Under the pieces are notes generated by a model that was not told the DNA's origin, made no database searches, and saw only the letters and a list, made by a program, of their open reading frames with translations. This document shows, in pieces, positions 1 to 39,922 of a stretch of 39,922 nt of DNA; position 1 is the stretch's first letter; every line of letters starts with the position of its first letter. The stretch spans positions 1-39,922 of the forward strand of contig JAFVHN010000031.1 in assembly GCA_017474515.1 (NCBI GenBank), given 5' to 3'. The position numbers and the translations under genes are program-made. The DNA comes from Prevotella sp. (GTDB taxonomy: Bacteria; Bacteroidota; Bacteroidia; Bacteroidales; Bacteroidaceae).

Positions 1-2619
1 CTCGACATGGGCCAGAACATGGCCGGCTGGCTGACGTTCCGCCTCTCGCAACTGCAAAAAGGCGACTCGGTGGTGGTGAGATTTGCCGAACGACTTGACT
101 CCACCGGCAACGCCATCTGGGTGGAGAACTACCGCCACGCACAGAGCACCGACCGCTACTATGCCAGCGGCAACGAGGAGGGTCAATGGTGGCACCCAAC
201 GTTTGTATATCACGGCTTCAGATATGTGGAGGTGACAGGACTGAAAAATGCAAAAAAGGACGATTTCATCGGAGAAGTAATCAGCGATGAAATGGCCGAG
301 ACAGGACATTTCCACAGTTCCAACGCCATGCTCAACCGCGTTTATGGCAACGCCTTCTGGGGCATACTGAGCAATTACAAGGGCCTGCCCGTGGATTGTC
401 CGCAACGCGATGAACGCCAGCCGTGGCTCGGCGACCGCACAGCGGGATGCTACGGCGAGGCATTCCTCTTCGACAACCATAACCTGTATGCCAAATGGAT
501 GCGCGACATCACCGAGGCCCAGCGCGAAGACGGCTGCATTCCCGATGTGGCACCGGCCTTCTGGAACTACTACAGCGACAACGTGACGTGGCCGTCGGCA
601 CTGCCCAACGGCCTCGACATGCTGCTCACCCACTACGGCGACGACCTGCCGATGCGGAAATTCTATCCCAACGTGAAACGCTGGCTTCAGCACCTGAAAT
701 ACCAATACCAGCGCAACGGCATCATCACCACCGACCGTTACGGCGACTGGTGCGTGCCGCCCGAAGAGGAACATCTCATCCATAGCGAGGACCCGGCGCG
801 AAAGACCGACGGCACACTCATTTCAACAGCTTACTATTACCGGGCCTGCAAACGCATGGCGGCGTTTGCCAAGATTTTAGGGAACGACGCCGACCGCGCC
901 TATTTTGAGCAAGAGGCCGCCGACACCCGCACCGCCTTCAACCGCCAATTCCTTACACGGAAAGAGGGAACTTCGACCGTTCCCGGACACCTGCTCTACC
1001 CCGACAGCGTGTTTTATGGCAACAACACCGCTACGGCCAACATCCTGCCCTTTTTCTTCGGAATGATTGACGACCCGAAGGTGGAAGAGGAAGTGGCCAA
1101 AAACATCATCCGCAACATCATTACCGACAACAACGGCCATGTGTCGTGCGGCGTCATCGGCATCAGCTGGCTCATGCACGCCCTGACCAAAATGGGGCGC
1201 ACCGACGTGGCGTGGCTACTGGCCACCAACAAGACCTACCCGTCGTGGGGCTACATGGCGGAGCATGGCGCCACCACCATCTGGGAACTGTGGAACGGCG
1301 ACACCGCCTCGCCGAAGATGAACAGCGGCAACCATGTCATGCTGCTGGGCGACCTCCTTTCGTGGCTCTACGACAGCGTGGCCGGCATTGCCGCCGATGA
1401 GCCGGGCTTCCGCCGCATAAGGATGGCACCACAGTTCGGTGTCGATGAAATCGACGATATCGATGCTTCCTACGAGAGCATCTACGGAAAAATCGTCAGT
1501 CGTTGGAAGAAAGAAAAGGGCCGCCTGAAGTGGCATGTGGAACTGCCCGCCAACACCTCGGCAGTGCTCGTCATGCCCGACAAGAGCGAGCGACAGGTGG
1601 GGTCGGGAAGCCACGACCTGGAGTGCGAACTGCCCAAACGGGGCGAACAGGTGGTGGTGGATGAATTTCTGTACACCTCGGCACCTTTCCCCGAATGTCA
1701 TTCGGCCAGCATTGTGGAAACACGGCGCGGCGACCTCGTGGCAACCTTCTTCGGAGGCACCAAGGAGCGCAACCCCGACGTGTGCATCTGGGTGTGCCGC
1801 AAGCCAAAAGGCAGCGACACATGGACGGCTCCGCAGAAAGTGGCCGACGGCGTGTTCAGCCCCGACTACCGCGAGGCTTGCTGGAACCCAGTGCTCTACG
1901 AAACACCCAAGGGCGAACTGCAACTGTACTTCAAAATCGGCGTAAACGTGGCTGGTTGGAAAGGCTGGCGCGTCACCTCGAAAGACGGCGGCAAGACGTG
2001 GAGCCAGCGCGAGCAACTGCCCGACACCATCTACGGCCCCATCAAGAACAAGCCCATCCTGAACAAAGGCAGGCTCATATCACCCACCAGTGACGAGCGC
2101 CACGGCTGGAAACTGTATTTCGAACTGAGCGAGGACATGGGCAAGACGTGGCGCCGAACCGCTTTCGTGGAGGCTCCGGAAGGCGTGCTGGCCATTCAGC
2201 CCACCATCCTCGTGTTGCCCGACGGCCGCCTGGAGGCCCTGTGCCGCACGCGAAGCCGCTTCATCGGCGTTACCTATAGCAGCGACAACGGCGAGACGTG
2301 GACACCGCTGACATTTATCGACACGCCCAACAACAACAGCGGCATCGACGCCGTGAACCTGGCCGACGGCCGATACGCCCTCATCTGCAACGACTGGCCC
2401 ATAGAGCCCGACAAGACAAAGGGAGCTCGCACACCATTGTCGGTGTTGCTCTCCGACGACGGCGTGAACTGGAAGCATTTTATCACGCTCGAAGACAGCC
2501 CCATAGCGCAATATTCCTACCCCAGCATCATTCAAAGCCGCGACGGACACCTGCACATGGTCTATACATGGCGGCGTAAGCGCGTGAAGCACGTTGAACT
2601 GATACCGGTCAAAGAGTAA
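1..2619 (+). CDS. GH78 alpha-L-rhamnosidase fused to a BNR/sialidase-like domain (5' partial)
   Basis: The reading frame is open at the left edge, so the N-terminal part is missing; the first ATG at position 7 is internal to the fold. The visible protein starts in the GH78 beta-sandwich (DMGQNMAGW, then FVYHGFRYVEVTG) and runs into the (alpha/alpha)6 barrel. DCPQRDER followed by W.GD carries the probable general acid (Glu at 412-414), and TIWELWNGD carries the probable base (Glu at 1285-1287). The GH78 C-terminal sandwich ends near position 1660. From there to the stop is a beta-propeller with Asp-box-like motifs (SKDGGKTW, SEDMGKTW, SSDNGETW, SDDGVNW) and GGTKERNPDVCIW, typical of BNR_2 sialidase-like proteins. 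GH78 enzymes release terminal alpha-L-rhamnose, so the fusion may remove two adjacent sugars, one of them acidic. The substrate of the propeller cannot be told from sequence. A GH2 gene follows on the same strand. Confidence 0.9.
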   Translation, partial: LDMGQNMAGWLTFRLSQLQKGDSVVVRFAERLDSTGNAIWVENYRHAQSTDRYYASGNEEGQWWHPTFVYHGFRYVEVTGLKNAKKDDFIGEVISDEMAETGHFHSSNAMLNRVYGNAFWGILSNYKGLPVDCPQRDERQPWLGDRTAGCYGEAFLFDNHNLYAKWMRDITEAQREDGCIPDVAPAFWNYYSDNVTWPSALPNGLDMLLTHYGDDLPMRKFYPNVKRWLQHLKYQYQRNGIITTDRYGDWCVPPEEEHLIHSEDPARKTDGTLISTAYYYRACKRMAAFAKILGNDADRAYFEQEAADTRTAFNRQFLTRKEGTSTVPGHLLYPDSVFYGNNTATANILPFFFGMIDDPKVEEEVAKNIIRNIITDNNGHVSCGVIGISWLMHALTKMGRTDVAWLLATNKTYPSWGYMAEHGATTIWELWNGDTASPKMNSGNHVMLLGDLLSWLYDSVAGIAADEPGFRRIRMAPQFGVDEIDDIDASYESIYGKIVSRWKKEKGRLKWHVELPANTSAVLVMPDKSERQVGSGSHDLECELPKRGEQVVVDEFLYTSAPFPECHSASIVETRRGDLVATFFGGTKERNPDVCIWVCRKPKGSDTWTAPQKVADGVFSPDYREACWNPVLYETPKGELQLYFKIGVNVAGWKGWRVTSKDGGKTWSQREQLPDTIYGPIKNKPILNKGRLISPTSDERHGWKLYFELSEDMGKTWRRTAFVEAPEGVLAIQPTILVLPDGRLEALCRTRSRFIGVTYSSDNGETWTPLTFIDTPNNNSGIDAVNLADGRYALICNDWPIEPDKTKGARTPLSVLLSDDGVNWKHFITLEDSPIAQYSYPSIIQSRDGHLHMVYTWRRKRVKHVELIPVKE

Positions 2620-2699
2620 AACCATGATGCCCATGCCGCACTGAGAGCACAACCCCACATGTGGGAGTGTTTTGAGGCATGGATGAGAAGGGGGCTTTT

Positions 2700-2707
2700 T
2701 ACATTTG
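2700..2707 (+). promoter_or_regulatory. Candidate -7 box (TACATTTG) upstream of the GH2 gene
   Basis: TACATTTG matches the Bacteroidetes TAnnTTTG -7 consensus. It lies 21 bp before the GH2 start codon in the 109 bp gap after the GH78 gene. A TTTG at 2671-2674 could be the upstream box, but the 25 bp spacing is longer than the usual 19-21. Transcription from here would leave a very short leader, so this may be only an internal or weak promoter. Confidence 0.4.
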
Positions 2708-2728
2708 AAACCTATAACTCATATATCC

Positions 2729-5323
2729 ATGACAAAGAAAACCATCCTTTTCGTGCTCTGCACGCTCTTCTTACAGCACCTCTCGGCCCAGGACACGTCG
2801 GTGGCCGGGCTGTTCCCCCTGAGCGGCAGTGGACGCATCGTTTACAACTTCAACGACGGCTGGCGCTTCCACCTGGGCGACTGCCCCGACGCAGAGTCCA
2901 CCACCTTCGACGACTCGCGGTGGGAAACGGTCACCGCCCCCCACACCTCGCAACTGGAGCCCGCCGAGGCCAGCGGAGGCCGCAACTATCAGGGCGTGAG
3001 CTGGTACCGCAAGACCTTCATCGTGCCGCAGGACATGGCCGGACAGGTGGTGCAACTGCACTTCGAGGCCGTCATGGGCAAACAGCTCTACTACGTCAAC
3101 GGGCGGCTGGTGCGCCAGAACTTCGGCGGCTACCTGCCAGTCACCATCAACCTGACGCAGGCCGGGGTGAAGGCCGGTGAAGAATGTCTGGTGGCGGTGA
3201 AAGCCGACAACGGCGACGACCCCAACTACCCGCCGGGGAAGAAGCAGGCGCAGCTCGACTTCGCCTACCACGGCGGCATGTACCGCGACGTGTGGCTCAT
3301 GGGCCTCTCGCCCATACATATCACCGACCCATTGGAGCGCAACCAAGTGGCCGGCGGTGGCATCTTCCTCCACTACGGCGACATCACGAAAGAGAGCGCC
3401 GAGGTGTTCATCAACGTGGAAATAGCCAACGAAAGGCCGCAGAAGGCCGCTCCCACCGTGGTGGCAACCATCAAGACCGCCGACGGACGTCCGGTGAAGA
3501 CGCTACGTCAGAAAGTGCCGGCCAACGGTAATGACTTCGGCAGCGTTGTGCTAAAAACGCGCTTGCAACGTCCGCACCTGTGGTCGCCCCAAGACCCTTA
3601 CTTATATAAAGTGGAAATCACCGTTGACGACGGCCGCCGACACCTCGACGGCGGCATCCTCCGCATGGGCATCCGCAAGGCCGAGTTCCGGGGCACCGAT
3701 GGCTTCTGGCTCAACGGCGAGCCGTCACCGCAACTCATCGGCGGCAACCGCCATCAGGACTTCGCCTATGTGGGCAACGCCCTGCCCAACTCTCAGCAGT
3801 GGCGCGACGTCATGCGCCTGAAAGAGGCCGGCATGACCATCATCCGCGCTGCCCATTATCCGCAAGACCCGGCGTTCATGGATGCCTGCGACGAGCTGGG
3901 ACTCTTCATCATTGTGCCCACTCCGGGCTGGCAATTTTGGAACAAAGACCCGCAATGGGCCGAGATGGTTCACCAGAACACGCGGCAAATCATTCGCCGC
4001 GACCGCAACCACCCCTGCGTGCTGATGTGGGAACCCATTCTCAACGAAACGCGCTTCCCCGAGGATTTTGCCCTGAAAGCCCTCGCCATCACGCGCGAGG
4101 AATTTCCTTGGCCGGGCCGTCCCGTGGCGGCTGCCGACCTGAACTCCGCCGGCGTGAAGGCCAACTACGACGTGCTCTACGACTGGGCCTATAACATCGG
4201 AACGGGGAAATACGACACCGACAAGTGCATCTTCACGCGCGAATGGGGAGAATATGTCGATGACTGGTATGCCCACAACGCCATCAACCGCGCCGCAAGG
4301 CCCTGGGGCGAGCACGCCATGCTCACGGCGGCAATGTCGCTGGCCGACACCTATGGCATGATGTACCGCGGGCAAAGGCAGTTCATAGGCGGATGCCTCT
4401 GGCACCCCTTCGACCATCAGCGCGGCTACCATCCCGACGCTTACCTCGGCGGCATTTACGACGCTTTCAGGCAGAAGAAGTACGCCTTCGAGATGTTCCG
4501 CTCGGAAATGTCAACACCGCCCATGGTCTATATTGCGCATGAACTGACGCAATTCTCTCCCGACGACGTCACCGTGTTTTCCAATTGCGACAGCGTGCGC
4601 CTCACCGCCCTGGGTGAATGGAAACAAGCCACGTTGCCCGTGGTCCACAACGCCGAGGGCGTGCCCAACGCGCCCGTGGTGTTCAAAGGCTTCTGGGACT
4701 TCTGGAAGGCACGCGAAATCAGCTACACCAAGCGCAACTGGGAGGGCGTATGGCTGCTGGCCGAGGGAATAAAAGACGGCAAGGTGGTGTGCCAGGAAAA
4801 GAAAATGCCGTCGCGACGAAGCACACGCCTGCGCCTCTATGCCGATGAAATGGGCAAAAATCTCGTGGCCGACGGCAGCGACTTCATCGTGGTGGTGGCC
4901 GAGGTGACCGACGACAACGGCAACGTGCGGCGGCTGGCCCGCGAGAGCGTACACTTCACCGTGGAGGGCGAGGGAACCATCATCGGCGGCAGCGACATTC
5001 AGGCCAACCCAAGGCTGGTGGAGTGGGGGAGTGCCCCCGTGCTGGTGCGTAGCACGCAACGCGCCGGCACCATCCGCATCATCGCCCGTGCGCTCTTCGA
5101 GGGCGTGCATGCCCCGCAGGCCGACACGCTGGTCATCGAAAGCATCCCTTACACGGCTTATCCGCTCTGCCATGCCTCCAACGCCAACGCCACTTCGCCT
5201 TCCGAGGCCCTGCGCAACGTCCGCCGCGAAGCCAAAACGCCAAAAGCCACCCTCACCGACGAAGAGCGCCGCCGCATGCTCAACGAGGTGGAGCAGCAGC
5301 AGCAAGACTTCGGAATACAATAG
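2729..5323 (+). CDS. Secreted GH2 family glycosidase (beta-galactosidase-like)
   Basis: The 864-residue protein is called from ATG 2729, which gives a clean signal peptide (MTKKTILFVLCTLFLQHLSAQ). A TTG 24 bp upstream is in frame but lies inside the -7 box and would spoil that N-terminus. The domain order is the GH2 sugar-binding jelly roll (FNDGWRFHLGD, WETVTAPHT, YRKTF, YHGGMYRDVWL), an immunoglobulin-like domain, and a TIM barrel from about residue 320. The probable acid/base is Glu440 in LMWEPILNET and the probable nucleophile is Glu505 in FTREWGEY. GH2 enzymes of this type are exo-acting beta-galactosidases or beta-glucuronidases, and the sequence alone does not decide between them. The position directly after a GH78 gene suggests removal of a sugar exposed once rhamnose is gone. 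The C-terminal tail is rich in Arg, Glu and Gln. Confidence 0.9.
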   Translation: MTKKTILFVLCTLFLQHLSAQDTSVAGLFPLSGSGRIVYNFNDGWRFHLGDCPDAESTTFDDSRWETVTAPHTSQLEPAEASGGRNYQGVSWYRKTFIVPQDMAGQVVQLHFEAVMGKQLYYVNGRLVRQNFGGYLPVTINLTQAGVKAGEECLVAVKADNGDDPNYPPGKKQAQLDFAYHGGMYRDVWLMGLSPIHITDPLERNQVAGGGIFLHYGDITKESAEVFINVEIANERPQKAAPTVVATIKTADGRPVKTLRQKVPANGNDFGSVVLKTRLQRPHLWSPQDPYLYKVEITVDDGRRHLDGGILRMGIRKAEFRGTDGFWLNGEPSPQLIGGNRHQDFAYVGNALPNSQQWRDVMRLKEAGMTIIRAAHYPQDPAFMDACDELGLFIIVPTPGWQFWNKDPQWAEMVHQNTRQIIRRDRNHPCVLMWEPILNETRFPEDFALKALAITREEFPWPGRPVAAADLNSAGVKANYDVLYDWAYNIGTGKYDTDKCIFTREWGEYVDDWYAHNAINRAARPWGEHAMLTAAMSLADTYGMMYRGQRQFIGGCLWHPFDHQRGYHPDAYLGGIYDAFRQKKYAFEMFRSEMSTPPMVYIAHELTQFSPDDVTVFSNCDSVRLTALGEWKQATLPVVHNAEGVPNAPVVFKGFWDFWKAREISYTKRNWEGVWLLAEGIKDGKVVCQEKKMPSRRSTRLRLYADEMGKNLVADGSDFIVVVAEVTDDNGNVRRLARESVHFTVEGEGTIIGGSDIQANPRLVEWGSAPVLVRSTQRAGTIRIIARALFEGVHAPQADTLVIESIPYTAYPLCHASNANATSPSEALRNVRREAKTPKATLTDEERRRMLNEVEQQQQDFGIQ

Positions 5324-5324
5324 A

Positions 5325-5383
5325 AAGCCAGGGGAAACCTAGGAAAACCTAGGAGAGCCTAGGAAGACCTATGAAAGCCTAAG
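5325..5383. repeat. 10-bp tandem repeat (consensus AGGAAARCCT) between GH2 and the next gene
   Basis: Immediately after the GH2 stop, units ending in CCT recur at 5340, 5350, 5360, 5370 and 5380, preceded by one diverged unit. The core CCTAGG is kept in three junctions, and neighbouring units differ by one to three bases. The period is about one helical turn. No -7 box is visible in the remaining 40 bp before the next ATG. Confidence 0.8.
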
Positions 5384-5424
5384 AAAAAAACAACAAAATC
5401 AATTATTCACCAAAACTTATCATC

Positions 5425-8400
5425 ATGGAAATTAAAAAAATTTTCATTCAACACGCAAGATTGCTCTTGCTGACATTCCTGCCGATGCTTGCCGCATCAA
5501 TGGCATGGGCCGACCAAGTAACGTTTGAGCCGGGCCAGGTGAGCGGCTCGCAAAGCGGTTCAACACAAGGCCCCGACCAAATGTCGTCGGGCATCATTAC
5601 CGTGAAAACCTCGAAAGGACAATTCGGGCGAACCACCGACTACCGCGTCTATTCAGGCGGAACGCTGACCATCGAGGCCGATGGAGGAGTCATCAACAAA
5701 GTGACTATCAACACTACAAGTGGCTACAGCACAGCCAATTTTACGGGCAACGACTTTGTGTCACTGGGCTCAACGGGCTATTGGACCGGCAACGCCACCA
5801 CGGTGACGCTTTCGGCCAGTGCTCAAATACGCATGTCGTCAATCGTGGTTGAATACACCGCCAACTCATCAGCGGTTTCCACACCCGTCATCAGCGGCAC
5901 CACGCCCTTCGACTATGAAACCACGGTGACCATTTCTGCCGACGAAGACGCCAACATCTACTACACCCTCGACGGCACCACACCCACCGACCATAGCATT
6001 TTCTACGACGAACCTTTCGTCATCACCGAAACCACCACGGTGAAAGCCGTGGCCTATGCCGACGGAGAACATAGCAGCATGGCCGAGAAAACCTTTGTGG
6101 CTAACCCCAAATTCACGGTAGAGTGCAATTATCCTTCAGGCAAATACTACGAGCCCTTTGAAGTGACATTCACACCGAAAAACGGCACCGGGCCTTATAG
6201 CATCAACTACACTGTCTCCACCGACAACGGCACCACAACGGGCACGGAAACCGGCACCTTCACACTTAACATCAACGAAACCTCAACGGTGACCATCAAC
6301 GCAACCGATGACAGTGGACACACCTGTCAGGAAACCTTCGAATACATCGTCACCACGTTCGTTCCGGCCTCCACTTTCAAGCTCGTAACCAGCAAGTCCG
6401 AGCTGGCTCCGGGACGACAGGTGCTCATTGCCGCCGCCAAGGATTCTTGGTTCTACTTTATGGGGAAAACCGGCAACAACAACCGCGCAGGCATTGAGCT
6501 TAGCGGCTACAACCATACAGTGCCGCTCACTGTGAATGCCAACGATGAATATTGCACAACCATCATCGGCAAGGAAAACGACAATTACACCTTCTACGAC
6601 ATCAACGAAAAAGGCTACTTGCAGGCCCTGAGCTCCACGAAAAACCAGCTGGGCACCGGCTCGCTCAACGACAACGCACGCGCCGAGGTGAGCATCGACA
6701 GCAACAACCTGACCTCCATCACCTTCCAAGGCACAAACACGCGCAACAAGCTGCAATTCAATAGCCAGAACAACATATTCTCGTGCTACAGCTCAGACCA
6801 GACAAAAGTCTATCTCTATGTGGAAATGATGGACTCTTATGCCCTTACCACCGATTTGGATGACGATGTGGTCTTCATTTCAAATTTCTACATCAATGAT
6901 GAACCCTCCGACATCAATTATGCCAAGGAGGGCGACAAGGTGGGCTTCTACCTCTACATGTATGACAACAACTATGCGATTGAAAATGTAATTGCTACCA
7001 CTCCCAGCGGAAACATCATTGATGTGACGTGCGACGAGTATGGCCAATACCACTTCACCATGCCCGCTGAGGATGTCGTCATCAGCGCCTTTACACACTA
7101 CGCCATCCACACGCTGAGCATCAACCCCGTGGAGAACGCCACCGTAAAGGTGAACGATGCCGAGGTGACCCAGGTAGAGCTGAAAGAAGGGTCGAGTGTG
7201 ACCGTTGCCGTGGAACTGGAAGACGACTACAGCGTGCATGAATTTACCGTCACCGACACTCAGGGCAACACCGCCGAGGTTAACAATTCAACCTTCGAAA
7301 ATCGCACCAACTTCTTCTTCAACATGCCCGCCGACGATGCCACGGTCAACATCGTCACCGGCAAGTCATTGCACAACATCAACATCACGGAAAACGACCA
7401 GTGCACCATTACCGCCGAACCCGCCACGGCACAAACCGGCCAGCTGGTGACAATCACCGTGACGCCCAACAACCCCGACATTGACGAGGCAAAGAACATC
7501 ATCGTGAATGGTATTGAGCCGTCGGTCATCACCGAAAACCAAAACGGCGTGTTCACCTTCACCATGCCCGCCAACGACGTTACCGTGAGGGCAACCATCG
7601 GCGCATATATGCACGATTTGGTGTTGGCCTACTCCGGATGCACCATTAACGGACTGGAAACGCCCGAGCAGTGCTTCAGGGCTCGCGGCGAACTGGTGAC
7701 GTTCAGCATCACACCCGACGAGCACTACGCGTTCTACGGGAACATGACACTATCGAACAGGACGCACACCGTGACCTATCCCATCACCGACAACGGCGAC
7801 GGCACCTATTCGTTCACCATGCCCGACGAGGAAACATGGCTCAACGTGACTTGCGTGAAAACGGAATACAGCGTCACGCCCCAGATTGAACACGGAACGG
7901 TGGAATGTGCTCCCTACGGCACCATGAACGAGACTTTCACCTTCACCGTTCTCCCCGAAAATGGATACGTCATTGAGCAAGTCAAGCTATTGCAAGAATC
8001 AGGACACGACCTCGACATCGAACTCACCAACTTGGGCAACAATCAGTACAGCTTTGTCATGCCGGCACGAAACGTCCGCATTTATGTGAACATGGTTGCC
8101 GCCGCCTATCGTGTGGAAATCGCCGACATTGAGCACGGCAACATCATACCGAACAAGACAAACGCCAACCGCTACGAAACCGTTGTGCTCCAGCTCATCG
8201 CCGAACCAGGCTATAAGTTCGACGCCATTACCATTACCTACGACGGCCATACGTCGAACCTGGCACACAACCCGAGCACCAACGTGACTGATTTCGTCAT
8301 GCCGAACTTCGACGTCGTCATCGGAGCTGTTCTTTCGCCCATCGTCTATACCATCAGCTATGACCTCAACGGCGGAAAAGCACCTCAAGAACGGCAGGAG

Positions 8401-9066
8401 GGCTACGACATTGCGGCAACGTTCAACTACACCGAGGGCTGGATAAACACCGCCACCTGCTGGGCCTACTACGGCTCCGACGAGAAAATAGCCACCAACA
8501 TGGTAGAGGACGATAACGGCATCTGGCATTGCACCATCAACGGACAGCCCACCAACATCTATTTCCGCACCGACGTGAGTTACTTTGACGAAGAAATCGA
8601 CATTCAAAACAAGTCCTACGAATGTGCGGCCGATGCAAGCGGCATGAACAACGGATCGGCATCGGTCACCATGGTTGCCGACAACAACAACTCCGACACC
8701 TACCAGGCCTCTTATACGACTGAGTGGCACGACGCCGTGGCCGGCAATCCTACAACCTACACCGTAGAAAGCGATGACATCACGCTGACCCTGCCGACGC
8801 GCGAGGGCTACTTCTTCACCGGATGGACGGGAACAGGCCTGGAACAGGCCACGGCAACCGTCACCATAGAACATGGCTCCACCGGCAACCGCCAATATAC
8901 GGCCACGTGGTTGGCGCAGACGGCCACCGCACTGCGCTTCGCCCAGGGTGACAACACCGACACCATCTACACCCTCGACGGAAAGAAAATCAATCCCACA
9001 AAGCTCTACGGCTCAGAGCTCCCGAAGGGCATCTACATCATCAACGGGAAGAAAGTGGTGAAATAG
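5425..9066 (+). CDS. Large secreted repeat protein with a chitobiase-like domain and Prevotella-type C-terminal tail
   Basis: The protein has 1213 residues with a signal peptide ending about residue 29 (MLAASMAWA). Near residues 150-225, STPVISGTTPFDYETTVT followed by IYYTLDGTTP resembles the chitobiase/beta-hexosaminidase C-terminal domain, a carbohydrate-surface accessory fold. From about residue 500 to 970 there are six or more diverged repeats of 70-80 residues ending in FTMPADDV/FVMPNFDV, like the divergent InlB-B/Bacteroidetes bacterial repeats. A Listeria-Bacteroides-type segment (YTISYDLNGGKAP) follows. The end, IYTLDGKKINPTKLYGSELP then GIYIINGKKVVK, is the short tail common on Prevotella exported proteins and resembles the end of type IX sorting domains. 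There is no catalytic domain. It is probably a surface-exposed binding or adhesion protein; the link to the neighbouring glycosidases is by position only. Confidence 0.8.
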   Translation: MEIKKIFIQHARLLLLTFLPMLAASMAWADQVTFEPGQVSGSQSGSTQGPDQMSSGIITVKTSKGQFGRTTDYRVYSGGTLTIEADGGVINKVTINTTSGYSTANFTGNDFVSLGSTGYWTGNATTVTLSASAQIRMSSIVVEYTANSSAVSTPVISGTTPFDYETTVTISADEDANIYYTLDGTTPTDHSIFYDEPFVITETTTVKAVAYADGEHSSMAEKTFVANPKFTVECNYPSGKYYEPFEVTFTPKNGTGPYSINYTVSTDNGTTTGTETGTFTLNINETSTVTINATDDSGHTCQETFEYIVTTFVPASTFKLVTSKSELAPGRQVLIAAAKDSWFYFMGKTGNNNRAGIELSGYNHTVPLTVNANDEYCTTIIGKENDNYTFYDINEKGYLQALSSTKNQLGTGSLNDNARAEVSIDSNNLTSITFQGTNTRNKLQFNSQNNIFSCYSSDQTKVYLYVEMMDSYALTTDLDDDVVFISNFYINDEPSDINYAKEGDKVGFYLYMYDNNYAIENVIATTPSGNIIDVTCDEYGQYHFTMPAEDVVISAFTHYAIHTLSINPVENATVKVNDAEVTQVELKEGSSVTVAVELEDDYSVHEFTVTDTQGNTAEVNNSTFENRTNFFFNMPADDATVNIVTGKSLHNINITENDQCTITAEPATAQTGQLVTITVTPNNPDIDEAKNIIVNGIEPSVITENQNGVFTFTMPANDVTVRATIGAYMHDLVLAYSGCTINGLETPEQCFRARGELVTFSITPDEHYAFYGNMTLSNRTHTVTYPITDNGDGTYSFTMPDEETWLNVTCVKTEYSVTPQIEHGTVECAPYGTMNETFTFTVLPENGYVIEQVKLLQESGHDLDIELTNLGNNQYSFVMPARNVRIYVNMVAAAYRVEIADIEHGNIIPNKTNANRYETVVLQLIAEPGYKFDAITITYDGHTSNLAHNPSTNVTDFVMPNFDVVIGAVLSPIVYTISYDLNGGKAPQERQEGYDIAATFNYTEGWINTATCWAYYGSDEKIATNMVEDDNGIWHCTINGQPTNIYFRTDVSYFDEEIDIQNKSYECAADASGMNNGSASVTMVADNNNSDTYQASYTTEWHDAVAGNPTTYTVESDDITLTLPTREGYFFTGWTGTGLEQATATVTIEHGSTGNRQYTATWLAQTATALRFAQGDNTDTIYTLDGKKINPTKLYGSELPKGIYIINGKKVVK

Positions 9067-9089
9067 CCGTTCACCCATTGATACTTCGC

Positions 9090-9137
9090 ATAAAATTGGC
9101 CGTTTGGTTGTTTCCAGACGGCCAATTTTATAATCTT
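9090..9137 (+). terminator. Intrinsic terminator after the 1213-residue protein gene
   Basis: A perfect 14-bp stem (ATAAAATTGGCCGT at 9090-9103 with its complement at 9118-9131) encloses a 14-nt loop and is followed by a T-rich run. It begins 24 bp after the stop codon. The A/T-rich ends on both sides mean it could also act on the opposite strand. Confidence 0.75.
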
Positions 9138-9179
9138 TCTTTGTCACACAATGAGTTCCAACAATAAAAGTATAATAGT

Positions 9180-9316
9180 GCCGACGCTATAAGAGCCGAC
9201 GCTATAGGAGCCGACGCTTCCAAGCGTCGGAGTATATAATTGGAGTATATAATTATAGAGTAGTCCGAGCTTGGAATGAAATTTTAGTTAGCCCGACGCT
9301 TGGAAGCGTCGGCTCC
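9180..9316. repeat. Intergenic repeat cluster: 15-bp tandem repeats plus 24-bp perfect inverted repeats
   Basis: GCCGACGCTATAAGA (9180-9194) recurs at 9195-9209 and, diverged, at 9210-9224. A 24-bp sequence at 9207-9230 (GGAGCCGACGCTTCC then AAGCGTCGG) returns as its exact reverse complement at 9293-9316, and each arm is itself nearly palindromic. Between them GGAGTATATAATT is duplicated in tandem (9229-9241, 9242-9254). No gene is visible. The form resembles a small palindromic interspersed element. Confidence 0.8.
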
Positions 9317-9369
9317 TAAGGTCAGCTCTTACGGCAACGATTTTATGGAAAAAGGCGGGTAGTGACGTA

Positions 9370-9590
9370 GGGTAAAATTGGTAAAAATATTTGACAAAAC
9401 GGCGAAAAAACAAGCCGTTTTGTAACGTATTGATAATCAATAGGTTTAAAAATGGTTGGAGTTTGACCGCAAATTTCGGGGAGAGATTTTGAAGATTGAG
9501 AGGAGAAATCTTGAAGTTCTCTCCCCGAAATTTGCGGTCAAACTCTTTGGGGTATGCAAAAAGCATTGAAAAATCTTGACAAAAAGTGGC
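9370..9590 (-). repeat. Copy 1 of a roughly 220-bp palindromic dispersed element
   Basis: The centre is a perfect 28-bp inverted repeat (9459-9486 and 9518-9545) beginning GAGTTTGACCGCAAATTTCG. The flanks also match, in reverse orientation, the element at 15820-16056: TATTGATAATCAAT, GTTACAAAA, CGTTTTGTCAA and TTTTTGTCAAGATTTTTCAA segments recur in the same order. This copy lies just after the stop of the GH105 gene on the - strand, where the hairpin could terminate or stabilise that transcript. A 92-codon open frame on the - strand crosses it but looks like a by-product of the repeat. Confidence 0.8.
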
Positions 9591-9616
9591 CGCGCACCCG
9601 TCCGCTTTAGGAGAGT

Positions 9617-10825
9617 CTAAAATGTCACTCCCACCTGCACGAAGGAGTGGGGCTTGAATGAAGGCTTGGCCTTGCTTTTCTTGGCTTTCAGCGAGCGGGC
9701 ATATTCGCAGGCGGCAAGGAGGAAGGCTCCTGTGCCGAAATTGGCCTCGGAATGGCGGTCAACGGTCTGCCCGGGAATGGCGCGCTCGCCGATGGGCTGC
9801 ACATAGCCGATGTGGTGGTCGGGCTGAAGGGCCGTTTCGGTGAGATATTGCCATGCGCGGCGAACAACCGGGGTGTAGGTCTTTTTGTCGAGCAGGCCGT
9901 TGTTGATGCCCCACAACAGGCCATAGGTGAAGAAGGCGGTGCCCGACGTTTCGGGGCCGGGTGCCTGCTCGGGGTCCATCATCGAGCGTGTCCAGTAGCC
10001 CTCCGGCTGTTGCAAGTCGGCCACGGCCTTGGCCAAGCGCTGGTATTTCTGCTCAAAGAAAGCGCGGTGGCGGTGGTCGGCGGGCATGTCCTGCAGCACC
10101 TTTGCCAGCCCTGCCAGCACCCATCCGTCGCCTCGCGCCCAGAAGTCTTTCTTTCCGCCCGCCGTCTTGTGTTTGGGAAACACGTATTTGCCGTCGCGGA
10201 AGTAGAGGCCCGTTTCCTTGTCGAGCATGATGCTGTCGGTGAAAAGCACGTTCTGATAGAGCTTTTCAAGGTAGATGTCGTCGTTGGTGAGGCGGTACAT
10301 CTTCGTCATTACGGGCATCACCATATAGAGGGCGTCGGCCCACCACCAGTAATCGTTGGCCTGCGAGCGGGCCTCGTAGCCCATCACCTCGTTGGCGCGC
10401 TTCACCATGTAGTTGTGGTTGCCCGACGGATTCTGCCGGCGATAGATGTTATAAAGGTCGATGTACGTCTGGAAACATATCTGCCAGTCGCCGAAGAGCA
10501 CGTACGCCATGCCCTCGCCGTAGTTCTTATAGCGCCATTTGGCGGGGTCGGGCTCGGTGGCGCCCATCCATTTGTTGTGCTCGGCCCAGCGCAGGGAATA
10601 GGCCAGCTGGTCGCCGTCGCCGGTGAGTTTATATACCTCCATGTTGGCCGTGTGGTAGGCAGCGTTGTCCCAGAAGGCGTTGGTCTCGGCGGGGTGCGAC
10701 GATTGCCAGGCCTGGTTCACCTGGTTGATGAGTGCGACGACGTCGGAACGTGTCCACCGCTTCGCCTCGACGGGCAAGGCGATAAAAAGCAATAAGACGA
10801 AAAGGGAAATGGGAGTTTTTTTCAT
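9617..10825 (-). CDS. GH105 unsaturated rhamnogalacturonyl/glucuronyl hydrolase (YteR-like)
   Basis: The protein has 402 residues and a signal peptide (MKKTPISLFVLLLFIALPVEA). It shows the (alpha/alpha)6-barrel features of GH105: WDNAAYHTA near residue 52, the catalytic Asp164 in WWWADALYM, and ARGDGWVLAG at 230-239. These enzymes hydrate the 4,5-unsaturated uronic acid left at the non-reducing end by polysaccharide lyases and so release it. In YteR the substrate is unsaturated galacturonyl-rhamnose. The signal peptide points to periplasmic action. It is the last gene of a four-gene - strand operon, 31 bp after the GH43-DUF4861 gene. Its presence implies that a lyase acts first, although none is in this window. 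Ulvan or glycosaminoglycan-like oligosaccharides are alternative substrates. Confidence 0.9.
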   Translation of the reverse strand: MKKTPISLFVLLLFIALPVEAKRWTRSDVVALINQVNQAWQSSHPAETNAFWDNAAYHTANMEVYKLTGDGDQLAYSLRWAEHNKWMGATEPDPAKWRYKNYGEGMAYVLFGDWQICFQTYIDLYNIYRRQNPSGNHNYMVKRANEVMGYEARSQANDYWWWADALYMVMPVMTKMYRLTNDDIYLEKLYQNVLFTDSIMLDKETGLYFRDGKYVFPKHKTAGGKKDFWARGDGWVLAGLAKVLQDMPADHRHRAFFEQKYQRLAKAVADLQQPEGYWTRSMMDPEQAPGPETSGTAFFTYGLLWGINNGLLDKKTYTPVVRRAWQYLTETALQPDHHIGYVQPIGERAIPGQTVDRHSEANFGTGAFLLAACEYARSLKAKKSKAKPSFKPHSFVQVGVTF

Positions 10826-10856
10826 AATAGTATGGGAAAAAATAGTGGGGCGTCGA

Positions 10857-13049
10857 TTATTTGAGCGTTATGACCAGCGGCGATTTCACCTGATTGAGGA
10901 AGTGGCGGCTCCGCAATTGCCATTCGCCGAGTGAGCGCACGTCGCCGAGGCTCCATGCCGCTCCGAAATAGTAGGTATAGGGCTGCCCCTTGTAGCCCTC
11001 GACAATGCCGAGGGCGTGACGCGACTTTCCGTCGTCCTGCTGGTGAACGGCGGTGCGGTTCACGCCGTTGGGGAAGAGGCATCCCACGTAGATTTGCGAT
11101 TGATGGCGCTGGGGCGTGTCGGTGGGGTCGGCATAAAGCACGGCATCGTCGGCCACGACGGGGTCGCCGCCGTGAAGCACCACGCCCGCGGCGAGGCTGA
11201 TAGGCGTGTTGCCCAATCCGTCGTACCACACGGTCATGCGGTTGAAGTTGCTGCCCTTGTCGAGGGAGATGCGGCGGTGCTCGGTCACCGTCAGCGATTT
11301 TCCGCCCACGTTGATGGTTGTGGAAGGGTAGGTCAGCTCGGCCGTGAAGCGCAGGGGACCGTTGTCGAGGATGGAGAATTTCTCGTAACACCACGGCATG
11401 ATGAGCTTGTCCTGGTGCATCAGTGCCGGTGCTCCGCAACCCAACGTGGAGCCCACGGCGTAAGCGTCGAGGCCGTCGCCGTGGTCGAGGTGGAACGAGG
11501 TGAGCAGGTCGGTGGCGTTGGCCTCCGCCTTGTTGCCGGCCCTCCGCAGGGAGTCCTCGCGCTGGTTGCCCTGGAAATCGGTATCATAGCGGCGGTCGAG
11601 CACCAGTTCGGGCGTGCTCTTTGTCCACACGTCGATGCCGAAGGACTTTTCGCCGCTTTGCTGGAGCGCCGGACCGTAGAGGCGGAAGGCGCCGCGGTCG
11701 TTCTCCCAGGCCAGGTCGTCTTTTCTTATTTTATATTGCCGGCCCTGCACATAGCGGTGCGGCTCGCGCTGGAAGCCGCGCTCGATGGTGTAGCGGGCCG
11801 TGCTTCCGGGCTGGACACTGACCTCGAAGACCAATAGTCCGTCGTGGGTTTTCTGGCAATCCACCTGTTGTCCGAAGGCATTTTTCACCAAAAGGGGCTC
11901 GATGGTGCTGGCGTCGAGCTGCCGGCATACGTCGCGAAGGTTGAGTTCCACCAGTTGTCGGCGTTGCATGTCGGTGGGGTTGTCCAGGCTTACTTCCACT
12001 TTTCGCGGATGGGCGGTGAGAGAGTCCGACCACGCCTTCAGGCGGAGGTATTCCTCTTCGGTGATGCGCATGAACGAGCCGTGTTGCGGTCCGGTCACGC
12101 CGGTAATGTCCTGCGGGTCGGAGAAATTGCGTAAATACTTGTCGGCTCGACAGGTGCGGTAATGCTTCGGCCGGTCGCTATATTGTATGTAAGCCACGCG
12201 CCAGCCGTCTTCTCCCGGCAATTGGAAGGCGCTGCTTCCCTCGCATTTCTTTTTTCCCTCAAAACTCACATAGTCGTCTTCCACCGGTTCGCCCCATCCC
12301 TTGGTGAGGTGTTTCGACGTGGCGGTGTAGATGCCGGGCTTGCCGCCCTCCTTTTTTATAAGCATGTGGTAGAGGCCGTCGCTGGGCAGGAAATTGATGT
12401 CGGCGTCGATGGTGGCATATCCCCAGTCGAAAAGCAGGCGCGGCTTGGTGAGGCGGGTGAACGACTGGTCGGCATAGCTGTAGTACATGCGGTCGTAGTG
12501 GTCCTCATCGTCGTTGAGCATGCTGTAGTAGATGAGGTAGCCGCCGCGTGCGCCGCCCGGCCATTTATAGTCAGGGTCCCAGAAGATTTGGGGTGCCCAA
12601 ACGCGGTGAATCTTCGAAAAATCCTTGTAGCAATTCTTCGATTTCGGGTCGCAAAAGATGGCGGGGCCTTTTCTGAAGTCAAATGTTTTCGACTCCCAGT
12701 GAATGAGGTCCTTGCTCCGGTGGAGGTTGATGCCGTAGTTGTCCCATTTATGCGAGCGGTTCACGCACATGTCGGTGGTCACCATGAGGTAACCGTCGCC
12801 GTTGTGTGTGCGTGTGATGTATGCGTCGCGTGTGCCCCCTTCTATGAGGGCGTGGGTTTCGGTGTTGAAGACCGGCAGGCCGCCGATGAGGTCTTCATAG
12901 TGCAATCCGTCGCGGCTCAGGGCGTAGGCGGTCCATTCTCCGCGGTCGCTCATGTGGCAATAGAGCCATCCGTAGGTGCCTTGTTGAAGGTTTTGTGCCA
13001 TGGCCAAAAGTGGCAGGCAGAGGAAAAGGAGGGAAAGGGTTTTCTTCAT
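10857..13049 (-). CDS. GH43-like five-bladed propeller fused to a DUF4861-like domain
   Basis: The protein has 730 residues with a signal peptide (MKKTLSLLFLCLPLLAMAQ). Residues about 25-330 form a GH43/GH117-type propeller with a candidate catalytic triad: base Asp75 in GGTRDAYITR, modulator Asp217 in TIDADINF, and acid Glu270 in KKCEGSSAF. Residues about 350-730 begin VEVSLDNPTDMQRRQ and resemble DUF4861, a beta-sandwich domain found in Bacteroidetes polysaccharide loci beside GH105 genes. The propeller is a clear paralogue of the enzyme encoded at 14588-15667: both share WAP, YYSYAD.F..LT, PRLLFD and DADI blocks in the same order. The probable role is removal of a side-chain sugar such as arabinose or galactose in the periplasm, but the sugar is not determined. 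The DUF4861 assignment is from recall of the family pattern. Confidence 0.8.
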   Translation of the reverse strand: MKKTLSLLFLCLPLLAMAQNLQQGTYGWLYCHMSDRGEWTAYALSRDGLHYEDLIGGLPVFNTETHALIEGGTRDAYITRTHNGDGYLMVTTDMCVNRSHKWDNYGINLHRSKDLIHWESKTFDFRKGPAIFCDPKSKNCYKDFSKIHRVWAPQIFWDPDYKWPGGARGGYLIYYSMLNDDEDHYDRMYYSYADQSFTRLTKPRLLFDWGYATIDADINFLPSDGLYHMLIKKEGGKPGIYTATSKHLTKGWGEPVEDDYVSFEGKKKCEGSSAFQLPGEDGWRVAYIQYSDRPKHYRTCRADKYLRNFSDPQDITGVTGPQHGSFMRITEEEYLRLKAWSDSLTAHPRKVEVSLDNPTDMQRRQLVELNLRDVCRQLDASTIEPLLVKNAFGQQVDCQKTHDGLLVFEVSVQPGSTARYTIERGFQREPHRYVQGRQYKIRKDDLAWENDRGAFRLYGPALQQSGEKSFGIDVWTKSTPELVLDRRYDTDFQGNQREDSLRRAGNKAEANATDLLTSFHLDHGDGLDAYAVGSTLGCGAPALMHQDKLIMPWCYEKFSILDNGPLRFTAELTYPSTTINVGGKSLTVTEHRRISLDKGSNFNRMTVWYDGLGNTPISLAAGVVLHGGDPVVADDAVLYADPTDTPQRHQSQIYVGCLFPNGVNRTAVHQQDDGKSRHALGIVEGYKGQPYTYYFGAAWSLGDVRSLGEWQLRSRHFLNQVKSPLVITLK

Positions 13050-13070
13050 TTTTGGAAAAGGGGAAGATGG

Positions 13071-13115
13071 GGCCGCAATGGTGTTGCGGCAAAATGGGAA
13101 AATGGGGAAAGGGAG
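13071..13115 (-). repeat. Short hairpin repeat (GCCGCAAYACCATTGCGGCC), intergenic copy
   Basis: In the 66 bp between the DUF2264 and GH43-DUF4861 genes, the - strand reads a C/T-rich run, then GCCGCAA, a 5-nt loop, and TTGCGGC. About 43 bp of this sequence, including the pyrimidine-rich lead-in, reappears at 38147-38190 inside the 5' end of another gene. The hairpin could act on translation or processing within the operon. Confidence 0.65.
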
Positions 13116-14390
13116 TTACCATTTGTCGCGGGTCTGTATGTCGTCGGCCCATCGGTGGTCTTTGGGGAAGGGCTGTCCGTTCCAGGCTTTCACCTGTGTC
13201 CACGGCTCTGCGGGGTCGGCCCAGAAAGGATGTTCGGCCGGCAATCCCAGGGGCATGAAGCAAAGCGACGTCATATAGAGCGACCCGTTGTTGGTGTACC
13301 AGTCGGCGGTGTCGGGCTGACTGCCGCAAAAGCCGATGGTGAGGAAGCCGGCGGAATTATAGTTCTGCTGGTGGTCGAACATGCGGTGCATGACCTGCGT
13401 GAGAGCGGCCCTCACCTGCCCGTTCTTCAGTTCGGCGGGCAAGGTCTGGTGCCACGCCAGCAATGCCAGCGGTTGCATGGCGGCCAGGCGGTAGGGCGTG
13501 GAGCGTCCCACCACGGGGAACGTTCCCTCGGGCGAGATGAAGCGCTCAAGGATAATGGCAAATTTCTGCGCGCGTTTCAATGCCCGCTGGTGGTATTTCG
13601 GGTAATCGATGCGCGTGTTCACCTTGGCATCGGCCATGGCTTGCAGCGTTTCCAGGTACATGGCATGGAAGACGTAGCTGCTATAGTAGTCGAAGGCAAA
13701 CACGGGCCCGTCCGCATACCATCCGTCGCCGACGTACCATTCCTCCACCTTCCTTACGGCGGTGTTGACGCGAAATTCGTCGGGCCGCCAGCCTTCATAG
13801 GGTTTTCCGAGCTTTTCCTCGGCAACGGCCTTGAACATCATGGCCTCTATGACGGATGAAAAAAGGAACCAGTTGGTGTAGGGCGGGTCGATGCTCCTGA
13901 GCCGCGTGAACTCCTTGAGATAGCGCTCCTTGGTGGTCTGGTCGAGGGGTTTCCACAATTGGTCCCAGCCGCGGAGGAAACTTTCGGCAATGTATGCGGC
14001 ATCCACGAGGTTCTGCCCCGCCACCCCCCAGCAAAGGTAATCGGGCGACTGGGGATCCACGGCGTTCTTATAGCTGCTGAGCGCCCATTCTCTCAGCTGC
14101 CGGGCCTGCGGGTCGTCGCCATTGGCTATGTAGGGTGCCAGTCCGGCCATCAGCCTTCCGAAGGCCTCCATATACACCACCTTCCGGTTTCGGTTGTCGA
14201 AACTGGGCGAAAACTCCGTCAGCATGTTCTTCTGAAGTTCGCCGCGCGCCATGTTCTCCAAGATGGGCTGCGCCATCTGAACGGCCAGCTGAGCCCAGTA
14301 TTCGCGGTCGCTCACGGGCGCTTTCTTCTTGGCGGAGGCGGGGGCGGCCAGCACCAGCAGGCACAGGGCCAGCAACAATGTCTTTCTCAT
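13116..14390 (-). CDS. DUF2264 family protein, putative secreted glycosidase
   Basis: The protein has 424 residues with a signal peptide (MRKTLLLALCLLVLAAPASA). It matches the DUF2264 pattern: an alpha-helical barrel with YWAQLAVQMAQPILENMARG near the start, FDNRNRKVVYMEAFGRLMAG, YLCWGVAGQNLVDAA, YTNWFLFSSVIEAMM, and DGWYADGPVFAFDYYSSYV. I recall members of this helical group described as beta-glucuronidases (GH154), but I am not certain that the assignment covers this protein. The conserved Asp, Tyr and Trp residues around DGWYADGP are candidates for the active site. It is the second gene of the four-gene operon, between a GH43-like gene and the GH43-DUF4861 gene, which fits processing of a uronic-acid-containing glycan. 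Confidence 0.8.
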   Translation of the reverse strand: MRKTLLLALCLLVLAAPASAKKKAPVSDREYWAQLAVQMAQPILENMARGELQKNMLTEFSPSFDNRNRKVVYMEAFGRLMAGLAPYIANGDDPQARQLREWALSSYKNAVDPQSPDYLCWGVAGQNLVDAAYIAESFLRGWDQLWKPLDQTTKERYLKEFTRLRSIDPPYTNWFLFSSVIEAMMFKAVAEEKLGKPYEGWRPDEFRVNTAVRKVEEWYVGDGWYADGPVFAFDYYSSYVFHAMYLETLQAMADAKVNTRIDYPKYHQRALKRAQKFAIILERFISPEGTFPVVGRSTPYRLAAMQPLALLAWHQTLPAELKNGQVRAALTQVMHRMFDHQQNYNSAGFLTIGFCGSQPDTADWYTNNGSLYMTSLCFMPLGLPAEHPFWADPAEPWTQVKAWNGQPFPKDHRWADDIQTRDKW

Positions 14391-14433
14391 TTTGTCGTTA
14401 TATATTTAAGATTTGCATTTGCTCAACTTATTT

Positions 14434-14555
14434 GGAGTTCAGGAGTTCAGGAGTTTCAGGAGTTCAGACAATAGTTCTGAAGGCTCCCCTTTCATCAGTT
14501 TGCAGAGGTTGGAAGTATTGTCTGAACTCCTGAACTACTGTAACTCCTGAACTAC
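14434..14555. repeat. Imperfect 45-bp inverted repeat built from AGGAGTTCAG units
   Basis: The left arm (14434-14478) contains four GGAGTT(T)CAG units and ends in TTCAGACAATAGTTC. The right arm (14510-14555) is its imperfect reverse complement. It fills most of the 197-bp gap between the first two genes of the operon. Related single arms occur at 35654-35679 and, weaker, at 34261-34285. It could form a large hairpin in the polycistronic mRNA. Confidence 0.75.
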
Positions 14556-14587
14556 ATCAATTTGCGAAAATTGAATTTTTTAACGTA

Positions 14588-15667
14588 TTACCATTTCTTC
14601 AACAGCCGGCGTGCCTCCTTTCGCGTGATGGGGATGACGCATCCGTGCTTGGGCGAGGCCATGGCCGAGGCGGGCTTTCCGTCGTGGGCGGGAATTATCA
14701 GCCGCATGCGCCCCTCGTTGAAATGTCCCAGGGGTGTGAAGGTCTTGAAATCGGTGGTTTCCACGAATCCGAAGTTATGGGGGTTGAGGCTATAGACATC
14801 GTACATCACCACCCATCGCTGCTCGCCCAGCCGCTTCCACGTGTTGGGCGCCTCGCAACCGCGCGGCTCGGTGTCAATCTGCGCCGTGTGGTAGTCGTCG
14901 AAGTGGTTGATGGAGTTTGAAATCATGTACTTGATGCCGGCGGGGTTCTCCTGTGCCACGTAGGTCATGAACCACCGTCCGTCGGGCATGGGGCAGATGT
15001 CGGCGTCGAGCACCTCCACCTTCTCATCGGGGAAGTCGAAGAGCAGGCGCGGCTCGGTGGTCAGCGTGGTGAACTGGTCGTCGGCATAGCTGTAATAGAC
15101 GCGCAGGGGAGCGCCGGGTTTCTCGCGGATGGTGAAATACACCATCAGCCGGCCCTCGGCGGGGTCGTAGATGGTTTCGGGTGCCCAGGCACATCCCAGG
15201 TCTCCGAACTTCTCGGGAAAGAGCTTGTCGATGCGCACCACGGTGTGCGTCCAGTGCCTGAGGTCCTCCGAGCGAAGGAGCACCAGCGCGCGGTTGTTGC
15301 CCCAGCCGTATTTCTCGTCGCGCTCCCATTGCGTGGTGCGCAGCCCGTGCTCACGGCCGTAGATGTGCAGGTCGGTCATGGCCATGTAGAAGGCGCCGTC
15401 CTTGGGCGAGCGGCAGATGTGGGGGTCGCGGATGCCGTGTTGTTCCGAGATGCTGTCGCCACTGATGATGGGCTGGCCGTCGTTGACGGCGGTAAAGGTG
15501 TAGCCGTCGAAGCTCACCGCCATGAACAGACTGTGGGTGGCATCGTTGAAGAACGTAAACAAATAGGCGCCCATTTTCTTTTCTCCGGGAACCTTCTTGG
15601 CGTGCAGCGGAAGGGCGCACACCAGGCAGCACAGGGCCGCCGCAAGCATTTTAACTGGATTTGTCAT
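14588..15667 (-). CDS. GH43-like secreted glycosidase
   Basis: The 359-residue protein is called from ATG 15667, giving the signal peptide MTNPVKMLAAALCCLVCALP. The frame is open to 15874, but a -7 box at 15697-15704 would place the transcript start close to the alternative ATG at 15688, so 15667 is preferred. The fold is a five-bladed propeller with candidate base Asp81 in IRDPHICRS, modulator Asp221 in VLDADICP, and acid Glu272 in GCEAPNTW. GH43 enzymes are arabinofuranosidases, xylosidases or galactosidases, and the substrate here is unknown. It is the first gene of the - strand operon ending with GH105. It is a paralogue of the propeller part of the GH43-DUF4861 protein two genes downstream. 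Confidence 0.85.
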   Translation of the reverse strand: MTNPVKMLAAALCCLVCALPLHAKKVPGEKKMGAYLFTFFNDATHSLFMAVSFDGYTFTAVNDGQPIISGDSISEQHGIRDPHICRSPKDGAFYMAMTDLHIYGREHGLRTTQWERDEKYGWGNNRALVLLRSEDLRHWTHTVVRIDKLFPEKFGDLGCAWAPETIYDPAEGRLMVYFTIREKPGAPLRVYYSYADDQFTTLTTEPRLLFDFPDEKVEVLDADICPMPDGRWFMTYVAQENPAGIKYMISNSINHFDDYHTAQIDTEPRGCEAPNTWKRLGEQRWVVMYDVYSLNPHNFGFVETTDFKTFTPLGHFNEGRMRLIIPAHDGKPASAMASPKHGCVIPITRKEARRLLKKW

Positions 15668-15696
15668 GTGTGAGGTAGTTTGTTTCATTTCTGATG

Positions 15697-15704
15697 CAAA
15701 TGTA
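15697..15704 (-). promoter_or_regulatory. -7 box (TACATTTG) for the GH43/DUF2264/GH43-DUF4861/GH105 operon
   Basis: On the - strand, TACATTTG matches TAnnTTTG and lies 29 bp before the chosen start codon at 15667. A TTTG lies upstream with only 15 bp spacing, so the -33 box is poor. A poor upstream box would fit dependence on an activator, but no regulator gene is adjacent. Confidence 0.6.
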
Positions 15705-15819
15705 CGAAAAAAACCGGAACAAACCACAGAGTAAGTGTAAATTTTGAAGAATGTACACAAAAAGTTCAGAAAATAGTCAAAAATCACAATGATGGCCTTC
15801 ACTCCTCTTCGCATAAGAT

Positions 15820-16056
15820 TAAAAAAAGCAGTGGATGAATTTTTGTCAAAATTTTTCAACAAATTTGCGTACATGAAAAGAGTTTGACGGCAAATCTCGG
15901 GGAGAGAATTGGCAAATCTCTCTCCTCAAAACGCCAAATTTCTCCCCGAGATTTGCGGTCAAACCCCGCAGGATTTTCAATCTATTGAGAATCAATGGGT
16001 TACAAAAACAAAGAAAAACCGGCCCGTTTTGTCAATAAATTTTACTTTTTTGCGTT
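15820..16056 (+). repeat. Copy 2 of the roughly 220-bp palindromic dispersed element
   Basis: The central hairpin has arms at 15882-15905 and 15941-15964 (24 bp, one mismatch) with extra inner pairing of TTGGC with GCCAA. The flanks match copy 1 at 9370-9590 in reverse orientation. The right part carries CTATTGAGAATCAAT, GTTACAAAA and CGTTTTGTCAATAAA; the left part carries TTTTTGTCAAAATTTTTCAA. The 5' gap it occupies (15668-16223) holds no gene. The two copies bracket the four-gene operon as inverted repeats. Confidence 0.8.
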
Positions 16057-16186
16057 AGTTTTTCAGACCCTTTCCAACGTTATCCCACTGCCCGTGCTAC
16101 TGGTGTAAACAACGGCGAAAGATGGGGTGGGAGAGAGGTTGTAAAGATTATTATGTGGAAATTTTTTTTGTTTCGGATTATTTTCG

Positions 16187-16194
16187 TACCTTTG
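16187..16194 (+). promoter_or_regulatory. -7 box (TACCTTTG) for the lipoprotein/DUF3160 operon
   Basis: TACCTTTG matches TAnnTTTG, 29 bp before the start codon at 16224. A TTTG at 16167-16170 lies 16 bp upstream, slightly closer than usual. This promoter supports starting the gene at 16224 and not at the in-frame start at 16122, which lies upstream of it. Confidence 0.65.
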
Positions 16195-16223
16195 CACATA
16201 TAAAGTATCAGAAATCAGAAAAG

Positions 16224-17375
16224 ATGAAAACCAAATGGATGAAAGGCGCGGCCCTTGCCGCCGCCATATTTGCACTGGGCGCCTGCCAGAAGGCCGCCTT
16301 CCGCGTGGAGGGCACCATCACCGAGGCCGCCGACTCCGTGCTGTATCTGGAAAACATGAGCCTCGACGGACCGGTGACGGTCGATTCGGTGACACTCAGC
16401 AAAGAGGGAAACTTCAGCTTCGAGGGCGACGCACCCGAAGCCCCCGAGTTCTACCGCCTGCGCATTGCCGGCGAAATCATCAACCTGAGCATCGACAGCA
16501 CCGAGACGGTAAGGGTGAAAGCCAGCTATCCCACCATGCTCACCGACTACAGCGTGGAGGGTTCGGAAAATTGTGAGAAAATCAAGGAGCTGGCCCTCAA
16601 GCAGATAGACCTGCAGCAGCGGGCCATCGCCGTGGCCAGGGCCGAGAACCTGAACCGTCAGCAATCGTCGGACAGCATCATGAAGCTGGTGGAGGCCTAC
16701 AAAGCCGACGTGAAGCTCAACTACATCTTCAAGGAGCCGATGAAGGCCTACGCCTACTTCGCCCTGTTCCAGACCTTGGGCAACGGCCTCATTTTCGACC
16801 CGCGCGGCAACAAAGAGGACAACCAGGTGTATGCCGCCGTGGCCACCAGCTGGGACACTTACTACCCGCACGCCCTGCGCGGGCAGAACCTGCACAACAT
16901 TGCCATTGAGGGCATGAAGAACCAGCGCATCATGGAGGCCCACGAGCAGATGATTGACCCGGGAATCATCAACACGTCGAACATCATCGACGTGGAGCTG
17001 GAAGACAGCAGGGGAATCAAGCGCAAGCTGTCGGACCTGAAGGGCAAGGTCATCATCCTTGACTTCCACTATTTCGGCGCACCGGAATCCACGCAACGCA
17101 TCATGCAGCTGCGCGACATCTACAACAAATACAACGGCCGGGGGCTGGAAATCTACCAGGTCAGCGTGGACGACGACGAGCACCTGTGGAAACAACAGAC
17201 GGCAGCGCTGCCCTGGGTGTGCGTGCGCGACCCGCAAGGCCTTGAGTCGCCGCTCATGCTGCGCTTCAACCTTCAGAACATTCCCACGTTCTTCCTGGTG
17301 GACCGCAACTGCGAACTCTACAAGCGCGACCAGCAAATAAAGGACCTGGATGCCGAGATACAAAGCATTCTGTAG
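16224..17375 (+). CDS. DUF4369/thioredoxin-fold lipoprotein lacking the CxxC motif
   Basis: The 383-residue protein is called from ATG 16224. It begins with a lipoprotein signal peptide whose lipobox is LGAC, so it should be anchored to a membrane facing the periplasm. Residues about 25-125 (FRVEGTITEAADSVLYLENM, then VDSVTLSKEGNFSFEG) match DUF4369, which usually precedes TlpA/AhpC-like thioredoxin domains in Bacteroidetes. The C-terminal part has the expected thioredoxin-fold outline: LSDLKGKVIILDFHYFGAPE, YQVSVDDDEHLWKQ, and the cis-Pro region FNLQNIPTFFLVDRNC. The usual WxxWCxxC active site is replaced by YFGAPEST, so disulfide exchange by the standard mechanism is unlikely. It may serve as a binding or scaffold protein. 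The next gene overlaps its 3' end. Confidence 0.85.
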   Translation: MKTKWMKGAALAAAIFALGACQKAAFRVEGTITEAADSVLYLENMSLDGPVTVDSVTLSKEGNFSFEGDAPEAPEFYRLRIAGEIINLSIDSTETVRVKASYPTMLTDYSVEGSENCEKIKELALKQIDLQQRAIAVARAENLNRQQSSDSIMKLVEAYKADVKLNYIFKEPMKAYAYFALFQTLGNGLIFDPRGNKEDNQVYAAVATSWDTYYPHALRGQNLHNIAIEGMKNQRIMEAHEQMIDPGIINTSNIIDVELEDSRGIKRKLSDLKGKVIILDFHYFGAPESTQRIMQLRDIYNKYNGRGLEIYQVSVDDDEHLWKQQTAALPWVCVRDPQGLESPLMLRFNLQNIPTFFLVDRNCELYKRDQQIKDLDAEIQSIL

Positions 17376-17874
17376 GGCGGCGGCCTCAACAATGCTCCTG
17401 GCGGCCAGCGCCTCGGGCCACGCGCAAACGGCCGAAGGGCAGGCCCTCTTCGGGCTGGAAAAGCGCACCGACAGCCTCTATGTGCTCACGCTGAAGACCG
17501 ACAGCACCGACGAGGAGCACCTCCTGAGGTTCCCCGTTTATAGATTCTGCACGGGCGACGTGGACGGCGACGGCAGCACCGACGCACTGGTAGGGGTGAT
17601 AAAGCGCACACGGTTCGACCCGAAAGTGGGGCGAAGGCTCTTCATCTTCAAAAACTACCACGGACTCATCAGGGCCCTGTGGATGGGAACAAGGCTGGGG
17701 GGCATACTCCAGGACTTCAGGTTCATCGACGGAATCGTGAGAAGCCTGGAAACAACAACCGACGGGAAATACGTGGTGGCAGAATATAAATGGGACCACT
17801 TCGGAATGGCCTTCCAGCGATTTCTGGCCACCAACGTCACTCTCGACGAGGCACAAGACATCTTTAACCAATAA
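17350..17874 (+). CDS. Small secreted protein of unknown function overlapping the lipoprotein gene
   Basis: The protein has 174 residues. ATG 17350 lies 26 bp inside the preceding gene in another frame, which suggests translational coupling. It has a signal peptide (about residues 1-26, ending ASASGHAQ). FCTGDVDGDGSTDALVGV near residue 67 resembles one FG-GAP/VCBS-type calcium-binding loop, and RRLFIFKNYHGLIRALWMG follows. There is only one such loop, so this is not a complete propeller. It sits 13 bp before the YARHG-DUF3160 gene. I do not recognise a characterised family, so the function is unknown. Confidence 0.75.
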   Translation: MPRYKAFCRAAASTMLLAASASGHAQTAEGQALFGLEKRTDSLYVLTLKTDSTDEEHLLRFPVYRFCTGDVDGDGSTDALVGVIKRTRFDPKVGRRLFIFKNYHGLIRALWMGTRLGGILQDFRFIDGIVRSLETTTDGKYVVAEYKWDHFGMAFQRFLATNVTLDEAQDIFNQ

Positions 17875-17887
17875 ATAGTTCCGACCT

Positions 17888-20308
17888 ATGAGAAAATTGT
17901 TTTTCACAACCTTGCTCTGCGTGCTGGCGGCAACCGCCGGCGCCCAGCAGAAAAATGTGGTGCTTCCCGGAAAGGGAAACATCAATGTGGAGACGCTCAA
18001 CAAGGGTGTCAACCTGAACATGGACATCTCGAAGCTCACGCTGAGCGAATTGCGCGTGCTGCGCAACTCGTTCGCCGCCAAGCAGGGATACATGTTCATG
18101 AATGCCGAACTGAGGTCTATCTTTGAAACCACTTCGTGGTATTCCGAGGCCATGTACAAACGATGGGAGCACAGCGACGACGAGGGCAATGTCACCTCAA
18201 GCGAAATCAAACCCATCACTTACACCAAGGCCGAGAGCGAATTCATGAAGAAACTGAAGGCCCGCGAGGATGAACTGCTCGGTGAAAACTTCAAGGCCGG
18301 GCAGGGAATGGCGGTCAACATGGACAACCTCATCAACCCCTACCAGATGGAGGAGTTCGACCCCAAGCTGAGAAACCACCTGGGGAAGTACGGATTTGCC
18401 ATCGTGCCCGCCGACGAGCTGCAGCTCTTCCATGTCTATGAGAGAAACGACTACCACGACTTCCCGAGCTTTGTCACCACCGACCTGTTCCTGCAGGCCT
18501 TCCACATGTATTTCGACAATGCGCTGAAAGACGTGGAGCAGAAGCATTTCATCGGCACGCTCACCACGCTGACCAAGCAGCTCTATGACGAAATGACGAC
18601 CCTGGCCGCCGGCACCAAGGACAAGAAGCTTCAGGATGCCGCACAATGGGACGCCGCCTATTTCGCCATTGCCCACGCATTGTTCACCGGTCAGACGCTC
18701 ATGCCCCTGTCGGCAAAATATGCCGACCTGGCCGCCCAGGAGGTGAAATACGTGAAGGCTGCCACTACCGCGCCGTCCGAGTTCCTGGAGTATTTCTCGC
18801 CACCCTTCGACTATTCCACCTACAGGCCGCGCGGACACTACACCCGCACGCCGGAGCTGGGCCGATATTTCCAGGGGATGATGTGGCTGCAAAACACGCC
18901 CTTCGGCACCGACAAGCCCCACTTCCTGCTCCGCGCAGCACTGATGGCACAGGTCATTGGCAACAATGCCGACTATGTGAAAGCCTACAACTCCGTGTCG
19001 GACCCTGTCACCTTCCTGATGGGACAGCCCGACAACGTCACCATTCTGCAGGTGTTTGACGAAATGAAGAAACTGGGCGCAACGGCCGACAAACTGGCGG
19101 CCAAGAGCACCGAGCTGGATAATCTGAAGAATGTGGTGGAAGAGCTGTCTCGCCGGCAGACGCGCATCAACCCGAAATTCCTGGTGACAAGCCCCTGCAA
19201 GGTGAACCTCATGCCGCAACGCTATATCCCCGATGCCGAGGTGTTGCAGGAAATGGTGGACTACGAAACAAATCCTACGAAGCGCGACGTGCCGAAAGGC
19301 CTCGACGTGATGGCCGCCATCGGAATGACGGAGGCCGAGAGCATTCTCATCAATGAACTGAAGGAACCCCAGCGGTGGGAGAAATACACCGAGAACCTGG
19401 AGAAAATGAAGAAAACCATGGGCACCGTGGACTGGGACTTCACCGTGGCCAACCAATGGATTAACTCGCTGAAATCACTGTCGGCCTACAGCGAAACCAA
19501 TAACGTTTCGCACGACGACCTGCCCTATTTCATGCAGACTCCGCTTTGGGACAAGAAGGTGCTCAACACCGCCCTCGCTTCGTGGGCCGAGCTGAAACAC
19601 GACGCCATACTCTATGCCAAGCAGCCGGCAGGGGCAGAATGTGGCGACGGGTCACCGCCAGAGCCCATCGTGAAGGGATACGTGGAGCCCAACATCCCCT
19701 ATTATCGCAAGGCCATCGACCTCATCAACGCCACAGAGAAAGTTCTCAACAAGTACGGACTGATGACCGAGAAAATCACCACGGCCACCGAAGACCTGCG
19801 CGACAAGGCGGAATTTCTGCTCAACATCAGCAAAAAGGAACTTAACTTCCAGAAACTCAGCGAGGAGGAATACGGCCAGATAGAATACATCGGCGCATCG
19901 TTTGAATACATCACGCTCAACCTCATCAAGGAGGAAGACCAATGGCTGGCCGGCTGGGAACTGGTGGAAGGCGCCGACAAGAGCATATCGGTGGTGGCCG
20001 ACGTTTACACGGCCAATGCCTTTAACAACAAAAACAAGAGCGTGCTCTACGAGGCCGTGGGACCGGCACACGAAATCTATGTGGTGGTGGAAATCGACGG
20101 ATACCTCTACCTCACACGCGGCGCCGTGTTCTCATACCGCGAATTCCAGGAGGACCTGGCGGCTCCGAGAAAGACCGACGAGGAGTGGCAGGAGGAACTG
20201 AAAAGCCAGCCCGACAAGGGCATTCCCAACTGGATGAAGGAAATCATTGTCCCGCTGAAGGGCAAGAACATCGACAACGAGTATATCTTCCACAGCACGG
20301 GCTGCTAA
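17888..20308 (+). CDS. YARHG-DUF3160 secreted protein
   Basis: The protein has 806 residues and a signal peptide (MRKLFFTTLLCVLAATAGAQ). Residues about 45-90 (KLTLSELRVLRNSFAAKQGY, then FETTSWYSEAMYKRW) match the YARHG domain, an extracellular domain often attached to peptidases and other exported proteins. The rest, starting around YGFAIVPADELQLFHVYERN and continuing through DFPSFVTTDLFLQAFHMYFD, is typical of DUF3160, a large family of unknown function in Bacteroidetes and Archaea. No catalytic motif is recognised. It is the third gene of the operon starting at 16224. A strong hairpin (20361-20419) lies about 50 bp after its stop. Confidence 0.85.
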   Translation: MRKLFFTTLLCVLAATAGAQQKNVVLPGKGNINVETLNKGVNLNMDISKLTLSELRVLRNSFAAKQGYMFMNAELRSIFETTSWYSEAMYKRWEHSDDEGNVTSSEIKPITYTKAESEFMKKLKAREDELLGENFKAGQGMAVNMDNLINPYQMEEFDPKLRNHLGKYGFAIVPADELQLFHVYERNDYHDFPSFVTTDLFLQAFHMYFDNALKDVEQKHFIGTLTTLTKQLYDEMTTLAAGTKDKKLQDAAQWDAAYFAIAHALFTGQTLMPLSAKYADLAAQEVKYVKAATTAPSEFLEYFSPPFDYSTYRPRGHYTRTPELGRYFQGMMWLQNTPFGTDKPHFLLRAALMAQVIGNNADYVKAYNSVSDPVTFLMGQPDNVTILQVFDEMKKLGATADKLAAKSTELDNLKNVVEELSRRQTRINPKFLVTSPCKVNLMPQRYIPDAEVLQEMVDYETNPTKRDVPKGLDVMAAIGMTEAESILINELKEPQRWEKYTENLEKMKKTMGTVDWDFTVANQWINSLKSLSAYSETNNVSHDDLPYFMQTPLWDKKVLNTALASWAELKHDAILYAKQPAGAECGDGSPPEPIVKGYVEPNIPYYRKAIDLINATEKVLNKYGLMTEKITTATEDLRDKAEFLLNISKKELNFQKLSEEEYGQIEYIGASFEYITLNLIKEEDQWLAGWELVEGADKSISVVADVYTANAFNNKNKSVLYEAVGPAHEIYVVVEIDGYLYLTRGAVFSYREFQEDLAAPRKTDEEWQEELKSQPDKGIPNWMKEIIVPLKGKNIDNEYIFHSTGC

Positions 20309-20333
20309 CAGGCACTCCGGCGGCCATACAACC

Positions 20334-21368
20334 ATGATGACCAACGGCAGACGGCCATACAAAAGCGAGAGGAAGACGGCACGGGCATACAGGCCCGCTG
20401 CCGTCATCCTCTCGCTTTTCTTGTGTCTTTTCCCGATTCTTCCGCCTCTTTTCTCGGCTCCCCCTTCCCGTTTATTGCATTGTAAACACAACCCCGTCCT
20501 TCCGTTGAAAATCGCCTTCACCGGCGACATCCTCCTGGACCGTGGCGTTAGGAAGGCCATCGACAGCCTCGGCCTCGACCGGCTCTTCACAACGGCCGTT
20601 GACTCGCTGTTGAACAGCTGCCAGGTAGTGGTGGGAAACCTGGAGTGCCCGGCAACGGAAATCAGGCAACCCAACTACAAACGGTTCATCTTCCGCGGCG
20701 ATCCCATTCAGCTGGACGTATTGCGCAGGCACGGCTTCACCCACCTCAACCTTGCCAACAACCACAGCATTGACCAAGGACGGCGGGGACTGGAAGACAC
20801 TTGGCAGAATATACGACGGGCCGGCATGACACCCGTGGGGGCCGGCCGCGACCAACAACAGGCCGCCGCTCCCGTCATGCTCGACAGCCTGCCGCGGCCC
20901 GTGTTCCTGCTGGCCTCCCTGCGCCTGTCGCTCGAGAATTTCTCCTATCTGCCATGGAAACCCAGCGTCAGCCAGGAACCGCTCGACACGCTCCTGGACC
21001 GCATAACGGCCTTGCGACGGCAACAGCCCGAAGCCTTCATCATCGTAACATTGCACTGGGGGCATGAACATTCCTTAACCCCCAATCCCATTCAGCGACA
21101 AGAGGCACACCGCATCATCGATGCCGGTGCCAACCTAATCATCGGCCACCACACACACACACTGCAGCCCAGCGAAACCTACCACGGCCGACAAATCTTC
21201 TATAGCCTGGGCAACTTCATCTTCGACCCCACACGCGAGAAAAACCGCCGCGCAGCCGTCGTCACCGTAGAATTAAACAACGACAAAGCCCCCGTCATCC
21301 GCCAGCACCTCATCCACATCAACAACTGCACCCCCTCGCTCGTGGACCATTTCGACGAGAGCCAATGA
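20334..21368 (+). CDS. CapA-family (PGA_cap) metallophosphatase-like protein
   Basis: The protein has 344 residues. The motifs of the CapA group are complete and in order: FTGDILLDRGV, VVVGNLECPATE, LNLANNHSIDQG, VTLHWGHEHS, IIGHHTHTLQP, and FYSLGNFIFDP. The family, named for poly-gamma-glutamate capsule synthesis, has a calcineurin-like metallophosphatase fold; in organisms without the capBC genes its substrate is unknown. Residues about 23-42 are hydrophobic and could be a signal peptide or membrane anchor, preceded by an unusually long basic stretch. The N-terminal 30 codons coincide with a near-perfect hairpin, so expression may depend on reading through it. The start is ATG 20334 or the adjacent ATG 20337. 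Confidence 0.85.
   Translation: MMTNGRRPYKSERKTARAYRPAAVILSLFLCLFPILPPLFSAPPSRLLHCKHNPVLPLKIAFTGDILLDRGVRKAIDSLGLDRLFTTAVDSLLNSCQVVVGNLECPATEIRQPNYKRFIFRGDPIQLDVLRRHGFTHLNLANNHSIDQGRRGLEDTWQNIRRAGMTPVGAGRDQQQAAAPVMLDSLPRPVFLLASLRLSLENFSYLPWKPSVSQEPLDTLLDRITALRRQQPEAFIIVTLHWGHEHSLTPNPIQRQEAHRIIDAGANLIIGHHTHTLQPSETYHGRQIFYSLGNFIFDPTREKNRRAAVVTVELNNDKAPVIRQHLIHINNCTPSLVDHFDESQ
20361..20419 (+). terminator. Strong hairpin inside the 5' end of the CapA-like gene (terminator/attenuator candidate)
   Basis: AAAAGCGAGAGGAAGACGGC at 20361-20380, continuing ACGGG, pairs with CCCGCTGCCGTC then ATCCTCTCGCTTTT at 20394-20419, leaving a loop of about 8 nt. The 25-bp stem is nearly perfect. The A-run before and T-rich sequence after (TTTTCTTGTGTCTTTT) give it the look of a bidirectional terminator ending the DUF3160 operon, yet it lies within the open frame of the next gene. 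Confidence 0.6.
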
Positions 21369-21428
21369 TTTCTTCCCAAAGGAGATAAGAAGCTTTAGCT
21401 CAAAAAAAACAATAAATTCTTTGTTCTC

Positions 21429-21459
21429 TTGGAAAATCCAAAAAAAAGTCGTATATTTG
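21429..21459 (+). promoter_or_regulatory. Promoter (TTG-N20-TATATTTG) for the BspA-family gene
   Basis: The -7 box TATATTTG at 21452-21459 and a TTG at 21429-21431 are separated by 20 bp, the spacing expected for the Bacteroidetes primary sigma factor. The next gene on this strand starts about 400 bp downstream, which implies a long leader. Confidence 0.7.
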
Positions 21460-21465
21460 CAAAGT

Positions 21466-21861
21466 CCTTCCCGATTGCGTGTCATCTGCCGCAAGCGGAT
21501 ACCAAGCGGGTGGGGTGCATATTGATGACAATGGCGTTTATCTTGCGCTTTGTTCTTTGACACGAAGAATCTCGCACATTCACTCTTTCAAAGGAAAAGC
21601 AGCGATGGATGCCCGTTGAATATGTAAGCATACCGAAAACGTTGTGCCTATATTATTATAGGTGTCAGTCGGGAGAAGGTGCCAGCATATTCCGTTTGGG
21701 GGTTCCGCGGTGCTCGTTCTTGATGAAAGGGGCATGTTAGAGCTTTGTAGGATAGGGACGAGTGACAGGTACAGCAACCCACGCTTTTTTGCATCCATAC
21801 ATCAACAATTAAACTTTTGCTTTGCTGGGTTGGCAGAGCCAAACTAAAAACCTGTAAAAGC
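21466..21861 (+). other. Long untranslated leader before the BspA-family gene
   Basis: About 395 nt separate the inferred transcription start from ATG 21862. No convincing coding frame on the + strand precedes it. The sequence is not low in complexity and has G-rich segments (AAGCGGGTGGGG, TTTGGGGGTTCC). Partly complementary pieces such as GTGCTCGTTC (near 21710) and GGGACGAGTGAC (near 21758) suggest folding. It does not match a riboswitch I can recognise. It may be a structured regulatory leader or a recombination-conserved block. Confidence 0.5.
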
Positions 21862-24800
21862 ATGAGAAAGACTTTGTTATTTCTTTTATTTTCCGCCCTC
21901 CTCCCCCTCGGAGCCTCGGCACAAGAAGCCTACGCCGTCTATACCGATGACGGCACCCTCACGTTCTATTACGACGACTTGAAAAACACAAGGCCGGGAA
22001 CGGTGTATGAACTAAATACCATGTACAACTACCCTGGTTGGCAAGAAGAACACTATTGTGATATTCATAAAGTTGTCTTCAACCCCTCATTTGCCGATGC
22101 CCGACCCACAAGCACTATCTATTGGTTTGAAGATAATATGGAATTAACGGAAATTGAGGGCATTCAGTATCTTAACACATCCGAGGTAACGTACATGTCT
22201 ATGATGTTTTATGGATGTGACGGCCTTGTTAACTTGGACTTAAGCGGATTTGACACAAGCAAGGTCGAGGATTTTGATTGGATGTTCGGTGATTGCGATA
22301 ACCTGAAAACAATTTATTGTGGTGACGGCTGGACAACAGAAAACGTTATATATTCAGATGGAATGTTCTATGGTTGTTATGAACTCGTAGGTGGAAAAGG
22401 AACGGTTTATGACGAGGACCACACGGATGCCACTTACGCTCATACAGACGGTGGCTCGAGCAATCCCGGTTATCTCACCTATAAAAGAAATACGGAGGAG
22501 AACAAATTTGCCTACGCCGTCTATACAGACGACGGAACCCTCACATTCTATTATGACACGCAAAGAACCACAAGGCCCGGAACAACGTATGATTTAAATA
22601 CAGGGAATAATATGCCAGACTGGATTGAAGACCACATGGACGACATTGAGAAAGCGGTTTTCAAGCCTTCGTTTGCGGATGCCCGGCCTACTAGTACGGC
22701 AGGGTGGTTCAGTTGTTCTGTGAATGAGATAGAAGGATTGTCTTTTCTGAACACAAGCGAGGTAACGGACATGAATTATATGTTCGCTAATTGCGACGGC
22801 CTGACAAGCCTTGACTTAAGCCACTTCGACACAAGGAAGGTAACGGACATCAGCCACATGTTCGTTAATTGCCATAGCCTGACGAACCTTGACCTTAGTG
22901 GATGGGACACGAGCAATGTAATACGCTTGCACGAGATGTTCAGTTATTGCCATAGTCTGACGAACCTTGACCTGAGCGGATGGGACACTAAGAACGTGGC
23001 ATACATGGGAGGAATGTTCTTAGATTGCTTTAACCTGACGAACCTCGACCTGAGCGGATGGGACACGAGTAAGGTAACAAACATGAATGGAATGTTCTCT
23101 TATTGCATTGGTTTGACAAGCCTCGACCTGAGCGGATGGGACACGAGCAGGGTAACAAACATGGGGTGGATGTTCGGGGGATGCCAAGACCTGCAAACTA
23201 TTTATTGTGGTGCTAACTGGACGACTGAAAACGTTGAAAATTCAGAATATATGTTCGATTGGTGTTACAATCTTGTTGGCGGAAAAGGAACGGTCTATGA
23301 CGAAGACAATACGGATGCCGCTTACGCCCACGCTGACGGTGGACCAAGCAATCCCGGTTATCTCACATTTAAAGGAAATGCCTATGCCGTTTATACCGAC
23401 GACGGCACGCTGACATTCTATTATGAGGACACGAATGTAATCGCTCCGAGGCCGGGAACACATTACGCGCTGAATACGGGGAGCAATGACCCCGGATGGT
23501 TCACAGGCCACCGCACAGACATCAAAAAGGTTAAGTTTACACCCGAGTTTGCCGACGCACGGCCCACCAGCACTTATAATTGGTTCGCGGTGAACGTCAA
23601 CGAAACATCGCAGCTGACACAAATCAGCGGGCTTGAATATCTGAACACGTCGGAGGTAAAGACCATGGGAGGGATGTTCTATAAATGCAACCAATTAAAA
23701 AATCTCAACGTAAGCCATTTTGACACAAGTAAGGTAACGGACATGGAATGGATGTTCTCTTTTTGCTGTGGTTTGACAAGACTTGACGTGAGCTGTTGGA
23801 ACACGGAAAACGTGACAAACATGTGGGGAATGTTCAATGATTGCAGCAGTTTGGTAAGCCTTGATTTGTGCGGATGGGACACCAGCAATGTCACGTTTAT
23901 GGAAAGCATGTTCGAGGATTGCGGCACACTGACCAGTATCTACTGTGGCGAGACGTGGAGTACGGAAAATGTGTCGTTGAGCGGTTCGGAAAATATGTTC
24001 CTCAACTGCACCAGCCTTGTCGGTGGCAACGGTACTGTGTATGATGCCTCACATACAGACAAGACCTACGCCCACATTGACGGCGCGCCGGATTATCCCG
24101 GTTACCTAAAGTACAAGGACGGAATCGCATACGCTGTTTACACCGATGATTGTACACTTACTTTTTATTATGACATAATGAAAAACTTAAGAGAAGGTAC
24201 TGTATATGAGCTAAATACAGAGGATAATTACCCTGGCTGGCAAGAAGAACACTATTGTGATATTAATAAAGTTGTTTTCGACCCCTCATTTGCCGGTGCT
24301 CGTCCTACCAGCACATACTCTTGGTTTGAAGAAAATATGGAACCGTCAGCGATTTTAACGGAAATTGAGGGCATTCAGTATCTGAACACCTCTGAGGTAA
24401 CAAACATGGCATGGATGTTTTGGGGATGTGACGGCCTTATAAGCACAAACTTGGACTTGAGTGGCTTTGATACGAGCAAGGTAACGGACATGAGTTATAT
24501 GTTCGGAAATTGTTTCATTAATAATCTAAACTTGAGTGGATGGGACATGTCTAACATCGAAAACCATGAAGAGATGTTTTTTAATTGTACGGTGGAGAAC
24601 CACCTTGACTTGAGCGGATGGGGAACACACAACATGACAGATATGAGCGGATTATTCAATGGTTGTGGCTCTGCAAGCATTGACCTAAGTGGATGGGATA
24701 CGAGCAATGTAACAGACATGAGTTATATGTTCTGTGGTGGTTTTATAAATCTTGACTTGAGCGGATTTGACACAAGCAACGTAACAGACATGAGTTATAT

Positions 24801-26067
24801 GTTCTGTGGTGATTTCACAAATCTTGACTTGAGCGGATTTGACACAAGCAAAGTGAAGAACATGAGAGGGATGTTTAGTGAATGTAACTTGACAAGTCTT
24901 GACCTTAGCGGATTTGACACAAGCAATGTGACAGACATGAGCGAAATGTTCTTTTGGTCAGATTTAACAACTATCTATTGTGGCGATGGTTGGACAACAG
25001 ATAATGTTGAAAACTCAGAAGACATGTTCAAGTATTGTTATGAACTCGTGGGTGGAAAAGGAACGGTCTATGATGATAACCGTACGGATGCCACATATGC
25101 TCACGCCGATGGCGGACCTGACAATCCCGGTTATTTTACATATAAAGGAAATATAGAGGAAGACAAATTTGCCTACGCTGTCTATACCAACGATGGCACG
25201 CTGACGTTCTACTATGAGAACACGGATGTAATCACACCAAGGCCAGGAACACATTATGCGCTGAACACGGGGAGCAATGACCCAGGATGGTTCACAGGCC
25301 ACCGCACAGACATCAAGAAGGTCGTCTTTACACCCGCATTTGCCGATGCACGGCCCACCAGTACATATAATTGGTTTGCGGTGAGTGTCAACGAAACATC
25401 GCAACTGAAACAAATCAGCGGCCTTCAATATCTGAACACGTCGGAAGTAAAGACCATGAAACTCATGTTCTACGGATGCGACGCATTGACAAACCTCATT
25501 GTAAACGGGTTTGACACAAGCAAAGTTACAGACATGGAATGGATGTTCTCTGATTGCAGTGGCCTGACGAGGCTTGATGTAAGCCATTGGAACACAAAAA
25601 ACGTGACAAGTATGTGGGGCATGTTCAATGGATGTGGCAGTTTGACAAGCCTTGACCTGAGCGGGTGGAACACAAGTAACGTCACGTTGATGGAAAGCAT
25701 GTTCGAGGATTGCAGCAGTCTCACCACCATCTATTGTGGCGAGGCATGGAGTACAGAAGATGTGTCTTTGAGTGATTCCGAGAATATGTTCCTGAATTGC
25801 ACAAACCTGATGGGCGGCAACGGCACTGTATATGATGCCTTGCATATAGACAAAACCTACGCCAACATTGACGGAGCGCCGGTATATCCCGGATATCTCA
25901 CGTTTAAATCAAGTGCGGTGCCGACGAATGTAAACGGCGTGCAGGTCGTGGAGAATGGCGAAGATGTATGTTATGGGCTTGACGGAATGCGTGTTGTAGG
26001 CAAGCTACGCGGCGTAAACATTATCAGGAAGAAAGACGGAACTACCGTGAAAGTGGTGGCGAGGTAA
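21862..26067 (+). CDS. BspA-family surface protein with five tandem DUF285 modules
   Basis: The 1401-residue protein is called from ATG 21862, giving the signal peptide MRKTLLFLLFSALLPLGASA. It is built from five modules beginning near 21930, 22510, 23382, 24128 and 25171. Each starts AYAVYTDDGTLTFYY, continues through DARPTST..WF and YLNTSEVT, and then has several copies of the 22-25-residue DUF285 leucine-rich repeat (LDLSGWDTSNVTDMSYMF). Each ends TIYCG…W.TENV…GGKGTVYD and then a pre-module linker. The C-terminus (YGLDGMRVVGKLRGVNIIRK) is the Prevotella-style exported-protein tail. BspA-like proteins bind host proteins or other bacteria at the cell surface; the ligand here is unknown. The gene looks poorer in G+C than its neighbours. 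It is monocistronic between its own promoter and terminator. Confidence 0.9.
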   Translation: MRKTLLFLLFSALLPLGASAQEAYAVYTDDGTLTFYYDDLKNTRPGTVYELNTMYNYPGWQEEHYCDIHKVVFNPSFADARPTSTIYWFEDNMELTEIEGIQYLNTSEVTYMSMMFYGCDGLVNLDLSGFDTSKVEDFDWMFGDCDNLKTIYCGDGWTTENVIYSDGMFYGCYELVGGKGTVYDEDHTDATYAHTDGGSSNPGYLTYKRNTEENKFAYAVYTDDGTLTFYYDTQRTTRPGTTYDLNTGNNMPDWIEDHMDDIEKAVFKPSFADARPTSTAGWFSCSVNEIEGLSFLNTSEVTDMNYMFANCDGLTSLDLSHFDTRKVTDISHMFVNCHSLTNLDLSGWDTSNVIRLHEMFSYCHSLTNLDLSGWDTKNVAYMGGMFLDCFNLTNLDLSGWDTSKVTNMNGMFSYCIGLTSLDLSGWDTSRVTNMGWMFGGCQDLQTIYCGANWTTENVENSEYMFDWCYNLVGGKGTVYDEDNTDAAYAHADGGPSNPGYLTFKGNAYAVYTDDGTLTFYYEDTNVIAPRPGTHYALNTGSNDPGWFTGHRTDIKKVKFTPEFADARPTSTYNWFAVNVNETSQLTQISGLEYLNTSEVKTMGGMFYKCNQLKNLNVSHFDTSKVTDMEWMFSFCCGLTRLDVSCWNTENVTNMWGMFNDCSSLVSLDLCGWDTSNVTFMESMFEDCGTLTSIYCGETWSTENVSLSGSENMFLNCTSLVGGNGTVYDASHTDKTYAHIDGAPDYPGYLKYKDGIAYAVYTDDCTLTFYYDIMKNLREGTVYELNTEDNYPGWQEEHYCDINKVVFDPSFAGARPTSTYSWFEENMEPSAILTEIEGIQYLNTSEVTNMAWMFWGCDGLISTNLDLSGFDTSKVTDMSYMFGNCFINNLNLSGWDMSNIENHEEMFFNCTVENHLDLSGWGTHNMTDMSGLFNGCGSASIDLSGWDTSNVTDMSYMFCGGFINLDLSGFDTSNVTDMSYMFCGDFTNLDLSGFDTSKVKNMRGMFSECNLTSLDLSGFDTSNVTDMSEMFFWSDLTTIYCGDGWTTDNVENSEDMFKYCYELVGGKGTVYDDNRTDATYAHADGGPDNPGYFTYKGNIEEDKFAYAVYTNDGTLTFYYENTDVITPRPGTHYALNTGSNDPGWFTGHRTDIKKVVFTPAFADARPTSTYNWFAVSVNETSQLKQISGLQYLNTSEVKTMKLMFYGCDALTNLIVNGFDTSKVTDMEWMFSDCSGLTRLDVSHWNTKNVTSMWGMFNGCGSLTSLDLSGWNTSNVTLMESMFEDCSSLTTIYCGEAWSTEDVSLSDSENMFLNCTNLMGGNGTVYDALHIDKTYANIDGAPVYPGYLTFKSSAVPTNVNGVQVVENGEDVCYGLDGMRVVGKLRGVNIIRKKDGTTVKVVAR

Positions 26068-26163
26068 CGCCACCGCTGTTCAGCCTAATTGGTTATACCG
26101 TTGAGGGTTTGTCAAAATGGCAATGCTATTTTAAAAATATTACTTTTGAAACTTTCCAATAAG

Positions 26164-26220
26164 AAAAGACCATTTCTGAACCCTAATTATAGTTCAAAAA
26201 TGGTCTTTCCTTTGTTTTTA
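26164..26220 (+). terminator. Intrinsic terminator of the BspA-family gene
   Basis: AAAAGACCATTTCTGAAC at 26164-26181 pairs with GTTCAAAAATGGTCTTT at 26192-26208 (one mismatch, 10-nt loop), followed by CCTTTGTTTTT. It lies about 100 bp after the stop. The rest of 26068-26323 shows no gene. The A-rich left side lets it also serve the convergent esterase transcript. Confidence 0.8.
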
Positions 26221-26323
26221 CAGGGCACCCGACTTACACATTAGAAGTTATCATGTCACCTGATTACATTTTAAAACACTCTCCTTTACTCTTAAGGTTC
26301 CTTCCTTAGGGAAACCTGTGAAA

Positions 26324-27154
26324 TCAGAAGCTTTTGAGCCAGGCCTTCAGTTCGAGGAGCATTTCGATGTGGTACTTGAAAGTGGGACGGATGCCCCAGC
26401 CGTGGCCGCCGGAAGGATACACATGAAGCGAGGCGGGCACGTCGTGGCGGTAAAGCTCGTTGTAGTAGTTCACGCCGTTGGCCGGCAGCACCACATGGTC
26501 GTCGTCGCTGAGGGCAATCCAGGCACGGGGCGTGACGCGCGTCACCTGAGCATCGTTGCTATAGAGTTCCACTTCGCGTTTCTTGGGTTTGTTGCCCATG
26601 AAATTGTCGTGCGAACCCTTGTGGGTGAGGTCCTCCTCCATGGTGATGACGGGGTAGAAGAGGATTTGGAAATTGGGCTTGGCTTCCTTCTCGGCATGTG
26701 TGGCAATGGTTGACGCCAGGTGTCCTCCTGCCGACGAGCCCATGATGCCGATGTCCTGCGGGTTGATGTTCCACCGCGCCGCGTTGCGACGGACCATGCG
26801 TATGGCCTCCTCGGCATCTTCAATGGGGATGCGCTTGTCGCCGTGGGGCATGCGGTATTTCAGCACCACCACGGCCACGCCCTCCTGATTGAAGAATGTT
26901 GACCAGTCGCGACCTTCATGGTCCATGGCCAGATGCGAATATCCCCCGCCGGGGAGGATGACCACGGCACGCCCCGTGGCCAGCCGTTTTTCTGGCAGGT
27001 AGATGGTCACCTTGGCGGTGTCCTTGGGATTGGAACTGGTGTGGGGAGCACCTTTCGGCCACAACAGGAACTCGTTGTTCTGAGCGGAACAACAAATCGT
27101 GAAAAGGGCGGCAATGGCAGTGAACAATATGCGGAAATTCTTTTGTTTTTTCAT
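26324..27154 (-). CDS. Secreted alpha/beta-hydrolase esterase (acetylxylan-esterase/BD-FAE-like)
   Basis: The protein has 276 residues and a signal peptide that ends near FTICCSAQ; the two cysteines make a lipoprotein possible but the lipobox is poor. The alpha/beta-hydrolase features are complete: oxyanion-hole PGGGYSHLA, nucleophile Ser in GSSAGGH, acid Asp in SDDDHVV, and His in SGGHGWG. Enzymes of this type remove acetyl or feruloyl groups from plant polysaccharides, for example xylan. The gene starts 36 bp after the pseudokinase gene with no promoter visible in the gap, so it may be co-transcribed with the signalling genes, although its function seems unrelated. Confidence 0.88.
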   Translation of the reverse strand: MKKQKNFRILFTAIAALFTICCSAQNNEFLLWPKGAPHTSSNPKDTAKVTIYLPEKRLATGRAVVILPGGGYSHLAMDHEGRDWSTFFNQEGVAVVVLKYRMPHGDKRIPIEDAEEAIRMVRRNAARWNINPQDIGIMGSSAGGHLASTIATHAEKEAKPNFQILFYPVITMEEDLTHKGSHDNFMGNKPKKREVELYSNDAQVTRVTPRAWIALSDDDHVVLPANGVNYYNELYRHDVPASLHVYPSGGHGWGIRPTFKYHIEMLLELKAWLKSF

Positions 27155-27190
27155 TGTTAATGAGGGGATTTATAGGAAACAGGGTATTCG

Positions 27191-28624
27191 TCAAGAAAAA
27201 ATGAGCACCGCCGCCATGATGGCCACGACGATGAAAGTAATGAGTGCAACCCACAACAGGCTGCGTCCCATGCTGTTGTCAGCAGAAGGTTTCCGCTCTT
27301 TCATCTTCTCCATTTCTTCCCATATATGTTTCGGAGCAGCAGAAGGCGCCTCACGCACCACGGTGGCATTGGCATCCTCACCCTCGGGAGCCTCATATTG
27401 AGGTGCAGAGGGCTGGACCGGCGTTGCGCCGATGGTGGTGACGGGCGGGCCATATTGCGGCATGGCCACGGAGGGAGAATCCATGGCGGTGTCTTCCATT
27501 TCACGCTTTTCCGGAGCGGGTTTTTCCTGCGGCGGCGTGGCGGCGACGGGTTTCTCCTCGGCTGGGATTGCCGGCTGAGGCTGCCCAACGGCGGCAACGG
27601 CCTCGGGAGCCTGATTGCCTTCAGCCTCATATTCTCCTTCCAAAGGCAGGTAATCGTCGGCCAGCTCCAGTTCTTCCAGTTCCTCGGGTTCCTCTTCCGC
27701 GGTGGGTTTTTCCTCCTCTTCTTCCGGCAACATGGCCAGCAGCTCGGCAATGGTCTTCGGCCTGCCTTCACCGGCAGGTTTCATGGCAGCCACGATGGCA
27801 TTGCATGTAGAGGCGCGGGTGTCGATGGGCACCGCCCGGATGATGTATTCCTCGTTCACGTCGAAGGCCAGCGGCGGCACGCGCCCGGAAAGCATATAGA
27901 GCAAGATGGCACCCAGGGAATAAACGTCCATTGCCGGCGAAATGGAGAGCGTTTCGTTATACTGCTCCACGGGCGCAAAGCCGATGACGTGCGAGATGCC
28001 ACCGTCCACATGGATGTGCTGTCCCTGGGGTGTCAGTTCACGAGCCTCGTCGAAGTCGGTGAGCACCGGTTTTCCAACCTCGTTGCCCGAAAGGATGATG
28101 TTGTCGGGAGTGAGGTTGAGGTAAGCCCAGTTGCCTTCGTGCAACACCTGCAGGGCTTGTGCCAATGGCCTTACGATGCGGAGTGCCTCGCGTTCTTTCA
28201 GTCCTCCATTGTGCTCCACCCACTCTCTGAGGCTTCCGCCTTCAATGTGATCCATCTCACAGTAGATGGTGTTGTTGGCATCAATGATGTGACGAATGGT
28301 TGCCAGGGCCGAATGTTTGCAACTAAGCTCCTTCATGGCCACGGCAGCCATCTTGAAGTCCTTCATGTGGCGCAGCACCTTGTGGGCATCGTCGGGGCTG
28401 ATCATCATTTTCATGCCGTCGGCCCCGCGTTTGCACACCGATTTGAGGAAGAACTCCTTGAGCACCACCCGATGGTTGATTTCCTTGCCCATGATGAAAG
28501 GCGTGGCGGCATAGGTAATGGAATTGGAGTCGTAGCCAATGAGTCCTTCAATACGGTATTCCAGTTCACCCATATCGGTGACCTTACTACCCTTGGGCAA
28601 TATGAATGTCAGTTTCTCTTTCAT
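27191..28624 (-). CDS. Tail-anchored protein-kinase-like protein with degenerate catalytic loop (probable pseudokinase)
   Basis: The protein has 477 residues. Residues 20-300 have the Ser/Thr kinase fold: the ATP-site Lys56 in VVLKEFF, hinge CEMDHIEGGSL, catalytic-loop region LHEGNWAYLNLTPDN, DFD (190-192) in place of DFG, APVE (217-220), DVYSLGAI and the C-lobe Arg in GRPKT. The HRD motif aligns with YLN, so the catalytic Asp is Asn170, and the following Lys is Thr172. The glycine loop (IGYDSNSITY) is also degenerate. Activity is therefore doubtful, though ATP or phosphopeptide binding is possible. Residues about 300-450 are a Glu/Pro-rich linker, and the last 23 residues form one membrane helix, placing the kinase fold in the cytoplasm. 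The N-lobe-only gene lies 15 bp upstream. Confidence 0.85.
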   Translation of the reverse strand: MKEKLTFILPKGSKVTDMGELEYRIEGLIGYDSNSITYAATPFIMGKEINHRVVLKEFFLKSVCKRGADGMKMMISPDDAHKVLRHMKDFKMAAVAMKELSCKHSALATIRHIIDANNTIYCEMDHIEGGSLREWVEHNGGLKEREALRIVRPLAQALQVLHEGNWAYLNLTPDNIILSGNEVGKPVLTDFDEARELTPQGQHIHVDGGISHVIGFAPVEQYNETLSISPAMDVYSLGAILLYMLSGRVPPLAFDVNEEYIIRAVPIDTRASTCNAIVAAMKPAGEGRPKTIAELLAMLPEEEEEKPTAEEEPEELEELELADDYLPLEGEYEAEGNQAPEAVAAVGQPQPAIPAEEKPVAATPPQEKPAPEKREMEDTAMDSPSVAMPQYGPPVTTIGATPVQPSAPQYEAPEGEDANATVVREAPSAAPKHIWEEMEKMKERKPSADNSMGRSLLWVALITFIVVAIMAAVLIFS

Positions 28625-28639
28625 GGTTGTTGAGGACCA

Positions 28640-29023
28640 TCAGTCCTGTTTTGTTGGACGTTCCGTGATGAAATAAACGGTTTGTCGGGCTTCCACGACC
28701 TCTTTCTCGCCGTTGTCGCCACTTTCCTTCTTGCAGGATTTAATGGCTTTTTCCTTGAAGGCCTCCATGCCACGAAGGAAGTCGTCAGCCAGAGCGCCGT
28801 TCATTTCAATGTCGCCGTTGTCGCGGCGCGTGCAGAGTTCGGCGGGACAGTATTCCTTGATGGTGTAGGGTGTGAACATCGGCGTGTCCCCGTCATAGAC
28901 TTGTGACTCAGCCAGATAAGTGATGCCGGAGACACCTTTCCCCAGCACTCTTTTTATTTTATACATGTGTTTCCCGTAAAGGATGGCTCCCTTTTCCAGG
29001 GGCGGAATGTTGTTCTTGCCCAT
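28640..29023 (-). CDS. Stand-alone kinase N-lobe protein
   Basis: The 127-residue protein is called from ATG 29023 (MGKNNIPPLEKG); an in-frame extension upstream to 29077 overlaps the preceding terminator and is unlikely. It has a good glycine loop (LGKGVSGITYLAE, residues 27-39), the ATP-site Lys56 in YTIKEY, a helix-C-like segment (FLRGMEAFKEKAIKSCK), and ends just after TVYFITE, where the hinge to the C-lobe would begin. The catalytic loop, DFG and C-lobe are absent, with no continuation in any frame before the next start 15 bp on. It could be a truncated kinase, a designed partner for the degenerate kinase encoded next, or an N-lobe mimic that binds another kinase. Confidence 0.75.
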   Translation of the reverse strand: MGKNNIPPLEKGAILYGKHMYKIKRVLGKGVSGITYLAESQVYDGDTPMFTPYTIKEYCPAELCTRRDNGDIEMNGALADDFLRGMEAFKEKAIKSCKKESGDNGEKEVVEARQTVYFITERPTKQD

Positions 29024-29060
29024 TGTCGGTAATGATTTGTTGTTATTTAAAAAACGCAAA

Positions 29061-29097
29061 CGGAGAGCCGGCTGCATGTGTTGCAGCCTGCCCTCCG
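29061..29097 (-). terminator. Hairpin terminator after the Sel1-repeat gene
   Basis: CGGAGAGCCGGCTGCA (29061-29076) pairs with TGCAGCCTGCCCTCCG (29082-29097) with two mismatches and a 5-nt loop. On the - strand it is followed by TTTGCGTTTTTT; on the + strand by CTCTTTTTTT. It lies 31 bp after the Sel1 gene stop and just upstream of the N-lobe gene, so the kinase-like genes depend on partial read-through or on a promoter I could not find. Confidence 0.7.
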
Positions 29098-29128
29098 CTC
29101 TTTTTTTCAGTAGTGTTTATTCATTGGT

Positions 29129-30757
29129 TCAGAATTTCAGGCTTTTGAGCAATGCCTTCACCAGGTCGCCTCTCGAAGCCCTTTCACTGTAGAGTTTTGC
29201 GGTCTTTGAGTCTCTCCTGCCTTCGTAGTAGTTGGCCAGGCGGTTGAGTCCCTCTTCTCCGAGTGCAAACTCCTTTGCGGCTTTCTGGTAGCACTGAATG
29301 GCTTCCCTCATGTTCTTGTCGTAATAGTTGTTGCCCTGGAAGTACATGTCGCCCATCTTGGCGTAAGCCTCGGCGTATCCCAGTTCGGCAGCTTTCTCAT
29401 AGAGTTTTGCAGCTTCCTTGTCGCTCTTCTCGACACCCTTTCCTTTCTCTATCAGCTCAGCCATGCAGTACATTGACATGGGGTCGTTGAGCTTGATGCC
29501 TGCCTGGAACTGCTTGATGGCGTTCTTGATGTGCTTGGCGCTCTTGGCGTCGTCGTCCTTGGCCTTTTCCAGGTAAGCCTGTCCGAGGAGGGCCTTATAG
29601 GTCTTCACTCCGGTCTTCTGCTTTTTCTTCTCCAGGGCGTTGAGCTCCTTGATGGCCTGGTCGAGGTTCTTGTCCTTGCCGTAAATGAGGTTGAGGCACT
29701 TCAGGTAATTGTAGAAGTCGAGGTCTCTCCAACCAGTTTTCTCGTTCTCGCTGTTCAGGTTCTTTGTGAAGAGGTTCTGGAAGCCGTATCCCGAGGCTGC
29801 CGACAGCCAGTTGAGTGCGCTGTGATAGTCGGCGGTGGTTCCTATTCCCTTGAGGTTGCAGAGTCCCACGTTCCAGATGGCCTGGGGGTTCATGCTTTCG
29901 GAAGCCTTCCTGTACCATTGAAGGGCTTTCTCCTCGTCCTGAGTCACTCCGATGCCTTTGTTATAGAGGTCGCCGGTTTCTATCTGTGCCTTCACGTTGC
30001 CCTTTTCGGCGCATTTCTGCAATTCGGCAGCTCCAGCCCTTTCGTTCTTCTTGGTGCCTTTTCCGTTGAGCTTGCAAACGGCCACTTCATAGGCAGCGTG
30101 TTCGTCGCCGGCCTTGGCAGCTTTCTCAAAGAGGGGGTAGGCCTTGTCGTAGTCGTTGTTCTTGGCATAGAGCCTTGAGGCAATCTTGCAAGCGTCGAGC
30201 GAACCTTTGTTGGCAGCTTTGCTGAAGTAGTCGAGGGCTTTTGCTTCGTTCTTGTCGCATCCGTGTCCGTTCTGATAACACAGTCCCATGAGCACCTGGT
30301 CAAAGACGGAGCCTTTGTCGGCTTTTCCCTTCCGGTCGTTGAAGAGCGTCTTGTCGTCGGCCTTGATGCCCCTTATGAAGAGCTTCTGAGCCATCACCGA
30401 GTCTTTCTTCACGCCGTGTCCGTTCTTGTAGCAAACGCCCAGGTTTCCAATGGCATTCACGTTACCGGCGTCGATGGCCTTGGCCCACCATTTGGCTGCT
30501 GTGTTGAAGTCCTGTTCCACCTGCCTGCCGTAGTAGTAGCAAACGCCGAGGGTGTTCATGGCAGCGGAGTTTCCGGCCTGTGCATCGCGCTTGATCTTCT
30601 CGATGTCGATGCTGTCGCCCTTCGCCTTGTTGTCCTTCTTTTTCTTGTCAACCCTGGTGACGGGGATTTTAGTACCTTTGACTTTTACACTCTTTTGGGC
30701 AAAAGCCTGGCCGGAGAGGCATACGGCCAGACCCAGTGCTAATATATACTTTTTCAT
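29129..30757 (-). CDS. Secreted Sel1-repeat (SLR) protein
   Basis: The protein has 542 residues and a signal peptide (MKKYILALGLAVCLSGQAFA), followed by a Lys-rich segment. From about residue 55 it is made of Sel1-type helical repeats of about 36 residues: AMNTLGVCYYYGRQVEQDFN, AIGNLGVCYKNGHGVKKDSV, MGLCYQNGHGCDKNEAKALD, MYCMAELIEKGKGVEKSDKE and others. At least ten are recognisable. Sel1 repeats act as protein-binding scaffolds, often in signalling. The signal peptide puts this scaffold in the periplasm or at the surface. It lies 63 bp downstream of the acidic protein gene, with no promoter visible between them. Confidence 0.88.
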   Translation of the reverse strand: MKKYILALGLAVCLSGQAFAQKSVKVKGTKIPVTRVDKKKKDNKAKGDSIDIEKIKRDAQAGNSAAMNTLGVCYYYGRQVEQDFNTAAKWWAKAIDAGNVNAIGNLGVCYKNGHGVKKDSVMAQKLFIRGIKADDKTLFNDRKGKADKGSVFDQVLMGLCYQNGHGCDKNEAKALDYFSKAANKGSLDACKIASRLYAKNNDYDKAYPLFEKAAKAGDEHAAYEVAVCKLNGKGTKKNERAGAAELQKCAEKGNVKAQIETGDLYNKGIGVTQDEEKALQWYRKASESMNPQAIWNVGLCNLKGIGTTADYHSALNWLSAASGYGFQNLFTKNLNSENEKTGWRDLDFYNYLKCLNLIYGKDKNLDQAIKELNALEKKKQKTGVKTYKALLGQAYLEKAKDDDAKSAKHIKNAIKQFQAGIKLNDPMSMYCMAELIEKGKGVEKSDKEAAKLYEKAAELGYAEAYAKMGDMYFQGNNYYDKNMREAIQCYQKAAKEFALGEEGLNRLANYYEGRRDSKTAKLYSERASRGDLVKALLKSLKF

Positions 30758-30820
30758 AACGGTTCTGAATTTTGGTGTGTGTGTTCTGATATGATTATTA
30801 TTTTTATGTGTGTTTTTCTA

Positions 30821-31597
30821 TTATCCCTCCACGATGTCGTTTTCGATGTCGTCGTTGAGTTCATCAATGGTGTCGTCTTCGCTGTCATCGTTGTAGGCAA
30901 ACTCGTCGTCATTTTCACCGATGATGCTTTCTGCGTCGCCTGTTGTGAAGGTGCTTTCAATGCGTCCGCCGGGCACGCCGTTGGCATCTACGATGTAGTC
31001 GTAATTGTTGTCGTTGTCCACATCGACCAGGAAGAGCTGTTCTCCGTCTTCTCCGATGAACGAGGCGGCTGAGATTTCCTGTCCGTCAACGGTTTCGATA
31101 ATTCCCACTTCCTCCACGGGGAAGTTGGCGAGGTCGATGTCGTTGGGGTCCACAAATTCTCCGTCGATGATTTCATGAGCCACGAGGTCGGGATTCACGT
31201 TGTCGAGGCCTTCTGCGGGATCGTCTTCGGTAATGCGGTCCTTGCTGCCGTTGTCCTTGACAGTTTTTCCGCCGTTGACGTCGTCGTGAACCTCTTCCTT
31301 TTCGGTTTCCTTTTCGTTCTCTTTCTTCACCTCTTCGGTTTTTTCTTCCTTTTCCTGCTTGTTGTCATCCTTCTTTTCGGTTTCCACGTCCTTCTTTTCC
31401 CTGTTGAAGGGTTCTTCCGAGATAGAGGGATCGTCGTCACTGTTGTTGAGGTGCTGGTAAGCCTGTGTTGCACCATAGGCTGCGCCTGCGCCGATGACAG
31501 AACCTCCGACCGCCATTCCTGCGGTCTTCAAGGCTACATTGTCTTTCTGCTGACTCTCATTGTTCAGCGTGCCGGGGTTGTTGAGCTTGGTCTCCAT
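30821..31597 (-). CDS. Highly acidic protein with a glycine-zipper segment, unknown function
   Basis: The protein has 258 residues without a normal signal peptide. Residues about 25-45 (LKTAGMAVGGSVIGAGAAYG) form a small-residue glycine zipper that could insert in or pack on a membrane. It is followed by a Lys/Glu-rich low-complexity stretch (about 65-110) and a very acidic C-terminal half containing FLVDVDNDNNYDYIVDANG, which resembles a calcium-binding loop. I recognise no characterised family. It has its own consensus promoter and precedes the Sel1 gene, between the phosphatase and the kinase-like genes. Its many Ser, Thr and acidic residues would make it a possible phosphorylation substrate, which is inference only. 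Confidence 0.75.
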   Translation of the reverse strand: METKLNNPGTLNNESQQKDNVALKTAGMAVGGSVIGAGAAYGATQAYQHLNNSDDDPSISEEPFNREKKDVETEKKDDNKQEKEEKTEEVKKENEKETEKEEVHDDVNGGKTVKDNGSKDRITEDDPAEGLDNVNPDLVAHEIIDGEFVDPNDIDLANFPVEEVGIIETVDGQEISAASFIGEDGEQLFLVDVDNDNNYDYIVDANGVPGGRIESTFTTGDAESIIGENDDEFAYNDDSEDDTIDELNDDIENDIVEG

Positions 31598-31673
31598 AAT
31601 GTTGTTTTTTTAGATGTTATTATTTATTTTATTTTTTCTTTGAACAAGACCGTTTGGGTTGTCTTTTCGATTG

Positions 31674-31705
31674 CAAAGTTAGTATGTAAATCGGCTTTTT
31701 CCAAA
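31674..31705 (-). promoter_or_regulatory. Consensus promoter (TTTG-N20-TAACTTTG) for the acidic protein/Sel1 unit
   Basis: On the - strand TAACTTTG (31674-31681) matches TAnnTTTG, and TTTG (31702-31705) lies exactly 20 bp upstream. The inferred leader to the start at 31597 is about 70 nt. It sits in the 161-bp gap after the phosphatase gene and so divides the locus into two transcription units. Confidence 0.75.
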
Positions 31706-31758
31706 TGTTTTTCCATATACCTGACGGCGTGTGGCGTTTGGTTGACGAACCGTCGGGT

Positions 31759-32640
31759 TTAGCGGTTGAATTGATTTCTCACCCATTTGGCCATTTTTTC
31801 CAATATGGATTCAGCATTCTGGGGCATCTCCGGCGGTATGTTTTCCTGTATTTCCAGTTCCGGCAGCTGTTCCTCGTCGGCCTCTTCGTCGGCCTCCACG
31901 TCACCTATTTCAAAGACGATGGCCGTGTTGTTGTCGTGGGCTTCCCGGCATTGGTTTGCCAGTTGCTTCACCCTGTTCTCCAAGGTGTCGTCGGCGGTGA
32001 GCACCTCCACGAGCTGTTGGTTGTCGAGTGTTCCCGACACGCCGTCTGAGCATAGCAGGAAGACGTCGCCCGGCTTCACCTTTTTTATTATATCGATGGT
32101 GGCATTGTCGCGTTCGCCGTCGCCCACGGCCACTATAGCCCTTGTGATGACGTTTTTCCGCGGATGGGTTTTAGCCTGCTCCTCGGTGATGATTCCGGCA
32201 TTGACCAGTTCCTGCACCAGCGAGTGGTCTTCGGTTTGGAAGACCACGCCCTCGTCTTTCCGCAATTGATAGATGCGGCTATCACCGATGTGTGCCAGGA
32301 ACACTCCGCCGGTGTTTACGCAAGCAAAGGTGAGCGTGGTGCCCATTCCCTTGTGCGCGGGGTCGGCTTTCTCTATTTCGTCGTAAACCAGGTGGAGCGC
32401 TTTCTCAAAGTCGCCCATGTCAAGGCTGTGTTCCGTAAAATCCTTGTCGCGGAAGAAGGCTGCCAGCGTCTGGCATACGCACGAGCTGGCCACTTCGCCT
32501 TTGTCGATGCCTCCCACGCCGTCGCAAACCACGAACACGCGGTCGGCGGCTTGCGGAGTTTCGGGCCAGCAGCTGTCCTCCTGGTTGCTGCGCTGTCCCA
32601 GTTGCCTGAAGGCATAGGCCCCTTTCACGGTTATCTTCAT
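31759..32640 (-). CDS. PP2C-family Ser/Thr protein phosphatase
   Basis: The protein has 293 residues and is cytoplasmic (no signal peptide). The PP2C metal-binding and core motifs are all present: QRSNQEDSC, VFVVCDGVGGIDKGEVAS, GMGTTLTFA, FLAHIGDSRIYQL, FLLCSDGVSGTL, and HDNNTAIVFEI. The metal-ligand Asp residues in DGVGG, SDGVSG and DNN are intact, so it should be active as a manganese- or magnesium-dependent phosphoprotein phosphatase. About 50 residues at the C-terminus are acidic (EADEEADEEQLPELE) and may be a docking tail. It lies 147 bp after the zinc-ribbon-FHA gene. It supplies the eraser step of the Ser/Thr phosphorylation module. Confidence 0.95.
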   Translation of the reverse strand: MKITVKGAYAFRQLGQRSNQEDSCWPETPQAADRVFVVCDGVGGIDKGEVASSCVCQTLAAFFRDKDFTEHSLDMGDFEKALHLVYDEIEKADPAHKGMGTTLTFACVNTGGVFLAHIGDSRIYQLRKDEGVVFQTEDHSLVQELVNAGIITEEQAKTHPRKNVITRAIVAVGDGERDNATIDIIKKVKPGDVFLLCSDGVSGTLDNQQLVEVLTADDTLENRVKQLANQCREAHDNNTAIVFEIGDVEADEEADEEQLPELEIQENIPPEMPQNAESILEKMAKWVRNQFNR

Positions 32641-32787
32641 TGCTGTATGTGTTTTATGAATGATGATGCGACACGGCTTGGCGTGCCACTATTGTTGTAG
32701 GTCCTGCACATTTCTTCCCCTCACAAGGCCTTGTTGCATGCCCTGCGCCATTAGGGTGAAGAGAGAGAAAATCCGGTTGGGCGGCAA

Positions 32788-33459
32788 TTATTTTTTCTTC
32801 GCCGTGATTTTCTTCAGCTTAAACACGGTATTTCCGAGTTTCAGCTCATCGCCGTTTCTCAGGAACACCTCAGTTCCCACTTCCTGTACCTTCTTGTTGA
32901 CAAGCACCGGATTGGCGGCACTCAGCACTTTTAGCAGGTGCTGGCATCGTCCGCTTTTTGTCATTTCCACGGTGATTTGCACCGACCGCCGGCTCATGAA
33001 CTTGTCGCCGTCCACCATGATGTCCGAGGGTTTGTCGTTGTCTTTTCGACCGATAGTGGTTACGCCGGGCTTCAATGGAATGGCCTTGTCGGGAAGGTAG
33101 CGCCTGTGCTGCACCAGCTCCATGGGAATTTCCAGTCCGCCACTGAACATGCCGACCGTTCCGCCAACGACCGTTCCGCCAACGACTACGGTGGGGTCAT
33201 ATACCTCGGGGGTGTCTGTCTTAGGTGCTTTTTCGGCGGCCTTACGCTCGGCCAGTTCCTTTTTCTGCTGTTCCACGTACTTGTCGAGCTCTTCTTTTTC
33301 CTCCTTCGTCTTAGGCATTTTCACGCCGTAGGGCACGTTGAATACGGTTCCGCAGCTCTTGCACTTAAACTTATAGACGGCCAGAATGGGCGGTTTCTTC
33401 GTCCTCTGCTCATTCTTGCACTTTGGACACTTCACAATAAGGATATCGTCGTTTTCCAT
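32788..33459 (-). CDS. Zinc-ribbon-FHA domain protein
   Basis: The protein has 223 residues and is cytoplasmic. An N-terminal zinc ribbon has CPKC (11-14) and CKSC (33-36). A charged coiled-coil-like segment (about 50-75) follows, then a linker containing VVVGGTVVGGTVG. The C-terminal FHA domain (about 125-223) has TTIGRKDNDKPSDIMV, then FMSRRSVQI and the turn LVNKKVQ. FHA domains bind phosphothreonine peptides, so this is a probable reader of the kinase/phosphatase pair. In the canonical pattern the residues GR, S and N contact phosphothreonine; GR and the SRR region are present here. The gene lies between the caspase-like and phosphatase genes. Confidence 0.88.
   Translation of the reverse strand: MENDDILIVKCPKCKNEQRTKKPPILAVYKFKCKSCGTVFNVPYGVKMPKTKEEKEELDKYVEQQKKELAERKAAEKAPKTDTPEVYDPTVVVGGTVVGGTVGMFSGGLEIPMELVQHRRYLPDKAIPLKPGVTTIGRKDNDKPSDIMVDGDKFMSRRSVQITVEMTKSGRCQHLLKVLSAANPVLVNKKVQEVGTEVFLRNGDELKLGNTVFKLKKITAKKK
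33156..33185. repeat. Tandem 15-bp duplication in the zinc-ribbon-FHA gene
   Basis: CCGTTCCGCCAACGA occurs twice in tandem, encoding the doubled VVGGT in the linker before the FHA domain. It keeps the frame. Such exact short duplications can change copy number by slippage. Confidence 0.7.
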
Positions 33460-33507
33460 GTGTATATATCTTTTTTGTATGTGTTTCGTGTATTGTTGTT
33501 GTCAGGC

Positions 33508-34230
33508 TCAGTCCTTTTTCTTGTTCCAGTCCACCACCACCATGTCGCGGTTGGCCTTGTTGACGCCCAGCGTGGGGTGCTGGTTGCTGTCGCTATGGTT
33601 CATCACGTCTTTCCTGATGTACTCAAACAGTTCCATCACGGTGATTTTCTTGTCGCCGTTGCTATCGGAGCCGCCGATGTTCTGCAAGCCCTTCAGCAGG
33701 GAACGCGAGAACATGCCGCCATACCAGTTGGTAACAGCCGACTTTTCCGTTTCGCGCGAGGAGAGGAAGAGCACGTATTTCGAACCCTTGATACTCTTGG
33801 TGGCTGAGCCCGAGAAGCAGGCATTGATGAAGATGGTGACGTTCTGGCAGTTGATTTTCTCCAGTTCGCGGTATAGCTCGGAATAGAGGAGAGGCTTGTT
33901 GTTACCGGCGTCGTTGGTGTAGAGGGCGCCCTCGGTGCCGTGGCCGTTGTAAGCGAAGATTAGCCGGTCTTCGGGTTTCATCTTCTGAGCAATCTTGCGC
34001 AGGGAGTAGATGATGTTGTCGCGGGTGGCATATTTACTGGTGAGCAGGGTCACCGTGGCGCCGCGCGATTTAAAGAACTTTGCCAGCGTCTTAGCGTCTT
34101 TCGTGGTCTGTACAAGGTCGTTCTGTTGGCCTTTATAGTCCGACACCGCCGTTGCCAGCATGTAGGTTTTCTGTGCATGCAGGCCCAGCGAAAGGGAGAA
34201 GGCCAGCAGCAATAATGCTATTTTCTTCAT
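33508..34230 (-). CDS. Secreted caspase-like (C14) peptidase
   Basis: The protein has 240 residues with a signal peptide (MKKIALLLLAFSLSLGLHAQ). The caspase-haemoglobinase fold is shown by YMLATAVSDYKG, the catalytic His97 in FAYNGHGTEG, and the catalytic Cys138 in IFINACFSGSA. The position two before the Cys is Asn instead of the usual Asp. The C-terminal SDSNGDKKITVMELFEYI is the EF-hand-like segment seen in many bacterial C14 proteins and may bind calcium. Metacaspase-type enzymes cut after Arg or Lys; the P1 preference here is not visible. It lies between the two FHA genes, so it is probably produced with the phosphorylation module, but the signal peptide places it across the membrane from the kinase, phosphatase and FHA domains. 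Confidence 0.9.
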   Translation of the reverse strand: MKKIALLLLAFSLSLGLHAQKTYMLATAVSDYKGQQNDLVQTTKDAKTLAKFFKSRGATVTLLTSKYATRDNIIYSLRKIAQKMKPEDRLIFAYNGHGTEGALYTNDAGNNKPLLYSELYRELEKINCQNVTIFINACFSGSATKSIKGSKYVLFLSSRETEKSAVTNWYGGMFSRSLLKGLQNIGGSDSNGDKKITVMELFEYIRKDVMNHSDSNQHPTLGVNKANRDMVVVDWNKKKD

Positions 34231-34334
34231 GTTGATTTGCGTTTTGAATAATTAATTGGGGGAAGTTTGGGAGTTTAGACGTTACTTATGGCGCAGCCCT
34301 TTTCACTTTTCAATCTTTCACCTTATCACTCTTT

Positions 34335-34985
34335 CTAAGCATGCGCCTTGCACTGCGGACACATGTTCATCTTGAGGTCGTTCGACGAAAGGGGCCTGTT
34401 GCACTTGGGGCATCTCACCAGGGCGGTGCGCTTCTCCTTCAGCTTTTCCGCCTTGTCCTTTTCATCGGGAAGAATGAAGTTCATCAGCACGCTCAGCAGC
34501 GGCGTGAGCAGGGCGGTGAACACAAGGACTTCCATTCGCCGTTCCGGCCAAAGGATGAACACCACCAGACCGATGACACCCGAGATAATCGACGGCAGAT
34601 ACCTCAGCGTTTGGCGCTTTTTGCGGGCATTGGCAAATTCATCTTCCTCTTCCTTCAGCTTGCGGTCCATTTTCATGACCTGATGGAACTCGCGGGTGTA
34701 GTTCTCTGGATTTTCCTCCAGGATGTGGTGGGCGAAGAAGCTGTAGCCGAGGGCTGTGTTATCGGCCAGCACGATGCGTGTGAACTCATCGATGCGCGCT
34801 TGCTTCACCTGCCTGAGCTTTCCTTCCTCGTCGAGGATGAAGGTGCCGTTGGCAGAGCCGGCGTCTTCCACGGTCCATTGTTTTGTCTTCTCGTCAAACT
34901 CCACAAAGCAATGCTTACGGCTTACGCGCTCGCCCTTGATGGGGAATTTCTGCTCTCCCTCTTTGCCTATCAGTACTCTTGGCAT
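34335..34985 (-). CDS. FHA-membrane-zinc-ribbon protein
   Basis: The protein has 216 residues. The N-terminal FHA domain (1-80) has MPRVLIGKEGEQKFPIKG, VSRKHCFVEF and VEDAGSANGTFI, with the phosphothreonine-contacting SRKH and NGT intact. A charged helix (LKEEEDEFANARKKRQ) leads to two membrane helices (about 130-147 and 150-170). The C-terminus is a cytoplasmic zinc ribbon with CPKCNRPLSSND and CPQC. It should anchor a phosphothreonine reader to the inner membrane. It starts 3 bp after the LytTR stop, so the two are translationally coupled. The second protein with both FHA and zinc-ribbon domains, in reverse order, is encoded at 32788-33459. Confidence 0.88.
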   Translation of the reverse strand: MPRVLIGKEGEQKFPIKGERVSRKHCFVEFDEKTKQWTVEDAGSANGTFILDEEGKLRQVKQARIDEFTRIVLADNTALGYSFFAHHILEENPENYTREFHQVMKMDRKLKEEEDEFANARKKRQTLRYLPSIISGVIGLVVFILWPERRMEVLVFTALLTPLLSVLMNFILPDEKDKAEKLKEKRTALVRCPKCNRPLSSNDLKMNMCPQCKAHA

Positions 34986-34988
34986 GGC

Positions 34989-35363
34989 TTAGCCCTCCTT
35001 TTTTGATTTGTTAATGTCGGAATTCACAATCATGGCCTTGTAGTCTTTCAGCACGCGCTTCGACATCTTGATGGTGAGACTCTGGCGGTAGTTGGTAAGA
35101 ATGAGCTGCTGCTTCGACACGTTCACGTCGTAGAGGAACAGCTGGTTGATGATGATGCTGCGGCCCAGGCGCACAAAGGGGCACCGCTCACGATAGGTGT
35201 TGCGGATGAGGGTTTCAAAATTGGTGAGGCCCACCGACAAAGTGGCCTTCGCACCGCCCATGTAGGCAATGTTGATGTAGTTGCCGTCGGCCTTGACGTA
35301 GGCAATCTGCTCAAGGTCGATGATTACCAGCTCGTCGCGGTTGTTGATGAAAAGTTTCTTCAT
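34989..35363 (-). CDS. Stand-alone LytTR DNA-binding protein
   Basis: The protein has 124 residues, almost entirely one LytTR domain: ELVIIDLEQIAYVKADGNYI near the start, LTNFETLI, CPFVRLGRSIIINQLFLYDV and QSLTIKMSKRVLKDYK. LytTR domains normally bind direct repeats upstream of target genes. There is no receiver domain, so activity is probably controlled by something other than a histidine kinase, possibly by phosphorylation from this locus. It is the first gene of the - strand signalling operon and may regulate it. The tail is lysine-rich. Confidence 0.9.
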   Translation of the reverse strand: MKKLFINNRDELVIIDLEQIAYVKADGNYINIAYMGGAKATLSVGLTNFETLIRNTYRERCPFVRLGRSIIINQLFLYDVNVSKQQLILTNYRQSLTIKMSKRVLKDYKAMIVNSDINKSKKEG

Positions 35364-35518
35364 AGATTTTATTTTTTTAAATTTTGTTTTTTATCGTTTG
35401 ATGGATGCATCGCGACATGGTGCGGTGTGTGTTTCCACGGGCCGACAATGCCGGCCTTCATGCCTGCCGGGGCAACGCTTATACGCCTTTGCAACGGCTT
35501 CCACGTCGAATTACTTTG

Positions 35519-35526
35519 CAAAAATA
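35519..35526 (-). promoter_or_regulatory. Candidate -7 box (TATTTTTG) for the LytTR-FHA-caspase-FHA-PP2C operon
   Basis: On the - strand TATTTTTG fits TAnnTTTG and lies about 155 bp before the LytTR start. No good -33 box is seen at the right distance. In the divergent gap 35364-35854 this, a short GTTCAG-type repeat and a second -7 box on the + strand are the only features I find. Confidence 0.5.
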
Positions 35527-35653
35527 TATAAATTTTACATAAAAACCTATCTTTCGGCCGTTTTTTTTGTCAACTGTGCCGTTTTTCTTATAAAAGTGGC
35601 GATTTGGGTGACGATATTCATCATCCACGAGCACAGCTTTTCAAATGGGGTTT

Positions 35654-35679
35654 AGTAGTTCGGAAGTTCAGACGATAGA
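35654..35679. repeat. Single arm of the AGGAGTTCAG-type repeat
   Basis: GTAGTTCGGAAGTTCAGACG followed by ATAG matches, with a few changes, the arms of the inverted repeat at 14434-14555 (GTAGTTCAGGAGTTCAGACA). A weaker relative, GAAGTTTGGGAGTTTAGACG, lies at 34262-34281 between two signalling genes. Confidence 0.6.
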
Positions 35680-35772
35680 GGAGTGTACTTTATTTCACTC
35701 TTCTCTTTGTTAAAAAAGGATAATTATGCAACAATTATTTATCCGCATCCCCGTAAATAGTGAAATTATAGG

Positions 35773-35780
35773 TACTTTTG
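35773..35780 (+). promoter_or_regulatory. -7 box (TACTTTTG) for the 743-residue secreted protein gene
   Basis: TACTTTTG fits TAnnTTTG and lies 74 bp before the start at 35855. It argues against the in-frame upstream start at 35726, which it would leave untranscribed. No clear -33 box is present. Confidence 0.55.
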
Positions 35781-35854
35781 CAGCCATGTTTAAACAAACC
35801 TTTTGGCATTTGTCACTCACGACACGACGTGAAATCATCAACTTTTTACATATT

Positions 35855-38086
35855 ATGAAAGAAAAGACATTACTTTTGGTCTTCATGCTGCTCTCGCTGG
35901 CCATTGGCGCTCAGGCAGGAATGAAGACAACCTTCAAAGGGAGTTTTATCAATGCCGACACAAGCGGCTGGCAAGCACAAACTACCATGGCCGACGAGGA
36001 CGATGGCGACGAAGACACGCCGGTGGTTGACGGGCTGATGATCATCGGACTCGACAACGTGGGGCGGTGGGCACTGCTGGAAAGCCCCTACGCCGTGGAC
36101 TTCGGGCAGACCAACGAGCTGGCCAGCATGCTGTTCTATGTGGAAAACGGCAGCTCGGAAACCTTCACCTTCTCTGAGGTGAACATCTCCGAGGGATTTG
36201 GCGCCTTCCTCGAAATCAACGACGAGGCGGTGGCACTGGCCGACGGACTGCAGGTGGCCGCCGGCGAACAACTTCCGCTATTGTTGGTCATGGCTGCCGA
36301 CACACCAGGGGTGAAGGAGGGCACCATTAGCTTTGCCGGAACCAATTTCCCAACGTTCACCTTCGTGCTGAGCGGTGAGGTGGTAGATAACCAAAAATGG
36401 TTCTGCGACTTCGAAAACGGCATGCCCACCAACATGCTTGCCGGAAAGGCATGGAGCGTGGCAACCTACGACGGCTCCATGATGGCCATGGCCGCCGGCT
36501 ACGACAACCTTACCGACGACGACATGCGCCTCATCACGCCCCGCCTGCTGGTGGAAGAGGGCGAGGTGCTCAACTTCCAAGCCGCCAAAACCGTATATTC
36601 GCCTATTTTCAAAATCTATTACTCCACCGACCGCACCAACTGGTCGTTGCTGAAGGAATACAAGTCAGGCGACTTCAACAATACCAGCATCGGGCAGAGC
36701 GGCGGAATGCCCGTCTATGGGCGCACCGACATGACGCTCGACAATGTTCCTTCTGGCGAGGGCTATCTCTGCTTCGTGGCAAAGAAAGTGAACCTCGACA
36801 ACCTCTACGGATTCACCCTCGTTCCGCTGGCCCACGACCTGTTGTTCACCGATACAACCCTGCCCGAATCGGGCGAGGTAAACACCACATCCACGGCCGT
36901 GGTGAAGGTGAGAAACCTGGGGCAGGACGAGCCGGAAGGCTCCTACACAGCCGAGGTCTTGGTTGACGGACAAGTGGCCGGCACAATCGCCACACCTGAC
37001 ATCACCGCCGGCGAGGAACTGGAATTATCAATTCCCTTTACACCCCACCAGGCCGGCACGTTCACCATCGGCGTGAGGCTGACCTTCGGCGTAGGAACCG
37101 ACGACGAGTGGACTTTGGAAACACAACAGGCTGAAATCACCATCGACGAGGAAACGGCAAAAGGCCAGCTGGTCATCGGCACACCGGGATACTCGCGGTG
37201 GGACAACTACACCACCGGCATTCCCGCACACCGCAACTATGCCCCCGTCGTATCGGAAATCATCTACAAGGCCTCGGCCATCGACCTGAAGAAAGGCTCG
37301 AAAATAAAGAAAATATGGATGAAGGGCGTGAGCACCACCATCACCTCGGTGGAAATGCAGGTGTGGATGGAAAACACCACCGACGAGGCCGTAAACACCC
37401 AGTCGCCCAGGGATGCCTCGGAAATGACGCTCGTATATAACGGCACGCAAATCATCCGCGTGGACGGCTCTTACGCGGAGCCCACCGAGAAATACAAGTT
37501 CAACCTGAAAAACGGCTTCGTTTACGACGGCAACAACCTGCGCATCAGGATGCTCTCGAACAACTATACCCAGTCGCCCATCTTCGTGCAATATGACAAC
37601 AACGCCGGAACGGCCATGACGAAACTGGAGAACGACCCGTGGGACACCGAGGACACCCCAGTGCTCTACATTGAATATGAGAAAGAGGCAACTACCATGA
37701 GCGGACAAGTGACCGACGCCGCCACCGCACAGGCCATTGCCGATGCCACCATTACGCTGACCTCGGGCAACGTCATCTACACCGCCACCACCGACGGCGA
37801 GGGCTGCTACACCATCAACGTGGTGAAAGACCACCTCACCGGCTTCATGGCCACCGCCGAGGCCCGTGGCTACGATAGCGTGACCGAGGCCGTGAGCTTC
37901 GACGACGGCAGCCTGACGCTCAACTTCTCGCTCTCCTCGGCAATGCCCACGGCACTAAAGGGCGCCAATGCCGCCGAAAAGGACCGCAACGCTCTCTACG
38001 ACCTGTCGGGAAGGCGCATCGCCGGCAACGCCATGCCCAAGAAAGGCATCTATGTGAGAAACGGACAGAAGTTCGTAGTGAAATAA
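35855..38086 (+). CDS. Secreted choice-of-anchor/adhesin-like protein with Prevotella-type C-terminal tail
   Basis: The 743-residue protein is called from ATG 35855, giving the signal peptide MKEKTLLLVFMLLSLAIGAQ. Around residues 185-330, KWFCDFENGMPTNM and DDDMRLITPRLLVEEGE then FKIYYSTDRTNWSLL match the choice-of-anchor/cleaved-adhesin jelly-roll pattern. A CARDB-like segment follows (STAVVKVRNLGQDEPEGSY). Near residue 640, GQVTDAATAQAIADATITLT resembles a carboxypeptidase regulatory-like domain. The end, ALYDLSGRRIAGNAMPKKGI then YVRNGQKFVVK, is the exported-protein tail. It is non-catalytic, likely surface-exposed and possibly adhesive. The next gene begins 30 bp downstream and has similar domains, so they form a pair. 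Confidence 0.82.
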   Translation: MKEKTLLLVFMLLSLAIGAQAGMKTTFKGSFINADTSGWQAQTTMADEDDGDEDTPVVDGLMIIGLDNVGRWALLESPYAVDFGQTNELASMLFYVENGSSETFTFSEVNISEGFGAFLEINDEAVALADGLQVAAGEQLPLLLVMAADTPGVKEGTISFAGTNFPTFTFVLSGEVVDNQKWFCDFENGMPTNMLAGKAWSVATYDGSMMAMAAGYDNLTDDDMRLITPRLLVEEGEVLNFQAAKTVYSPIFKIYYSTDRTNWSLLKEYKSGDFNNTSIGQSGGMPVYGRTDMTLDNVPSGEGYLCFVAKKVNLDNLYGFTLVPLAHDLLFTDTTLPESGEVNTTSTAVVKVRNLGQDEPEGSYTAEVLVDGQVAGTIATPDITAGEELELSIPFTPHQAGTFTIGVRLTFGVGTDDEWTLETQQAEITIDEETAKGQLVIGTPGYSRWDNYTTGIPAHRNYAPVVSEIIYKASAIDLKKGSKIKKIWMKGVSTTITSVEMQVWMENTTDEAVNTQSPRDASEMTLVYNGTQIIRVDGSYAEPTEKYKFNLKNGFVYDGNNLRIRMLSNNYTQSPIFVQYDNNAGTAMTKLENDPWDTEDTPVLYIEYEKEATTMSGQVTDAATAQAIADATITLTSGNVIYTATTDGEGCYTINVVKDHLTGFMATAEARGYDSVTEAVSFDDGSLTLNFSLSSAMPTALKGANAAEKDRNALYDLSGRRIAGNAMPKKGIYVRNGQKFVVK

Positions 38087-38116
38087 AACCGCGACAACCA
38101 TTCAACCGACCATCAA

Positions 38117-39922
38117 ATGAAGAAATTACAACTGTGGCCGTCAGCCACTTTCCCCCTTGTCCCCTTATGCCGCAATACCATTGCGGCCACCCTGCTCCTA
38201 CTTATGCTGGCATTGCCAACTCTCGGCGGCACCAAAACAGACTCCTACCAGCCGAAAATCATTGCCGGAGTGGTGAAAGCCGACTCCTGGACCATGAACA
38301 ACAACCGCGAGGGCATCTACGAACTCAACGTGCAGGGCAGCGGAACCCTCACCCAACTCAACGACGGGCAGGACAAGCTATTGGCACCGCTGGGAGGTGC
38401 CGTCTATTATGGTGGAAAGATGCACGGCATCCACTTCGTGCAATCCGACGACCCGCTGAACGAAAGTGGCATCACCTATAGCATCTGCAACGTGGCATAC
38501 AACATGGACAACTGGCAGCAGACGGGAAAAAAATGGCTCTCGGAAGCCTATGCCAACTTGATTTCGAGCTGTGGTCTGACCACCGACCCGCTGACGGGCC
38601 AGCACTACGGCATCTTCTATAACTTCGGGCTCAACTTCGAGGTGTTGGGGCTCAGGCTGGCAACCATCGATTTTGACAACACCGACAGCCAGGGAGCACC
38701 GCGTCGCGAAATCGTGGACAACATCGACACGCATTTCGCCGCCATCACCTTCGACACCACGGGAACTCTCTACGGCGTGGGCACCGACGGTTTTCTCTAC
38801 ACCATCGACCCCGTGACGGCGGAAGTGACACTTGTCGGCGACCTCGGAATAAGCAACATTTCCTCTTATCCGAGCAGCATGACGTGCGACCCGAAAACAG
38901 GGAAAATCTACTGGAGCGTGGTGCTCAGCGAAAGTGCCAGGCTGAAAAGCTATCTCTATGAAATCAGCACAAGGTCCGGCACACCGCAGGCCACGCGCCT
39001 CATGGCGGTGCCCGACAATGCCTTCCTGGTGAACATGTATATTGCCCCGCCGCAGGCTGCCGATGGTGCCCCGGCCGCCGCTGAGGACCTTATTGTCACC
39101 ACCGAGGGCGAAAGCACCACGGCCACCGTCGCCTTCACGTCGCCCACCGCCACCTACGACGGCGGCACGCTCAGCGGAACACTCAACTACACGGTGAAGG
39201 CCAACGGAAACACGGTGAAAAGCGGCACCTGCCAGCCCGGACAGGCCGTCAGCATTTCGGCAACGCTGCCCCTGGGCGACGTCATTGTTTCGGTAACGGT
39301 GAGCAACGCCGCCGGCAACAGCCCCGCTGCCGAGACGCAAATCTACGTGGGACCGGCAACGCCCGGTGCACCGCTCAACGTGACGTTCCTCTACGACTAC
39401 GACACCCACACCAGCCATGTCAGCTGGACCGCTCCGGCCCAAGGCACCAATGGCAGCACCCTCCAACCCGCCAACCTCACTTACAATGTTTATAGGATGG
39501 AGGACGGCGTGAAAGTGGCATCGGCCATGAGCGGCACCACGTTCAGCGAGCCGTTCTCGCCTTCCACGCTCGCCTCTTACTACTACAAAGTGGAGGCCAT
39601 CCACAAAAACCAGATGACCGGCGAGAGCACCGAGAGCAACCGTGCCGTGGCCGGACCGCCGCTTAACGTTCCCTTCAGCCAGACATTCTCCAGCCAACAA
39701 GACTTCAACATGATGACGGTGGTTGACGCCAACAGCGACGGCGACACATGGAAATGGTCGAAGAGCCTGAGCGGAAACGGAACGGCAGAGTTCTATTCGT
39801 CGAAGAAAAACGATGCCGACGACTGGCTGCTCACCCCGCCCGTGATGCTCAACGGCGGCGAACGCTACATCCTTTCGTTTGAGGCCAACACCGGCACATG
39901 GGGCTCCTACGACATCATAGAG
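38117..39922 (+). CDS. Large secreted protein with fibronectin-III-like and choice-of-anchor domains (3' partial)
   Basis: The frame starts at ATG 38117 and stays open for 602 codons to the window edge. Residues about 40-320 look like a propeller-type segment (GTLYGVGTDGFLYTIDPVTA, MTCDPKTGKIYWSVVLS). Then come fibronectin-III-like domains (APAAAEDLIVTTEGESTTAT; PGAPLNVTFLYDYDTHTSHV; YNVYRMEDGVKV; YYKVEAIHKN). The last part (FSQTFSSQQDFNMMTVVDAN, DDWLLTPPVMLNGGERYILS) is a choice-of-anchor J jelly roll like that of the preceding gene. The N-terminal region before the hydrophobic core is unusual: it is longer than a normal signal peptide and contains an in-frame copy of a repeat also found between genes at 13071-13115. 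Confidence 0.8.
   Translation, partial: MKKLQLWPSATFPLVPLCRNTIAATLLLLMLALPTLGGTKTDSYQPKIIAGVVKADSWTMNNNREGIYELNVQGSGTLTQLNDGQDKLLAPLGGAVYYGGKMHGIHFVQSDDPLNESGITYSICNVAYNMDNWQQTGKKWLSEAYANLISSCGLTTDPLTGQHYGIFYNFGLNFEVLGLRLATIDFDNTDSQGAPRREIVDNIDTHFAAITFDTTGTLYGVGTDGFLYTIDPVTAEVTLVGDLGISNISSYPSSMTCDPKTGKIYWSVVLSESARLKSYLYEISTRSGTPQATRLMAVPDNAFLVNMYIAPPQAADGAPAAAEDLIVTTEGESTTATVAFTSPTATYDGGTLSGTLNYTVKANGNTVKSGTCQPGQAVSISATLPLGDVIVSVTVSNAAGNSPAAETQIYVGPATPGAPLNVTFLYDYDTHTSHVSWTAPAQGTNGSTLQPANLTYNVYRMEDGVKVASAMSGTTFSEPFSPSTLASYYYKVEAIHKNQMTGESTESNRAVAGPPLNVPFSQTFSSQQDFNMMTVVDANSDGDTWKWSKSLSGNGTAEFYSSKKNDADDWLLTPPVMLNGGERYILSFEANTGTWGSYDIIE
38147..38190 (+). repeat. Short hairpin repeat, copy inside the signal-peptide region of the last gene
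   Basis: The segment reads pyrimidine-rich sequence, then GCCGCAATACCATTGCGGCC, and matches the reverse complement of 13071-13115 over about 43 bp with few differences. It encodes roughly residues 11-25 (TFPLVPLCRNTIAAT), just before the hydrophobic LLLLMLALP. The insertion keeps the reading frame. Confidence 0.65.

Follow-up and report, generated by a model that had tools for sequence, protein, structure and literature searches.

The locus considered here raises the question of whether nine genes of a Prevotella sp. that combine phospho-signalling domains with a caspase-like peptidase form a conserved system and, if so, which of them make up its core and whether this copy can still signal. 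The window is the whole 39,922-nucleotide stretch that was analyzed (assembly GCA_017474515.1, contig JAFVHN010000031.1). Its minus strand, to which all coordinates below refer, carries nine open frames between 27191 and 35363, namely LYT, FTZ, CAS, ZFH, PPC, ACI, SEL, NLB and PSK. The preliminary description named these nine genes correctly, but the interval that it gave, 26324-35363, begins with an esterase gene that it did not list (EST, 26324..27154; Abhydrolase_3/BD-FAE, PF07859, E = 3.3e-19). Because EST has no relative at E ≤ 1e-5 among loci L015-L106 and L165-L196, it was rejected as a cluster member and is judged a passenger outside the system, and the cluster proper is taken to span 27191-35363. 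The larger genes in the window flanks are mainly glycan-degradation and surface-repeat genes. PADLOC returned generic or weak matches only for the ten proteins (EST included) and one weak match for 10 of the 14 larger flanking genes.

The gene set recurs in relatives. Among 80 loci retrieved with PPC, counting plus-strand genes only, ZFH lies directly before PPC in 55 and LYT directly before FTZ in 38, and FTZ (53/80), CAS (29/80), ACI (25/80) and SEL (11/80) are found at decreasing frequency. Four of the loci with a ZFH-PPC pair are from Agromyces and differ in kind, and we take them to resemble the PknB cluster; without those, the count of 55 falls to 51 of 76. Full-length matches to FTZ outside the window number 21, 20 of which were fetched (the third G527 match, split in two, was left out); ZFH and PPC accompany FTZ in 16 of these 20 regions, and CAS is present in 8. 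The order LYT-FTZ-CAS...ZFH is kept in five of the nine first relatives (L016-L020). Grouping of FHA, PP2C and kinase genes in general is common: in contrast regions containing other FHA proteins, drawn from 12 of the 17 other genomes of the FTZ genome search, PPC occurs with a kinase gene (KIN) in 8 of 12 and with ZFH in 5 of 12. Full-length FTZ itself is patchy, being found in 17 of 393 genomes of the order. Chance assembly of the neighbors is ruled out because the gene set recurs in the PPC- and FTZ-retrieved samples, and the agreement of these two separately retrieved sets bears out the earlier expectation that the genes are kept together in related genomes. In line with the earlier statement that no described system has this gene set, searches of the literature turned up no paper on the nine genes as a set. 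Viral origin was rejected, given that a single scan of viral contigs with ZFH produced no relative. The core FTZ-ZFH-PPC is present in the isolates Parabacteroides distasonis An863, Parabacteroides sp. PH5-46 and Runella sp. MFBS21, and CAS is absent from the clusters of all three.

The proteins of this core, together with the LytTR protein, are parts of the proposed phosphothreonine relay. Residue conservation was read from alignments with E-value limits of 1e-40 (caspase and PP2C), 1e-9 (FTZ) and 1e-10 (ZFH). LYT, the first gene of the cluster (34989..35363, 124 aa), encodes a LytTR DNA-binding protein (PF04397, E = 4.7e-6) in which no receiver domain was detected. A search of 53 regions upstream of LytTR genes, with nine periods tried, found direct repeats with at least 9/10 matches at period 21 in three regions and at period 22 in two, compared with 0.4 and 0.8 in shuffles; from this slight excess, no LytTR operator upstream of LYT is claimed. 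FTZ (34335..34985, 216 aa) consists of an FHA domain (PF00498, E = 2.9e-10), two transmembrane segments predicted by hydropathy (residues 127-145 and 153-171) and a C-terminal zinc ribbon. Its FHA Ser and His are conserved in 51 and 56 of 58 sequences, respectively, and the zinc-ribbon Cys in 56-58 of 58; one or two hydropathy-predicted transmembrane segments occur in 86 of 94 FTZ-labelled frames. In ZFH (32788..33459, 223 aa), a zinc ribbon precedes the FHA domain (PF00498, E = 4.5e-6). Of 73 ZFH sequences, 20 have another residue in place of the FHA His (H 53, S 16, N 3, Q 1), among them that of the window, which has Ser, so that phosphothreonine binding by the window ZFH is uncertain. PPC (31759..32640, 293 aa) is a PP2C Ser/Thr phosphatase (PF13672, PP2C_2, E = 4.0e-15) that also matches NCBIfam Stp1 (E = 7.4e-55; 186 bits, below the cut-off of 230), and the four Asp of the metal-site motifs are present in 88 of 88 sequences.

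The preliminary description had the locus built around the caspase, a view that the comparative data do not sustain. CAS (33508..34230, 240 aa; PF00656, Peptidase_C14, E = 5.3e-17) has both the fold and the His/Cys dyad of Peptidase C14 (H97/C138, kept in 38 of 38 aligned caspases) and, with the dyad intact, is a candidate protease. The best Foldseek matches of its AlphaFold2 model (pLDDT 91.8) are legumain and metacaspases, with 12-19% identity among the best 50 fold matches listed; CAS shares the caspase fold and the dyad with them and differs in its signal-peptide-like start, its EF-hand-like loop (D189-N191-D193-E200) and its operon context. Such a loop was recognized by pattern in 40 of 49 caspases and is retained by most of the 38 aligned ones, and CAS is possibly calcium-bound. 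It also looks exported: an N-terminal hydrophobic stretch was found by hydropathy in 41 of 49 CAS proteins, and although the window N-terminus falls below the hydropathy threshold, a signal-peptide-like start was read by eye from MKKIALLLLAFSLSLGLHAQ. CAS is, however, a replaceable, non-core part, present in 41 of 76 clusters, and the tree forces at least 11 gains or losses. This tree omits L028, L036 and L099 as repeats of L018, L020 and L176 and, by hand, nine contrast regions (L185-L188, L190, L191 and L194-L196; L189 and L193 were kept). The proposal that the circuit reports to proteolysis outside the cytoplasm also lost ground, since the FHA and PP2C domains are predicted to be cytosolic and the caspase looks exported, such that a transmembrane step would be needed.

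Two further genes lie between the phosphatase and the kinase end of the cluster. ACI (30821..31597, 258 aa) has no credible family; it is strongly acidic (net charge -53), with a glycine-rich helix at the N-terminus and, at the C-terminus, a small folded domain that contains a DxDxDxxxD motif. The mean pLDDT of its model is 58.4, with block means of 82-94 confined to residues 161-230, and a known fold was rejected, as the PDB yielded no match at E ≤ 0.001. The ACI counts lean on a profile built partly from frames picked by position and look (L015, L018, L019, L020, L022 and L023). By eye, the ACI slot in six Parabacteroides/Tannerella loci is occupied by a short acidic protein that has no transmembrane segment, so that a role of ACI in bridging the membrane would not be general. 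With the caspase and the relay placed on opposite sides of the membrane, a link between them would call for a bridging part. SEL (29129..30757, 542 aa) is a Sel1-repeat protein (PF08238, E = 8.2e-57) with a signal-peptide-like start, MKKYILALGLAVCLSGQAFAQ, read by eye.

The kinase end is where the window departs from its relatives. NLB (28640..29077, 145 aa) has no Pfam match; HHalign aligns it with the N-lobe of the kinase family of the cluster (98.8% probability, E = 1.1e-16), and it has no C-lobe. Its nearest relative is the kinase of L048 (38% identity over 113 aa), and only 15 bases separate its end from PSK, which is read in the same frame. Homology of NLB to the N-lobe modules that occur as second domains in relatives' kinases (L017, L018/L028, L020/L036 and L037) is doubtful, because the N-lobes of complete kinases match better (98.8% vs 44.2% probability). 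PSK (27191..28624, 477 aa; PF00069, Pkinase, E = 2.4e-17) is a degenerate kinase with a C-terminal transmembrane tail (residues 457-475); one transmembrane segment is predicted by hydropathy in 109 of 144 KIN proteins. It retains the VAIK Lys, but its catalytic loop reads YLNLTPDN and its DFG motif DFD. The catalytic Asp is present in 87 of the 88 readable loops of kinases found at E < 1e-20 in L015-L106 and the window (repeats L018/L028 and L020/L036 included), and PSK has the sole loop without it. This loss of the catalytic Asp qualifies the earlier label of a kinase-like protein. The phosphothreonine circuit first proposed is incomplete in the window operon because a competent kinase is absent. 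Since PSK has no catalytic Asp, the window copy either takes phosphate from another kinase in trans or is decaying; the genome encodes nine other Hanks kinases, all with the catalytic Asp, that could act in trans.

In a few relatives, the C-terminal end of the kinase is the target of a retroelement. Diversity-generating retroelements with an A-directed TR/VR pair at kinase C-termini were found in four loci (L068, L096, L099/L176 and L175), pairs being reported only when at least 85% of the differences fell at A or T positions in one of the copies. The differences at template A amount to 9/9, 11/11, 16/16, 8/8, 8/8, 20/20 and 22/22, with one pair at 6/7, and to 13/14 in longer stretches of L068 and L099; L099 and L176 overlap, and both were counted in the hydropathy and TR/VR scans. 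The reverse transcriptase was identified by Pfam in L096 only and in the other loci by similarity to L096. A retroelement in the window was rejected, as no TR/VR pair was found there; elsewhere in the genome there are two reverse transcriptase matches. The targeted kinase L175:7853-9352 has no predicted transmembrane segment, and its sensor may therefore be cytosolic. In ten loci, six of them with FTZ, ZFH and PPC, a kinase is fused to an FGE-sulfatase domain (Pfam-checked for L025 and L096 only). FGE proteins as such are not clearly enriched, being present in 14 of 52 clusters vs 5 of 28 other PPC loci. Both the fusions and the retroelement-targeted C-termini are as expected of a sensor domain.

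Membership in a system already known is highly improbable. Kinase, PP2C and FHA domains are held in common with several such systems, and the four Agromyces loci presumably represent one of them, the PknB-PstP-FhaB cell-wall cluster, but this reading is weakened because the partner genes are missing. The TerY-P triad consists of vWA, PP2C and kinase. It resembles the cluster in combining PP2C, Hanks kinase and zinc ribbon genes, to which the cluster adds two FHA proteins, LytTR, an exported caspase and the acidic protein; none of the ten proteins has a Pfam vWA match, and although the PP2C residues are intact, the window kinase is degenerate. A separate vWA-PP2C-kinase-Sel1 set is present in the same genome (G000:C59). 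The threonine-phosphorylation pathway of the type VI secretion system (T6SS), PpkA-PppA-Fha1, on which there is reportedly also a TssW-PpkA-Fha paper, likewise relays through kinase, PP2C and FHA. No T6SS structural domain was found in 24 window proteins (the ten and the 14 larger flanking genes), a Tli3-like match below the cut-off lying inside a flanking rhamnosidase. The earlier remark that no vWA, ter or secretion gene is present agrees with the domains found in the ten proteins. These also contain no PASTA domain and no vWA-MoxR or GTPase core Pfam domain of NTP-dependent vWA-MoxR/EAD conflict systems, and neither they nor the 14 flanking genes include RodA or PBP, which together with a PASTA kinase mark the PknB/PstP/FhaB cluster. 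KKP, studied in prophages, comprises, in the available part of its description (PMC11341870), PP2C and, after it, a kinase that has a cold-shock domain and another that has an FHA domain. The cluster shares PP2C, kinases and FHA involvement with it and differs in its separate FHA proteins, caspase and LytTR; here, no cold-shock match was found, and the genes after PPC are ACI and SEL. Cyanobacteria possess retroelement-diversified CLec kinases and orthocaspases (PMC7517822), and the CLec kinases resemble those of the cluster relatives as Ser/Thr kinases with a retroelement-made C-terminal variable domain; the terms "FHA", "PP2C" and "Bacteroid" are absent from the available text of that source, whereas the present cluster is a Bacteroidota FHA/PP2C/caspase cluster.

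We propose, with a confidence that stands at about even, that the nine genes encode a receptor-kinase/phosphothreonine relay of Bacteroidota, in which LytTR forms one arm and the extracytoplasmic caspase is a part that can be replaced. A membrane-anchored Hanks kinase would sense a cue via its C-terminal, usually extracytoplasmic, domain and phosphorylate itself or a partner; judging from their FHA residues, the membrane-tethered FTZ and the soluble ZFH would dock on the phosphothreonine, and PP2C, with its conserved metal-site Asp, would reset the signal. The receiver-less LytTR protein would be the transcriptional output, and ACI a likely scaffold or substrate. In about half of the clusters, the exported, dyad-intact, possibly calcium-bound caspase would act outside the cytoplasm, either as an output or as a regulator; its export and dyad are read from sequence, and control by the relay is what we infer. 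The window copy, with its degenerate kinase input, would rely for phosphate on one of the other kinases that the genome encodes, or the circuit is being lost. A bolder version, which we consider improbable, makes this a class of receptor-kinase systems not yet described, with membrane Ser/Thr kinases whose retroelement-hypermutable, ligand-binding ends feed the phosphothreonine/FHA/PP2C relay, which would in turn control a LytTR regulon and a calcium-gated extracytoplasmic caspase in adaptive surface recognition in Bacteroidota.

What such a relay would serve can be read in more than one way. In a conflict or immune-type role, which we hold only tentatively, as unlikely, hypervariable receptor kinases would, at the surface, bind ligands from phage, competitors or the host, and FHA/PP2C signalling would evoke a LytTR response and killing or remodelling of the cell by the caspase. 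TR/VR pairs at kinase C-termini in four loci, the patchy distribution of full-length FTZ (17/393) and the turnover in the caspase slot, with no fewer than 11 changes, all point this way, as does an account of conflict systems that, in its available part, treats caspase effectors and retroelement-diversified sensors together (PMC10907252). Yet retroelements are confined to those four loci, the window being without any, the PADLOC matches of the cluster and its flanks are generic or weak, and, in contrast to suicide effectors of the cytosol, the caspase seems to be exported. The kinases could instead, together with exported Sel1 or PEGA/FGE partners, watch over the envelope, with the caspase as a calcium-dependent processing protease. 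We deem this role in envelope stress or homeostasis doubtful as well: Sel1 and FGE/PEGA genes adjoin clusters, the EF-hand-like loop recurs in 40/49 caspases by pattern, and the larger genes in the window flanks are mostly for glycan degradation or surface repeats, but patchy distribution and retroelement targeting would be unusual for a housekeeping stress circuit.

Another reading concerns the window copy alone, which would be a decaying remnant of a tandem kinase pair: the C-lobe of the first kinase and the catalytic residues of the second would have been lost, and with them the signalling of the operon; this is possible, although we put it somewhat below even. Tandem kinases are found in L031 and L032, NLB, which lies in frame just before PSK, has its best match in the N-lobe of complete kinases, and PSK alone among the 88 kinases has no Asp. 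A close relative in which selection could be gauged did not turn up. The remaining genes are nevertheless open, with the examined active-site residues kept, and an N-lobe module can be kept, because relatives carry N-lobe-only modules as second kinase domains (L017, L018/L028, L020/L036 and L037).

If the proposed relay is correct, Bacteroidota would have an exported caspase linked to phosphorylation signalling of a eukaryote-like kind, and a few lineages could purposely mutate the sensor, the retroelement at the kinase sensor end in these relatives hinting at recognition of changing targets. The three isolates that carry the core are amenable to genetics, minus the caspase arm. The cluster would thus offer an entry point to the roles of exported bacterial caspases and to the ligands of bacterial receptor kinases.

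Ten adjoining frames occupy the minus strand of the window from 35363 to 26324, and nine of them are those listed in the preliminary description: a LytTR protein (LYT), an FHA-TM-zinc ribbon protein (FTZ), an exported caspase-like peptidase (CAS), a zinc ribbon-FHA protein (ZFH), a PP2C phosphatase (PPC), an acidic glycine-zipper protein (ACI), a Sel1-repeat protein (SEL), a kinase N-lobe (NLB) and a degenerate kinase (PSK). The tenth frame is an esterase with no counterpart in the retrieved loci L015-L106 and L165-L196. Domain searches matched the proposed identities of LYT, FTZ, CAS, ZFH, PPC, SEL and PSK, and returned no credible family for ACI and no Pfam match for NLB. The flanks (14 larger window genes scanned) consist mainly of genes for glycan degradation, for surface proteins with repeats and for products of unknown function, among them a run of alpha-L-rhamnosidase with BNR repeats, GH2, GH88, GH43-like and DUF2264 genes (7-15874) and, beside the cluster, a protein of 1416 aa (21817-26067) that contains ten DUF285 stretches, matches LRR_5 and is probably unrelated to it.

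FTZ alone, used as the query against 301 genomes of the window's family, matched nine genomes besides the window's own. The order LYT-FTZ-CAS-ACI-ZFH-PPC-(SEL)-KIN, with KIN a Hanks kinase, was found in four of the resulting regions (L017-L020) and in part in L015, L016 and L021; L022 and L023 are two divergent clusters. ACI follows PPC in the window, whereas it lies between CAS and ZFH in L017-L020. A patatin-like phospholipase gene (L016:1349-2260), with a relative in L060, is located upstream of a caspase-bearing cluster.

A PP2C alignment was also searched against one genome per species (84,980 species). Among the best 80 loci of the matches listed, the PPC strand carried ZFH in 63 (directly before PPC in 55), KIN in 61, FTZ in 53, LYT in 42 (38 directly before FTZ), CAS in 29, ACI in 25 and SEL in 11; FTZ, ZFH, PPC and CAS occurred together in 26, of which 21 also had LYT, and 13 loci lacked LYT, FTZ, ZFH, CAS and ACI altogether. 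Excluding four Agromyces loci of a different kind, ZFH directly precedes PPC in 51/76.

In the second retrieval, full-length matches to an FTZ profile were present in at least 17/393 genomes of the order and at least 5/392 of the phylum, each set including the window's own genome; these counts are lower bounds because at most seven candidates were scored per genome, and the distribution of the system is patchy. Twenty such regions contained ZFH and PPC in 16, LYT in 12 and CAS in 8; the four without ZFH and PPC comprise three near contig ends (L171, L172, L173) and one with LYT and FTZ only (L169). Twelve contrast regions, where the FHA match was not full length, had LYT in none, CAS in two (L192, L193), ZFH with PPC in five and PPC with KIN in eight, which indicates that a grouping of FHA, PP2C and kinase genes is by itself a general trait of these bacteria and that the present system is marked by LYT and full-length FTZ. 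Across the two retrievals, the locus first noticed from sequence proved to be real and conserved in relatives.

The FTZ proteins keep the FHA Ser (51/58) and His (56/58) and four ribbon Cys (56-58 of 58), and the two TM segments of the window arrangement would place both ends in the cytosol. ZFH retains Arg (71/73) and Ser (72/73), with His replaced in 20/73, the window's ZFH included; the PPC metal-site Asp is kept in 88/88. The ACI structure model has one small domain as its only folded part, with no matching solved fold. In six Parabacteroides/Tannerella loci (L093:9102-9475; L081, L056, L062, L064, L071), the gene in the ACI slot encodes a short acidic protein whose N-terminus recurs as YTFVTLD/YTFVTID and which could be a phosphorylation target.

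The caspase is a variable part of the cluster. It is present in 41 of the 76 clusters placed on a PP2C tree, a pattern that needs 13 changes (25 in shuffles), 11 of them forced by well supported branches; as contig ends can mimic absence, part of these changes may be spurious. The window falls within a supported set of 15 clusters, all with CAS (100/99). The His/Cys dyad is kept in 38/38 aligned caspases, and the structure model is confident (pLDDT 91.8), with legumain and metacaspases closest. The stretch D189-x-N191-x-D193...E200 agrees with an EF-hand loop (D 33/38, N or D 37/38, D or N 38/38, E 37/38; pattern matched by 40/49 CAS) and may bind calcium.

Of 96 aligned kinase rows, 88 have a visible catalytic loop and 87 of these the catalytic Asp, the sole exception being PSK with Asn (YLNLTPDN), which also has DFD instead of DFG. 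NLB is missing the C-lobe; it is closer to the N-lobes of complete kinases than to the second, degenerate N-lobes found behind the kinase domain in L017, L018/L028, L020/L036 and L037. The NLB stop and PSK start are separated by 15 bases in the same reading frame (28625-28639), an arrangement that would result if a C-lobe had dropped out between two tandem kinases. With PSK lacking the Asp and NLB the C-lobe, neither kinase gene of the window operon encodes a competent enzyme. Nine other kinases in the window's genome exceed the Pfam cut-off, all with the catalytic Asp; one, on contig C59, also has DFD. An FGE-sulfatase gene is found close to one on C48, and one on C42 includes an FGE-sulfatase domain by fusion. 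Separate from the cluster, C59 carries vWA, PP2C, kinase and zinc finger/Sel1 genes (L212, 7165-11578), which we take to be TerY-P-like, and C66 a second phospho-signalling cluster of three kinases, a PP2C, an FHA protein and a BspA-type LRR protein (L209, 7830-16836).

FGE-sulfatase-like proteins accompany 14/52 loci with FTZ, ZFH and PPC vs 5/28 other PPC loci of the best 80, and so are not clearly specific to the cluster; a kinase fused to FGE is encoded in 10 loci, and FTZ, ZFH and PPC accompany it in 6 of the 10. Four distinct loci, L068, L096, L175 and L099 (overlapping L176), combine a reverse transcriptase (by Pfam in L096, by similarity to it in the others) with template/variable repeat pairs. 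A scan that covered the window, L165-L196 and L015-L106 (minus L028 and L036) gave no such pair outside loci with the reverse transcriptase. Differences between the two repeats lie at template A in 9/9, 11/11, 16/16, 8/8, 8/8, 20/20 and 22/22 cases and, in one pair, 6/7; longer windows in L068 and L099 gave 13/14. The variable repeats, assigned to diversity-generating retroelements, lie in L175 at 2259-2450 and 9155-9343 (template 3292-3483), in L099 at 14961-15091 and 18445-18645 (template 19671-19872), in L068 at 1241-1319 and in L096 at 4141-4258 and 15272-15349. In each of the four loci, kinase frames carry such repeats at their C-terminal end, the L068 frame being truncated by the contig end; L096 additionally has one within a separate short frame. 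What the repeats target is an FGE domain in L096 and, below the Pfam cut-off, an Lcl_C-like domain in L068, L175 and L099, and this domain is behind a TM segment save in one L175 kinase.

No description of this gene set was found in the literature searched, most subscription papers being outside its coverage, and the passages on related systems, including a section on caspase operons in PMC3501461, describe no such set; as far as these searches go, the cluster is undescribed. Retroelement-targeted kinases and orthocaspases of cyanobacteria are already published (PMC7517822), so the idea is not new in itself; within an FHA/PP2C/caspase/LytTR cluster of Bacteroidota, no description of such kinases was found in the literature searched.

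The window copy is atypical for the family and perhaps decaying. A conflict role and an envelope-stress role of the cluster appear about equally likely. For the family as a whole, we judge the chances evenly balanced that the mechanism is a receptor-kinase relay; the strongest hint of a recognition domain at the kinase C-terminus comes from retroelement targeting.
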